A stretch of 64,000 bases of DNA, taken from contig CAMXCT020001425.1 in the NCBI GenBank assembly GCA_947184155.2, positions 18,501 to 82,500 of the forward strand, given 5' to 3'. Positions 1 through 64,000 of the stretch are shown piece after piece (within the stretch, counting starts at the first letter, position 1; the number at the start of each line of letters is the position of its first letter). This DNA is from Cladocopium goreaui (Eukaryota; Sar; Dinophyceae; Suessiales; Symbiodiniaceae). Under the pieces are notes generated by a model that was not told the DNA's origin, did not search any database, and saw nothing but the letters and a program-made list of their open reading frames with translations. A program made the position numbers and the translations under genes.

Positions 1-289
1 TAAAATGATCCGGAATGCTGACATGGTGTATATGTGCAGTGAATCCAATGAACATCACCAAAGAATCACCCATTTCGTGCCTGCATTAACCCTTGGGTAT
101 TTCAACTTGATACATCAATGACGCCCAAGATGCTGGTCTAGTCCAGACTTCACAGTGAGTGCCACCGGTGTACCTGCACATCTGTGAGATCAATCCTGAT
201 CCTTCTTGAGCTTTGAAATTCAAGGGCAAATTGGAAGCCTTCTTACTTGTTCCCTTCAATATCATCCACGGTGTTTCTGCAGATCCACA

Positions 290-491
290 TTATGACCAGC
301 TTGATGCAGAACTCTGAAAATTCTGGAAAAAGGGCACTCGATGCCCACGCATCTCGGCTCGTTCCGGCAGTTGCTCTCACATTCCTGTGTTTTTCCCAAA
401 CTGTAGGAGTCAGAAGTCATGCTCATTGAATGGTTCATTGACTTTGGTTGAACCTGAGACCTTTCGCAGTCTGCAGTTGCCCAGTTGCACC
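290..491 (-). CDS. Cys-rich exon, PAN-like, leftmost seen
   Basis: After CCCAG at 492-493 the frame reads [20 protein letters not shown] and later [20 protein letters not shown]. The second part has the EC-x3-C-x5-C-x4-C spacing seen in the 2,606-2,728 exon, so the module is repeated. A possible GT donor lies at about 290. The gene is open at the left edge of the window. Confidence 0.42.
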
Positions 492-3400
492 CTGGGGTCC
501 CCAGGCTGCCAAGTATCATCCAGGCTGGACACCGAGGTGAGGGTCTGGGCAACGAGATGGGTACCATTGAGGGAGTCAAGCGTTTGTTTTCACCAATGTT
601 CCCAAAAAAACTCCATCATTGTCCGAAAATTGTCCCATCATTTCCAATTGCCATCAATGATACATGAGCTATCACTGCGATATTTCTGGTGCCACCACCT
701 CGCCGTCATCGATATATATATATATATATACATACATATGTAGAATTAAAAAATACCATATATGGTGATATGTATATATACATATATACATGTTACATGT
801 GTGTGTGTGTGTGTCAAGTGCCATATATAATAATCACCATATATATACGTAGAGATATTGAAGTGCCAAGAGTTTGAGAACTACAATCCAACCAACATCG
901 CGGCATATTGCTACCTTGGGGGATGTGTGGGTATGGGTGACAGTTCTCGCATAAACCACAGAAACGAAAAGATTTGATGGTTGATCATTGTTGACAAGAA
1001 GCATCCAATTTTCAACAACATCTTCTCTCAAATATATATATATATGTATATACACAATCGCCATCGACATGGGTATAGGTCAAAATGATTGTGTAAAAGT
1101 TTGGAGCCGCTCTGTGCCAACAAAGTGCGTAGTAGGCAGCTGAGTTGTCGCTCGATGTGGCTCCGCGGCAACACCGTCCCTGGCCACCGTCCACACCCTC
1201 AAAGTGAGACCTCAGCCCACAGAAAATCCACGGCTTTGGGGACAGCCCAATAGGTAGGTAACAACCGAAAAGTTTCAAAGTTTGCTGAAAAATCACCATT
1301 TTGAATAGGCCACAAATTCATCGTGTTCCATAGCTATATTGGCTTACTGGAGGATAAGTTGCTTTGTAAAAGTGTGTGTGTGTGTTTACGCTAGCTGGGG
1401 CTTATGGATCCTGGGTATATCATCTGCAGCGCAGATTATCATAAATCAATTTATAAGTAGAACCGGCTGGAGTTTCACCTTATGGGAGAAAGGGCATGAA
1501 ACATCATAAAATTAAAATGAGATGGAAGTTATCAAGTTTGACCATGGATGCTCTGTGCATCTCTGCGCATTCAGGCGCAACGCGCGAGGGTGTAGCCAGT
1601 GGGCAAGCCCCGAAATTCAGGTCCAAACTGGTTGAATCAATGCTTGCTGCGCCACAGCAGCATGTGAGACCCTTTCTCTTAAGATCTCTAAAGTATGTTT
1701 CATTGCGTAACTCCCAGCCAACGAGGAGAATGACAATTTGCGGGAGCCTTGGTTGCTTCTGTCATAGTTTGTCTTATACCGGCCTTACTCTCCTCGCTTG
1801 GATATTCCCGATATTGCTATCCATGTCAGCAGCTTTGTCCTCCTTCCGAACCGGTTCATGATTGATATTTAAATTGATATTGATATTCATCATCGTCGTC
1901 GTCGTGGTCGTCATCATCACCATCACCAGCACCACCAGCACCACCAGCACCACCAGCACCACCAGCACCACCAGCACCACCAGCACCACCATCAACATCA
2001 CCATCACCATCAGTACATATTCTTATCATGATCGTTATCATCATTATCATCAATCATGTGATTATGTGCGAGACTAAGATTTGTTAGTGCTCCCTTCTTC
2101 TAATCATAACTTATATGCCAACCACTTACATACTACTTGGACGGTGACCCCAGCAACCTTCTCAACGACTTGAACCCAGCATCGGGGCCGCATCACTTTG
2201 TGCATCATACCTGCCGCAGGGACAAGCAGAGTCACTGGTGCGTCAATCCCTCCAAATGGGAATGACTCAACCTGACTGAACCCCAAAAAAGGGTCATTGA
2301 AGAGCAAACATGTCTACAGTTGAAATCATTTTGCTGCCGTCTACTTGGGTCACATTGGAGGGGGGTGGCCTGATCACAAGTGGTGGATGTTGGCCTCATT
2401 CACATGCAAAAACCCAAGGTGGCATTTCCCATTCCAAACTGTTTCTCCGGTTCTGCCGTTCATGGAGAACTTTTATCGCTGAGACCCAAAAAGGCACCCC
2501 AAGAGCTGCGAAAAACTGCATCTGTGGTTTTCCCTGCTTGGTTCCCCCTTCCTTTTTCCTGTCCCCCTAGAATTCAGTGTCAAAACTGGGCCCAACTGTC
2601 ACCGCCTGTAGCACTGGTCAGCAAAGCGGTAATTAGCGCAGCTGGCATCTGCTCGGCAGCGCGCACGGCACTCTGCTTCGGTGCTGGCCCCAGCATCCAC
2701 CACCGCCACGCTCTGACAGAGAACGGCTCTGGGAAGCACCACCAGATGGGATTCCAGACTCTTGAATAAAATGTGCAAGAAACTCATGTTGAATTATCTT
2801 TCTATGAAAACCCGGACATGATAGGAACCCAAACTGCCAGAACTCTTGTCCAACTTTTTTCTCGGGAAATCTGTTCTAGCTAATTCTGTGTGCGGATTTC
2901 AATCACAAGGTCTGGTCGCTTGTTAGCCTATATGCTGTATTTCCAACTTGGTGATGGCTACCCCCTGCATCAATAGAAATTATGTAAGAATATGATCAGA
3001 ATATGTCCACCTGGATATCACAGAAGTCACCCATTGACCTATCAAAACAAGGCTTCATTCCAGAAATATCGCGACCAATCCCATAACACCGAGCCTTTTT
3101 CAGAATCTGTGGAGACCAGCAGTAGACGTCTTGCACGTCGATGACCATAGTTGTTTCAACCTTGGAAACGGCCACACAGCCCAGAAAGGCTAAGAGAAAA
3201 TGTATTGGTATTGCCTACCAACAAAAAAAGATCTTGCCAGTTTCGTTTTATGATTGGATGCAGCTTCAAAGTGGTGTAGCCATTGTGTAGCCTATTGAAA
3301 TCAATGTCGTTTCAGCCCAGCGGCTGGTGCTATCATCGGATCAGGGAAGATGCCAAAAATCCGACAGCTGCAAGTAATGACCTGGCAGTTTTTGGGTCCT

Positions 3401-6400
3401 TTTAGGGGTGGATTTGATGGACAGTGGAGAACCGAAAATCCATTGATAGAGAACCAGTGTTTTTGCGCCCTGGGATAGAGAAGGGAAAGATGGGAAAGTC
3501 CTAAAGTACCATCAAGAATGTAGGATTTAGGATTTTAAGTTTTCTGATGCTTTTTGCATTCAAACATATTCTAGTAAAGGCAAGGTTGCAGCACAAGATG
3601 CGCATCACTACTGGCATCCCATTGCAAACTGACCCGCCTTGCGTGTTGAGCCAGAGACGTCCAAAGCATCAAAGACAGCACCTGGGGGCATGGGTTTGTC
3701 CAGAAGGGTGAGGGAGGTCTCCACTTTGATGACCCTTTGAAAGTCATATAGTCATATAACCCACTGGAATCATTTCCAAACAAACCCACATGACAGATAT
3801 GTGATGAGATGTGTGGTTGGAAACCTGGTGGGCCTCAGGCCCAGGAAATTCCCAAACAAGAGCGGTTCAGAAGGCGCCTTTTACAATTTGAGGTGTTAGA
3901 GGAGGATTCATCGCAGAGAGTGCTTTCAAAGTGCGCATTCCCAGCAATATGGATTATGTGTCTTCTGCCCGAAAAGAAGTAGCTCGCGATTCTTCGGGAA
4001 ATCTGTCAGATGCAAGGCACTCAGGGCGCTTTCCGGCGCCACAATGACTTGCCCATCCTCGCCAATTTCCAGGATTTCATAGCCATCAAGGAAACCTGGT
4101 CAGGAGGACAAGGTTACAGTCCTTACCTAAAAAAAGAGATAAAATGATGGGATGAAAGAGGCAGTGGTTGGAATTCAAGACCCCCAGGCCCCAGGCCCAG
4201 GACCACCGAAGTTTGTTGATTACCCCATTCAAGGCAGAATTTGGGGGCCTCCCAATCTTGAATGATCTTGACAAACACATCCCTAAAAGGTAGGCGAAAC
4301 ACCTCTTTTTGAGAGCATCCACGGGACTGTCTCCAAACTCAAACGAACTGTAGGAAACTATCATGGACTGAAGATTCTTGTTACAATCATTAAATCATAG
4401 ATGGATTGCAGAAGGTTCCAATCACCAAGAAAGAGAAAGGCAAACCTCTGCTTTTATTTCCAAATGCATGTTGAATTGGATTCAACCTGCAACCTCTGAT
4501 CATCATTCGGCCGAGAGGCCCATGCTGAGAACCGGATCGAAGGTGAATTTGGTGCTGGGCAAAGCGCCACTAACGCTGCATGCCATGCGGTAGGTCCTAG
4601 TGGCGGTCCAGCGGTTCAGCGCCCGCGGGACATATAGACGGTATGATACGAGGTTGAAACACAGATTCAAAAAGAATGAGAGCGAGAGAGAGAGAGAGAA
4701 ACACAGTGAGAGGGATGTAGATCTACCTGCCTAGCAAGCAAATAACATTGGCAACATGTCCGAGAAAAATCTGCTGCTGAGGCACCATGGTTTCATCAAG
4801 CCCTGATCGCTAGGGATCTTCACAGTCAAAGGCAGCACCTCTTCGCCCAGGCTTACTTTGACGTGGCCCAAGCTGTACCTGGGCATGATCGTGAGTCGTG
4901 AGAATTATGCGTGTGATGACCATAAACATCACCACCATCACCATGACCATTGCCATCACGAGAACGACCCTTGCAGCATATCAAATCACATCGATGCTGT
5001 TCAACTGGACCTTATCTCAAAATCTAAAGAATAACTACAGCTGGAACGCTGAGGCACAAAGGACAACCATGGTTTTGTATGGTCTTGGTATAAAATGGTC
5101 AACCATGTGTACCAAATGTATAACTGTATAACCATGTTGGACCATGTTTCTATGATTTTCCACGGATGCCACAGGTGATCCCCTTAGGTTGACACTCCAA
5201 GTTTGGCCATGGTCTTGGCCGGATGGATGCAAAACTGGTCTTGTGCCTTGGCAGAAATCTTCAACTATATAGGATCAGTTTCAGCACAAAATGAAGTACA
5301 AAAATATCGTCAAGAGATCTGTCAATTTTGTCTGATGTTCAACAATGGCCTCCAAGAACCTTGGAGTCTGTAGTCCAGCGAATCGCTAAACTAACCATCT
5401 GATTTTCAACCAAACTGCCCAATGTTTCATCATTGCACCTCAAATCATCTCCTGGGCATGGTCCAACTGTCCAAAGCTGTGGTGTCTGTGTGTAAGGCGC
5501 GGGTCTAAGGCACGTCTTTGGCCAAGGCGCGCCGTAAAACGGTAAAACCGTAAGACGGTAAATTCCATTGTTCCCGGGAAACGCCCGTAAAACGATAAAT
5601 TTGGTAAATTTCCAAAATTTACCGTAAACAAAATTTACCGTAAAACGGTAAAACCGTAAATTTCCAAAATTTACCGTAAACAAAATTTACCGTAAACCGG
5701 TAAAACCGTAAATTGGTAAATTTGGTGTGCTAAGGGGATAAGTGCATTTTTGGTTGCACAACATGGCTGCAGCCGCATGTTTTGTGCAGCACATTTGTTC
5801 TCAGTAGTCTGCAACGCCAATCCATCTATCTATCTACCAATCCATCTATCTCTCTCTCATCCGTCTATCTAACTATCTATCTATCCATCTGTCTATCTAT
5901 CTATCTATCATCCATCTATCCATCTATCCATCTATCCATCTATCCATTCTATCTATTCTATCGATTCTATCTATTCTTTCTATTCTATCTATCTATCTAT
6001 CCATCTATCTGTCTATCTAACTGTGTGTATCTAGCTATCTACCTATCTACAAATCTACCTATCTACATCTCTACATATTTACCTATCTATGTATCTATCT
6101 ATCTGTCTATCTATCTAGCTGCCTATCCATCCATCTGTCTGTCTATCTATCCATCTGTCTATCTATGTATCCATCGATCCATCTATTCTATCCATCTATC
6201 CATCTATCCATCTAGTCTATCTATCCATTCTTTCTATTCTATTCTATTCTATTCTATTCTTTTCTATTCTATTCTATCTATTCTATCCAATCTATCTATC
6301 TAACTATCTATCTAACTATCTATCTATCTATCTATCTATTTATCTATCTATCTATCTAACCATCTATCTATCTATCTATCTATCTATCCATCTATCCATC

Positions 6401-8982
6401 TACCCATCTACCCATCTATCCATCTATCCATCTATCCATCTATCCATCTATCCATCTGTCCATCTGTCCATCTGTCCATCTATCCATCTATCCATCTAGT
6501 CTATCTATCCATTCCATCTATCCATTCTATCTATCCATTCTATCTATCCATTCTATCTATTCTATCTATTCTATCTATCTATCTATCTATCCATCTATCC
6601 ATCTATCCATCTATCCATCTATCCATCTATCCATCTATCCATCTATCCATCTATCCATCTATCCATCTATCCATCTATCTATCTATCTATCATCTATCCA
6701 TCTATCTGTCTATCTAACTGTGTGTATCTAGCTATCTACCTATCTACAAATCTACCTATCTACATCTCTACATATTTACCTATCTATGTATCTATCTATC
6801 TATCTATCTGTCTATCTATCTATCTATCTATCCATCTATCTATCTATCTATCTATCTGTTTTTTGTACATTTCGACTTCGAAATGTGAATCGCGCCACAA
6901 CGGCGTGCAATCTTTCATCTCTCATCTGGCCAGATGGCGGTAAATTCGTAAAGTCGTGGACCCAGCATTTTACCGATTTACCGAATTTACCGAATTTACC
7001 TCGTCCGGACGTATCGAAATTTACCATTTTACCGATTTACCCAATTTACCATGGCCCGAAGAGCGGCGAAATTTACCAATTTACCGATTTACCGAATTTA
7101 CCATTGCCCGGAGAGCGGCGAAATTTACCAATTTACTGATTTACCAAATTTACCACTGCCCGGAGAGCGTTCTCTCCTTAGCATCATGCCTTACACAGTG
7201 ACGGCTTAGCCAACTAAGATTCCAACTGTTTGCCCTGCTTCCAGGCTGTCACGGTACACACTGCGCCATCTTGCCCGAAGAACTTGTCATCTGCCACTGA
7301 CAAACCGCCTCTGGTGCTCAAATGAACGGGTCAAGTTTCGGTTTCAAGAATGGTGATCACTTCTGACCAACGGTGAAACACCTTTTTCAATCTGATGTGG
7401 ATTTTCACTGTGCGCCTTTGGATTTGTAAAGATAAACCATTTGCGATTTGACATCCCTCCCCAGGCACCTTGTGATGAAGTGTCACTGGCATATGTCAAA
7501 TGTCCACTTTCCGAGTTGATAGAGAGCCAGCTGATTTCTGGCGCACAGCCCAATGCAAATTTGGACCAGCCACTGCCCGTAAGGACTGGCTGCTCAACAT
7601 CCCCGTTGTGGAACAAGAGAGTGCCAGATTTGTAAGTCAACTGGTCCGCTGCAACTACCACGATAGCTGTGGTACTGACTGCTGCAGTTTGATGGGCTGT
7701 GACTTCACACTCAAACGAAAAGGCTTCGGTGGGCTTCGCACGGCCTGCATGGCTGATCAGCAACAAAGGGGAATCACACAAGAAAGGGAATCAACAAAAA
7801 AAGACAGAACATTAGCAAACCAGAGGAATCAGAAAATTAAAAGGCAAAAGTGTAGGCATCATACCAAAAATGACCTTCATATAATCATATAGGTGGTCTA
7901 TACTTCGCTGCTTGGCACCAGCCTGATATATATGAAATTGTTCCCGTTGTGCTGTCCATAGTGAGGTTATGCGCTGCTAATTCACATGCCACATCAATGG
8001 TGTAGCGGTCAGCCGTGCGCGGTTCAGGTAAGATGCTGATGTCTGAATCCAAGGCCCATCGAACGTTGGGATAAGAAAAAGGTGTGGGTGTGACTGCTCC
8101 TCCACCACACTGACAGCAAGCCTCGTTGCTGCTCTGGCCCCTTACCTTCTCATCATTGCACTCGCTTTGAGCCAATTGGAAACAAGACCTGCCTGTCAGG
8201 CTAAGCCAACCGCTTGAACTGCTACAGGCCATGCATGCCCCATCGCGGATCACAAATCCATCTTGACATTTCTGGCAAGAAGTCCCCGAAAAGGAAGCGC
8301 AGCCCGCACAAGATCGGCTTGAAGCCGGGCAGCATGTGCTGGTCGCGCCCGATGCACCAAAGTCCATCACTTTGTATTGGCCCGTTGGGCAAGTGGCGGC
8401 TGAAGCACTTGCATTGGACTGGACTTTTTGCGACCTCATTTTCAACAAGGAGTCTCTGGAACCAATCCGTGTCCCAACCTTTGGCTTTGCTGCCGCACGG
8501 GTCATGCGCTTGCAAGCCGGATTGAGATCACCTGAGGTGTCATTCTGGAGCTGAGCCAGCAAGGCCGTGATCCTCGGACTAAAGCCAGGGACTTGGTCGA
8601 AGTTGTCTTCAATGCCAGCTACCTGATCACAGCCCCCGGTGTAACCATACCAGGAAAAAAATCGTGGTTGGGAACCGATCATCTCTCAGACTTGATTCTT
8701 TCTGGAAACAATTATAGTTATAATATTTTTATTTCCAGCGGATCATCCTCGCTTGCCAACATACTGGGGTGCAACAACCACAGCTGTGTGATTCCAACCC
8801 GCCTCCGGCACAAAGTCTTCGCCATCGATCATCGCCATGCTGCGTTTTGCTTGGAGCAAACTGCCTGCCTTCGCATGCTCTTTGCAAGCTGTCCCATCCA
8901 CGCCTGCAACCCTCTGTACGAGGTTGGCAAGGGCCAAGGTGGCAAAGAGAGCCCATGGCCCAAATATGAAAGAGTCGCCCAT
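290..8982 (-). CDS. Multi-exon gene for a large secreted cysteine-rich protein (partial, gene-level entry)
   Basis: A series of short open segments on the minus strand, many bounded by AG acceptors and GT or GC donors, reads as one split gene. It starts with a hydrophobic signal sequence at 8,982 and continues beyond base 1. Recognised exon-like segments are near 8757-8982, 7923-8684, 7469-7741, 7213-7316, 4786-4878, 4530-4596, 3960-4095, 3640-3730, 3011-3160, 2606-2728, 2134-2271, 1090-1200 and 290-491. Several have cysteine spacing like PAN/Apple or EGF-like modules, and others look like Ig-like beta-sandwich repeats. The product is probably secreted or anchored at the cell surface. Family identity is not established. 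Exon joins are inferred by eye; phases agree for some pairs (2134-2271 and 3011-3160 both have whole codons) and are unresolved for others. The intron at 4,879-7,212 holds the tetranucleotide array. Confidence 0.5.
700..870. repeat. AT and GT dinucleotide tracts in an intron
   Basis: Runs of TATATA (about 708-735 and 770-785) and GTGTGT (798-816) with AT-rich surroundings. Further short tracts lie at 1,031-1,048 and 1,370-1,387. They fall between exon-like segments and carry no gene. Confidence 0.7.
1090..1200 (-). CDS. Possible exon
   Basis: The frame contains [20 protein letters not shown] and [16 protein letters not shown] with three cysteines. It fits the gene's style, but no convincing splice sites decide its ends. 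Confidence 0.28.
1890..2005. repeat. Trinucleotide-based repeat CACCAG/CAT
   Basis: About thirteen tandem CACCAGCAC-type units embedded in TCATCG/ATCACC triplets. The open frames on both strands here (poly-ST, poly-VVL) are only a product of the triplet period. Confidence 0.85.
2134..2271 (-). CDS. Exon of 46 codons
   Basis: Bounded by a GTCAG acceptor and a strong GTATGTAAG donor, phase 0 on both sides. It encodes [20 protein letters not shown], then [20 protein letters not shown], a strand-rich piece with one cysteine. No family recognised. Confidence 0.45.
2606..2728 (-). CDS. Exon with PAN/Apple-like cysteine pattern
   Basis: The frame reads [20 protein letters not shown] followed by [19 protein letters not shown]. 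The spacing C..(15)..C...C.....C........C resembles the core of PAN/Apple-type adhesion modules (E-C-x3-C-x5-C-x-Y). A GC donor follows TACAG at 2,605; the acceptor is TTCCCAG at 2,729. Confidence 0.45.
3011..3160 (-). CDS. Exon of 50 codons with clean splice sites
   Basis: CCAAG precedes and CCAG then GTGGAC follows, giving a 150-base exon in phase 0 at both ends. It encodes [20 protein letters not shown], then [20 protein letters not shown] and [10 protein letters not shown], with four cysteines in a short module. It is the best-supported small exon of the gene. Cysteine spacing suggests a small disulfide-bonded extracellular domain. Confidence 0.5.
3640..3730 (-). CDS. Exon-like segment
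   Basis: The frame reads [20 protein letters not shown] and [18 protein letters not shown] before a stop. It begins like the 3,011-3,160 exon (VETT) and the 2,134-2,271 exon (VESF), hinting at repeated modules. A possible GT donor lies within AAGGCGGGTCAG near 3,645. Confidence 0.35.
3960..4095 (-). CDS. Exon-like segment
   Basis: Preceded by ACCAG (acceptor at 4,096-4,097) the frame reads [20 protein letters not shown], then [20 protein letters not shown], and stays open to about 3,928. This is good coding-like sequence with no family match that I recognise. The donor is unclear. Confidence 0.4.
4530..4596 (-). CDS. Short exon-like segment
   Basis: After CTAG at 4,597 the frame reads [20 protein letters not shown] and continues [10 protein letters not shown] to a stop. 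The composition (Cys, Ser, Gly and strand-like residues) fits the neighbouring extracellular exons. The donor site is not clear. Confidence 0.35.
4786..4878 (-). CDS. Short exon, 93 bases
   Basis: CCCAG precedes the segment and a GT donor (ATG then GTGCC) follows it. It encodes [20 protein letters not shown] followed by [11 protein letters not shown], an alternating hydrophobic pattern typical of beta strands. Intron phases are 1 at entry and 2 at exit. No domain family recognised. Confidence 0.45.
5525..5730. repeat. GGTAAA/TTTACCG repeat block, left of microsatellite
   Basis: Many copies of CGGTAAA and its complement TTTACCG packed in both orientations (for example AAATTTACCGTAAAC twice). 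The same word family recurs at 6,940-7,165 on the other side of the tetranucleotide array, there mainly as TTTACC. Confidence 0.75.
5816..6865. repeat. 1-kb (TCTA/TCCA)n tetranucleotide array
   Basis: Long array of TCTA with TCCA, TTCTA and GTCTA variants. A variant stretch containing GTGTGTATCTAGCTATC and the following ~80 bases occurs twice (from about 6,020 and from about 6,719), so ~700 bases were duplicated inside the array. It lies in a large intron of the minus-strand gene. Open frames here are repeat artefacts. Confidence 0.9.
6940..7165. repeat. TTTACCG repeat block, right of microsatellite
   Basis: Repeated TTTACCGATTTACCGAATTT units mixed with a ~45-base unit containing CCGGAGAGCGGCGAAATT. 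It pairs with the 5,525-5,730 block as an inverted bracket around the tetranucleotide array. Confidence 0.75.
7213..7316 (-). CDS. Exon-like segment of the same repeat family
   Basis: The frame reads [17 protein letters not shown] and then [12 protein letters not shown]. The CTVTA motif matches the CEVTA of the previous exon, suggesting another copy of the same domain. An AG precedes it at 7,317-7,318, but the phase does not fit the previous donor exactly, so the boundaries are uncertain. Confidence 0.35.
7469..7741 (-). CDS. Exon: second Ig-like repeat
   Basis: Open frame with [20 protein letters not shown] and later [20 protein letters not shown]. The two cysteines and the WLSIN..SG pattern repeat the module at the end of the previous exon, so this is a tandem extracellular domain. 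A GT donor follows at 7,468 (CAAG then GTGCC). The acceptor is one of two AGs close to 7,735-7,745. Confidence 0.5.
7923..8684 (-). CDS. Large exon: Cys-rich module plus Ig-like repeat
   Basis: An open frame of about 250 residues. The centre is cysteine-rich, with [12 protein letters not shown] and spaced cysteines in [19 protein letters not shown], resembling an EGF-like or furin-like stalk. The end, with [16 protein letters not shown] and [12 protein letters not shown], resembles the strand pattern of Ig-like or cadherin-like repeats (a TG-I-S motif). TGA lies upstream in frame just before the ATG at 8,682, so the exon must be entered by splicing, probably at the AG at 8,685-8,686. The end could be a GC donor at 7,922 or a GT donor a few bases further; both can join the next exon in frame. 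Function not recognised. Confidence 0.55.
8757..8982 (-). CDS. First exon: signal peptide
   Basis: The reading frame begins with ATG at 8,982 and gives [20 protein letters not shown], a typical hydrophobic secretion signal, followed by a polar stretch with SLLQAKRS. An upstream in-frame Met at 9,051 gives a longer N-terminus without an obvious signal at its very start, so 8,982 is preferred. The exon appears to end at a GC donor (GCAAGC at 8,756), leaving a 72-base intron before the next segment. GC donors are common in dinoflagellates. Product unknown beyond being exported. Confidence 0.5.
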
Positions 8983-9109
8983 CTCGGGCAGCCAGTAGTA
9001 GCAAGTAAAGTGAAATGTGCTAGTTGCACGGGCTCGTGTTCGTTCACACACGGACTTTTGAGCACTGAACGCCGCAGTTTAACGAGCAATGAACGAGGCA
9101 ACGATCAAA

Positions 9110-9246
9110 CATGCTATGCTATGCTAGGCTAGGCTATGCTATGCTATGCTAATGCTATGTTATGCTATGTTATGCCATGCCATGCCATGCCATGCTATGC
9201 CATGCTATGCTATGCTATGCTATGCTATGCTATGTTATGCTATGGT
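9110..9246. repeat. (ATGCT)n pentanucleotide array
   Basis: About 25 units of ATGCT with ATGCC and ATGTT variants, ending at TATGGTTG. It lies just upstream of the signal-peptide exon. Confidence 0.9.
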
Positions 9247-11044
9247 TGTGTGTCCGTGGTGGCAATCGTGAACCTTCCGCTTGGACAACCCACGTGAATC
9301 CAGACATTGCAAAGTGATGCCCCCACTCGTAATTTGGTCTAGAGTCTATATCTAGCCCTGGTCAACCAGAAGTATACCTCCCCTCATTCCCAAGTATCTT
9401 TGTTGCAAACCAACCCATTTGGATAACCATGGCGAACCGCCTTGTACGTAATAAAGCCGGCCTTGCATGTCCTTGCATGTCCTTGCATGTCCAACATCAC
9501 CTTGACAATGTCTGGCGGCCTGGCGGACAAGCCGCGCGGTTGGTCACGGTGGTGTCCATGGCCAGTTCCAACGGAAACATGTGACCAACCACTGGAAATG
9601 CCCGCGCAAAACCATGGATGACAAAAAAATGATGGTGAAGATGGTGGCAGGCATCGCAATGTATACCGGTTTTTGTGTCCAAATAAATTACCCTCGGGAA
9701 AAAATGAATTCAATGGGTCAATGATGTCAATGTCTTGTTACTTGTTCTCAACGGGGTGTTGAATGTTCGCAGCGACCCATTCCTTCGCACTGAATGGCCC
9801 ATCTTCCTGGCCGGGGCCTGCTCATCCTTGAGCCTTCCAGCTGCGAATCCGTCCAACATCAAACGGGAAACATCGCGATCCTGATACAATTATACAAAGC
9901 GTTTGCCAACCAACGATGGCCAACGCCAACACTCCCTCCGATTCTTCCTGTTTTTCAGAGTTTTCACAGCTGTTGGTTCCATTTTTTTGATCTGACAACC
10001 AAAATGCGCAGACAACAAAAAAACAACCTTATGTACATAAAAATACAAAACCGACCAAAATATTGCGAAACCACTCACGCAGTAAAAACATGCGTTCCAA
10101 TTTTGAAATGTATATGCCCGCAAAAGCAACAACCGCTTATGACCTGCCAGCACACTATGTTCCGAAACCTCTGCAGTGTTCAGGTGCGTGCGCGGGCTGG
10201 AATCAAAGTGCGTTCCATTTTTTTTTTTATGTATTTTTTTTGCTGCATGCGTAATGGGGGTCCGCGAGACCGGTTGTTTCAAACAAAGCGCACGCGCGCG
10301 CTGACATCATGTTGGTAGATTTGGTAAAGCAAGCATGCAACTCGCATGCCCAATCCCGCATATTAAAAAAAACATGGCCCGTCCGCAGGGCAAAAATTCA
10401 TGGCCAGAATTTCATGGCCAAGATGTGAATAGCGTTGCCTAATCATAATTTTCCTGCGTTGTCCAACAACACACAACTGTCATTGTTGTAGGGGCGTCTG
10501 CCACGCATGTGGCTTTTTTCAACCCAGGGCGCCACACGTTGATAGTTTATACTGATACTGTACGTTTGCAAACGCCTACACTGCAAGGTTCCATTAGTGA
10601 GCATGCGGTTTGTATTCTCCCGACGCGTCTCCATTTCAAATTCTGCTCGCACGCTTCTCCGGACAGATGTTTTCAATTGTTTTCATGTTTTGGCATCCCC
10701 CACGTACAGTTCGCTGGATGCTTTGCGGCCGGCTTTATACAGAATAGCCTGGTATAAACCGGAACGGCCACATCATTGGAGTTTATGAAGTGGAAATCCA
10801 ACATGTGTTGGCTATAAGGTTAAAAACAGTGGCACGATAATGTGGATTTCCTACTAGACAACGATTGCTGTAATATCGTTTTTTCTTAATCACATCGATG
10901 GAAGCACCGACATAACCTTGACTTTAAGGGAATATCATAGGTCTCTTCTATGGTGAACCTAAAAGACATCGAAACCGAACGAAACCGACAGCCACACAAA
11001 TATCGATATCGAAGTCGTTAACAACATCGACGTAACATCGACAA

Positions 11045-11545
11045 AGTTTTTTTCAGGAGTATAACCCGGCCAAACCATTTTATAGAGGCATTCTCTGCTC
11101 GGGGGTGGGTACAAAGTGGTCCAACCAACTTCGATTTTTTTTCCGGGGTGCAACCCAGGAAGGCCACTTTATAGAGGCGTTCTCTGCTCAGGAGGCGGTA
11201 AAAAACCGTCCAACCAACATCGATTGGGTTTTTTCCACGGGTGCAACCCGGCAAGGTGACCTTGTAGAGACATTTTCTCTGCTCGGGAAGAGATATAAAG
11301 TGGTCCAACTAACATCGACTAGTTTTTTTCAGGGGTGCAACCCGGCCAAGCTACTTTATAGAGGCATTCTTTGGTCGGGAGTTGGTAAAAAGTAAAAATG
11401 GTCCAACCAACATCGATTGAGTTTTTTCCAGGAGTGCAACCCGGCCGGGCCACTTTATAGAGGCATTCTCTGCTCGGGAAAGGGTATAAAGTGGTCCAAC
11501 TAACATCGATTAGTTTTTGTTCAGGGGTGTAACCCGTTGAGGCCA
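11045..11545. repeat. ~93-base tandem repeat, about 5.5 units
   Basis: Units start with a T run followed by CAGGGGTGCAACCCGGCC, then ACTTTATAGAGGCATTCTC and GTGGTCCAACCAACATCGAT. Starts near 11,047, 11,138, 11,229, 11,325, 11,421 and 11,515. Units differ by several substitutions, so the array is not recent. Confidence 0.85.
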
Positions 11546-12202
11546 CTTTATAAAGAGGGTTCGGGGGTTCGGCCTCTGCAGACGGTGTCAGGTGACATGA
11601 ATTTCAAACAAAATTGGTTTCAAGAGGAGATAATATTGACAGGGTTTCCGTTTCCGTGGTGTGAAAGCTGATAAATATGTCACACGTTTCCCAGGAAAAA
11701 ATGTGCACCTGTGGTTGATGCCAGTTTTGCAGAGGGGTTCATTTAGCAAGGTTGGGGAAATAGATCTTATTTTTTATTTGTTTTTCCTCCAAGATTCGCC
11801 CCTGCGAACCGGACACGCTCTTCCTTTTCTTGAACCACAGGGGCTAAAGCGTATTGGCTTCAAATCTGTACAGGACAAGTGTTCCAATCTTGCTAAGGGA
11901 ATGTCTTTCACCCCCTTTTGGAACACTTCGTTTGCACTCTGCTTGCCATATGTTTTGCATCTGGCTTTGTCACCAAAAACTTTGACAGAAGAACAACCAA
12001 ATCGTTTTCACGTGGCGTTACTCACTGTGCAATTGTGCCCTTGCAGTTTAAGCCTAGGGGTTCTGCTGTTTGTTTACTTATTTGCGTTTCAGTTCCACAC
12101 ATATCACCGTTTATTGAAAAGGACAGTGTTTGTCAAGTTGTCAAGGCTATACCAAAATACCTGGGTCTGCTAAAGCTAAGTTTCCAACTACGGAATCCGA
12201 AT

Positions 12203-13560
12203 CTAAGCTTGCAACTGTACTGTTTTCACTCGTGGTGCGGTGTTTCCCGCCAGTGTAGATAGCGCCCTACGTCTGCGCAAGATCGCTCCATTGTGCTCTC
12301 GCAATGTTCTTTTCGATGCCATGAGCGGAACGCTTGACACAACTCGCGGTTTTGTTTTACGCACATGTTCCTGAAAACCTTTGTCAGTCAAATCAATCAC
12401 GCCTAATCCATTCAACGATCCCAGTATTTCACTTGCAGTCGCTAAGTGCTCGTCAAAGTGTTTGCTGGATTCTGTTTCCCGTCAATTTTACCAATAATGA
12501 CCTGCTTTGTCTGTACCAATTCCTGAAGGCACGTGTGTCCAACAGCAAAATGTTTCATTTTACCTAAGGCTATGCGCTTGGCAGCTTCCAATGCGGCTGA
12601 AGAATCACACCGAACACGGGGCGTATCAATTTTCAACCCGAAATTTTCCTGGGATAATTTTTTCATACACACGCAAGTTTGAGCACAGTGTGCTAAGGCT
12701 CGCACCTCTGCCTCACCAGAACTGGTCGCAGGAACACCTGCCTGTGTCGTGCTGTTTGTCTCAACCACAGTACCTCCCAAAACGATCACCTCACCAGAAC
12801 TGGACTGGCGAGTCTCGGCGCAGCCAGCCCAATCACTATCTGTGCAAGCATGGAATTGCAATGGGTCACGGGGGTCCAAACCATCAACCAATTTACTGAC
12901 GTGTCCATAATTCTTTGTCCCAACCAAATACCGTGCAAACACCTTTAAATTTTGAAAATCACATCGCCTAGGTGCATGCAAACGTCGAGCCAATTCTTTC
13001 ACCGAAAAATTTCAAGTCTGCCCGGTCCTGGCTCAAATAGATGCCTGAACCTACGCATGATCAGGAGGTCCATGCTACCTGCACTGGTCAATTCAATTTT
13101 TTTTCCCGGTAAAACTCCTGGGTTTGCATCTTCCATGCCGAATTTCCCCAAAATGTTTTGAACATGTTTGTCGTTTGGTTTCGTCACCACACAACCGTCA
13201 ATGGTTTACTTTCCTGTGCCGAGGACTCAGAAGAAGTCCCAGATTCACCTTCCATGCCTTCAAGTTCTCCTACTTTCAATTTAAAAAAATCGGTATTTGG
13301 TTTTCCAACCAATGTTTCACGGCTTCTGCTGGGCCACAAACATCAAAATCATCAATATGATGAATCAAGATGACTCCGGAAATTTTGCAATGATAAATAC
13401 ACGTTTTTGTATAGACGTTTTGGAAAAGCCGGCACGCATGTCATGCAAACACGTTTTGTCGATGATGAGTTTTTGCTTTAACGGTGCCAATATTTTTTGG
13501 CCTCTGTCGGTAAATCGGCGCATTGGCTGACAATTGCGCAGCTAGCATGCGGGGATATAT
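12203..13560 (-). pseudogene. Decayed Ty1/copia RT and RNase H
   Basis: Minus-strand remnant of a copia polyprotein. The RT catalytic region reads GVILIHHIDDFDVCGP (HIDD for the usual YVDD) near 13,340. RNase H follows with CTDSDWAGCAETRQSSSGEV and later RCDSSAALEAAKR. A C-terminal tail (GSLNGLGVIDLTDKGFQEHV) runs to the stop at 12,203. At least three frameshifts and several stops break it. No LTRs found around it. It differs from the other two copia elements in the window. Confidence 0.8.
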
Positions 13561-13599
13561 TTGAACATCCCTTGTCTACACATCATGATTTGGAAGGAT

Positions 13600-14240
13600 T
13601 GAAGGGCAGCGTTTTACAAAAGGTGATTGTTTCAGGGAACCAACGCGGGGACCGTGCGTGTTTTTATTTTCACATCGTTCATGCAAGGACACACCCCCAC
13701 CGGACCAGCGGCCTCTATGTCAATACAGCAATGAAAATGTTCTGTAGAAATGAAAACGCATTTTTCTATGTTTGCACATGCTATCTGGGCACATGCTATG
13801 TGGAGGCACGCGACAAATTTCATACGTTGTTCCAACGCGTAAAATTCTCACATGGGTTTACCTCTAGCACGTTACGCTCACGATTTGAGTTTCTCACCTA
13901 ATCACACAACTGTCCACACATCAAAAAGCAACGTTCTGCTGATTATTTTTTTGTAACATCCGAAAGTTGATTCAAAGATAACAAGATTTTGCATGTTTCA
14001 TATCTGCGGGTTCGTTTCTCTGGATTTTTTCGTTGCTGAATTAAAATACCGAACCCAAGACTTCGGTTTATCCCTTTCTGTCATTGCGAAATTTGTCAAA
14101 GGTTTTCTGAGGCTTGACGCTGCCAGGCGTTTGTTTCTTGGATGGCTGGCTATAGGTTGGCGCGGTTGCTATTTTGGTGAGCGCGTGCCTCAGTCCAGGT
14201 AGGGGGCACGAACTCTCTGTTCCTTAGCACGACCAAAACG
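13600..14240. other. No gene seen
   Basis: Unremarkable sequence between the copia remnant and the hairpin block; only short incidental frames. Confidence 0.5.
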
Positions 14241-14265
14241 CAGAACGCAAAACGTACGTTCCGGA

Positions 14266-14760
14266 ACGCGCGTTCCGAACGCAGGGTGGGTTTTAGTGGT
14301 TTTGTGGATCCCAGAAACCTCTCAATCCTTTTTCTGCTCCTTGCAAAAAGGATCCGCTGTGTCACATAAAATTTTTCAACAATGTTTCAAAGTCTTCTTA
14401 GACCTCTGTATACCTCTGTTATTAGCACTACGATAAAATTTGTGAGAGGTCAGAACCTTTTCCTTTCAGAGAAAAAAGGATCCGGGAAGGAAAACTAACT
14501 TGCCCCACAAGCCTGGTGAGGCCAGAACCTTTTTTGCTTCACCCAAAAAAAGGATCCGGAGTTGGGAAGATCAACTTTCTGGTGGTTTCATACACCATTT
14601 TGAGCCCATAAGAGCTCTCAAAATCCTTTTCTATTTGAGGGGAAAAAGGTTTCAGTGTCCAGGCCCCGGAAATAAGTTAACTTTATATCATTGGAAAAAA
14701 AGGATTCACTCAGAACGAGCGTTCTGGAACACGAATTTTTAAAACGCGCGTTCCGAACGC
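14266..14760. repeat. Hairpin block between 18-base direct repeats
   Basis: The 18-mer AACGCGCGTTCCGAACGC occurs at 14,266-14,283 and again at 14,743-14,760. Between them are four hairpins of the form CCTTTT(T)-loop-(A)AAAAGG: 14,325-14,353 (9-base-pair stem), 14,456-14,479, 14,528-14,553 and 14,625-14,649, three of them followed by GATCC. The design suggests a small structured element or a hairpin tandem repeat; it carries no ORF. Confidence 0.7.
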
Positions 14761-16030
14761 CCAACCGTACCGAACGAACATGCTAGGCTCTGTTCACATG
14801 ATTGACGCTGAAAATGCGGAAAGAAAAAACGAGAAACTTGACTGAGCGAAAACAAAAACATGCGTGGAACTTCTTCAGACGTGTCAGCGAACCAACTTTG
14901 AAACCAGTATGTATGTAAGTTTACGGAAACTAGTTGCAGAGCCTGTCCCAGATGCACAGCGAAAACGAAATTGAACGAGGAAAAAATTTCTGCCTTTTTC
15001 GGATGTGTACCGGGGGCCGTCCACGCACGGACACGAAAATTTACATCCTATTTTCACGTGCTCTTGCAATTGCAGATGTTTCATCGGCACACCGTCAGAC
15101 AGGAAAGGCTAGACATTCATAATTTTCATCCCTGAACGTGCTGAAACGTTAGCGTGGTTTATGTGTACTCATGGTTGTCCGCTCGCATATGTTTTCGTGC
15201 AGTGCGGTCCTGCCGACTGGATTGCGGTCGCCGGCAACGATGGTTGCACAGCCCGTTTGTTCCGTGTGATTTTTTTGTTTCCGGTCGGCGCGGTCGTTTT
15301 TAAAAGGTTACATTCGGCGAACTTGAAATCAAAATGAAAAATTAAGATCAAAATTGTGTTTTGGTTGGTTGGGTGGTTGTGGTGGTCTCGTTTCAATTTG
15401 TTGTTGGGGTTATATATTCACGTTTGTGCCCATGATCGTCGTCGTGGTTGGTTTTTTTTTGTGTCATATGATTTTCATGAAGCTGCTGTTGCTCATTGTC
15501 CTGCGACGACAAGAGTCACAATAGCAACTGTTCTGAGAACTGTTTTTGTTAGGTACACTGTGGGTTTCCAGAAGCATTCCATCCGTGTAGTTGCTAATTT
15601 TTTAAAAAAAAAAAGAAAATTGAAAACCCGGGTGCAAATCGGTGACCGAAAATGATAGGCTGACAGCACCGGTTTGGAAAACCATCGTTTTTCTGTTTTT
15701 GTGGTGGTTGCAAGCAAAAATTTGCGGTGCTGCGATTGTTTGTTTGAACGCAGTGTTGGCTAAGAAAACGTCACAAGCTGATACCAAGAGCGCGGGTGGT
15801 ATGGTCACAGTGCGAATCCGCAGGCACACTGTCTGATTAGGTTTGTTAGGATGACGTCAAGTTCGGCAAGTATGGTTCCAACACTCAGGCCCGGGAACCT
15901 TTGCTCGGAAACTATCTATGGAAAAAAAACGTAAAGAAACGCCGCCTTTCGTATCGTTTCCTAAAAGCATTACCACAGACGCGTGAACCCGAGTTGTAAG
16001 GTGATTCCCGGTTACGGGAAATGAACGAAA
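14761..16030. other. No gene seen
   Basis: Mixed sequence with short incidental ORFs only. A T-rich stretch and an A run (15,599-15,614) are visible but no element boundary. Confidence 0.45.
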
Positions 16031-16039
16031 TGGCCGAAA

Positions 16040-16545
16040 CGGAGCATAAAGTGGAATAGAATAGGCAAATTAGCGTAAAATCCACCAAACCAGAACAAAA
16101 TAGAATAAAGCCGGGACAAGTGGAATAGAGTAGAAGTAGAATAGAAAGTAAAGAGTACAGAGTAGGAGAACAGAGAGAGGAAAGAGGAGACGAGACGAGA
16201 CAAGCAAAAACGAAACGATACGAGAGGAGAGGAAAGAAGAGGAGAGGAGACGAGGAGAGAAGAGAAGAGAAGAGAAGAGAAGAGAAGAGAAGAGAAGGGA
16301 ATAGAAGGGAATAGAACAAAACAAACAAAATAGAATAGAATATAGGATAGGATAGGATACACTAGAATAGAATAGACTAGAATAAAATCGCCAAGGATAA
16401 AATTGAACAGACAAGAAAGAAGTAAAACAAATTAAAATAAATTATGCTAAAACAAAATATAAATACATTAAAATAAGCTAGAATCGCATAGAATAGAGTT
16501 AGGACAGGATAGAATACAATAGAATAATACAATAAAATAGACTAG
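16040..16545. repeat. Purine-rich AGAAG/TAGAA tract
   Basis: A nearly uninterrupted purine-rich plus strand: AGAGGAGACGAGG and AGAAG units (16,140-16,300), then TAGAATAGAA units to 16,545. Minus-strand frames rich in Ser, Leu and Phe here are artefacts. Confidence 0.85.
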
Positions 16546-16546
16546 A

Positions 16547-16586
16547 TTTAGCTCTATCGGGAAAGGTGAGAGAGTCAGGTTTGGAT
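16547..16586. repeat. 40-base direct repeat, left copy flanking satellite
   Basis: Begins TTTAGCTCTATCGGGAAAGG and ends GGTTTGGAT. It recurs at 25,920-25,958 with one substitution and one indel, so it brackets the whole satellite plus copia region. Confidence 0.75.
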
Positions 16587-16591
16587 GAATG

Positions 16592-16737
16592 ATCCATCAC
16601 TTGCGGCAGTAAGATTCGATCACCTGCGGCAGTAAGATAAAAATCACTTGCGGCAGTAAGATTCAATCACTTGCGGCAGTAAGACCCTTCAAAACCAATC
16701 ACTTGCGGAAGTAGGAAGACTGAAAACCAATCACTTA
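16592..16737. repeat. ~22-base tandem repeat
   Basis: Five to six units of ATCACTTGCGGCAGTAAGAT with spacer variation. Confidence 0.8.
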
Positions 16738-16789
16738 GTGCAGACAAACAGTACATTAGGGGAACCTAGATGAGGGATACACAACCGCT

Positions 16790-17458
16790 ACTCACATTCT
16801 CGACACTTACCATCCCACTTCAACCTTGGGGGGTGGGGTTGGGCTAGGGAAGAAAAGGGTAAGATCTACCAGCCACAACCGTTGCTTACCTTCATTATAG
16901 GAAACCGCTACTCCACTGCCTGAGACTAACCATCCCACTTCAATCTTCGGGGGTGGGGTGGGGGTAGGGAAGAAAAGGGTAGGATCTACCAGCCACAACC
17001 GTTGCTTACCTTCATTATAGGGAACCGCTACTCCACTTCCTGAGACTAACCATCCCACTTCAACCTTGGGGGGTGGGGTGGGGCTAGGGAAGAAAAGGGT
17101 AGGATCTACCAGCCACAACCGTTGCTTACATTCATTCTACTCCACTTCCTGCGACTTACCAACCCACTTCAACCTTTGGGGGTGGGGTGTGGCTAGGAGG
17201 AAAAGAGTAGGATCTACCAGCCACAACCGTTGCTTACATTCATTATAGGGAACCGCTTCTCCACTTCCTGAGACTAACCATCCCGCTTCAACCTTGGGGG
17301 GTGTGGTGGGGCTAGGGAAGAAAAGGGTAAGATCTACCAGCCACAACCGTTGCTTACCTTCATTATAAGGAACCGCTACTCCACTTCCTGAGACTAACCA
17401 TCCCATTTCAAGGGAAGAAAAGGGTAGGATCTACCAGCCACAACCGTTGCTTACCTTC
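16790..17458. repeat. ~120-base satellite array, left part
   Basis: Six units containing CCATCCCACTTCAACCTTGG, GGGAAGAAAAGGGTAGGATC, TACCAGCCACAACCGTTGCT and ACCTTCATTATAGGGAACCG. The array is cut at CCTTC (17,454-17,458) by the copia element and resumes at 24,492. Confidence 0.92.
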
Positions 17459-17634
17459 TGATTCTTTTCCTTGAAAGCAAAACGCCTGTGGATATATGTA
17501 AGATTCACCTGTACATGCATGTCATGGCAACTGCAAATGACAACGTGTTGAAGTCACAAGTTCAAGTGAAATGCCAATGCATGCAACTGTTTACACTGAT
17601 ATATATGGGATGTGGATTAGGTCAAATCCATTCA
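17459..17634 (-). repeat. Copia LTR (3' in element orientation)
   Basis: 176 bases, TGATTCTTTTCC to AAATCCATTCA on the plus strand. Identical by eye to 24,316-24,491. Very short for a copia LTR. Confidence 0.95.
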
Positions 17635-17650
17635 CCCCACCTCAACCACT
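17635..17650 (-). other. Polypurine tract
   Basis: On the minus strand GGTTGAGGTGGGG lies directly before the 3' LTR, as expected for the plus-strand DNA primer. Confidence 0.7.
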
Positions 17651-17832
17651 GGTCTTTGACCTTTGGTTGTCACATCTAAATTGCAAACTGCAGACACTCG
17701 GCTAGTGTCTCAAGGCAATTGGGCTCAGTTGCAAGTTGTCCAAAGGCTTTTGTCTCAGTTAAAAACTCGTGCGTTGATTGCGAGATCTGCTCACCACGCT
17801 GCAGCATCACATCTCATCCAAGAGTTGCTTAA

Positions 17833-20330
17833 CTAACCTATGTTATACATAAGGCCATTGCACTCATCGATCTGGGAGTTCAGCTGGTGCATCAGATTGA
17901 TGTCGTTGGCATCTGATGCTGCGTCATACTCAGCTTCCAACCTTCGAAGACGTCTGCGCAAGATGTCATTGGTGTCCTTCATCATCTGCTCGATGTGTCC
18001 ATCTGCATATTGTCGATGGGCAGAAGGCTCATCGGTAGCGCTAGGAGTTCCATGGTGCCAAAGCTGCCAAAGTCCTGGATCGGACACTTCGTCCAAGTTG
18101 CTCTGGCTGTATCTTTCAAAGCGTTCTTGTGGTGTCTCTCCAACGCTTTCATCGTCTGTTCCCTTTTCTTCTTCGGCACCTTCAACATTGGTCTTGATGG
18201 CCTCCTTTTGCTTGCTCTCAGTTTTCACTCCTTTCAGAAGCTTCAGCACCTTTGTCAAAGTGCCATTCCACTCAAACTGAGTCTTCTCTCCGCGCAGCTC
18301 TCGAAGTTCTTTCCTGAGCAAAGCTATGTATCCCAGTGTGATGCACAAAATGGTGACGATCACCGCAAAGAAGAAGCCAAAATAGCTTCCATCCACCACC
18401 ATTGGTTCTGCTGGAGAAGCGGTGGCAGGAGTAAGGCTCAAGGCGCTGATTAACATAACTCTCATCAAAGCCTTTGCATCATGATTGTTCATTCCCGCAA
18501 GTGTGAAAAGTTTGATACCTTTGCGTGTCACTTTTTCTTGTTCCAACTTGTCATTTACTTCAGAGCCAACGTACTGTGAAGTACTTAGGTCGTAGACCTT
18601 GCAAAGAAACATCAAATAAAGCATGCGATCTCTGTTCAACCTTTTTGTACCCAGGTCACTTGGGTTATGTTTGGTACTAACAGGCCCAACTGAAAGAAAC
18701 TTTTCCCGCACCTTCTGTTGCATCCATAGCACACGCAAACTGATGTGCCTGATCCGTCCAACACCTGAACGGTGGAAGAAACTTCTTCCAGCAGCATTGT
18801 CAAGTGCGAGCTTGACTTTCACTATTTCATTGGGGCCAACACAAAAACATATGCAGTGGTACATGAGAACCGCATCGCTCGTAGCTGACGTACCTGCATA
18901 CACTTCTGCTTCAAAGCTTGATAGAGCTAAAGCTTTCTGGCTCCTTGAAGAAGAATACAAGAGGTTTCCAAACATGAAAATGTATCCTGCACTCACTGAA
19001 CGTCGTGTTGTTCTATGTTTCGCCCAGTCGCTATCGCTAAATATCTCAAGAGTATAGTCTTCAGGGTTGTAATGCAAAAGTCCTTGGTGGCTCTCGTACT
19101 TCAGCATCAGGCACTGGTCTGTGCAACCTAGAAGATAAGTGCAGAGATATCTCAAACATTCCATGGACTGCTTTGTAGGCTTAGACATTGACTGAGAAAG
19201 GCCTCGAATAGCATATTGACATTCCACAAAGTCACTGGTCACATAAAGAAGAATACAAATGCATGAGCGGTAGATGCTGGCCTGCTGGTTGTCCAACATC
19301 TCGGTTTTGTCATCCTCATCCAGCATAGGGTGCACTGGTGTTTTCTTTGGTTTCAAACCTCGGCCAATCTTCAGCAGTTCAAAGAGTTTCTCAAGGTGCT
19401 TGGGGTGGCTCTGGATTGCAAGCTCAAAGTCATTCATCAGCATGTGACGACGCTTCAAAAATGTGAGTTCATCACCCTCGACAGCCATCATCTCGTGAGA
19501 GATTTTGTAGCGCGCCTTCAGGGCTGGAAGTAACACGCTCTCAAGGTAGGAGCGCTTGCACAAACAAAGAACATCGTCAACATGTAGGAGCAGTAGGCAT
19601 GCTGGCCTTCCATGGCTTTCTGCGGTCTCACTTCTCAGCAAACAAGGGTATGCGGCACATTCCACGATCTTCAGGTCCTCATGCAAGAAGGAGCTGAAAC
19701 TTTCATGCCACATCTGTGATCCATTGCGCTGTCCTGGCAACACCTTGCCAAGTATGTAGTGGGAGACATTTCCACCAGCATCCTCACAAACCACCCGTGT
19801 CAGTTCACGCTGATCGACCATGAGAAAAGCATCAGTGATGTCTATGGAGCACAAAACGTAGTCATCCATTTTCCATTTCATGAACAAACATGGAAGAAGT
19901 CGAACTGTAAGGACAGAAGAAGCTGGAGCGAATAAGCCTTGCCTCTCAGGTGAAAGCCATGCATATTCTCTGGCAACGTAGCGTGACCTACGCAGCCAAA
20001 CATGTCCTCCATCCAAATGTTTGTCCCTCCATGTCCTCACCATTCTGGTAGTGAGTTTCTTCGGTGTTTGGCCCGCAACATCGTAGCTCTCAGCTGGGAT
20101 CAGCACACCCATCGCCTTCAGGCGGCTGATTTCAAGTTCATCTGCTAAAAGATCCAATTGGAGAAGTGTGGATGGATCTAGTTCAGGCTCAAAAGTGCTA
20201 TGAGGAACACTCAAACGCTTGAGAACATTGTCAGATGCAACATCAGTTGCTGCACCTTCACAACTTTCTTCCTCCATCTCATACTCATACAACTCCAGGG
20301 TGTCAACATCACCATCCTGAAAAAATGCAA
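17833..20330 (-). CDS. Copia reverse transcriptase and RNase H with C-terminal membrane extension
   Basis: The ORF (819 residues from Met at 20,292, open a little further upstream) copies element RNA into DNA. RT motif A is SIDITDAFL, the catalytic box is LLLLHVDDVLCL (HVDD in place of YVDD), and RNase H shows FSDSDWAKHRTTRRSVSAGY and HNPSDLGTKRL. About 230 residues follow RNase H. They contain one clear membrane segment (YFGFFFAVIVTILCITLGYI), a KE-rich helix and a final coiled-coil-like helix (LRRRLRRLEAEYD). Such an extension is unusual for copia. The frame is entered after an out-of-frame linker (20,330-20,540), through a T6 run. Confidence 0.92.
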
Positions 20331-20521
20331 AGCATGCATGTCGTCCTCATGCTCGAAGACTGCCATGATACGTGCCTGTTTTGTCGGCCTATTGGCCTCA
20401 TCAACATCACTTGCACCTTCACGTCCATGTACTCCAGAAGCAGGCAGTGGGGTCCCTGCATGGCCTGAGGCACTGCTAGGCTCAGAACTGCTTGGCATTG
20501 TCAATGGCAAAGGAGCTGGTG

Positions 20522-23500
20522 TCATGGGAGTACTTGGCACTTCCAGTCCAACTGAAAGTGGGATCCAGCCGAGACCTCCATTTGCGTCTCAAGTTCACCT
20601 GCAAAAACATCAGGAGCTAAAACGCTGGAAACTGGTGGAGCAACTGCAGCAACTGGTCTGGTAGGTTGAGGACCATCCTCTTGCTCAACAGGAGTTGGGG
20701 GCACGTTCATCACTGCCTCAGCATCCAAATCCCTTGGTTTAACTTCAGGAAGAGAAAGAATAGGTGGTGCAGATATACGCTTGGCCAGAACGAGCTGTGA
20801 ACCTAAAGAGGCATAACCAAAACTCCATGGACAAGCTTCCACACTTGCTATTCCATCCATATTCCACGGCTTTGGGAAGCGTCTCACGCTCCTTGTCACA
20901 AAAAGCTGTGTACTGCCAGAAACTGCTATGATATGTACGTCATTACTCATAGTTTTCCCTAACCAGATTCCACGTGTCCACTGCGGTGAACCCTTTGTAG
21001 TTCTTTTCAAAAATCCCAAAACACTCTCACCAAAAAGTGCCAAACGTCCTGTATACATTTTGTTGGCGCAAAGTTCATAGGCTGTTGAACCCTTTCTAAT
21101 AACAAAACGATTGTGCAACCAGGAGCTATGTAAGAGTGCCCAATGGTAAAGAGGATGCTGACAGCCAATTGTTTGTCCAAGCCCACAACCTTTCTCCAAC
21201 TGGTCGATGAGAAGGTTGGCCTGCTGTCTGATCACCTTCACAGTCACTTCAGCTGCACCATTGGATGCATGACTTCCCGGTGGCACAGTTTCTGTTATAG
21301 TCTGAATACCCAGTCCACGGCACGTTTTCTTCACGGCCTCAAGCAAAGAAAGTGTTGATGGCTCTTGATCACATTTCAAACCAACTGTTGTGTGTCCAAG
21401 CCAAACCAAAAATCTGCAAAACTCTGTGCAAAGGTAGTTGAGATAACGACCTCCTTTGGCAGGAGTAGGAATCACATGCATAGCGCCAGTATCTCGGTCA
21501 TGAATGTACAGTGCACATGAAGTATCTTCACCAGCAAGTCTGGAAGAATATCCAAAGTCGAAAGAGACACATGAATGTGAAGTAGTTGAATGCTCTTGCT
21601 CTTTGTGTGGATCTTGAACAGCACGGTGTGCAACACAAAGCTCACACCAAGGCGCAAACGGCTGGTGTGTAAGGCTGTGCCTTGCTTGTTCTTCAGCTGA
21701 AGGCTCATCTGGCACGGGTTGTGAGTAAACAGGTCTTGCTATCTCACTTTGAAGCTGGTGATGTGCAGCATGTGCGGCTAACAATTCTTGGGCTTGAAGA
21801 TGATTCCAAAGTCGTTTCAAGCACTTGATCTTGCCTCCAGATTTGCTAAGACCCAAAGAGTCACACGCAGCTCTCAAGGTCCTCAAAGATGAATTGGTGT
21901 CGAGTTTAACACCATCAACCCAAACTTCATGATGCTCCATGCCATCTTCTCTTGCTTCAACTGGGGGCTCTGCGTCCTCTGCAGCTGGTATCACATCAAC
22001 GTCGGGTTGCTCTGCAGGTTCAGCTGCATCAGCTGGTTGAAGTGGCCTGACAGGGATTCCAGATCTTGGAGCAATGATGTCATCAGATACTGAAAAACCA
22101 AGATGTTCAGGAGGAACCATGGAGGTGTGAGCAATGGTGATAGATTCCACCACGCACTTCTCAGTGTTGCACGGTCCAACCATGGTGGGTAATTCAGCAA
22201 TGCTCTGTCCAAATTCCTCCAGTTCCCATTCACCATCATCACCCTTGATCAAAGTTGTACGCAACCAAAGCAAACCGCTACTAGGACAGTAAGTTGTGCC
22301 AACAGTAAGTTGTGTACTTCGAAGACCAAAAACATTCTCACTCAATTGAATCCAACCTTGTCCCATGCCTGTCAAAGCTCTGCCCAAAGTGAGGGCTCTC
22401 ACATGTCCTGCAGACTGCACCTGGCCAGAAGATGAAGAAGTTGATGATGAAACGTCAGCGTTCTCTGTCAGCATGCGTATCACTCCAGTGGCACACAAAG
22501 AGTTGCGCTTGAAGTGAACTGGTATGTGCCTATGCTTTCTGACAAGGGTCATGGTTCCATCACCCTCATTCTGCAAATGCCATCCATCTATCAACAACCT
22601 TCCCATTGAAATCAAAGGAGAAGTGACAGCTGCTATAATGAAACGCTCACGAAAAACAACAGGGCCAAAACGTACTTCTGCAATCCTTGCACCATTGACT
22701 GAAATTGGTTTCCCTTGTGCATCTATGTATGATGAACCATCAAAACTTTTGTCAACACATCCAACATTGGCATACTCCAAGGGGAGGACTGAGCCGTCGG
22801 CCCCTGAGTCCAATACCACCTCCACGCTTTTGGGTTCTGAAAAACCAAACGCTCTAATACAGTAAAAATTGTAAACATCGTCATGCAACTCTTCAGACAA
22901 CATATATTGTTCATCATAATAAGTCCAGTCATCATCAAAGTCTGAATATGCAATGTCAAAATGTTCACAACGCTCTGTAAATACGCATGAAGCTGAAAGG
23001 TCAGTGGAGTCCAATGCATCGTGCTGTGAAACCAATTTGCAGAAACCACCATAGCTATCAATTACTGTCAAATCATGAAGCTCGGTCTCAGAAGCATCTG
23101 AAGAAAGCTCTTCAATCAAGGGCTCAGGGCAGGTCACCAAACGCAAAGAAGCCGAAGGCGGCATGCTAGAAACAGTGCTGGCACCAGAAGAACTAGCAGC
23201 AGGTGGAGAAGCTTGCTGATCACCACCAGAAACTTGGTTCACGCTCTTCCCATCAGGTTTGCCATGAAGCTTCCAGCAATCACGTTTGAAATGTCCAAAC
23301 TTTCCGCAATGAAGACATTGGTCACTTGAAGTGGCACTGCGCTGAGATGGTTTCCCACCCTTGCCTTTGCCCTTGTCGCTCTTTGACTTCCCTTTACCCT
23401 TTTGTGGGTCCTTACTCTTTGATTTTCCCTTCTGTTTTCCTTTGGATTTCCCTTTCTCAAAACGATCAACTTCCATTGGGGCTACACCACCATAATTTGA

Positions 23501-24238
23501 GGTGGAAACACTTGAGGAAACACGCACTTGAGCATACGTGGAGTTCTCGTTCATCTGCAACTGAATGTGCTGCTGAATGGCCTTTGGCAAAGCACGCACC
23601 AAAACAGAAAGCATGATGTCGTCGGCAATGTCTGATCCACTTGCTCTGACATACTCAGTGTGCAGTCTCTCCAATCCAAGAATTTGGTCAAGCAGAGTGC
23701 GGTCTTTCTGAGTGAATCCAGGGATGTTCATCAAAGCGCTAAGTGTAGAGATGGCTCGAGACTTGGTCTTTGGCTGAAACAACTGCACAAGCTGACGCCA
23801 AACTTCAAATCCATTTCTGCCTTCAATTTGCCTCAGCATTCTAAGTGGCTTCCCACGCAACAATCCAATAAGAACGCTGTACAGTTGACTGCAACGATCC
23901 TGAGTCTCAGCAGGTTCACCTGTAACGTTCACAATGGGCTGGTCAGCATGGGTGACTTCAATCCTGTGCAAATCTAACTCAAAGCTGGGGTTGGCGTAGA
24001 ACAACCATGCTCGAAAATTTGTGCTAAAATCCTGCCAGTTGTTCAAGTCTGTGTCATGGACCTCTGAGCCAAAGGGATCAGGCTGTCTAACAACCTTTGA
24101 TGCCTCATGAAAATTCGAAGCGCTTGACCTGGACTGCTGTTGATCTCGTAGAGCTTGGGCTGCACTGCTAGCGGCCTGAGCTGCATCACTTGCTGCTTGA
24201 ACCAGTTTGGAAATTTCTTGAGGAGTCAGTGAAGCCAT
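20522..24238 (-). CDS. Copia gag-protease-integrase polyprotein
   Basis: 1,238 residues from ATG at 24,238, 77 bases inside the 5' LTR. Gag has a helical capsid-like region, a Lys/Gly-rich linker, and one zinc knuckle (CLHCGKFGHFKRDC, about residues 308-321). The aspartic protease motif is VVLDSGADGSVLP near 475. Integrase has the HHCC-like HQPFAPWCELCVAHR near 860 and acidic residues in SCVSFDFGY, LKCDQEPST and NGAAEVTVKV. The ORF stops at 20,522 just where a second frame continues the linker to RT, so a frameshift (programmed or mutational) is needed to make Gag-Pol. Confidence 0.93.
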   Translation of the reverse strand: MASLTPQEISKLVQAASDAAQAASSAAQALRDQQQSRSSASNFHEASKVVRQPDPFGSEVHDTDLNNWQDFSTNFRAWLFYANPSFELDLHRIEVTHADQPIVNVTGEPAETQDRCSQLYSVLIGLLRGKPLRMLRQIEGRNGFEVWRQLVQLFQPKTKSRAISTLSALMNIPGFTQKDRTLLDQILGLERLHTEYVRASGSDIADDIMLSVLVRALPKAIQQHIQLQMNENSTYAQVRVSSSVSTSNYGGVAPMEVDRFEKGKSKGKQKGKSKSKDPQKGKGKSKSDKGKGKGGKPSQRSATSSDQCLHCGKFGHFKRDCWKLHGKPDGKSVNQVSGGDQQASPPAASSSGASTVSSMPPSASLRLVTCPEPLIEELSSDASETELHDLTVIDSYGGFCKLVSQHDALDSTDLSASCVFTERCEHFDIAYSDFDDDWTYYDEQYMLSEELHDDVYNFYCIRAFGFSEPKSVEVVLDSGADGSVLPLEYANVGCVDKSFDGSSYIDAQGKPISVNGARIAEVRFGPVVFRERFIIAAVTSPLISMGRLLIDGWHLQNEGDGTMTLVRKHRHIPVHFKRNSLCATGVIRMLTENADVSSSTSSSSGQVQSAGHVRALTLGRALTGMGQGWIQLSENVFGLRSTQLTVGTTYCPSSGLLWLRTTLIKGDDGEWELEEFGQSIAELPTMVGPCNTEKCVVESITIAHTSMVPPEHLGFSVSDDIIAPRSGIPVRPLQPADAAEPAEQPDVDVIPAAEDAEPPVEAREDGMEHHEVWVDGVKLDTNSSLRTLRAACDSLGLSKSGGKIKCLKRLWNHLQAQELLAAHAAHHQLQSEIARPVYSQPVPDEPSAEEQARHSLTHQPFAPWCELCVAHRAVQDPHKEQEHSTTSHSCVSFDFGYSSRLAGEDTSCALYIHDRDTGAMHVIPTPAKGGRYLNYLCTEFCRFLVWLGHTTVGLKCDQEPSTLSLLEAVKKTCRGLGIQTITETVPPGSHASNGAAEVTVKVIRQQANLLIDQLEKGCGLGQTIGCQHPLYHWALLHSSWLHNRFVIRKGSTAYELCANKMYTGRLALFGESVLGFLKRTTKGSPQWTRGIWLGKTMSNDVHIIAVSGSTQLFVTRSVRRFPKPWNMDGIASVEACPWSFGYASLGSQLVLAKRISAPPILSLPEVKPRDLDAEAVMNVPPTPVEQEDGPQPTRPVAAVAPPVSSVLAPDVFAGELETQMEVSAGSHFQLDWKCQVLP

Positions 24239-24301
24239 GTCCTAAAGACAGAAGCTACCTAACAACCTAGGTCCTAGATCGGATGCCCTCCACATTGGCT
24301 A

Positions 24302-24315
24302 GGGCTCCGCTACCA
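24302..24315 (-). other. Primer binding site
   Basis: Minus-strand TGGTAGCGGAGCCC abuts the 5' LTR. It would pair with a tRNA ending GGGCTCCGCTACCA; the form resembles the initiator-Met tRNA site used by copia elements. Confidence 0.75.
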
Positions 24316-24491
24316 TGATTCTTTTCCTTGAAAGCAAAACGCCTGTGGATATATGTAAGATTCACCTGTACATGCATGTCATGGCAACTGCAAATGACAA
24401 CGTGTTGAAGTCACAAGTTCAAGTGAAATGCCAATGCATGCAACTGTTTACACTGATATATATGGGATGTGGATTAGGTCAAATCCATTCA
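24316..24491 (-). repeat. Copia LTR (5' in element orientation)
   Basis: 176 bases identical by eye to the other LTR. It should contain the element promoter. Confidence 0.95.
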
Positions 24492-25850
24492 CCTTCATTA
24501 TAGGGAACCGCTACTCCACTTCCTGAGACTAACCAACCCACTTCAACCTTGGGGGATGCGGTGGGGTAGGGAAGAAAAGGGTAAGATCTACCAGCCACAA
24601 CCGTCGCTTACCTTCATTGTAGGCTTCAACCTTGGGGGGTGGGGTGGGGCTAGGGAAGAAAAGGGTAGGAACTACCAGCCACAACCGTTGCTTACCTTCA
24701 TTATAGGGAAACACAACCGCTACTCCACTTCCTGAGACTGACCAACCCACTTCAACCTTCGGGGTGGGGTGAGGCTAGGGAAGAAAAGGGTAGGATCTAC
24801 CAACCACAACCGTTGCTTACATTCATTATAGGGAACCGCTTCTCCACTTCCTGAGACTTACCATCCCACTTCAACCTTGGCGGGTGCGGTGGGGCTAGGG
24901 AAGAAAAGGGTAGGACCTACCAGCCACAAACGTTGCTTACACTCATTATAGGGAAACACCACCGCTACTCCACTTCTTGCGACTTACCATCCCACTTCAA
25001 CCTTGGGGGGTGGGGTGGGCTAGGGACGAAAAGGGTAAAATCTACCAGCCACAACCGTTGCTTACCTTCATTATAGGAAACCGCTACTCCACTTCGTGAG
25101 ACTAACCATCCCACTTCAACCTTGGGGGGTGGGGTGGGGCTAGGAAAGAAAAGGGTAGGATCTACCAGCCACAACCGTTGCTTACCTTCATTATAGGGAA
25201 GCGCTACTCCACTTCCTGAGACTTACCAATCCACTTCAACCTTGGGGGGTGGGGTGGGGCTAGGGAAGAAAAGGGTAGGATCTACCAGCCACAACCGTTG
25301 CTTACCTTCATTATAGGAACCGCTACTCCATTTCCTGAAACTTACCAACCCACTTCAACCTTGGCGGGTGCGGTGGGGCTAGGGAAGAAAAGGGTAGGAC
25401 CTACCGGACCTACCAGCCACAAACGTTGCTTACACTCATTATAGGGAACCGCTTCTCCACTTCCTGAGACTAACCATCCCACTTCAACCTTGAGGGTTAA
25501 AAATGCTAAAAGCGAAAAAAAAAATCTACCAGCCACAACCGTTGCTTACCTTCATTATAGGGAACCGCTACTCCACTTCCTGAGACTAACCATCCCACTT
25601 CAACCTTGGGGGGTGGGGTGGGGCTGGGGAAGAAAAGGGTAGGAACTACCAGCCACAACCGTTGCTTACCTTCATTATAGGGAAACACAACCGCTACTCC
25701 ACTTCCTGAGACTTACCAACCCACTTCAACCTTGGGGGGTGGGGTGGAGCTAGGAATGAAAAGGGTAGGATCTACCAGCCACAACCGTTGCTTACATTCA
25801 TTATAGGGAACCGCTACTCCACTTCCTGAGACTAACCATCCACATGGATC
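24492..25850. repeat. ~120-base satellite array, right part
   Basis: About eleven more units of the same satellite as 16,790-17,458. Some are shortened; one near 25,500 has lost its G-rich middle. With the left part the array had about seventeen units before the copia insertion. Confidence 0.92.
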
Positions 25851-25896
25851 AGGAACCCAACCCCCTCACCCGATTTTCCCTCTTACGCAAAAGCTT

Positions 25897-25914
25897 GTTG
25901 GGCTTTCGCCCAAC
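25897..25914. other. Strong hairpin
   Basis: GTTGGGC-TTTC-GCCCAAC, a perfect 7-base-pair stem with a 4-base loop, six bases before the right 40-base direct repeat. Confidence 0.7.
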
Positions 25915-25919
25915 TACGC

Positions 25920-25958
25920 TTTAGCTCTATCGGGAAAGGTGAAAGAGTCGGTTTGGAT
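25920..25958. repeat. 40-base direct repeat, right copy
   Basis: Matches 16,547-16,586 with one substitution and one indel. See the left copy. Confidence 0.75.
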
Positions 25959-26299
25959 CCTACTTACGTATGGACTGTTAAACCTTCGAAACTCACAAAT
26001 GCAAAGCTGGGCAAATTGAAAATTGCAATGCTCGTGGACACTTTCATTTTCCTCCAGGGATTTTGAAGGCCCAAGGTTGTGTAGTTCCGGCCCGATTCAA
26101 CTTTCGGATCAACTTACACATCACAAGACAGCGTAAGAGGAACTCATACTTCCCCAATGGTGATGTAGGAAACTTACCACCCCGGGCAGATTATACAACT
26201 TAAAGGGTGGGAAAGCGAAGCGAATGGGTGGGCCAATTTCTTGAGGTGGATGGCTCCACATGAAGTAATGATCCCAAACTTCTTAACAAAATGGTTTCA

Positions 26300-26990
26300 A
26301 CCGTTTCTTGAGTCCCCCATCTTAAGGGGGCGGTACAAATGAAATAAATCGTTTCCAAAATTGTTGAAACCTTTTTCCCCATCTGACGGGGAGACCTGAC
26401 ATTCCCCCATCTTATGGGGGTGGCTCCTTTTTTTTCCTCTGATTTGGCCGATGTCGCTCTAAGGCTCCGTCCTGAAATTGGTATAAACAGGTCAAACTAA
26501 TTAAAAACTCCGCATGAAACGCAGTGGTTCCATCCATACTATACGAGGGCAAATCAACATGTCACCAGAAAAAGAAACCGGCGAAAAAAGACAGACGACC
26601 CGCAAATCCCCCAGCCAGATTTGCGTTTCGCCACAGAAAGCAACAGCGAAACAACAAAGGAAAAGGGGCCAGGGCCCAACACAAAACCAAACACGCACCT
26701 GATTTGCCACAAGACACAGCGGGAGTGTCCCACCGTGTCACAAAAACATGCAAAAAAGAAACTAATTGTGTAAATCATCAATGGCTAAGCAGACAAAGTG
26801 AGACATAAAACTATTCAAATTGCGGTTATACTTCCACCGCATCTTACGGGGGTGGCTCCTGTTGGACATCTGGATCCCCCATCTTACGGGGGCTTCTTCT
26901 GTTGGACATCTGAATCCCTTACGGGGGCTGCTCCTGTTGATTGAACATCTGCATGATTCCCCCATCTTACGGGTTTACAATATACACATA
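26300..26990. repeat. CCCCCATCTTACGGGGG hairpin repeats
   Basis: At least six variants of CCCCCATCTTACGGGGG, each able to fold into a short hairpin, often followed by TGGCTCCTGTTGGACATCTG. A 412-base insertion (26,428-26,839) splits the array. Confidence 0.75.
26428..26839 (-). mobile_element. A-tailed short retroposon R1
   Basis: Minus-strand insertion ending GCGACATCGGCCAAATCAGA then GGAAAAAAAA, flanked by near-identical CATCTTAYGGGGGTGGCTCC. The flanking match may partly come from the hairpin repeat it landed in. Its 3' end is shared with R2, R3 and R4. No coding capacity; internal promoter boxes not recognised. Confidence 0.6.
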
Positions 26991-27539
26991 TGTGTTGTGA
27001 TTGGATAGTGGCCCCCTCCACTGTAGCACAAGTGAGTGACGGGCCCGGACCCTTCCAACTCTAGCAGATGCAAAACCCCGGTCGGTGAAGCAGTAAGCAG
27101 GCCAGGCAGTATACTCACTAACACTTCACCCTTGGGTCACGCGGGTCGTGCGGCTGCGTGGTCAGTCTGCTTTAGCTGCGAGCTGCACGCCGGGCACCTC
27201 CCTGAATAGATAGGCAGCACAACTCTATTCCTTCAAGCTGCGCAACTGACCTACCGGCCCCAGTCACCAAATCATTAAGTCGGCTGACAGTGAGGAGGTG
27301 GCAAAGTCCCAGGCCCACGCTCAGAGATTTGAGCTGTTTGGTAAGCTGGCCGCTTCAGATTGGCTGGGCTGCTTTGCAGCTGGCTGGCCTTTGGTTTGGC
27401 TGTGTTTGCGCACGGTTGTGTCTGAGAGCAAGTTGTAACGTGGCATCTATGTGATTAAAGTCAAATATTCAATCCATGCCCTTGCAGACGTTGCGCGGTC
27501 AATATGCTCCTTGCGCTGTCCACATGCGTCACTTGTAAG

Positions 27540-27850
27540 TCTTGGACTCTTGGACTGGACTGGCTCAATGAAGATGAATCGCCCAAGACCAGGAACCAAA
27601 CAGGTTTGAGGCGAAAAACAACACCGCCAAGATGAAGGCAAATGCCAATACAAAGCTAGCTGTGACAAGCTCAAAGTAAGTCCAATGAAAAAGTCCAAAA
27701 GACCAAGGCAAGTCCAATGAAAAGCCCCAAGACCAGGAAGAGTCCAATGAAAAGATCAAAGACCAAAGCAAAGTCCAATCAAAAGTCCTAAGCCCAAGAC
27801 AAAGTCCAAAAGTTCAAAGCCCAATTGGACTTTTGTTTTCCATTTGGACT
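27540..27850. repeat. Degenerate AGTCCAATGAAAAG repeat
   Basis: About ten loose copies of AAGTCCAATGAAAAG and AAGACCA with irregular spacing. Confidence 0.6.
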
Positions 27851-28006
27851 CAAGTTTACTTTGACCTCAACTTTTATATTTTACGTGTATTTTGGATCCG
27901 CAATGTGAGTAGCATTTTTTCTTGACAGAAGTTTTGACATGCCAAAGATCGGTGCCCTGGAAAATGTTTGTTTGCATGACTCTGAAACGCATCGACGGTT
28001 GATTGT

Positions 28007-28076
28007 ACAAGGGAGGCCCCAACTCCGTCCCCAAAAATCACATCAATTTCAGGTACCAAAAACGAACCCAAAACTA
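28007..28076. repeat. 70-base perfect direct repeat, copy 1
   Basis: From ACAAGGGAGGCCCCAACTCC to AACGAACCCAAAACTA. The same 70 bases recur at 28,991-29,060. The flanks differ, so this is a dispersed unit and not part of a longer duplication. Confidence 0.85.
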
Positions 28077-28990
28077 GCCCCTTGTGCCTGCTTGTTTTGG
28101 TCATAACAATCTTTCCCTTTCTGTTCTGTTGCTGAAAGAGGTCCTGTGTTTCCAAAGCCTGCAATCGAGGCGCTTCGAGGCTCGGCGAGGCCTGGCCGAG
28201 GCCACGCCTCGGACGCAAAACGTATTGGCACAAGGACAAAGCGAGGCTTACAGGGACTCGAAACTATATAATACTATTGTTGAAGTCCCAGCAAGGTTGA
28301 ACTTGAAGTAGTTGGCAACTGTGCTGCCTTGCTAGAATTTTAGGCCGCAGCTGGCGCAGAGGGACGGCCTCAAGGCAAGCCTCGAAGCTTCAAGTTGATG
28401 GAAATTGCAGCAAAACAAAAAGTTTATAAGATGAAACAAAGTTGAAGGCAGGCCTCAATGCAAGTCTCGAACTCCAGTGTCGCGAGACCATGAAAATTAG
28501 AACAAAGCACCTCAGAGCAAGCTTCGAGGCAGGCTTCAAGGCAGGCTTCAAGGCAGGCCTCGAGAGCCTCAAGCCTATGAAAATTGAAGCAAAACAATAT
28601 GACAAAGAAGGGACCCTTTTTTGGTCCTCAAAACGTAAGAAAAAGCAGGCGCGCAAAAATGAGCCTCCCCAGTTCAAGCTTCCACTCGCAGCTGTTGCTG
28701 GTCAAATCAGCATCAACTTGAAATAAACGCTTCAAAAGATTTGCCACAATGAAGGGGCCAAAACTGGACCCTCCAGGGGGAACCACTTTTGATTTCAAGG
28801 GGGTCCACTTTCTGACCCCTTTTTAAACACGTTTCCTTTGCACGGGGGTCCAAAACTGGACCCTCAACAGATTGAATCCGGTGCCTCCTTGGAGGTCCGG
28901 TTTTAAACCCATCCAAGCACCTTCTTTCAGCTGCGCTGTTCCAATGTAGAAACGCATCAAACCAACACCGGTTGGCAATAAGGGCCTCGA

Positions 28991-29060
28991 ACAAGGGAGG
29001 CCCCAACTCCGTCCCCAAAAATCACATCAATTTCAGGTACCAAAAACGAACCCAAAACTA
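28991..29060. repeat. 70-base perfect direct repeat, copy 2
   Basis: Identical by eye to 28,007-28,076, 984 bases downstream. Confidence 0.85.
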
Positions 29061-30163
29061 CCAATGACCCCAAAGTGTTCCCAAGTTGTTCTTTTATACG
29101 AGCAAGAGGAGATGCTGAAATTGGAGGCTTTGCTACGCAGCCACGCCACAAGCGTTGTGACGATCTCACACAAACCATCAAATGAATGACCTTCGAATTG
29201 TGGTTGGCTTCCATGCATCAGCTTCCAATCGCCTGTAAGTGCTCTTTTGATCCAGACTGCAATGAGTCACTCGAGCTCTCAGCGCTCGCCCTCCATTCCA
29301 AGACCCTGTCAAAGCCAACTGAAACAGTCTGCTAACTCTGGTGCCATTGGATCGAAGGCCCTCCTCTAATTTTTCGCGCGAGTAGATCATAGCTGACCTA
29401 TATTGAGCACTCACATAGTGTCCAAGTGCCAACTGCTCCTCTGTGGTGCAGAGATCACATGCAGGTTGTTTCAAACGATTTTTAATTTGAAGCTTTTCAC
29501 ATGTTGATTGCCATTGGAAGTCATGCAAGTCATGAAAGCATGAAACACTTGGTAACCCAATGCCTCAGCATGGCTACATGCGGTAGAGGTTCTTGAGCCA
29601 AGTGACAGGTGCTCATTCAACTTCGTAATGCATTACAGTTGGCTCAACAGCAACCGCTTCAAAATTGAGATCAAGCAATTGTGGATCTTTTTCAACATGC
29701 AACCACTAGGCCTCCATGTAATTCCTTATTCATCATAAATCATTTTTCCATCCCCATGAAACTTTTTACATTCAGCCCTCTGAAACAATCTCCCGTTATT
29801 TGAACTTGGAGCCATATTTCAAATTTTCTTTTGCGTTCAAATTGACTCGAAGGTAGCTTTTCAGAATCGTGCTGTGGAGCTGGGATCGAACAGGCCGAAA
29901 TTGATGCTGTTGATGATGCTGGAATCCATAGCTATGCAACTTACGCATACTGCAGCACTTATCAGCTGATGACACAGCATTAAATTTCATGCCTTGTTCC
30001 TGGAAGACTTGAAGTTAAGGCTGACAGGTCGGAATCGAGTGTGGCTAGAATCATTCCTTGCAGAGAAGATGGAGAATCCGTCAACAGAAGGAGCGTTTGA
30101 TGGCTTGAGTTTCACACCTCAGAGCGAACCATCGCATGCACTCATTCACAAAGTTTGCCAGCA

Positions 30164-30262
30164 TTTTTTTGTGGTCGGCGCCCGTTGCCTTTCGGCGGGT
30201 CGCACTTGAGACTCCCGAGTAGACCAGCAGGGATTCGAACCACCACCGGCAGTCTGTCAGCT
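30164..30262 (-). mobile_element. tRNA-derived SINE S1, 5'-truncated
   Basis: Minus-strand SINE with B box GGTTCGAATCC and 3' end CCGCCGAAAGGCAACGGGCG then CCGACCAC and seven A. Flanked by a perfect 17-base duplication CACAAAGTTTGCCAGCA (30,147-30,163 and 30,263-30,279). The A box part is missing. Confidence 0.9.
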
Positions 30263-30436
30263 CACAAAGTTTGCCAGCAGATTGAAGACAATGTGATCAC
30301 ATATATGGAGCTGAATCGTTGCACATCTAGACAGAAGCCTTGCACTCCAAGATGGCTCCTCTGGACAATTTAAAAAGTCTGCCAGCTCAGCAAAAAAAGC
30401 AACGTTTAGATGTGAATGTCACAGGCGAACACAAAC

Positions 30437-30561
30437 TGGTCGTGGTGAAGTTGGTAGGGCATCACTCTTGTGGTGCTGACAGACCGCTGGCGGTTCGATT
30501 CCCCGCTGGTCCGCGTAAGACCGTAGACCCGCCGAAAGGCAACGGGCTCGGACAAAAAAAA
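30437..30561 (+). mobile_element. tRNA-derived SINE S2
   Basis: Plus-strand copy with an A-box-like GTGAAGTTGGTAGGGCATC, B box GGTTCGATTCC and tail CCGCCGAAAGGCAACGGGCT ending in eight A. No clear target duplication. Confidence 0.8.
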
Positions 30562-30803
30562 CACTTCTTTGAGGAGACCTTAGCGTGTGACCTGTCAGAG
30601 ATCGTTTGATACCTTAACCCAAAGCGCCTTGTCTGCATTGATCACCTGTTCAACACTGTGTCGTAGTTTCATAGAGGTGCATTCATAGTTTCAAAAAAGT
30701 TTCTGGTCCACAAGTGAAGCACAAAAGTTGCAATCACACGTGTAAATGTGAGCAAAGAGACTCTCGAACTTTGGCAGAATGACGCCCCATCCATGGTCAG
30801 CGC

Positions 30804-30889
30804 TGTAGATGTTTCCTTTATAACAGCTTCTGCTCATGTAAGAACCGAGCCTTAGAGCGTGATCGGCCACACCGGAGGAAAAAAAAAAC
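30804..30889 (+). mobile_element. A-tailed short retroposon R2
   Basis: 86-base insertion ending GAGCGTGATCGGCCACACCG then GGA(n), between ATCCATGGTCAGCGC and ATCTATGGTCAGCGC (15-base duplication with one mismatch). The last ~40 bases match R1 and R3; the 5' part does not. Confidence 0.7.
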
Positions 30890-31144
30890 ATCTATGGTCA
30901 GCGCAGTTGGTCCAGTCAGAATTGTTTGCCGAATGCCAACCAGACCAACTGTCAGGCTCTCTGCGCCACCCTTGAGTGGTAGGGCCTAGTGGTGGTAGAC
31001 TGTGATTGCGATCTGCGGCCTCGACCTCTAACCCCTTAGATTGGCTTGGCGTACGCATCTTTCAAGCCTTGTGGTTTTTGTTGTCCAAGCTCTTGAAAGA
31101 CCACAACATCCCACTATTTCGATGATTTCCCACCATCGAGCTTA

Positions 31145-31233
31145 CTCGCGGACCAGCGGGGAATCGAACCACCACCGGCAGTCCCTCCGCGTCGCCAAGA
31201 ACGACGCCCTACCAACTGAGCCACGAGGACACC
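31145..31233 (-). mobile_element. tRNA-derived SINE S3, 5' half (inverted)
   Basis: On the minus strand GTGGCTCAGTTGGTAGGGCG is a good A box and GGTGGTTCGATTCCCCGC contains the B box. The predicted anticodon stem GCGTCG/CGACGC encloses TTCTTGG, a Lys-CUU-like loop. The copy stops where the tail should begin; its 3' half is at 31,783-31,828 on the other strand (see findings). Confidence 0.75.
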
Positions 31234-31782
31234 TTGGCCCCCCTTGCCCCTCTAGACTCCTACCGAAATTTTCAGCCGAGAAAGAACATGAATTATGATC
31301 TTTTCAGAATCCCGTTATTAATTAATAGTATTAATTTAAAACGGGATGGAGTAAGAATCTGCTTCGGGAAAGATGTGGGAAGGTGAAATATTGAATGCTT
31401 TCTTACTCCGCCATCGTTTCGACATCGTGTCAATTACATTGGGTAATTGAATTAAACATTCCACGGAGTAGCGGAGTAGCGCGGAGTGCGACGGATTGGT
31501 GAATGTTGCCTGGGTGGTGCTGCATTGCAATCGCCGCATTGGAGCTAGGGAACGGAGACAGCTGATACCACATGTGCGCTTTCAGGTTCCATTTCTGGGG
31601 TTGGAAAGTCCATTTCTGATCCTCTGTCGATCCGCGGCTAGCTGTTTATGCACGGTCCTGAGACGGGCATTATACCAGACAAGATCGCCTGAGGTTGAAT
31701 GTAACTCCAAGCAAGTCAAAGTTAAGCTAGCAAACGAAGAAGAGCGCTAAATGCCAGCGTCAACACTCGACAACCTTCAGAT

Positions 31783-31828
31783 CGTCAAGTGGTGACCCGC
31801 CGAAGGCAAAGGGCGCCGGCCAAAAAAA
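31783..31828 (+). mobile_element. tRNA-derived SINE S3, 3' half
   Basis: Contains TCAAGTG then GACCCGCCGAAGGCAAAGGG and a short A tail, i.e. only the SINE 3' end. It is followed by AGAGGGGCAAGGGGGCCAA, whose inverted copy borders the 5' half at 31,234-31,253. Confidence 0.75.
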
Positions 31829-32036
31829 CAAATAGAGGGGCAAGGGGGCCAACAAGGGGCAGTAAAGTATTCAATACAATCATTCAAATGGAAGCCGACC
31901 ACCTGCGCGAAAACCCACAAACTCCGCAACAGCAAGAAACACTTCAAGCAATCACCTAAGGCTGCAAAAGGCTGATGCGCCTTCTTTTAGCAGCAAGCAA
32001 TCAAACAAGAAACAAAATCATCTACAAAACAGCTTG

Positions 32037-32290
32037 CTCCGACGGACCCAATTCTGGGTCCGGAAAACCTTCTCAAAACCGGCTTCGCTCAAAAGGGCCT
32101 CCCTAGTTGCCCTTCCGGTTGCCATAAGCCACAAAGCTTTATTGAAACCAAAACGTTGCGCTTCTGCAACCTTGATACAAACAACTTCAAAAAATGAACC
32201 TAAACACGGTCCCAAAAATGGGACCGCATGCACAGCTTAGTAAAAGAACAAAAGAAAAGCACTTTCACGGTCCCATTTTTGGGACCGTCT
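32037..32290. other. Three GGTCCC/GGGACC palindromes
   Basis: Hairpins at about 32,042-32,061 (GGACCCAATTCTGGGTCC), 32,207-32,225 (CGGTCCCAAAAATGGGACCG) and 32,269-32,288 (CGGTCCCATTTTTGGGACCG). The last two have the same stem with an A5 or T5 loop. Confidence 0.7.
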
Positions 32291-32339
32291 GGCAGTACCA
32301 AAAATGAGACCGCAAAATCGCAAATCAACAGCAAATGTT

Positions 32340-32676
32340 CCATGTTAGCTCACGTTGAGAAGGACGGGTGCATCACACCTGCCAAAGCTAGTGAGTTGCA
32401 AGGCCTGTTAAATTTTGCAGTGAGCTTTTCATTTGGGCAGGAGCCTGAAAAATGTGGTTTCTGCATTCTTGCCTTTTGCAGATAGGACCCGCAACCAAAC
32501 TGACCTTGTGAACCTTTGCTCCTATACGCGCGCAATGCTCTTGGATCAGCGTCCGAGAGTTCACTCCGTTTCGAGTTGTAGCACGTCGGTGGCAATTTTT
32601 ACTGACGGGTCTGGGAAGGCTATAGCTGGTGCTGTCCTGATCGATGGCCAAACCCGCCTTGCCTTCAAAATCTTAG
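32340..32676 (+). pseudogene. Retroelement pol fragment: RT end and RNase H (left part)
   Basis: Frames read ITPAKASELQGLLNFAVSF and, after a frameshift near 32,440, SVAIFTDGSGKAIAGAVLID. The first matches the RT connection region and the second the start of RNase H (TDGS) in DIRS- or Ty3-type pol genes. It continues on the far side of GHH copy A at 35,836-35,995. One frameshift and the insertion make it a pseudogene. Confidence 0.6.
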
Positions 32677-33333
32677 TTTTTTTCCCCTTCCAACGCCTTC
32701 ATGGCTTCCGCCAGGTCGTTACACACATTCAATCGCGGCAAACAGTTGAATTGTAGTTTACATGCAGGGCTGTCAACTCGTCGAAAGCCACAAAAGTGCC
32801 GGTTGCGGACCAGTACGCAGTCCAGAAGCTGTCCCAGCAAGAAAACAGACAAGAAAGCAAACCAAAAACAACAAAGCAAACCAAAAAGGCAAAAAACACA
32901 CAACCACAACACCAACCAAACAAAAACGACAGAGAGAAAGGGATCGCCACCAGCAATGGGAATTACGTGCATGATGACATCTTATGTGTCATTCTGAGAA
33001 TGGCCCAAAACAAGAAACAAAACAGAACAAACACAAAACACACCAATGGGCCATATCGGTGGGTGAGAGAAGCAACAAAGCTCCATGCGGAAACCAGGGA
33101 TCCCCTCAGCCAGGATCCCCGAGATCACAAAGAGCAGCCGTTCAGGCATGACATTACACCCTGGCACTTCGAAGCAAACACCGACAACGCCGGGTCGCAA
33201 CGAGAGTGGTGAGAAACGAAAAAATGGTGAAACGGGAAGGTGAAACAAGATCTAAGGTGAAAATGACAGCAATAGCTACGGCACTCAGGGCACACTCAGA
33301 GTCCGCTCAGTTGTTCTTTTCCAAGCATCATCC

Positions 33334-33534
33334 TCATTGGGAGCTATAGTGCACTCTTGCGGTGCATACCGCTTTCAAAACTGAATCCAATGCGATCGAG
33401 TTAGCGATGATCGCTAGCTCGACAGCATTGATGCAGGCTTGCAAGCGTAGAGCTGCTCGAGCGGTCAACTTAGCAGGTGTTGCAGCCAATTGCATTTGAT
33501 GCGGTCGGTTGGCCATGGTAGCTGGCTCAGTCAC
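33334..33534 (-). CDS. Possible short ORF after ORFd (copy A)
   Basis: 66 residues overlapping the ORFd stop (ATGTGA) and containing AKLTARAALRLQACINAVEL, also visible in copy B (38,021-38,401) and broken in copy C. It corresponds in position to the end of ORFd in copy E. Coding status uncertain. Confidence 0.3.
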   Translation of the reverse strand: MTEPATMANRPHQMQLAATPAKLTARAALRLQACINAVELAIIANSIALDSVLKAVCTARVHYSSQ

Positions 33535-33983
33535 ATTGATACAGGAATGCGAGCGTTTTCCTCTGAACAGGGACCAGGTCTGTCATCAAAGTGTTCAGCC
33601 GAGGTTCTGGACAGGCAACTTGTGTCAGCTGTGTTGAGGTCCTCTGTCGGGTAATGTTGTACGCTCGCTTGCATGAGCTGTAGCTGTCGACTTATAACTT
33701 CACGTTCTGTAACATTGGCACGGGCCTCTACACGAATGCGCAGACTCCTTATGCAACAGCAGGCTGTGCGAATGTCTCTGCAATCTTGCTCGTTGATAAC
33801 GCCTGCCAGGAGTTCTGTTTGTTGCAATAAGGCATGGGTGTCTTCCAGTGTTACGAGGGTGTGCGTCAGTTTGCAAACATAGTCCTGCAAAAGGAGATCC
33901 TGTGCCTCATTGTGACTCTGGGGTTCTTGAGGCCGGCATGCCAATTCACTCGGTTGCGCTGTACTCATATGGCCAGGCGGCAT
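33531..33983 (-). CDS. GHH ORFd, small helical protein (copy A)
   Basis: 150 residues beginning MPPGHMSTAQPSELACRPQE. The middle is strongly helical with heptad-like leucines (LQDYVCKLTHTLVTLEDTHA, LLQQTELLAG) and a cysteine cluster (TACCCIRSLRIR). Homologues are at 38,436-38,891 and 42,209-42,628; copy E has a different protein here. The frame ends at ATGTGA, where a second short frame (33,334-33,534) can begin at GTG. Function unknown. Confidence 0.6.
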   Translation of the reverse strand: MPPGHMSTAQPSELACRPQEPQSHNEAQDLLLQDYVCKLTHTLVTLEDTHALLQQTELLAGVINEQDCRDIRTACCCIRSLRIRVEARANVTEREVISRQLQLMQASVQHYPTEDLNTADTSCLSRTSAEHFDDRPGPCSEENARIPVSM

Positions 33984-34097
33984 TCGAGCAATGAAGGTAC
34001 TGGATTGTGCTGAGCAAAAACAGCAACGGGCGCCATGGCTTGACCATAGTTACAAAGGCAAGCTTGCCACCTCGTCAGCTTTACAAGGCAGGAGTCA

Positions 34098-34187
34098 ACC
34101 ATGGGTACCCCATGGTGACAGTACCTATCCACACCTGTCTGAACAGTGGTTCCCTGTCATGTGTGGCAACCGTGGGTACCCCACGTT
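34098..34187 (-). promoter_or_regulatory. Two intergenic hairpins (copy A)
   Basis: Minus-strand ACCATGGGGTACCCATGGT (34,098-34,116) and a second hairpin AACGTGGGGTACCCACGG (about 34,170-34,187). The stems differ by a compensating A-T to G-C exchange, which supports a real RNA structure between ORFc and ORFd. Role unknown. Confidence 0.55.
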
Positions 34188-34199
34188 GGCCGCATGAGA

Positions 34200-35774
34200 C
34201 TACTGGAACTGCACGGGCTGACTGGCGCTGGGGTGTTCGTGGCTGCCGGTGCCACTGGCTGTGCTATTTGCGGGGGGTGGGTCACCACTTCCTGCTGGTT
34301 TAATCATTTGCGCGATAAGTGGATGGCTTCGCTTTGCAATCAGAATCCTAGTCATTTCGCGAGTGAAAGCTGCAGGGTCGTCCACTAGTGCCTTCGCTTC
34401 CGCCAGTGGCCTATCAAGGACAATGGCAATGAGCATTTCGCCGCCGTCTTTCTGGATCAGGGCTGGTCGGCCGGCTTGCATCTGTGCAAGGATCGCCACC
34501 GCCTTGTTTTCACACAGGGTGCGTTCCCATTCCTCCAGGGCTCTTTGCGCCAGGGTGCCAGTTTGTGGTGGGGCCTTTTGAGCTGCCGGTGTCCCCAATG
34601 CACGGATGAAGGGACTGTCAGGCAGCGTGGAAGACGGCAGGTTTGTGATAGCAGCTACTGCACGTAAAATGTCACCTTCTTTGATATCATAAGAAGGGGA
34701 AGATTTCTGCCCAATGGCTGGCTCGGAATCAGCCCATAGTTGCCGCAGCGTGTATCCTGTCTTCGGTTCCATATACCTTCTGTTCCATACTGCGTTGTGA
34801 GACCATTGGGGTGCGTCATGGTTTATTTCGACTGAATCTCTTTTCATGTCGTATTCTTTCAGCATGTCATCAAGTTCTTGGTGGGTTGCAGATCGGTGAA
34901 TACAACATTGCCTAACGGCACCATCGATGTGCAGTGGCCATCCCACTGGCATGTGGGAGTCTTCTAGAAGTCCATCACCATTTTGCTCGATGATTGTGCC
35001 TAGCATAGGGACATCAATTGTTGCCTTGAGGCTAACCTGCGCACGTTTGCACTTCCATGTATCTGGTGCGAGTAAACCACGCGCGGCCAGTAATGCAAGT
35101 GCTGGGAATTCCGGTTGGTCTTTCATCGGTAGCACCTCTTCCTTGATGACTAATTTAAGACCGTGTAGCGGTTGGGGCTGCTGCCATCGAGGACCTTGGT
35201 TTGGTTGAGGCGTGGTCTCTTTGGGTACTGCGATGTCTTCAAACCAGGTGGGGCGGACCGACTGGACACCTATTGCACTGGCGGAACTTGCGTTCTTGAT
35301 GCTTTCCCTGCGCAGGCTGTGGTAGACAGGAGGGATCATCCATGCCGGCACAAAAACAGTGATAAACTGAACGTTCCAGATGACCTGCAGGTTCTGTGGC
35401 TTAATTTCAGGAGTGATGCATCTCACTTGACCATCTATGACTCGCGTGTATGATTCGGAGCGGTCAAACGATGCTGTGACTTTTAGGCCGCGGTATAGTT
35501 TTCTAAACCAGTATTCTTTGAGCAACATAAAGGAAAGATGAGGTGCCCTCACTTCCAAGACGTGCGTTGCTGGTATCAGAAAGGTGACTAACCAATCGGC
35601 CAAAAATTCAATCATCCTTGCTTCAAGCTTTGGGAGGATTTTCTGGACCGCCTGGAGCGCTGCCTCAATGTCTGGGACATGTGTAGGCGAGGGCAGTCCG
35701 ACTGTTCGCCTGGCATATTCGTCAGCAAAGTAGAGTCGGCACAATTTGGAAACCCACTGACTTGGTTTCTCCAT
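34200..35774 (-). CDS. GHH ORFc C-terminal region (copy A)
   Basis: An intact 524-residue frame starting MEKPSQWVSKLCRLYFADEY, matching the last ~523 residues of the large ORF in copy E from its internal Met 2187. Conserved blocks include VRAPHLSFMLLKEYWFRKLY, QVRCITPEIKPQNLQVIWNV, LEDSHMPVGWPLHIDGAVRQ and KDGGEMLIAIVLDRPL. The extreme C-terminus is Pro/Ser-rich and variable. No known domain recognised. Whether this truncated copy is expressed is unknown; the starting Met is an accident of where truncation fell. Confidence 0.8.
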   Translation of the reverse strand: MEKPSQWVSKLCRLYFADEYARRTVGLPSPTHVPDIEAALQAVQKILPKLEARMIEFLADWLVTFLIPATHVLEVRAPHLSFMLLKEYWFRKLYRGLKVTASFDRSESYTRVIDGQVRCITPEIKPQNLQVIWNVQFITVFVPAWMIPPVYHSLRRESIKNASSASAIGVQSVRPTWFEDIAVPKETTPQPNQGPRWQQPQPLHGLKLVIKEEVLPMKDQPEFPALALLAARGLLAPDTWKCKRAQVSLKATIDVPMLGTIIEQNGDGLLEDSHMPVGWPLHIDGAVRQCCIHRSATHQELDDMLKEYDMKRDSVEINHDAPQWSHNAVWNRRYMEPKTGYTLRQLWADSEPAIGQKSSPSYDIKEGDILRAVAAITNLPSSTLPDSPFIRALGTPAAQKAPPQTGTLAQRALEEWERTLCENKAVAILAQMQAGRPALIQKDGGEMLIAIVLDRPLAEAKALVDDPAAFTREMTRILIAKRSHPLIAQMIKPAGSGDPPPANSTASGTGSHEHPSASQPVQFQ

Positions 35775-35835
35775 ATCGATCGTGATCTTAGCCAGGGGCC
35801 ATGGCTCGGGTAGCGTGGATAAGAAATGCAGTAAT

Positions 35836-35995
35836 TGCCTTCAAAATCTTAGTGCCTTGTGAATTGGTTGATCACTGGCTACGATTCGCGGGTGATCAGT
35901 GGGCCTTGGTATGCCTCAAATGGTCGCAAAGAGAACACCTTCTGAATCGCAGGGTCATTGAATGGATGACAATGAAGCAGCCCGAGTTTCTGTGA
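35836..35995 (+). pseudogene. Retroelement pol fragment (right part)
   Basis: Continues the interrupted frame as AFKILVPCELVDHWLRFAGD then QWALVCLKWSQREHLL, followed by a stop. Joined to 32,340-32,676 it restores an RNase H-like stretch. Confidence 0.55.
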
Positions 35996-36037
35996 TCAAG
36001 GCCAACGGTAGTTTTCAACCATGAGATCACTGTCCAG

Positions 36038-36130
36038 TGTCCTGATGAGACCGCTGTGTTTCATGCTGAGTTTTTTGATTCGTTTGCCTGGACAGAGCCT
36101 CAGAGCGATATCGGCCACAGAGGAAAAAAA
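36038..36130 (+). mobile_element. A-tailed short retroposon R3
   Basis: 93-base insertion between perfect 17-base duplications ATGAGATCACTGTCCAG (36,021-36,037 and 36,131-36,147). It starts TGTCCTGATGAGACCGC and ends GAGCGATATCGGCCACAGAG then GA(n). The 5' part has a TGATGA box and a CTGA box, which might reflect a C/D-type small RNA ancestor; this is only suggestive. Confidence 0.8.
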
Positions 36131-36397
36131 ATGAGATCACTGTCCAGAGTCATGGCGGACATGGATCTCAAGTGGCCTCCATTCAGCTGGACCGAGAGAT
36201 TTTGCTCGTATTGGAACCCAGCTGACCTTCCACCAAGAGATCGTGTGCAAGAAGCCTTGGAAAAGTATCACCTGGAAAATGGTCGCATCATTGAAGCTCC
36301 AACGGAGTTAGTGCAGCTGGTCATACAGATGCACCAATGCACATATAATGCTGCTCACACAGAAGGGGGAATATCACTGAGCACCATTCCTTTGTGA
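36131..36397 (+). CDS. Hypothetical ORF upstream of copia-2
   Basis: Frame with MADMDLKWPPFSWTERFCSY and ALEKYHLENGRIIEAPTELV, ending before 36,400. It has coding-like composition but no recognised family. The R3 insertion lies directly before its start. It may be an exon or another retroelement fragment. Confidence 0.35.
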   Translation: MRSLSRVMADMDLKWPPFSWTERFCSYWNPADLPPRDRVQEALEKYHLENGRIIEAPTELVQLVIQMHQCTYNAAHTEGGISLSTIPL

Positions 36398-36665
36398 CAA
36401 CTCACGGTTGACTTGTCAAAGCAGATCCAAACAACTGCTTCCTTGGCATGCTTGGTGGCCGAAATCATGACAAACTCCCCGGACCAACTGTTAAGCAGTA
36501 GCGGGAAAAAGGCAGATCATTTGCGACATTCACTTACGGCCGTTCGCAATCCATTTTTCCAAGGGTTGATTTTTCATCCGGCGAAGGCGTTGCGTATCGA
36601 ACCTGATTTTTGATTTTATATTAAAGTATATATACAAATATATATGTATATATATCTATACATAT

Positions 36666-36745
36666 TGTGTTTTCCTCAGCTAAACCTGTCACTCTTGTGG
36701 ATGTGCTTGGAAACATTCTTGTTGACAATGAGTTGTGTTGTGGAA
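36666..36745 (+). repeat. Terminal direct repeat of copia-2, left
   Basis: Starts TGTGTTTTCCTCAGCTAAAC and ends GTTGTGTTGTGGAA; one mismatch to 63,667-63,746. It overlaps the presumed gag start (ATG at 36,728). Either a very short LTR or part of one; the outer boundaries are not resolved. Confidence 0.65.
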
Positions 36746-37457
36746 GCTTTCAACGCAACTGGGGAGGACCGCCTTTGGAAGTCCAAATTCTATATACCTT
36801 TCCAACCCCAAAAATGGGCATCAAATAAATCGAACAGTTCAGTGACACCATCTTGCGCATCTTGCCCGAACACCTGTCGCACCTCGCGGCTCGTGCAGCA
36901 ATGATGTGTGAAGGTAGCGCTTTCAAGCGTGTCATGAGAATCGAACCGAGCAAGTTGAAGGTGAACACGACCGATGGAGTCAAACTGCTGGTCACCACCT
37001 TAGGTGGAATCCGGGGCAAGAGCAATTTAGAGCAAAAGTTCGAGCGCTTTGAGAAAGCGATCTACACCACAGTGCAGCGACCTGATGAGGCCCATGAGAG
37101 CTACCTTGCGAGGCATGACTTCCACTTCGAGGAACTGCTAGCTGTGGGCGTGGGCATGCCTGAAGTCAGAGCGTATGTCTTGCTTCGCAACTCAGGCCTC
37201 GGGTCGAGACAAAAAATGATTGTTGATGCTGAAGGGAACTTAGAGTACCAGAAAATCGTTTCAGCACTCAAATTACTGGGATCCAAGTTTTTCCACGAGG
37301 TTCAAGCAGGATCGAAGATTCCCCATAGAACCAAGACATATGATGTCAATGCAGTTCTGGATGATGAAACCACAATGGGGTTACCAAGATGAAGATTTTG
37401 CGTATGTTGGAGAATCCTGGGAAGAAAACGAAATCCCGTACGATGAGGGAGACCCAG
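36728..37457 (+). pseudogene. Copia-2 gag
   Basis: Starts MSCVVEAFNATGEDRLWKSK, then after a frameshift near 36,830 continues LPEHLSHLAARAAMMCEGSA and LEQKFERFEKAIYTTVQRPD, a copia capsid-like helical region. Another frameshift near 37,385 leads to DEDFAYVGESWEENEIPYDE, where GHH copy B is inserted. The frame goes on for a short way at 40,731. Confidence 0.7.
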
Positions 37458-38435
37458 TTTTTTTCCCGTCCAACGCCTCCGAGGCTTTCGCCAGGTCGTT
37501 ACACAAGCTTTTACTTGCCGGAAATTGAATTGACATGCATGAAAAGCCACAAAAGAGAGCTGGTGTGGACCTTTACATAGTCCATAAAGCTATCCGATTG
37601 CCGAGAGCGAGCACAAACCAACAAAAAAGCAAACGAAACAAAAACCACAAAAAACAAAACACACAAAAAAAACAACCCAACAAACAAAACAGAAAAGAAC
37701 AAAACAAAAAACAGGGCAAAGGGACAGCAATGTGCTCTTGAGATGAATTCCGATAGCAACTTGTGTGCCATCCTTCGCGCAGGCCATCATACATCTTGAC
37801 GCATGCAAATGACAACTTCTGTGCCATGTCAACGCAGGCCCTTAAACAAGAAAAACAACCAAAAAACCAACCAAAAAACCACCCAGGGCCACATGACAGG
37901 GTGCAGAAGCAACACAGCTCAATGCGGAAACCGGGGATCCCCCCAGCCAGGATCCCCGAGATCTCAAAGAGCAGCCATCATGGCATAATATAGCACCAAA
38001 ACACTTTGAAGCAAACACCGTCAACGCCGGGTCACTACAAAGTGGTGAGAAGCTACCGCAGTGAAACAGGAAAGTGAAACGTGGTCTAAGGTGAAAAAGA
38101 CGGCGCGGTAACAGCACTCAGGTACCCTCAGAGTCCGCTCAGTACTGCTTTTCCAATCATCATATTGCACCGAAATTGTTAGTGGCACTACCATGCTAGT
38201 GCTCTTGCATTGCATCTTCGTGACATGGGAGAAAATACCCATATATGGGAGTTGCAGTGCACTTTGGCGGAGTATACCACTTTCAAAACTGAATCCAATG
38301 CGATCGAGTTCGCGAGGGGCGAGCTCGACCGCATGGATGCAGGCTTGCAAGCGTTGCGCAGCTGGAGCGGTCAACTTGGCAGGTGCTGAGATCAACTGCA
38401 TTAGATGCGGTCAATGATCATGGTAGCTTGCTTGG

Positions 38436-38891
38436 TTACATTGGTGTAGGAATACGAGCGTCTTTCTCTGCCCCGGGACCAGGTCTATCCTCAAAGTGCT
38501 CAAAAGAGGTTCTGGACAGGCAACTTGTGTCAGCTGTGTTAAGGTCTTCAGTCCGGTGCTGTTGTACGCTCGCATGCATGAGCTGTAGCTGTCGACTAAC
38601 CACTTCTCGTTCTGTAACGTTGGCACGGGCTTCTAGTCGAATGCGCAGACTTCTTAAGCAACAGCAGGCTGTGCGAATGTCTCTGCAGTCTTGCTCGTTG
38701 ATAACACCTGCAAGGAGTTCCGTTTGCTGCAAGACGGCGTGGGTGTCTTCCAAAGTTCTGAGAGTGTTCGTCAGTCTGTGCACATAGTCCTGCAGTAAGA
38801 GGAGATCCTGTGCCTCATTGTGAATCTGGGGTTCCTGAGGCAGGCATACCACTTCGTTTGATTGCACGGAGCTCATATGGTCGGGTGACAT
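38436..38891 (-). CDS. GHH ORFd (copy B)
   Basis: 151 residues starting MSPDHMSSVQSNEVVCLPQE, homologous along its length to copies A and C (QDYVHRLTNTLRTLEDTHAV, TACCCLRSLRIRLEARANVT). Conserved length and reading frame argue that it is a real protein in the source element. Function unknown; helical. Confidence 0.6.
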   Translation of the reverse strand: MSPDHMSSVQSNEVVCLPQEPQIHNEAQDLLLLQDYVHRLTNTLRTLEDTHAVLQQTELLAGVINEQDCRDIRTACCCLRSLRIRLEARANVTEREVVSRQLQLMHASVQQHRTEDLNTADTSCLSRTSFEHFEDRPGPGAEKDARIPTPM

Positions 38892-39107
38892 TCAAGCAAT
38901 GCAGGTACTGGATTGCCTGAGCAAGACAGCAACGGGCGCCATGGCTTGATGTGCTTTGACATCTCACTACACTACCATGCAACGTTTAAAGACACAAAAT
39001 GACAAACAACCCATAACAGGATAATTAGTATAACCGCCCTCCCCGCCTCCCGTCCCATGCTCGATTCTGGATGCTGAGAACATGGTAGCCGCAGCGAGCA
39101 GTAATCA

Positions 39108-39228
39108 ACCATGAGTACCCCATGGTGACAACGCCGCTCAACTTTACTGTCACCAATATATCTTGTGCTGGCAATCCTATGCTTGAAGAGGAGTGGCAGG
39201 CAGTTATCAACCATGAGTACCCCATGGT
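39108..39228 (-). promoter_or_regulatory. Tandem intergenic hairpins (copy B)
   Basis: ACCATGGGGTACTCATGGT occurs twice on the minus strand (39,108-39,126 and 39,210-39,228), each inside a conserved ~45-base block starting TTGARCGGCGTTGTC. Copy E has one such block. Confidence 0.6.
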
Positions 39229-39309
39229 GACAACGCCGTTCAAGTTAGTTGAAGTTGGATGCTGATTGCTCTTCGTGGAACTTGGGTACTTTGTGTCATT
39301 TGGTGCGTT

Positions 39310-40714
39310 TTATTGGAACTGTTCGTGTGGTGTAGTGCGAAGGTCTCGACTGCTACTGGCACCACTCGCGCTCGCAGTGGCAGAGGGTGGCTCACTACTC
39401 TCCGCAGGTTTCATCATTTGGGCTATGAGCGGGTGAGTATGCTTATCGCGCAGGATGCGTGTCATTTCGCGGGTGAATGCCGCAGGGTCATCAACTAATT
39501 GCTTTGCTTCCTCCAGTGGCTTGTCCAGAACAATGGCAATAAGCATTTCCCCGCCATCTTTGTGGATGATGGTCGGTCGTCCAGCTTGTATTTCGGCAAG
39601 GATTGCTACTGCCTTGTTTTCGCACAGAGTGCGCTCCCATTCTTCCAGTGCCCTTTGCGCTAGGGTATCAGTCTGTGGTGGGGCTTTCAGGGCAGCTGGT
39701 GTTCCTAACGCTTGTATGAAGGGGCTGTCCGGAGGAGTGGGGGGCGGAAAATGCCGAATGGCCGATACGGCACACTGAAGGTCATCTGCCTGTACTTCAT
39801 AGGAAGTGGTCGTTTTTTTATTTACTGCAGGTTCGGAGTCAGCCCATAGCTGTTCCAGCGTATATCCAGGTTTTGGTTCCATATACTTGCGGTTCCACAC
39901 TGCATGATGGGACCATTGAGGCGCGTCATGGTTGATTTCAACAGAGTCTCGTTTCATGTCGTATTCCTTGAGCATATCGTCTAATTCTTGCAAACTAGCA
40001 GTTCTGTGAATGCAACATTGTCTGACAGCGCCATCGATGTGGAGTGGCCATCCTACTGGCATGTGGGAGTCTTCCAGGAGCCCATCGCCATTTTGCTCTA
40101 TGATTGTACCCAACATGGGGACATCAATAGTTGCTTTCAGGCTGACTTGTGGGCGTTTGCACTTCCATGTATCAGGTGCCAACAGGCCCCTGCTAGCCAA
40201 CAGCTGAAGCGACTGGAATTGCGGTTGGTCAGTCGCTGGTAACACTTCTTCTTTGATGACTAACTTGAGACCATGAAGTGGTTGGGCTTGCTCCTTGTGA
40301 GGGTCTTGAGATTGCTGAGAGGTAGGGTCCTTAGGTGTTGTGTCCTCAAACCAAGTAGGGCGGACTGACTGGACTCCTATGGGGCTGCCAGAACTCACAG
40401 TTTTGATGCTTTCTCTGCGTAGGCTATGATAGACAGGCGGGATCATCCATGCTGGCACAAAGACTGTGATGAACTGCACATTCCAAATGACCTGCAAATT
40501 CTGCGGCTTCACTTCAGGCGTGATGCATCTTACCTGGCCATCGATCACTCTGGTATATGACTCAGAGCGGTCAAAGGACGCTGTGACTTTCAGGCCTAAG
40601 TAAAGTTCCCTGAACCAGTATTCCTTGAGCATCATGAAGGAAAGATGAGGTGCCCTCACTTCCATTACGTGTCTGGCTGGCATTAACAGAGTTACCATCC
40701 ATTCAGCTAAGAAT
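39310..40714 (-). CDS. GHH ORFc C-terminal region (copy B)
   Basis: About 467 residues of element protein; the first codons of the open frame come from the copia target. The sequence runs from AEWMVTLLMPARHVMEVRAP to the Pro/Ser tail and is closer to copy E than copy A is. In 37 codons compared by eye with copy E (58,299-58,409) there are 11 synonymous and no replacement differences. Function unknown. Confidence 0.75.
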
Positions 40715-40820
40715 GATGAGGGAGACCCAGATGCCCTCATTTGCATACAGCGCAGATGTGGACAGAGGGGGCTGGAAAGCGGAGTGTCCGCTTAACCGCC
40801 CAACCAATGCCTCATCCACT

Positions 40821-40847
40821 TTTTTTTTCCCTCGAGTTTGGCCGATG
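40821..40847 (-). mobile_element. R4: 27-base A-tailed insertion
   Basis: A 27-base insert, on the minus strand CATCGGCCAAACTCGAGGG plus A(n), between perfect 19-base duplications AACCAATGCCTCATCCACT (40,802-40,820 and 40,848-40,866). It is the extreme 3' end of the R family, i.e. a retroposition truncated almost at once. Confidence 0.8.
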
Positions 40848-41039
40848 AACCAATGCCTCATCCACTTAGCCGAACAAAGATTAATAGTGCGTTCACTGGA
40901 ATGATCTCCACCGCGGACGATGACAATGAAGATATGATCATGGTTCCTGACCCTGACCCTTGCCAGAGTTGCCACCAGGGAACTCCCGAGAATCAACATA
41001 TACAACATGACAAACATGGCATGCTGTAACTCAGCCCTG

Positions 41040-41526
41040 TGTTTTCACAGCCATGCCCATGAATCCAAGTGCCAGGTCGAGATTTGTCCAATCAGTCAAA
41101 CAACGCTTGAGCCCTCAGTTCAGGACCAATTCTGGGTCGCCTCAGAACTCAGAACTTGATCCAATTCGAGATCAAATGATGGTGCGTTTTTGTGAGTCAT
41201 GGACCATTTGGCATTGTCGACCTAGGAGCCAGCCAGACCATAACAGGAGACCATCAAGTACAGGAGTGCTTGCTCATTTGCCAAAAGACATCCGTGCCAA
41301 CCTCCGTGAAGTGCCGTGCAAGATCTTTCGTTTCGGTAACAGCAGTACAGTCACGTGCAGCCGAGCCATATTGGTCCCCTTGGCCCAATGGAACGTCAAG
41401 ATATGCATTGTGAACACCAAGACTCCATTCTTAATCTCTAACAATGTGTTTCGCACTCTCGGGGCCCAAATAGACACTGCTTTGGATCACGTGAATTTTT
41501 CCAACTTGGGATCAAGTTACCTCTGA
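41040..41526 (+). pseudogene. Copia-2 protease region
   Basis: The aspartic protease motif appears as GPFGIVDLGASQTITGDHQV (DxGAS); a frameshift near 41,265 leads to GVLAHLPKDIRANLREVPCK and ILVPLAQWNVKICIVNTKTP. Preceding frames carry AHESKCQVEICP. Degenerate but clearly copia. Confidence 0.75.
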
Positions 41527-41582
41527 GCCTCTGAAAAGAAATTGTATCTGGTGGATTTCTGTGAGTTGATGCGTTTGGAAGA

Positions 41583-41876
41583 ATGGAACTGGAGAAGGGG
41601 ATTGAAGAATCCCAAGTGCCCAAATCCACTGTCCAACCGATGCTGAGCAGCAAGTCCAAAGCAGCACGGAAAGCGATCGATCTGGAGAGCCAAGGAAGCT
41701 GGTCAGATTCGGAGCCGAGCAAGCCATGGAGCATAGTCCAAGCGGAGAACCAGATCATCCATGAAGAACTGAGCATGCAGAGAGACCGAATCACCAGCGT
41801 GGAATCGTCTCTCAGCCAGATCGCCCAACAACTGCAGTCTGACGCAGTCGACGGCTCTAGCAGAAGGGGTCACAGA
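41583..41876 (+). pseudogene. Copia-2 linker between protease and integrase
   Basis: Acidic, helical frame (MELEKGIEESQVPKSTVQPM, QAENQIIHEELSMQRDRITS) interrupted by SINE S4. It carries no catalytic motif and lies where copia polyproteins have a variable linker. Confidence 0.5.
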
Positions 41877-42021
41877 AGGCGACCCGATGGGTCAGTTGGT
41901 ATGGCGTTGGTCTTGCCAGCACTGACAGACTGCCGGTGGTGGATCGAATCCCTACTGGTCCACTCGGGAGTCTCAAGTGCGACCCGCCGAAAGGCAACGG
42001 GCGCCGACCACAAAAAAAATC
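41877..42021 (+). mobile_element. tRNA-derived SINE S4, full length
   Basis: 145 bases with A-box-like GGGTCAGTTGGTATGGCG, B box GGATCGAATCCC and tail CCGCCGAAAGGCAACGGGCG then CCGACCACAAAAAAAA. Flanked by an 18-base perfect duplication AGCAGAAGGGGTCACAGA (41,859-41,876 and 42,022-42,039). Confidence 0.92.
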
Positions 42022-42151
42022 AGCAGAAGGGGTCACAGAGTGTCTGGTAAAACCCTGTGATCGTGATCTCCAGACTGAACTATATCATACCATCGGAAGA
42101 AACTTGTAGAAAATGGTGATACCACAGTCATCAATGCCGCCTACTTTCAGG

Positions 42152-43653
42152 AAGCCATGGCGCCTGTTGCTTTTTTGCTCAGTGCAATCCAGTACCTGCA
42201 TTGCTTGAATGCCACCTGGCCATATAAGTTCAGTGCAACCAAGTGAAGTGGTATGCCTGCCTCAAGAACCCCAGACTCATAATGAGGCACAGGATCTCCT
42301 CCTTTTGCAGGACTATGTGCACAGACTGACGAATACTCTCAGAACTTTGGAAGACACCCACGCCGTGTTGCAGCAAACAGAACTCCTTGCAGGTGTTATC
42401 AATGAGCAAGACTGCAGAGACATTCGCACAGCCTGCTGTTGCAAACGGAGTCTGCGCATTCGAGTAGAAGTCCGTGCCAATGTCACAGAACATGAAGTGA
42501 CAAGTCGACAGCTACAGCTCATGCATGCGAGCGTGCAACATTACCTGACTGAGGACCTTAACACAGCTGACACAAGTTTCCTGCCCAGAACTTCGTTTGA
42601 ACACTTTGAGGATAGACCTGGTCCCTAGACAGAGAAAAATGCTCGCATTCCTGCACCAAGGCAACTGAGCCAGCAACTATGATCACCTGACCGCATCTAG
42701 TGCAGTTGGTTGCAACACCTGCTAAGTTGACCGCTCGAGCTGCTCAACGCTTGCAGTCTGCATCCATGCTGTCGAGTCCTTCGCAAACTCGATCGCATTG
42801 GATTCAGTTTTGAAAGCGGTATACACCGCCTGAGTGCACTGCAGCTCCCATATTTGGGTACAATTTCCCATATCACGAAGATGCATTGCAAGAGCACAGC
42901 ATAGTGGTGCTACTCACAATTTCGATGCAATATGATGATTGGAAAAGCAGTACTGAGCGGACTCTGAGGGTACCTGAGTGCTGTTACCGCGCCGTCTTTT
43001 TCACCTTAGATCACGTTTCACTCTCCTGTTTCACGGCGGTAGTTTTCTCACCACTTTGTTGTGACCCGGCGTTGTCGGTGTTTGCTTCAAAGTGTCAGGG
43101 TGTAATGTCATGCCGTGAACTGCTCGCTGTGATCTCGGGGATCCTGGCTGGGGGGATCCCTGGTTTCCGCATTGAGCCTTGTTGCTTCCCGCACCCTTCA
43201 AGTAGCCCATGATGATTTCGTCTTTGGTCTTGTTGTTGTTTAAGTTTATGGGCCTGCCAACATGACACACAAGTTGTCATCTGCATGCGCCGAGATGATA
43301 ACAAGCTATCACCTCTCGCCTCAACAGATCTGTTTCACCCATAAACTGGAACCTGTCACGTCACGGTTTTGTGGCCTTGTGGTTGTTTTCTTTTGTGTGG
43401 GTTGTTTTGTTGTTTGGGTTTGTTTCGGTGTTGTTTTTGTTTTGGTTCTTTGTTTTTCGGTTTTTGTTCTCCGTTTTTGTTCTTTGGAACGTGACAAGGA
43501 CTTTGGACTATGTATCGGTCCTCTTCCAGTTTACTTTTGCGGCCACTGCAGCATCGGCCCCTGCGTGAATTAAATAATTAATCTCATATGCAACATGCTT
43601 AGATAGATGTTGAACGACCTGGCGGAAGCCACACGGCGTTGGACGGAAAAAAA
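42152..43653 (+). mobile_element. GHH element copy C, 5'-truncated (1.5 kb)
   Basis: Homology to copies A and B begins at about 42,152 (AAGCCATGGCGCC) and runs through ORFd, the conserved 3' block and a GT-rich tract to GGCGTTGGACGG and seven A. No target duplication was found, so the junctions are approximate. Confidence 0.85.
42209..42628 (+). CDS. GHH ORFd (copy C)
   Basis: 139 residues, MPPGHISSVQPSEVVCLPQE onward, closely matching copy B (QDYVHRLTNTLRTLEDTHAV) with an early stop shortening the C-terminus (DRPGP then stop). Probably a dead copy of a real protein. Confidence 0.55.
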   Translation: MPPGHISSVQPSEVVCLPQEPQTHNEAQDLLLLQDYVHRLTNTLRTLEDTHAVLQQTELLAGVINEQDCRDIRTACCCKRSLRIRVEVRANVTEHEVTSRQLQLMHASVQHYLTEDLNTADTSFLPRTSFEHFEDRPGP

Positions 43654-43835
43654 TACCAAGAATCCGACAACTGTTGCAACTGGCCGAACAGTGCACCCAG
43701 GGTAGGCAAATCTGTTATCCACTGTTCTTTGTTTGTGGAAGTTCCGCAACTGTACCAAGACAAACAGATAATAGTACTGGATGTATGCAGAGGTATCAAC
43801 AGAATGAGGGTTTGTCCAATGGGGGGAAGGGTTAG

Positions 43836-44123
43836 CACCTCTTGTCTCACAGATCTTTTTCACCTAACTGGTACCCGTCACGTCACTGCTTTGGGGTTGT
43901 GTGGTTTTCTGTTTTTTGTGTGGGTTGTTTTTGTTTGTGTTTGTGTTTTGTGTTGTGTTGTTTTGCTTCTGGTTCTTTGTGTTTCGGTTTTTGTTCTTTG
44001 ATGACGTGACAAGGGAATAGGACTATGTATCGGTCCTCTACCAGTTTTGCGGCCACTACAGCTTCGGCCATTGCGTGAATTAATTAATTAACGGAAGCCA
44101 TACGGCGTTGGACGGAAAAAAAA
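43836..44123 (+). mobile_element. GHH element copy D, terminal fragment (0.29 kb)
   Basis: Begins CACCTCTTGTCTCACAGATC as at 60,811 in copy E and ends GGCGTTGGACGG and eight A. It has lost ~40 bases before the terminal motif. Near-identical to the end of copy E. No target duplication seen. Confidence 0.85.
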
Positions 44124-44129
44124 CATGGA

Positions 44130-45301
44130 CCCTTGTTTACCGCCTTGCCCAGAAGCCTTCAGATGCACGTCAAGAAGATCCATCAGAACCTTGGACACCC
44201 CGACAATAGGACCCTGCAATTAGCCTTGAAGAGACATGGTTGGTCTGATCAAGATGCCCGAGCTTGAAACGATTTCGTATGCCCGATATGTCTCGAGCAG
44301 CAGAAGCCGAAGATCGCTAGGCCAGCACAGCTTCGGACCCCGAAAGACTTCAATGATCATGTTTCCTTCAATGCGGCGGAATGGCAGGACACCCAAGGTC
44401 GAAAGCATCACTTCATCGACTCAGCGACCAATTTTCATGTGTCAATCCCATATCAGCAACAGACTTCAGAAGGGTTAATAAATGCCTTTAACACAGCATG
44501 GATAAGATGGGCAGGACCCCCTAAGTCAATAATGTTCGATAGCGCCACTGAAGCCAACAGCGAAAAGTTTGCCAAGTATCTTCAAGAACAATCTATTTCC
44601 AGCTACGTGATTCCAACGGAAGCTCATTGGCAGTTGGGAAGAGCCGAACGACATGGAGCCATTCTTAAGCATATGATCGATAAATTCCACGAAGACCATC
44701 TAATAGGTAGCCCTCATGACTTTGAACAGTGCCTGATCCAACTGTGCAATGCCAAGAACGCCCTGTCCCGACATGAAGGTTTTACGCCAGAGATGTGGGT
44801 GCTAGGCAAGATGAAACCGCTGCCAGGATGTAACACTAATCCATACCTCGACAGTGCCAGTTTTCTAGGATTAGACCTGACCTGACCGGATAGATTTTGA
44901 CGTAGGTGACATGATCATGTTTTGGCGAGCAGGCAAAGGTGTTGAAGAAGGAACCTGGCATGGGCCGGCCAAAATATTAATGATCGAAGGTCGAAATCTA
45001 GTCTGGGTCAGTCACCTGACTCGCCTTTACCGCTGTGCACCAGAACACCTAAGAAAATTGTCTGCAGATGAAGCTCAAGGGGTCTCAAGAAAAGATCTCC
45101 AAACGTTCCGATTGCCAGACAGGAGCGGCACAGGGGTTTTCCAATTCCGTGAATTATCTCAACAAGAGCCACCCCCAAGAACCAGTATCACTGCCAGAAA
45201 TTCTGTCATCGAATCCGATACCATAGTGGGTCAAGCAATTTCCCATGACAATAATACACCTAATGTAAGCACACATACTCCTCCTTTGTCTATAGCCCAA
45301 C
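44130..45301 (+). pseudogene. Copia-2 integrase
   Basis: HHCC zinc region (KKIHQNLGHPDNRTLQLALK, then FVCPICLEQQKPK), catalytic aspartates in HHFIDSATNFHVSI and SIMFDSATEANSEK, and the glutamate in WQLGRAERHGAILK. A C-terminal region with GTWHGPAKILMIEGRNLVWV and HLRKLSADEAQ follows. A TGA at 44,259 and another stop near 44,883 disable it. GHH copy E is inserted at 45,301/45,302. Confidence 0.88.
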
Positions 45302-45532
45302 AAAAAAAAAAGGTTTCTCTCTGTACTCCAGCTCATCAGCCAATACAGGCGTCGTGCAGCAGCGTGCAAAACATCTTGCCCTGAGAGGATGGACTAGCGG
45401 GAGGACAATTATTATGACGCACTTCAGCCTCAGCCTGTTGGACAGTTCCGCTACACGAGGTGTCTTAGGAACGTGCAATCAAGCATCTTTGTTCAATAGC
45501 ACCCGTGCAACTGCCATACGACCCTTTCTTTT

Positions 45533-45549
45533 CCCAAGGGTACCTTGGG
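45533..45549 (+). promoter_or_regulatory. Repeated hairpin, copy 1
   Basis: CCCAAGGGTACCTTGGG followed by TAATGG. The same motif, with GCA in the loop, is at 46,624-46,640 and 48,560-48,576. The 7-base-pair stem is perfect in all three. Confidence 0.65.
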
Positions 45550-45986
45550 TAATGGAAAAGGTTACAGTGACCCGCAGCGAGTTGCTTAGACTCCTTCGGA
45601 CTAATATAAAGTACAAAAAGCACAGTAGTAATCACTTGCTGTCTTTGAATTCTCGTTTTCTGTCTGTCCGTAGAAAAGCCCTGTAACACGCCATATTCTC
45701 CGACCCTCCGAGGTACCTGCGCATTGTAATCCATAATCACAAGCTTCTAGGTTAGTTTCTAGTTTTTAGAGTTTTATTTGGTTCGAGCCTTTCTATCCGG
45801 TGCTGTACCAACTGGTTAGGTGCAGTAGTTCTAGCTGTGTAACACTGCCCTTCAGCGTTATGTTCCACTCAAATTGTTAAGTTTGGTGAATGGAGCACCT
45901 CACAGTAAAAACTAATGGATGACACTTCCCTGTCCACGCTCAGATGCCAGCAAATGCGGGGTAGTTATTGCTGACTCATAAATCCC

Positions 45987-46007
45987 AGGGAAGGATATAT
46001 CTTCCCT
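45987..46007 (+). promoter_or_regulatory. Hairpin with 7-base loop
   Basis: AGGGAAG - GATATAT - CTTCCCT, a perfect 7-base-pair stem. Loop size matches the ORFc/ORFd intergenic hairpin. Confidence 0.5.
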
Positions 46008-46623
46008 GCTTTAACCATAATGGTAACCATCAGCACACTACCCAAGCGCTCAACCTCTAATCTCCCACTTTTGTAGCCAACCCTACTGGTGGATGTTCCA
46101 TACAATTGGCTCAATACCTAAAGGTTGCTCCCAGGAATAACTGTTGTCCATTTGGCATACGTCCAGTTTACCGCATTGAAGAGGGCCCTTTATCACGATA
46201 TACATGACACACCCTTGCTCCTGATAGTTATTGCCGTGTTGGAAACATCGCCATGCGGAGCAACGCCTATAATTAGAGTTGTCTCTCGCTATCACCTTAC
46301 CAGCCAGCGCACTATCTCAGCTTTTTTGTAGAACTACCATCAATGTGGATATAAGCAATTCTGCAGAATCGCCCAATGAATGAGGGTTGCTCCCGGGCGA
46401 TGGACATCACTTCCCACACGACACCGCAGAAGATCAATGGCCATGCACCACTGACGCAGGACCGAGAAGTACCACGGTGTTGCCTCCCTCGTACAGGGTG
46501 ATAGAGCCGGTAGGACAGTCAGTACCGCCCAGTTCAAGTAGCTAGTGCTCTCGCCGCTCATTGCACATCATTCTCAGAGTTTGATAGAGCCCAAAGGGCT
46601 AGCAGTGTTGGACAGCTGCTGTT

Positions 46624-46640
46624 CCCAAGGGCACCTTGGG
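46624..46640 (+). promoter_or_regulatory. Repeated hairpin, copy 2
   Basis: CCCAAGGGCACCTTGGG then TAATGG, preceded by TGTT as in copy 3. Confidence 0.65.
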
Positions 46641-47985
46641 TAATGGCGAGATATCACTACTACTCTAATATGCGGTACACTGCTCTGTACCGGTGCCATC
46701 AGAGTGTTCTGTACTTAATTCGCGCCGAAACAGCCTTTGCCTTGCCCCATATGCCAGATGGCGGAATGCAGCTAGAAGTATCTTTGGCCAGCAAGTCCTG
46801 GCGCTTGTGTCCTGGACGAAGTTTAACCTGAGCATCAGGCATTGATTTACGATAGCTTGCATCCAGGCGCGCCAAGTAAGCAGCTCAAAAATTGCTTTTT
46901 ACCGCATGGTCTCAATGTTCTTACCAAGTCTCGGGCATACCCAGTTGGATTTTTCTTGATTGCGGGCCCTTTGCCAATACTGAGCTATCAAATAATTACT
47001 CAAGAATATTTCAGAAGTTGATCAACTCTTCAGACATGCTGAAAACAGCTGCTGCAATGACTGGTGCTTCCTGATTACTGGTGACATAGCTCCGGCCAGC
47101 ATCTTGCCATTAATTTATCATTGCTTGTGTCCTTTTCTTTGGTTGCAAAGCTCAACAAATTGATTGCAGAATAGTTTATCTCCTTGTAACCTTGAGGGAC
47201 TATGCAGGACCCCAGTTACTGGACAATGATAAGGACTAAAACTCTGCGTGAAATGGAAAGTTCACTCCCTTAGAGCAGCCCATTGTGCGTTAAGTAGGCA
47301 GCACGCTCAGAGGATTGCTTGTTTCGGCCAAGGCCCATGGACTAAGGGAACAGTCTACTGGTTACGTGAGGGGCACCTTCATGGAAGTACGTCCCAAAAT
47401 CCAAAACACAGAGAAGCACTAACTCCATGGGCTTCCACAATCAGGGACTTGTAGCCATTGGCTTCTGTCTACAGTTAAATGTTTCCAATGCCAGCCATTA
47501 TCCCCCTTGCCTCAATATATCCAACTTGACCAGTGGATGTAGCTGAATAGGACCGCCCATTATGCTTAGCAACCGTCCGCCATTTTAAAGTACTCATACC
47601 CTATCAGTGTACCCTTATCCCTGGTTCTGAGCCAAAGGGGTGTCTATCTAGTCTTTGACTGCCCTTAAGTAACTCTCTGGGTGATGGCACGACACCAAAT
47701 ACCACCACAATATAGGAACGGCTTAAACATTTTACCCACTACTGCCTCAGCCCAATTTAGGTCCCCCAAGTATGCAGGACGCTGGGAACAGCCGAATAAC
47801 CACTAGGGCCCCAAAGAATACTATTGGCAGGTTGCAGTAGGAGGTGCTCCAAGTGCATATTACTTGTGTATTTTTGTCATTGCGTCCGTGAATTTTGGCT
47901 AGAGCTTACCCGCCTCTGTCTCCTGTCCACTACCCTGTTTGCTGCAGGACGTCCATAGTGTTGTACAGCATTTCGGACCTTATCC

Positions 47986-48255
47986 ATGCACAGGGCAGCA
48001 CGTAGCGCAACTGCTGACCATGTTCGTGCCTTACTCCAGCAGCTCCTTTTTGTCCATCGTGTTAAACTTTTGGCCATGCGATTGCAGTACCAGTTGGAGG
48101 AAACCATGGATGACCTGGACGACATAGGGTTTGACGAGCAAGTACTAAGCGGAGTATTACGAACCGCCCACCTTGAGATCAGTGGATTTATCGGCCGTTG
48201 TGACCGAACGATGCTCACGACGGAACAGCGCATCCTGCGTATACTACTGCGATGA
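47986..48255 (+). CDS. GHH ORFa, small helical protein
   Basis: 89 residues: MHRAARSATADHVRALLQQL through TMDDLDDIGFDEQVLSGVLR. Predominantly helical and similar in style, not clearly in sequence, to ORFd. No other copy in the window covers this part, so coding potential rests on composition only. Confidence 0.4.
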   Translation: MHRAARSATADHVRALLQQLLFVHRVKLLAMRLQYQLEETMDDLDDIGFDEQVLSGVLRTAHLEISGFIGRCDRTMLTTEQRILRILLR

Positions 48256-49207
48256 ACTGCTGAGCAGCAATGTACAGATAGAAGTTTTTAACTTGGCTGT
48301 GCTGAGTGCCCACCTGCCGCCAAGAAACAGTCAAGCAGTCAGCAATCCATACTCCCTCGAAACCGCCATAGACCCCTCCAACAAGTGAGTCGTCACATGT
48401 AGGTATACCCCCATTCTTAAGGGATAGAGCTGATTGGAACTGCTTCATGCACTCACAACCAACTAAGTAAGTAGTCCCTCATGCCCTCACCCCCCACTGT
48501 GCCCCCCACATCCTGCATAGTAGGAACACGACACATGTGTCTACCATCCCCCTACTGTTCCCAAGGGCACCTTGGGTAATGGTGGGGGTTCAGCTCTGTT
48601 TTCACTCTACATGTTAATCATCTCACATGGTTCGCACGCTCGTGAGTATCACCCTGGTTCAAACATCCTGACGGTCATATGTCCTCTCAACAATGCGTCC
48701 TCTTTGCTAACAATGCTCCTCAGGGCTTACCGTCTCTAGCATATCTTGCACCGATAGCCACCCACCTGTGTCATGCTTTGCTGCCCATGCCACGTGCTCC
48801 GCTCCTTGCTACTCCCCTCTGTGTCTTATGCCTTTGCAACTGAACAACAATGCACCCCACTCCAACCCAGACACCGGCAACATGTTTCATACACTTCCCA
48901 CCACAGCAATGGTTGTCTTTTTGTTTAACTTATGCTTGAACCGAACATGACTTACTGTCTCCGTCAGTAGCCATTGGCTCAAACTGCGAGGACACCGCAC
49001 CTGCATAAGCCAGAGTTGCCTGGGTCCTCCTCGTCTCCAGTTTTATTTCATTTGCTCGCCCGTTCATACCTTCAAGCCAACACGGGGTTCTCGTTGTTTG
49101 GCCGCTGCCCGCAATAGTGAGTGGTTCCTGTCGTTTGGTCCAACCATACGCCACGCAATAGCCTCCACTCCGGAGAGTGCTGCCACTGCAGGGTACCTGT
49201 TGCTGGT
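48256..49207 (+). other. GHH intergenic region a-b
   Basis: No ORF of substance. Contains hairpin copy 3 and C-rich stretches (48,480-48,550). Confidence 0.45.
48560..48576 (+). promoter_or_regulatory. Repeated hairpin, copy 3
   Basis: CCCAAGGGCACCTTGGG then TAATGG, between ORFa and ORFb; identical over 25 bases to copy 2. Confidence 0.65.
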
Positions 49208-50779
49208 ATGCCGAAGCCAAATCCCTTTCCGTCTGGCGCAATCAGTGTTTCCGATCAACACTTACTGGACATATCGGCTGGAATGGATTGGGACATGGAA
49301 GATGCCAACAACGTTCGATTCCTCGCAGTGAGGGGCACAATATGGGTAGGAGATTGTCAAACAACATATAATTTTACGCTGGTGGAATATCAATTGTATA
49401 TCGACGAGGTACCATGGCTCATTTTTTCTACTCTTGCTGATGCCCTTGAGAAAGAGTTTGAACCCAACTTTTGGGGTACCGTCAACTACGGTCGGAAAGA
49501 GCGGTGGGGTTTCCTGGAACCACCCTGGGATGGAAAAGCTTACGGTGTTGCACCACCGTACACCAAAATTCGATTATCCATCTTTAATGATGTCGCTCAT
49601 ACCATGCGTGTCGTGCAACCATTTGTGTGGAACCATACCCACCTGAAAGTTCACCCGAACGGGGCAATGATCTTCCATGAAGAAAAAAGATTAGCTTTCC
49701 TGCTGCCTTTGATCGTGGAAGCCCACGAACTGCTACCGCCTAAGCCACTGTTCTGGGTTAATGATGACAATACCATCCCATTGTGGAGAACCACCCTGTG
49801 GTTGCATGACGAAACTATACAGTGGTTAGCTGAGACAGGAGAGTCGTACCCGCATGAATTGAGAGATGAAATTCAGCCACGCATTGCTCAGCTCAAACCT
49901 TCTCAGCATGCGAAGCGTACACAACCTCCGCCCCCACCGCTACCAACCAGGTGGACGGAACGAACTGCAGCGAAACAGCCAGTGCAAACACTGCAAGCAG
50001 CCACACCACCGGATGCTAAGGGTACTCAGAGCACGCCACAACAAGTAGCTGACCGTGAACGGCAATATATGGAATTGCAGTCTATTATTGCTCAAGCAAA
50101 CCAACGGACGTTAGCAGACAGCCGACCTGCGAATGTCAAGCAAACCCAAAAACCAGCCAATTTGCTGACCGCAAGTCAACAAAACACAGACAACGCGGCA
50201 ACCGCCGCACCGACCAATCCCAGTACGGGCGTGGGGGCAGAAGCCTCGGCTCCATCACAAAGCAGTCCGCCAGCTAAAATCAGTGCACAATCGTTATTTA
50301 ACCAAAGACCAGGCCCACCATCGATCCTACCCCCGAACAAGCCGCAAACGGATACCCCGGGTACCGGCGTGTTATCCTCCGACCTCCACTCCGCAACTCA
50401 CAGCAAAGATGACGAGCAGCAGCAGCCTCCAGAGCAGCCCGCAGGTCACGACGACGCACCAACAGAAGAATCGTCGCCTGCAGATACACCCAATGCATCG
50501 CCAGAGACTCAGGCAACTGACACCGCTGGTGCTAGCAGCCCTGAGCCTGCCAGCGATTCCATGCAGGATGTTGACCTCACCGCAGCGGACATCCCGACTT
50601 TACAGAACATGGAGAAGGCAGCCTGTGAAAGAGTGGTCTTCCATCAAACGCGGCTCATCAGTGCTCGCGAGCATCTGACGCGTATCAGGAAGCGTCTTAA
50701 AAGAATGCAAGATGATCAATCATCAGGCACTCCGCAAGCCTCGCCTGCCACAGATATGGAAATGGAAATTATTGACTGA
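49208..50779 (+). CDS. GHH ORFb, unknown 523-residue protein
   Basis: ATG at 49,208 (MPKPNPFPSGAISVSDQHLL) is preferred over the upstream open extension. Residues ~1-235 look globular with aromatic-rich strands (TLVEYQLYIDEVPWLIFSTL, LFWVNDDNTIPLWRTTLWLH). Residues ~240-460 are low-complexity Pro/Ala/Thr/Gln-rich. The last ~60 residues form a charged helix (LTRIRKRLKRMQDD), likely a coiled coil, and an acidic end. The layout (folded head, disordered linker, coiled coil) resembles structural or nucleic-acid-binding proteins, but I recognise no family. Confidence 0.65.
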   Translation: MPKPNPFPSGAISVSDQHLLDISAGMDWDMEDANNVRFLAVRGTIWVGDCQTTYNFTLVEYQLYIDEVPWLIFSTLADALEKEFEPNFWGTVNYGRKERWGFLEPPWDGKAYGVAPPYTKIRLSIFNDVAHTMRVVQPFVWNHTHLKVHPNGAMIFHEEKRLAFLLPLIVEAHELLPPKPLFWVNDDNTIPLWRTTLWLHDETIQWLAETGESYPHELRDEIQPRIAQLKPSQHAKRTQPPPPPLPTRWTERTAAKQPVQTLQAATPPDAKGTQSTPQQVADRERQYMELQSIIAQANQRTLADSRPANVKQTQKPANLLTASQQNTDNAATAAPTNPSTGVGAEASAPSQSSPPAKISAQSLFNQRPGPPSILPPNKPQTDTPGTGVLSSDLHSATHSKDDEQQQPPEQPAGHDDAPTEESSPADTPNASPETQATDTAGASSPEPASDSMQDVDLTAADIPTLQNMEKAACERVVFHQTRLISAREHLTRIRKRLKRMQDDQSSGTPQASPATDMEMEIID

Positions 50780-51416
50780 TCCAACCTACAGCCAGCTAGC
50801 ACAGCGTGCACCTGCCTGTGTGAAACTACCTGATCAGTGCCATTCCTAATGCCGCCTACCCCACAGATGCGCCAAGAGAAAAGCAGCTGCGTGCCAGGGT
50901 GATACCCCCTAAACCTACCTTATGGGAGAGTACCCACTCAAGCATGACCCCCACAAATCAGAGTAAGGGGATTTATGGGGACTCTTTTCTACCAAGCTGT
51001 TTTGGGTAGGCGTGTGCCCTGGGTCCTGTCACCGTCAGTCATCTCTACTCCTGTCAAACTCACATCTACTTTGGGTAAAGAAGGTTACATGAATTGTCAT
51101 TGTAAATTGTTTGCACTGCAGCTTTTGTGGCCCCACTAGTTTTGATAGCTTTTGTTCAGCCTTCCGACATCAATTCGCATACCAAGGTGATAGTCAAACC
51201 TTGTTTGTTTTGTTTCCTCATTTGTTTCACTTCCAACGACTGGCCCCGCAACGGGGAACCCCGACCCCGGGTGCCGGGTGTTCGGGTTTTCCCTAGTTTT
51301 GCCAATCCAGTTGACACATTTTGCACTCCCTGCCCTGAGAGTATCCACTATTTCCGGCTTGTCACTTGACACCTGACACCCGGGTACCGGTTGTTCAGGG
51401 TCAAGCTTGCGCCAGC
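50780..51416 (+). other. GHH intergenic region b-c
   Basis: Leader of ORFc with small palindromes (CCCCGCAACGGGG near 51,244; TGGGAGAGTACCCA near 50,924). No ORF supported. The frame of ORFc is open from 51,366 but without ATG until 51,417. Confidence 0.45.
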
Positions 51417-54400
51417 ATGTTACAGCAGCTTATGACACCGAACAGGTTCATTTCACTGGCGTCGCCTGACCCTGACGACTCAGATACAGATATCGAACCA
51501 ACAGAACCAACCGTCCCAGACAAAACAGTCGAGGATGTGTCAGTGGACAGCGAAACAGAATACTTTGACGCCCTCGAGACAGATGATGACGTTCCATATT
51601 TCCAACAAGGGACTGAGCCTCCCCCAAAGGAGAAGTGGGAAATTGCCGCACCTATCGATTTCTTCGATGTAAATGGGGTCTCACAAATAAGCCACCAGCT
51701 CGATGAACTTTTCCTCTCGGAAAAAGAAGTTGCAACCCCACTCGGCATGGACGATATCAAACAAAGGTGGAAATGGGCCGATGTCGGCTCTTGTCGAATG
51801 CCCCGGTCACCCCTGACATATCCAGCAATCATGGTGGACGAAGGGAATGGAATCCGACGACCAGCAGCCAGCCAGGTCCATCATAGGAAACTCTTCCAGT
51901 GGATAATGGATAATCTCTCCTGGTTGCCACAGTATGCCACCGTGTATGTGTATGTGGACAACCGCAAACTGGCAGGCACTGATCCCCCAGCCTACTGGCC
52001 GCATTTCGCTCCCTGGATCAAAGGCAGATGTACAGTCACAACCCCCTACAGGGAAAAAACGACCGCCATCCATTTTCCCATCAATGCTGACACAGGTTTG
52101 CATCAGGTCCACTATACCTGGGCTGGTGCTGCAGCCTTGGAGGCGCTGTGTCTAATGTTTCCCACTGTAAATTTTGCACTAATCGACTCCGACTGCGTGC
52201 CGACCTCACTGTATGAGATAGCCGAACTAGTCAACCTTATGACGGACAAGGCAAGCAGAGCCGAAGCAATGCAACACAACACAATGGCCAGCTCTAACCA
52301 GTGCCCACCGGCAGTGCTCCTTTGCACGGAAGCCAAAGCTGAACTCAATGCCGGCTTGATCATTGTGACAGGGCATACCCCGACCGATAAAGTTGATGTC
52401 AATATGGACCAAGCCACCCAGGAAGCATCCATGCCCCTGACTGCTGCCCAAGGCTCCGCTCCTAGTGATGCACCCGCCCCGAAAGCACGAAGAATCGCCC
52501 ACCCCGCCAACCGCAGATCAGCAGATGATTGGGTCACCGCACTCGAAGATAGCCGAGCCAGTTTCCTAGCCACAACCACTGTGCCAGAAGACCCCGCTGA
52601 GGCGATGAGAGGCGGACTACTCCTCACCCCTCTACTAGGATGTAAAGCCAGAACTCCGCTTGACTGGACACATGCATGGGCAATGCTAGGCGAATGGGCT
52701 GGAGCTATTGCATTCCCCATCCCGGAGCAAGGAGAATGGCCGCGTCATGGAGATGGCCGATACCTAAGACCGGACTTTGTTGAGCGAACCCCGCCCTTCC
52801 TTACCTGGGCGCGCCCTATATTCGAGCAAGGTGCACTCTCCCCAATGTCTGTTTTCCCCGCCGACTTTCCCATCCTCTGTCTCCCAGGAGACAAGTTGTT
52901 CCAGAGCAAAGAGCTAGCCATAGGGTGCCTGCCACCGATCGTACATGCCTTCCATGGGAGTAAAGTAGGCCTGGGACACCAACTTCAACAGTGGCAAAAC
53001 AAAGGGTTGCAACCGCTTGCTGTGTCGCTCATAGGAGTCGAGGAGGCACCCCCGCTATGGACACACCCCACAGGCTGCGATTTCGTTAGAGGGAGTAAAA
53101 TAGTCGCCAAGCCTCATGTCCCGCAAAACCGCAGTCTTACCAAGACGCAGGTGTTGCTGCTCCAGAGCCTTTGGACGCCAGTGGAAGCCCCCAATAGCAA
53201 CAATGACCACACTCCCTGGCCCAAGGCTTGCGAGCCTGCCCATGTCTTCTGTGGCCAGCACGCGAGCCTACAGCTCCCTACTGCCCAAATCCTCCCTCTC
53301 CTGGAAGCACTGCAACGACGACTGGGTATTGACCCTAGCAACGCAGAACTAGCCACCAATGAAGTCCTTGCTAGCCATGCAGATCCTAAATACACTGATT
53401 GGAAAATCACTGTCATGGATAATACCTCCTGGCAACTCAATGACGCTGACCCAGGGTCCCTGGACGTTCAGTGCACTGGGTTGGGTGGAGGAGAACTCGA
53501 TGACGATTGGGACATACTGCTCGCTTGCAAAAAGGAAGCGCATGTGTATGGGCCATCCCTTAGTAAACAAGACGATTGGAATGCAAGAGCTGGCACAATT
53601 GCAGGCACTGCCCACACGCAAGAATATTTGCTGCTACACATTGCCATGTTTCCCATAGGTGCACACACCTGGTGCCGTGTCTTAGGAATGCCCAGTGCAA
53701 ACCAATTGCAGGCACAGATCATCAGTCGAGCCATGAAACTGTTGCGTTTCTGTCCTATCACCCCAGCACATAGGAAACCGCCGTGGCCAGGGTACATGCA
53801 TGGCCTGCGGCTTTTCACTAAGCTATTAGTGGCCCATCCGCTGGTCGGAGTATGCCTGCCCCCTGAAATCCGCCCGGTAGATCTTCTGAGATTAACAGGA
53901 TACATGGTAGGCGCTCTCTTCATTCGAGGACACAGTGCTGGCTCGTACGCAGGGATGGTATGGGAAACCATCCTCTCGGAATTCCCAGACATTGAAGGCA
54001 AAGCCGTACTAGCAGCCATTGCTCTGCCACCATCGCTGCTTACGACACACAGCATGTCTCAGCATCGACAGATCCACCTCATTCACCATACAGATGACAA
54101 GCTTTGCGTATGGAACCCGTCAAACTATGACATTAAACTGCTCAGGCAACGGGGCTTTGCAATCACGCATGTCACAGGATGGAGAGCATACCTAGGCACT
54201 GCACAACACAACTACTCGCACTGGACACGAGTTGCTCTCGCAGAGGGACGACCTGATATGGCGCAGCTGGAAGGCATCCCAGGCGTGCTCCCATTCGAAG
54301 TGTACTCACAGGCCCCCCTCCGCCTGATCTCATGGTGTAGCTTCGAGCTCCCAAAAACTGCCAAAAAACTCCTGCGCGAATTAGCTGAAATGTGCGAGCT

Positions 54401-57400
54401 CCCTGAGACAACGACACAGGCACTTGTCACCCACATTGCTGTTCATAACCCAGAGGTAAAAACGGAGCAAGAGGCAACCCAATACTTAGCCACATTGGCA
54501 ACTGTCACCATTTCGTCAAGGACCAAGTTGCTCAACTATACCACCATGGTTCAACATTTCCTTGGCACCTTGCAATTGCCCATGGCCGTCTACATGTTAG
54601 ACTACTATTTGCCCATGCTCAGCCCCAACGAAGGCTATAATGAAACAGGGTTAACAATGCAGAGTGCAGGACCCATCCGTCAACCTTGGCAACCCATTAC
54701 CTTCGAATTCCTCTTTAAAGGCAGCGAATTTGGACACTGGAAAGTCAAAGGCGGACAAGATGCATTTGCGTTCCGACATCCAAGCCTTGGCAAAACTGAA
54801 GTGTACAGCCTCCTAGCCAGCGATGCGCACCATCACAAAGTTAGCCCCATTGGCACGGGTAGGCTAGTTGCCATGGTAGGCACGACAGAAGAACCAGCCG
54901 ATGACGATGGAGACCTTCAGATACTATTTGGGTTAGTTCTCGCCATCACGCCACGCACATCCAAAAGCAAAGATGAGCTGCCTGCCTCCCGCATATACAG
55001 ACAGTGCAACCCCAGATTCATCGAAATAGCCTTTCTCTCAGGGCCAGCCATTGAATTTTTTGCACAAGAACAGTTAGAAGCCCTTCAAGACTGGTATGAG
55101 GCCTCCGGCCAGCTCCTGGATCCCATTGATGCTACCGTCCAAGGGCAGAAAAGCCCGGTCCCAGGGACCTTCTTCCTACACACAATGTGGATGTTCGGAT
55201 GTACCAAGCCTACCAGAGAGGTTACCGCTGTCGCGCAAACCCCCCCGTGCAGATACCACCTGGGATTAGGCATCTACAATGTCCAAACGGCAGTGGAAGG
55301 AATGGATGGCAACAAAAGATCACATTTTTTGCATTTGTGCGGCCAGTTGCTACGCCTAGTGCTCATCCCATGTCATGTAGAGGGCGAGCTTCACCCCTGG
55401 ACCCGCTCCACTGCACTATCCTTTGCCGCAGAGCTCGATGGGCATGTCTTGGGCACACTCTGCGCAGTGACAATGGCGTTGCTTACCAATCGGTTAGACC
55501 TGTGTATCCAAGGGCTTTTCGGAGCAGGCAAGTCGAAATCGATGGCAATCCTCATCCTAGCTTTGATTGAAATCGATGCCACTGACAGCCTCAAAATACT
55601 ATTCATCTGTAAAGAGAACTCCGGCACGAGATCCTTTGCTGACCTCCTCCTATGGCTCGACCCCCCGTCGGGGGTGTTTGGGCGCATAGGTAGGCTAGTG
55701 GGAGACCAAGAACGCAATAAAAGTAGCTACTCCCACACGAAATTCGACATACACCCGAGAGAAAGAAGGCAAATGCTGAATAAGTGTCAGTTAATTCTAG
55801 CCACCGGAGGAACGGTAGCCCAGGATCTGACCATGCAATGGTCCACAATGGGTGGCTTTATGCAAGAGCTCTCCCTCCTAGTCATTGATGAAGGCCAGCA
55901 ATATGGCACTGACCGAGAAATTGCAGTCATCAGCTTACTGAGACAGCAACCCCTGGTCTTGTGGACAGGAGACTCTGAGCAGACACCCGGCGGCATTGAT
56001 CGTGCAGCTCGCAACGCGAAACGATCACGACAGCTCCTGTTGGCCAAGAAGCATGGGCTACGAAGTGACCGCAATTATTATATGCCAGCCAACCTTGCTG
56101 ATGCAATGATCCGACTACTAGATGGTTCGGCCAATGAAGGTTTGGCGGCTCTCAGTCAAATCCTCAAACGAGGACAGCCCACTCTAGGTCAGCTATGGAC
56201 AAGTCACCTCTCGCCGCAGGATGCAGAAGACCTTAGTGCAGCCAGCACTGTTCTCCCAGGCCTAAGAGCCCAATTTGAAGCAGCCCAGCCCAATATGCAA
56301 CGGTACTCCCGTTTTGTGGATTCAGAACTGCTGGCAGGCACCGCTATTAACTTTCCACGGTCCCTCGTACGCCTCGCCTGGATCTTGCAGCATGCCGCTA
56401 CTCTCCTACCCATGGCTGGAGACATACAAGCAGTTTTAAATTCCCAGACCGCCGGAGTGAGTGACATCCATGCTTGGGGGTTAATGCTTCCCTCTAGCTC
56501 TAGGGTTAGCCCTGTAACATACCATGCAGTGGTTGCAGTTCGCTATCCTGATCTCTGCAGACAGATCAATGGCCTGTGGGAACTGGGAAGTTTTGCCTCG
56601 GGAGGACTTCCCGACAAGCCACCAGGGTTCCAACTAGTGCTTTGGGATACTAATGCTAGGATCAACGGGTTGGTAGCGACAGACCTTGAGACGCTTGTGG
56701 CAGAAGTCCTCACCCCTTTCCCGCACAACGCTGGATTTGCAGATGGACTTTTTACAATGACCACGGCAACAGATCACAAGAACAACTTGAACCGCTCCGT
56801 GCTCAAAAGGGATTATATCCGCACCCTGCGTGTAGAAACAATAGCCAATTCAGCAGGAGGAACAGCACAAGTATCAATCGTAGCTCAGCCCAGTATAGGA
56901 TTCTTGAACACCAAATATTACTCCAACGGCTCCCCTACAGAAGACACCGAAGACTGCCTCGGCAGAATCACTGTAGGACTCACCCGATCCAAATCGTTAA
57001 CTTTGCTTGTCTCCCCGTTAGACATGATGGGACTCATGGGCATGGCGCAGGTGATTGCGACAATTGCATATGGAATCCGGGGCCTCCGGAGAGGAAAAAC
57101 GACATGGAGTTGGCCTGACTTTAACCCTGACCCAGTTCAAGAGAATCTAGCACAGTTAAGCCGATGGTCACTCAACGCAGCACCAACCTGGGAGTTCCCT
57201 CCACTTGCAATCGCCAACCAATATTACGACCAGCAAGCCGACGAAGTGAAGCGAGCGAGATACCGCTTAATATTGGTGCGTGGATCGGACCTTCGCTGGT
57301 TAAACAGGGAGCGTCTCCAAGAAGTCCAAACAGGCTTAGCATCTCACCACAAGTGGCTCCCCGAGCAGGATCTCCCTTTTACTGAAGTTGTCCTGTATGC

Positions 57401-59546
57401 CTACGCGGCTGATCGCACACCCTTTCCCACCTACGTGTGCCTGCCCTCAGGACTGTACAAAGCCCGCACCGGGCAAGTAGTAGCGCAGACGGGCCCAGGA
57501 AAGGAGATCCTGTCCCTGCCTGGTATATACTTCTTTGATGGATGGAGATTACACCCTAAGTTGCCGATCCCAGACCACTTGCCACGCGCAAAAGAGGCGC
57601 CAGTTCAAGGTACCGCTCTAACTGCACCTGCACCCGGTACGGAACCCAAAAGGTCGCCTGAAGAAGAAGCGAGAGACATCCTTGCAGTGGCTGCCAAGAA
57701 TCAGCCCGAAGATGGGCCAAACACAAGAAGAGCAGCCGTCCGCGCATGTAAGTACTTAAGAGCTATGGTCAACCAATATGAGTCCACCATCACCGCAGTA
57801 CATCTAGCTGCCCGCACACATACACAGAAAAGCAAGGGCACGGTAGGACCAGCAGTTGACTACCGCCCGCAAGGAGAAGCCCTCCCGGTCATCTCCGCAG
57901 ACCTGACCTCCGAATTACTGCATTGTTTGTCCACGCTCCCAGACCCATGGCCCCTGGCCAAAATCACCATAGACATGGAGAAACCGAGCCAGTGGGTCTC
58001 AAAGTTGTGCAGACTCTACTTCGCTGATGAGTATGCCAAGCGAACGATTGGACTACCCTCACGTCGGCATGTCCCGGACATTGCGGGTGCACTTCGAGCA
58101 GTCCAAGCCATCCTCCCCAAACTCGAAGTCAAAATGATTGAAGTCTTAGCTGAATGGATGGTCACTCTGTTAATGCCAGCATCGCACGTATTGGAAGTGA
58201 GGGCACCTCACCTTTCCTTTATGATGCTCAAGGAATACTGGTTTAGAGAGCTGTACCTAGGTCTGAAAGTCACAGCATCCTTCGACCGCTCCGAATCATA
58301 CACCAGGGTAATCGATGGTCAGGTAAGATGTATCACGCCTGAGGTTAAACCGCAGAATTTGCAGGTCATTTGGAATGTGCAGTTTATCACAGTTTTTGTG
58401 CCGGCATGGATGATCCCGCCCGTTTACCATAGCCTGCGCAGAGAAAGCATCAAAACCGCTAGCTCTGCAAGTCCCATTGGTGTCCAGTCGGTCCGCCCTA
58501 CCTGGTTTGAAGACACAACACCCAAGGATACCGCATCCCAACCACCTCAAGACCCTCCAAAAGAACAGCCTCAGCCACTGCACGGGCTAAAATTAGTTAT
58601 TAAAGAAGAGGTGTTACCGGCGAATGACCAACCAGAGTTCCCATCACTCGAACTGTTGGCTGCCAGAGGCCTTCTAGCACCCGACACGTGGAAGTGCAAA
58701 CGTGCGCAAGTTAGCCTCAAAGCAACCATTGATGTCCCTATGCTGGGCACAATCATAGAGGAAAATGGCGATGGACTCCTTGAAGACTCCCACATGCCGG
58801 TGGGATGGCCATTGCACATTGATGGTGCTGTCAGACAATGTTGTATTCACCGAGCCGCTAGCCTGCAAGAATTAGACGATATGCTCAAAGAATATGACAT
58901 GAAAAGGGATTCGGTTGAAATCAACCATGATGCGCCTCAATGGTCCCATCATGCAGTATGGAACCGCAAGTATATGGAACCTAAACCAGGATATACACTG
59001 GCACAACTATGGGCTGACTCCGAACCTGCCATAAGCAAGAAAACGACCACGTCATATGAAGTTCACACAAATGACGTCTTGCGTGCAGTAGCGGCCATTC
59101 AGTATCTCCCATCCCCCCTGCCACCTGATAGCCCCTTCCTAAGAGCGTTAGGGACAACAGCTGCTCTCAAAGCCCCGCCGCAAACTGACACCCTAGCGCA
59201 AAGAGCCTTGGAGGAATGGGAACGCACCTTGTGTGAAAACAAGGCAGTGGCAATCCTCGCAGAGGTACAAGCCGGCCGACCAACTATAATCCACAAGGAT
59301 GGTGGCGAAATGCTCATTGCCATTGTCCTTGACAGGCCACTAACGGAAGCGAAGGAACTAGTTGATAATCCTGCAGCATTCACTCGCGAAATGACGCGGA
59401 TCCTGCGCGACAAACAAACCCACCCACTCATCGCCCAAATGATGAGACCCGCGGAGAGCAGTGATCCACCCCCCGCCACTGCGACAGCCAGTAGCGCCAG
59501 TAGCAGTGGAGAACCTCGCACTACCGCACACGTGCAGTTCCAGTAA
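51417..59546 (+). CDS. GHH ORFc: glycosyltransferase-like, alpha/beta-hydrolase and SF1 helicase giant polyprotein
   Basis: About 2,709 residues from ATG at 51,417. (1) Residues ~95-520 look like a GT-A/GT8-type glycosyltransferase: NFALIDSDCVPTSLYEIAEL has a DxD (257-259), then ELNAGLIIVTG (311-313) and VHAFHGSK (510-516). (2) Residues ~700-1000 look like an alpha/beta-hydrolase: RGHSAGSYAG (Ser 840), HHTDDKLC (Asp 893/894), YSHW (His 935). (3) Residues ~1360-1880 are a superfamily-1 helicase: Walker A GLFGAGKSKS (Lys 1372), LATGGTVA, Walker B LLVIDEGQQYG (Asp 1491, Glu 1492), WTGDSEQ, and motif VI GLTRSK (Arg 1857), closest in form to UPF1/DNA2-like enzymes. (4) Residues ~2187-2709 are a conserved region also in copies A and B. 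No RT or polymerase motif seen. Uninterrupted over 8.1 kb. Confidence 0.85.
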   Translation: MLQQLMTPNRFISLASPDPDDSDTDIEPTEPTVPDKTVEDVSVDSETEYFDALETDDDVPYFQQGTEPPPKEKWEIAAPIDFFDVNGVSQISHQLDELFLSEKEVATPLGMDDIKQRWKWADVGSCRMPRSPLTYPAIMVDEGNGIRRPAASQVHHRKLFQWIMDNLSWLPQYATVYVYVDNRKLAGTDPPAYWPHFAPWIKGRCTVTTPYREKTTAIHFPINADTGLHQVHYTWAGAAALEALCLMFPTVNFALIDSDCVPTSLYEIAELVNLMTDKASRAEAMQHNTMASSNQCPPAVLLCTEAKAELNAGLIIVTGHTPTDKVDVNMDQATQEASMPLTAAQGSAPSDAPAPKARRIAHPANRRSADDWVTALEDSRASFLATTTVPEDPAEAMRGGLLLTPLLGCKARTPLDWTHAWAMLGEWAGAIAFPIPEQGEWPRHGDGRYLRPDFVERTPPFLTWARPIFEQGALSPMSVFPADFPILCLPGDKLFQSKELAIGCLPPIVHAFHGSKVGLGHQLQQWQNKGLQPLAVSLIGVEEAPPLWTHPTGCDFVRGSKIVAKPHVPQNRSLTKTQVLLLQSLWTPVEAPNSNNDHTPWPKACEPAHVFCGQHASLQLPTAQILPLLEALQRRLGIDPSNAELATNEVLASHADPKYTDWKITVMDNTSWQLNDADPGSLDVQCTGLGGGELDDDWDILLACKKEAHVYGPSLSKQDDWNARAGTIAGTAHTQEYLLLHIAMFPIGAHTWCRVLGMPSANQLQAQIISRAMKLLRFCPITPAHRKPPWPGYMHGLRLFTKLLVAHPLVGVCLPPEIRPVDLLRLTGYMVGALFIRGHSAGSYAGMVWETILSEFPDIEGKAVLAAIALPPSLLTTHSMSQHRQIHLIHHTDDKLCVWNPSNYDIKLLRQRGFAITHVTGWRAYLGTAQHNYSHWTRVALAEGRPDMAQLEGIPGVLPFEVYSQAPLRLISWCSFELPKTAKKLLRELAEMCELPETTTQALVTHIAVHNPEVKTEQEATQYLATLATVTISSRTKLLNYTTMVQHFLGTLQLPMAVYMLDYYLPMLSPNEGYNETGLTMQSAGPIRQPWQPITFEFLFKGSEFGHWKVKGGQDAFAFRHPSLGKTEVYSLLASDAHHHKVSPIGTGRLVAMVGTTEEPADDDGDLQILFGLVLAITPRTSKSKDELPASRIYRQCNPRFIEIAFLSGPAIEFFAQEQLEALQDWYEASGQLLDPIDATVQGQKSPVPGTFFLHTMWMFGCTKPTREVTAVAQTPPCRYHLGLGIYNVQTAVEGMDGNKRSHFLHLCGQLLRLVLIPCHVEGELHPWTRSTALSFAAELDGHVLGTLCAVTMALLTNRLDLCIQGLFGAGKSKSMAILILALIEIDATDSLKILFICKENSGTRSFADLLLWLDPPSGVFGRIGRLVGDQERNKSSYSHTKFDIHPRERRQMLNKCQLILATGGTVAQDLTMQWSTMGGFMQELSLLVIDEGQQYGTDREIAVISLLRQQPLVLWTGDSEQTPGGIDRAARNAKRSRQLLLAKKHGLRSDRNYYMPANLADAMIRLLDGSANEGLAALSQILKRGQPTLGQLWTSHLSPQDAEDLSAASTVLPGLRAQFEAAQPNMQRYSRFVDSELLAGTAINFPRSLVRLAWILQHAATLLPMAGDIQAVLNSQTAGVSDIHAWGLMLPSSSRVSPVTYHAVVAVRYPDLCRQINGLWELGSFASGGLPDKPPGFQLVLWDTNARINGLVATDLETLVAEVLTPFPHNAGFADGLFTMTTATDHKNNLNRSVLKRDYIRTLRVETIANSAGGTAQVSIVAQPSIGFLNTKYYSNGSPTEDTEDCLGRITVGLTRSKSLTLLVSPLDMMGLMGMAQVIATIAYGIRGLRRGKTTWSWPDFNPDPVQENLAQLSRWSLNAAPTWEFPPLAIANQYYDQQADEVKRARYRLILVRGSDLRWLNRERLQEVQTGLASHHKWLPEQDLPFTEVVLYAYAADRTPFPTYVCLPSGLYKARTGQVVAQTGPGKEILSLPGIYFFDGWRLHPKLPIPDHLPRAKEAPVQGTALTAPAPGTEPKRSPEEEARDILAVAAKNQPEDGPNTRRAAVRACKYLRAMVNQYESTITAVHLAARTHTQKSKGTVGPAVDYRPQGEALPVISADLTSELLHCLSTLPDPWPLAKITIDMEKPSQWVSKLCRLYFADEYAKRTIGLPSRRHVPDIAGALRAVQAILPKLEVKMIEVLAEWMVTLLMPASHVLEVRAPHLSFMMLKEYWFRELYLGLKVTASFDRSESYTRVIDGQVRCITPEVKPQNLQVIWNVQFITVFVPAWMIPPVYHSLRRESIKTASSASPIGVQSVRPTWFEDTTPKDTASQPPQDPPKEQPQPLHGLKLVIKEEVLPANDQPEFPSLELLAARGLLAPDTWKCKRAQVSLKATIDVPMLGTIIEENGDGLLEDSHMPVGWPLHIDGAVRQCCIHRAASLQELDDMLKEYDMKRDSVEINHDAPQWSHHAVWNRKYMEPKPGYTLAQLWADSEPAISKKTTTSYEVHTNDVLRAVAAIQYLPSPLPPDSPFLRALGTTAALKAPPQTDTLAQRALEEWERTLCENKAVAILAEVQAGRPTIIHKDGGEMLIAIVLDRPLTEAKELVDNPAAFTREMTRILRDKQTHPLIAQMMRPAESSDPPPATATASSASSSGEPRTTAHVQFQ

Positions 59547-59997
59547 GCCAGTTGAGGTAACGTAGAGTACCCAAACTTCCCATCCATGCATTCAGCCTGT
59601 AACTCGACCTAGGTTGAGCGGCGTTGTCACCATGGGGTACTCATGGTTGATTACTGCCCGCTCAGATTACCTTTGTATGCAACATGCCGGAGCCAATATG
59701 GGACGGGAGGCGATGGAGGGCGGGTATAATAATTCTTTTCAGGGTGTTTAAGTTGTTTTGTTCGTGTTGTTCTACCTTAATTGTTGTATGGTAGTGTAGT
59801 GCGATGTCAAAGTACATCTAGCCATGGTGCCCGTCGCTGTTTGACCTGCGCCCAACCAATCTTTCAACCGGCCCAATGATCTGCACTACACCTCCTCATG
59901 CCGCTTCTCGACCATGGTTGCAACACGCTTAGTGTCAGCTGCATGCTCTGAGGATTTAGGTCTACACATCAACCTGTGGACGACTTAGACCTTTGGA
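59547..59997 (+). other. GHH intergenic region c-d
   Basis: Holds the conserved block TTGAGCGGCGTTGTC with the hairpin at 59,629-59,647, then a GGGACGGGAGGCG block shared with copy B. Confidence 0.6.
59629..59647 (+). promoter_or_regulatory. Conserved intergenic hairpin (copy E)
   Basis: ACCATG-GGGTACT-CATGGT: 6-base-pair stem and 7-base loop, at the same place in copies A and B, where it is doubled. Conserved position suggests a role in expressing ORFd, such as internal initiation or RNA processing; this is inference. Confidence 0.6.
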
Positions 59998-60399
59998 ATG
60001 GAGCGACCAACTCCCACCAAAGACGCCGCTGTCCATCGACTTGCAAAGTCCATCACTCAAATGACCCTCTGCCAGGTCACTACCAGTGAAGTCGATGATG
60101 CCACCAAACTTCTGGAGAAAGCCCGACAGAAGCTCCAAGGCATCCAAAACATCCCACCCCAGAGGGTCAGTGACATTGAGGCGACTATACGCCAACTCCG
60201 TCAGATTGGCTGTATCCTGGACAGTTGTACTATATCTGCCAGTTACGAAGTAACCCAGGCACAGAAAGCCATACTGCAGCTACACCATACAGCCAGGGGA
60301 GCCAGCACATCATCAGAAGAACTCAATGCACAGATATCACCACGCACAGATGATGAGTACAATCTCCCATACCATGAAGACGCATTGCAAGAGCACTAG
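59998..60399 (+). CDS. GHH ORFd (copy E, divergent type)
   Basis: 133 residues, MERPTPTKDAAVHRLAKSIT through ATIRQLRQIGCILDSCTISA. Helical with heptads; ends LPYHEDALQEH just before the conserved 3' block. The protein differs from ORFd of copies A-C although the flanking DNA is shared, so two element subfamilies carry different genes at this position. Confidence 0.55.
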   Translation: MERPTPTKDAAVHRLAKSITQMTLCQVTTSEVDDATKLLEKARQKLQGIQNIPPQRVSDIEATIRQLRQIGCILDSCTISASYEVTQAQKAILQLHHTARGASTSSEELNAQISPRTDDEYNLPYHEDALQEH

Positions 60400-61132
60400 C
60401 ACAGTGGTGCCCCTCCCAAACTTTGATGCAGCATGATGATTGGAAAAGCAGTTCTGAGCGGACTCTGAGGGTGCCCTGAGTGCTGTAGCCGCGCCGTCTT
60501 TTTCACCGTAGATCATGTTTCACTCTTCTGTTTCACTGCGGTAGTTTTCTCACCACTTTGTTGCGACCCGGCGTTGTCGGTGTTTGTTTCAAAGTGTCAG
60601 GGTGACTGTCATGCCATGAAGGCTGCCCTCTGTGATCTCGGGGATCCTGGCTGGGGGGATCCCTGGTTTCCGCATTGGGCTTTGTTGCTTCGCGCACCCT
60701 TGAATGGCCCATGGTGATTTTGTGGTTCTTTCGGTTGCTTTTGTTAAAGGGCCTGCGTCAGCATGACACATAAGTTGTCATCTGCATGCGCCGAGTTGAT
60801 ACTAAGCTATCACCTCTTGTCTCACAGATCTTTTTCACCTAACTGGTACCCGTCACGTCACTGCTTTGGGGTTGTGTGGTTTTCTGTTTTTTGTGTGGGT
60901 TGTTTTTGTTTGTGTTTTGTGTTGTGTTGTTTTGCTTCTGGTTCTTTGTGTTTCGGTTTTTGTTCTTTGATGACGTGACAAGGGAATAGGACTATGTATC
61001 GGTCCTCTACCAGTTTTGCGGCCACTACAGCTTCGGCCATTGCGTGAATTAATTAATTAATCTAATATGCAACATGCTTGGAAACATGTTGAACGACCTG
61101 GCGGAAGCCATACGGCGTTGGACGGAAAAAAA
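60400..61132 (+). other. GHH conserved 3' region and terminus
   Basis: Contains TGGAAAAGCAG, GACTCTGAGGG, the palindromic GGGGATCCTGGCTGGGGGG then ATCCC, a GT-rich tract (60,870-60,975), AATTAATTAATTAA and the terminal TGGCGGAAGCCA hairpin before GGCGTTGGACGG(A)7. All parts recur in copies A-C, and the last third in D. Probably the sequence recognised by the reverse transcriptase that moves it. Confidence 0.75.
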
Positions 61133-61148
61133 TTGTCTATAGCCCAAC

Positions 61149-62091
61149 CTGACGATGAGCCATCATGCCCAAATGGAGAACTATCCAATCCAACTACACC
61201 CCATGATCCTCAAAAAGATCTTGAAAATGCCATTGAGACTCCAATTCCCGATGATGCAGACGATCTCATAACTATCACCAAGGACAAAGACTATTGGGAA
61301 ATAAAGGGTAACACCTTAGTCCGACACCATGTAATTCCCCGGTTAAAGATGTTCTTTCCAAGTGACGCCTGGTCATGCCCCGTAGATCCAAAATACATCC
61401 AAGACCACCGTAGCACACAGGGCACGTACATCTCCGGAGGATGTTTTCAGAGGGCGGAAAAATGGACTGAAAAAGTGCAAGCTCACTTGGCCCAGCCGGA
61501 GCCATGGACTGGCACGTCAAGCTTCCCAATTCCAGCGAAAACGGAGGATCCAACATGTTTTGCCGAGAACTCTGAGGAGACACCCAAATTCCAAAGTTGT
61601 GAAGCTGAATTATATCTTACCATAGATGATTTCAATAAATGTTTGGGGAAAACTTATGATTTTCAAGAAAACTACCTGGCCTCAGCCGCGAAGAGACAGA
61701 AGGTAGAAGTGAAAATCAAGGAACTGAGTGTTGAAGACCAAAAGAAGTTTGCCCAAGCCACGGAAAAAGAGATGGAATCATGGTTGTCAACTGAAACAGT
61801 CCGAAAAATACTTCGAAACAAGGTGCCTGAAGGTCAACTCTTGAGATCACGATGGGTATTGTCGTGGAAGACACTTGATGAGAAAGAGCAAGCTGAAACA
61901 GGGATATCCAGAAAACCAAAGGCCCGATTGGTAATCCTAGGGTACGAAGATCCCCATATAGATAGCTTGCCAAGAGATTCACCAACCCTTGGAAGAGACA
62001 GTCGTATGTTGGCTTTACAATGTGTGTCAAGTCATAAATGGCCTATAAGATCTTTCGATATCAGAACAGCATTTCTCAGAGGAAGCAGGTA
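61149..62091 (+). pseudogene. Copia-2 RT, first part
   Basis: Continues the interrupted copia frame after the GHH insertion. Contains FAQATEKEMESWLSTETVRK, GQLLRSRWVLSWK, KARLVILGYEDPH and RT motif A RSFDIRTAFLRGS. A one-base frameshift at about 62,090 separates it from the next part. Confidence 0.85.
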
Positions 62092-62099
62092 AGATTCAC

Positions 62100-63445
62100 G
62101 GATCCTAGGAGTTGAACCTGCCCCTGAATTAAGATTAAAAATGAAACTGCAAAGTCATGAAACGTGCGAGCTTTTGAAGGGAGCCTATGGCCTGGTAAAT
62201 GCACCATTACTCTGGTACTGTGAACTGAAGAACGCCCTGTTATCTTTGGGGTTTGTAATTTCACCATTTGATCCATGTCTATTTGTACTTCCAAATCTCC
62301 AGGCCAAAAGAGATGACTGTCAAATTCACGGGGTACTTGGAATCCACGTAGACGATGGTCTCGGAGGTGGAGATGCCACCTTTTGCCAAGCCATATCCGC
62401 CCTGGAGAAGCGATTTCCATTTGGCAGCCAAAGGCAGGGAAATTTCACTTTCACAGGCATACAGGTAAATCAAGAAGTAAATGGTAACATCACACTAAGC
62501 CAAAAAGACTATGTTCAAGACATCCCTTCCATCAATATTCCCAAAGAACGAAGAAAAATCCCAGAAGCCAAAATCACACCACAGGAGCTCCAAGACCTAA
62601 GGGGTTTAATTGGAAGCCTTCAATACGCAGCCACTAATACCAGACCAGACATTTCCTGTAGACTTAGTCTTCTTCAAGCCCGAATCACGTGCGCCACAGT
62701 TCATGATCTATTACAGGGAAACAAACTCCTCCATGATGCCAAACGTTTTGCCAATACTTCTATCCGAATCCAATCACTAAGGCCACATGAAGTACGATTC
62801 CTATCATACTCCGATGCAGCCTTTGCCACGAGAGAAAAGGCCAATTCCCAAAAAGGATGTTTAATCATGGCCACTACGGAAGGTGTAGACCAAGAGAAAT
62901 CATCCTCAGTAAGTCCCTTAGTCTGGTTTTCCAAGAAAATAAATCGTGTTGTAGCCAGTACCCTTGCATCAGAAACCTACGCTCTGTCTGGAGCTTTGGA
63001 CTTACTTAGCTGGACACGCATGCACTGGGCCTGGATTCTCAATCCATCGATTCCTTGGAAAGACACGGAAAATACTTTAAAGTCCTTACCACCTGCATTC
63101 GCGGTCGTAGACTGTAAAAGTTTATTCGACTTGTTGCAAAAGACTTCGATTCCACAGTGTTCCGAGTACCGAACCCTCTTGGAAGCATTAGTGATCAAAG
63201 ACAGACTGAGAGAAGGAGTCATCGTAAAATGGGTTCACAGTGCAGCTCAGATGGCTGATGCGTTAACTAAGGATATGGATACCACAGTCTTGAGAACTTT
63301 CTTGCAACAGGGAAAATGCATACTCCTCGATGAAGAAGAAGTATTAAAGCAACGAGCCGATAAGCGAGTGCGACAGCAGTGGTACCAGCAGAATAGCATT
63401 CCTGAAACCGCATTGCATGCTTTTGCGTTGTGCCTGGGTCTCTGA
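62100..63445 (+). pseudogene. Copia-2 RT and RNase H, second part
   Basis: An open frame of more than 430 residues with CELLKGAYGLVNAPLLWYCE, the RT active site GIHVDDGLGGG (HVDD), RNase H SYSDAAFATREKANSQKGCL, ASTLASETYALSGALD, DCKSLFDLL and VKWVHSAAQMADALTKDMD. Only one frameshift separates it from the upstream part, so copia-2 pol is less decayed than its gag/protease end. Confidence 0.88.
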
Positions 63446-63666
63446 TGGAGAGATCACCTGGTGACGAAGTCTCCCAAGTGCTCTTAATCCAACGGCAGAA
63501 ACATAAAGACACAGGTTAATCAAAGACTTCTTGAGATGACTCGCCCCTTTGTAAAACCAGAGACGTTCAAGAAGATAACCATAAGGAACACCATAATCAC
63601 TCCTCTGGCAAAGCCTCAAATCTCCAAGAATTCTTGTTTGAAAAACAGAGAGAATTTTTTTAGGAG
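63446..63666 (+). other. Copia-2 3' untranslated part
   Basis: No ORF. An A/G-rich AAACAGAGAGAA stretch shortly before the terminal repeat may be a weak polypurine tract. Confidence 0.4.
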
Positions 63667-63746
63667 TGTGTTTTCCTCAGCTAAACCTGTCACTCTTGTG
63701 GATGTGCTTGGAAACATTCTTGTTGACAATGAGTTGTCTTGTGGAA
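63667..63746 (+). repeat. Terminal direct repeat of copia-2, right
   Basis: 80 bases matching 36,666-36,745 with one mismatch. It too includes an ATGAGTTGT followed by an open frame to 63,937, so the repeat reaches into what is the gag start on the left. Confidence 0.65.
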
Positions 63747-64000
63747 CGAATGACCATCGGGTTATCACATCCGATAGGACATGTGGCTCAGGGAGGCCTG
63801 ATAGCTGGGGGCTTTTGTATGCCCAGTGGACTAGGGATTGTTGGTGCGGCCGCCATAGAAAGGACGTTGTGCTGCTCAGGAGGGCAGAACCTTTTTCAGG
63901 TGTTTTGGGATCAGGAGGTCCATTTCTTTCTGGGTAAGCTCGGGAGTCCGTTACCCTTGTGGCATAGTCTGCAACATATATATATATATTGTTTCTCTGT
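63747..64000. other. Right edge, no gene seen
   Basis: Short open frame continuing from the repeat but not resembling gag; ends with a TATATA tract at 63,977-63,989. Confidence 0.4.

Follow-up and report, generated by a model that had tools for sequence, protein, structure and literature searches.

LINEs are usually a few kilobases long and hold one or two ORFs. In dinoflagellates, SymbioLINE-Dnmt is described as carrying a DNMT ORF upstream of an ORF with Exo_endo_phos and RVT_1 domains, with target duplications, a conserved 3′ region, and purifying selection on both the DNMT and the RT (PMC5890265). It was published with two ORFs and without poly-A tails, and its main text contains no occurrence of the word helicase (PMC5890265). 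Giant size, several extra ORFs and mostly 5′-truncated copies are reported for Terminons, Penelope-like elements of bdelloid rotifers, along with a Penelope-type RT, telomeric attachment and a hammerhead motif (PMC6431247). An SF1 helicase within a non-LTR retrotransposon is described for insect LINEs (TRAS of the R1 clade, Jockey), where it was acquired from viruses (PMC6338049).

Here we analyse a 64,000-nucleotide stretch of Cladocopium goreaui DNA (the window; contig CAMXCT020001425.1, positions 18,501 to 82,500) and an insertion within it that very probably derives, with loss of its 5′ part, from a non-LTR retrotransposon (LINE) of giant size, 27 kb or more. By its RT and endonuclease, the element is an APE-type LINE. 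Its RT is accompanied by an AP-like endonuclease, a part that the window copy lacks, and its copies have a fixed 3′ end and variable 5′ truncation. In ORF1 and ORF2 the element resembles SymbioLINE-Dnmt, to which we liken it by description and not by sequence; unlike the published scheme, it has further ORFs (ORFa-ORFd) after the RT, and its copies end in 7-9 A (PMC5890265). Compared to Terminons, the RT and an AP-type endonuclease share one frame, and Rfam gave no match at E ≤0.1 across 45200-61200. Compared to the insect LINEs, the helicase motifs belong to an ORF of their own, 2709 aa long and situated after the RT, and no viral relative was found in viral_contigs. A Terminon or other Penelope-like identity was rejected, as the RT frame carries an AP-like endonuclease and GIY-YIG was not among the matches listed. 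No description of a LINE with such downstream ORFs was found in the literature searched, which was mostly without subscription papers and preprints.

The ends of the insertion are defined by the following features.

45302..61132, plus strand: truncated LINE copy, 15,831 bp, recognised from the duplication at both ends and from longer relatives
45286..45301, no strand: left copy of the 16-bp target duplication, TTGTCTATAGCCCAAC
61133..61148, no strand: right copy of the 16-bp target duplication
45302..45311, plus strand: A tract, internal in longer copies; truncation point
61090..61132, plus strand: common 3′ terminus, ending in GTTGGACGGAAAAAAA (loci L001-L008)

Positions 45302-61132 are one insertion, which interrupts a copia-type gene. 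The window contains two exact copies of TTGTCTATAGCCCAAC, at 45286-45301 and 61133-61148, and no others. In a chance control of 5000 random 25-bp pairs, which retained pairs on repeats or with overlapping positions, a common stretch of at least 16 bp was seen in one pair and of at least 10 bp in five. When the insert and one copy of the duplication are removed, the flanking copia frame becomes a single frame of 454 aa. The downstream copia frames match RVT_2 (4.8e-07 for 62141-63442, 0.0022 for 61067-62089), neither reaching the curated cut-off. At its 3′ end, the window copy reads GTTGGACGG followed by 7 A, and an identical terminus with 7-9 A was found in all eight loci compared (L001-L008). 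These terminal A runs may be encoded rather than added. A sequence-only reading of the window had proposed a mobile, A-tailed unit with an unusual gene set, a perfect 16-base target duplication and four same-strand intronless ORFs. Each of these points holds: the duplication is exact and found nowhere else in the window, the tail is short, the four ORFs are conserved, and the unit has many copies. RNA folding of three 3′ termini gave z values of -1.17, -0.91 and -2.12. A search for a spliced-leader relic returned four matches to GGCTCAAG or CTTGAGCC, all outside the element.

Further members of the family lie upstream of the insertion in the window.

32678..35834, minus strand: diverged 5′-truncated relative, with a 19-bp duplication at 32659-32677 and 35835-35853
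37458..40714, minus strand: diverged 5′-truncated relative, with a 16-bp duplication at 37442-37457 and 40715-40730
42152..43653, plus strand: 3′ portion of a further copy ending in the shared terminus; left boundary taken from the alignment
43833..44123, plus strand: very short 3′ fragment of the family with the same terminus, 97% identical over 259 bp

For neither of the two plus-strand pieces did a search of the 20 kb upstream reveal a duplication of more than 8 bp. Where duplications were found, their length varies (16, 19, 16 and 18 bp in four copies). Since the copies in the window end alike and begin at differing places, they point to 5′ truncation.

We then compared the insertion with its relatives in the genome (1.17 Gb, 6,202 contigs, with the window in C1425). 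A 5′ probe was taken from the first 700 bases of the window copy; 40 of its 308 candidates were scored, and 30 of these 40 matches were fetched. CACCCAGGGGAAA lies upstream of the A tract in 28 of the 29 fetched loci other than the window's, and in most of the same-strand loci compared the homology persists through all 1.5 kb of upstream sequence that was retrieved. Because these 28 loci continue upstream of the break, the window copy is 5′-truncated; and, as the left A run lies in the interior of longer copies, position 45302 marks where this copy was cut short rather than where the element starts. The remaining locus, L032 (C2578:81455-82153), differs in the DNA that precedes this internal A tract, a situation thus seen in two of the 30 fetched loci. 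The A tract is perhaps a favoured stop for reverse transcription, or else an alternative RNA start.

The RT peptide was found upstream, on the same strand, of 20 of the 40 5′-probe matches, and downstream of none of them within 30 kb, when compared against all 150 scored RT matches. Distances from the 5′ edge were 4.0-4.15 kb in 18 of these 20 cases, 4.76 kb in one and 13.05 kb in one, the last with a DIRS-like element in between. In C1299, three frames of 763, 409 and 1102 aa (L054 406-7730) separate the RT from the downstream module; we take these to be DIRS-like, and Pfam gave no match in the two that were scanned.

These results bear on the proposal, made in the sequence-only reading, that the insertion is a complete element of a new class without RT, or else a virus-like RNA replicon copied into DNA, and that a LINE does not fit. 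In favour of this idea, the window copy taken alone has no recognised RT and its ends are perfect, and L032 also differs upstream of the A tract. However, nearly all other fetched loci extend further upstream, half of the scored 5′-probe matches have an RT there, and a copy that includes the C-terminal half of ORF2 is bounded by duplications of its own (C2223). In addition, searches of viral_contigs and genome_contigs turned up no relatives, and no RNA-virus polymerase was recognised. The sequence-only reading had itself said that an RT in longer copies would speak against a new class. Longer copies do carry an ORF with APE, RT and RNase H, the endonuclease and RT lying upstream of the window's truncation point, and we consider both the RT-less class and the replicon barely credible.

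The gene order of the LINE, pieced together from several copies, is ORF1, an overlapping ORF2, a spacer of ∼4.8 kb, ORFb, ORFc, ORFd and the 3′ UTR. The spacer holds three conserved palindromes and ORFa, and the 3′ UTR that follows ORFd has a fixed end with a short A run. Within ORF2, the AP endonuclease comes first, then reverse transcriptase, RNase H and a further domain. Upstream of the window's break point in C2223 is a frame with similarity to RNase H (RVT_3, 5.5e-4). The peptide just before this frame matches at least 150 places, and open frames around the matches reach 2,797 codons, many having 2,060-2,097 (150 of 798 candidates scored). In C2424, ORF2 is 2,094 aa long and free of stops, with Pfam matches to RVT_1 (2.5e-14) and Exo_endo_phos (1.5e-10) and a sub-threshold match to RVT_3/RNase H (0.0053). 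The last part of ORF2 is a domain running CEVDLKGSFYELVRRLG...VWLHDGFLV, with polymerase-like motifs (L056 919-1800, minus strand), for which Pfam returned nothing relevant.

The ORF1 frame precedes and overlaps ORF2. It carries SLFDGVG, SPCQDLTPAG and ENAG, which we take to be C5 methyltransferase motifs. A 241-aa piece of ORF1 matches PF00145 weakly (0.03), while a 766-aa stretch had no Pfam match at 0.1; of the 31 PDB matches at E ≤1, 29 are DNMT3 proteins, the best at 0.0081. The DNMT piece sits in open frames of up to 2,492 codons, often of 2,422-2,426 (150 of 579 scored). These matches are weak, and suggest that ORF1 has a C5-DNA-methyltransferase-like domain.

To what extent do the ORF1-ORF2 part and the downstream module belong together? 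Of 150 RT matches, 52 are followed on their own strand by ORFb at a distance of 5-12 kb and none is preceded by it; for two RT matches, an ORFb in the opposite orientation lies no more than 12 kb away. Around the DNMT matches, identified by weak matches and motifs, RT is 4-7 kb downstream in 72 of 150 and upstream in none, and ORFb is 8-20 kb downstream in 29 of 150, again with none upstream. All three occur in this order at 28 of the 150 DNMT matches. One caveat here is that the lists for RT, ORFb and DNMT each comprise 150 matches, from 798, 496 and 579 candidates, and hence missed pairings are to be expected; some RT copies may also lack the downstream module. In C2223, the copy starts within ORF2 (L053, about 6080) and runs for 20.1 kb until it reaches the common 3′ end (L040), with the 18-bp duplication GATCTGAGATATCGACCA on either side. 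This insertion, between its own duplications, contains the end of ORF2 as well as ORFa-ORFd, showing that the two parts moved together.

An alternative is that there are two partners, a DNMT-LINE and an ORFa-ORFd element using its RT in trans, with the fused copies arising by read-through (3′ transduction). The published two-ORF scheme of SymbioLINE-Dnmt (PMC5890265) would fit such a partner, as would the long spacer between ORF2 and ORFb. The spacing is nevertheless fixed at many loci, the C2223 copy moved as a single unit, and ORFb, ORFc and ORFd are constrained about as strongly as ORF1 in its single comparison (see below). We regard a two-partner arrangement as quite improbable and retain a single LINE.

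In C973, sequence of the family covers no less than 27,102 bp between 188300 and the 3′ end (161199), with 178001-184699 known from search matches alone. Adding an ORF1 of 2,426 codons, we infer a full length near 30 kb, with the 5′ end probably lying beyond the sequence reached.

In the window copy, the downstream module is laid out as follows, each ORF start being the first ATG that fits the homologues.

45533..45555, plus strand: palindromic box 1, 23-mer CCCAAGGGYACCTTGGGTAATGG, kept in 9 of 9 copies
46624..46646, plus strand: palindromic box 2, kept in 9 of 9 copies
47986..48255, plus strand: ORFa, 89 aa
48560..48582, plus strand: palindromic box 3, kept in 9 of 9 copies
49283..50779, plus strand: ORFb, 498 aa (an ATG at 49208 would make 523 aa)
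51417..59546, plus strand: ORFc, 2709 aa, with SF1-like helicase motifs
59998..60399, plus strand: ORFd, 133 aa

Three CCCAAGGGYACCTTGGGTAATGG boxes are observed in the spacer where none are expected, and each of the nine copies examined has all three, allowing up to two mismatches. The spacer around them is 83-89% identical to that of C973 over its first 2.7 kb. It is a guess that the boxes act in expression of the downstream ORFs. ORFa is 89 aa long in eight of nine copies and 138 aa in C5923, and Pfam had no match for the frame enclosing it. ORFb consists of an N-terminal part, a P/Q-rich part and a basic C-terminus; it has 109 homologues at E ≤0.001 among 7995 scored, and no Pfam match.

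ORFc has nine long homologues, one of which is 61% identical over 99%. Its helicase part has 304 homologues at E ≤1, and nine aligned sequences agree throughout in the Walker A, DEGQ and TRxK columns. A piece of ORFc matches the Pfam family DEAD at 8.2e-05, with 22.8 bits against a cut-off of 26 and hence sub-threshold. The helicase assigned to this protein by the sequence-only reading is in keeping with that match, whereas the glycosyltransferase and serine hydrolase assigned along with it found no counterpart among profiles: Pfam returned no relevant match for the two pieces supposed to hold them. Residues S857, D911 and H948 are invariant in six sequences and fit a serine-hydrolase triad, judged from the GHSAG...D...H motif, and the glycosyltransferase reading rests on a DxD motif. 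Searches of PDB sequences with ORFc and with the helicase alignment gave nothing relevant. Predicted structures of residues 1-1166 and 1361-2545 have mean pLDDT values of 27.8 and 30.1, making these models useless. A Helitron, also dismissed in the sequence-only reading, was rejected: target duplications are present, and Rep/Pif1 found no match in ORFb and ORFc at E ≤1.

ORFb, ORFc and ORFd are under purifying selection. We computed Ka/Ks by the Nei-Gojobori method with the window copy as reference (C2424 for ORF2), frame breaks not being included in stop counts. For ORFc, seven genomic copies gave 0.28, 0.12, 0.13, 0.16, 0.50, 0.14 and 0.18, and the two minus-strand copies in the window gave 0.09 and 0.06 at Ks of 1.15 and 0.96. 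Ratios for ORFb are 0.13-0.27 in seven of eight genomic copies; the eighth, C5923, yielded nothing longer than 100 codons to compare in ORFb or ORFc. For ORFd, three copies gave 0.06, 0.17 and 0.12 and the others mostly none; in C2223 the ratio is undefined, with zero synonymous changes. The single ORF1 comparison gave 0.10, and ORF2 gave 0.49 in C2223 and 0.12 for the part in C1299. Ratios from close copies with low Ks are noisy, and the window copies, with Ks near 1, provide the strongest evidence.

Since Ks is near 1 while Ka/Ks is 0.09 and 0.06, ORFc is both old and constrained. These values argue against ORFc and its neighbours being recently captured host genes carried as passive cargo, as does the fact that the nine long homologues represent clusters of 1 to 801 members. 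Capture of genes by transposons is known in general (PMC6431247), but for this locus we rate a recent capture as very improbable and keep to ORFs that belong to the LINE.

Several of the copies are damaged. Among eight other genomic copies viewed, C1299 is the only one with ORFc in one unbroken stretch; frame breaks or rearrangement affect C2223, C973, C3035, C3601 and C3646, the comparison covers C583 partly, and C5923 yielded none. In C3601, the ORFc value of 0.50 goes with one stop in 1,066 codons. ORFb has one stop each in C2223 and C3035. The C2223 copy has decayed, given the three stops in its ORF2 and the Ka/Ks of 0.49 relative to C2424.

From what is established for LINEs in general, we infer nicking and target-primed reverse transcription for this element: ORF2 would nick the target and reverse-transcribe the element RNA from its 3′ end, and reverse transcription would often halt early, leaving copies like that in the window. 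More speculatively, ORFb may package the element RNA, and the ORFc helicase may aid the copying or handling of an RNA of ∼30 kb; that it serves as a processivity factor is speculation that we hold to be rather unlikely. We offer somewhat less hesitantly, though still as a tentative possibility, that a LINE of ∼30 kb has turned into a multi-gene replicon, with its own methyltransferase (acting on DNA or RNA), an RT and further proteins encoded downstream, among them a helicase that would allow a single RNA this long to be copied, with expression driven by internal signals such as the palindromes. When a LINE reaches 27 kb or more and has conserved genes after its RT, the question arises of how such an RNA is translated, packaged and copied. 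The element also makes sense of predicted proteins that lack names and form large clusters of up to 801 members.

Two observations concern the surroundings of these copies. The 3′ flank of the C1299 copy (L042) matches ORFc residues 2311-2404 at 93%, which suggests that one member of the family can land inside another. Elsewhere in the window, arrays of a ∼120-bp tandem repeat at 16773-17458 and 24491-25841, roughly 80-90% alike, flank weakly copia-like frames at 17833-24238.
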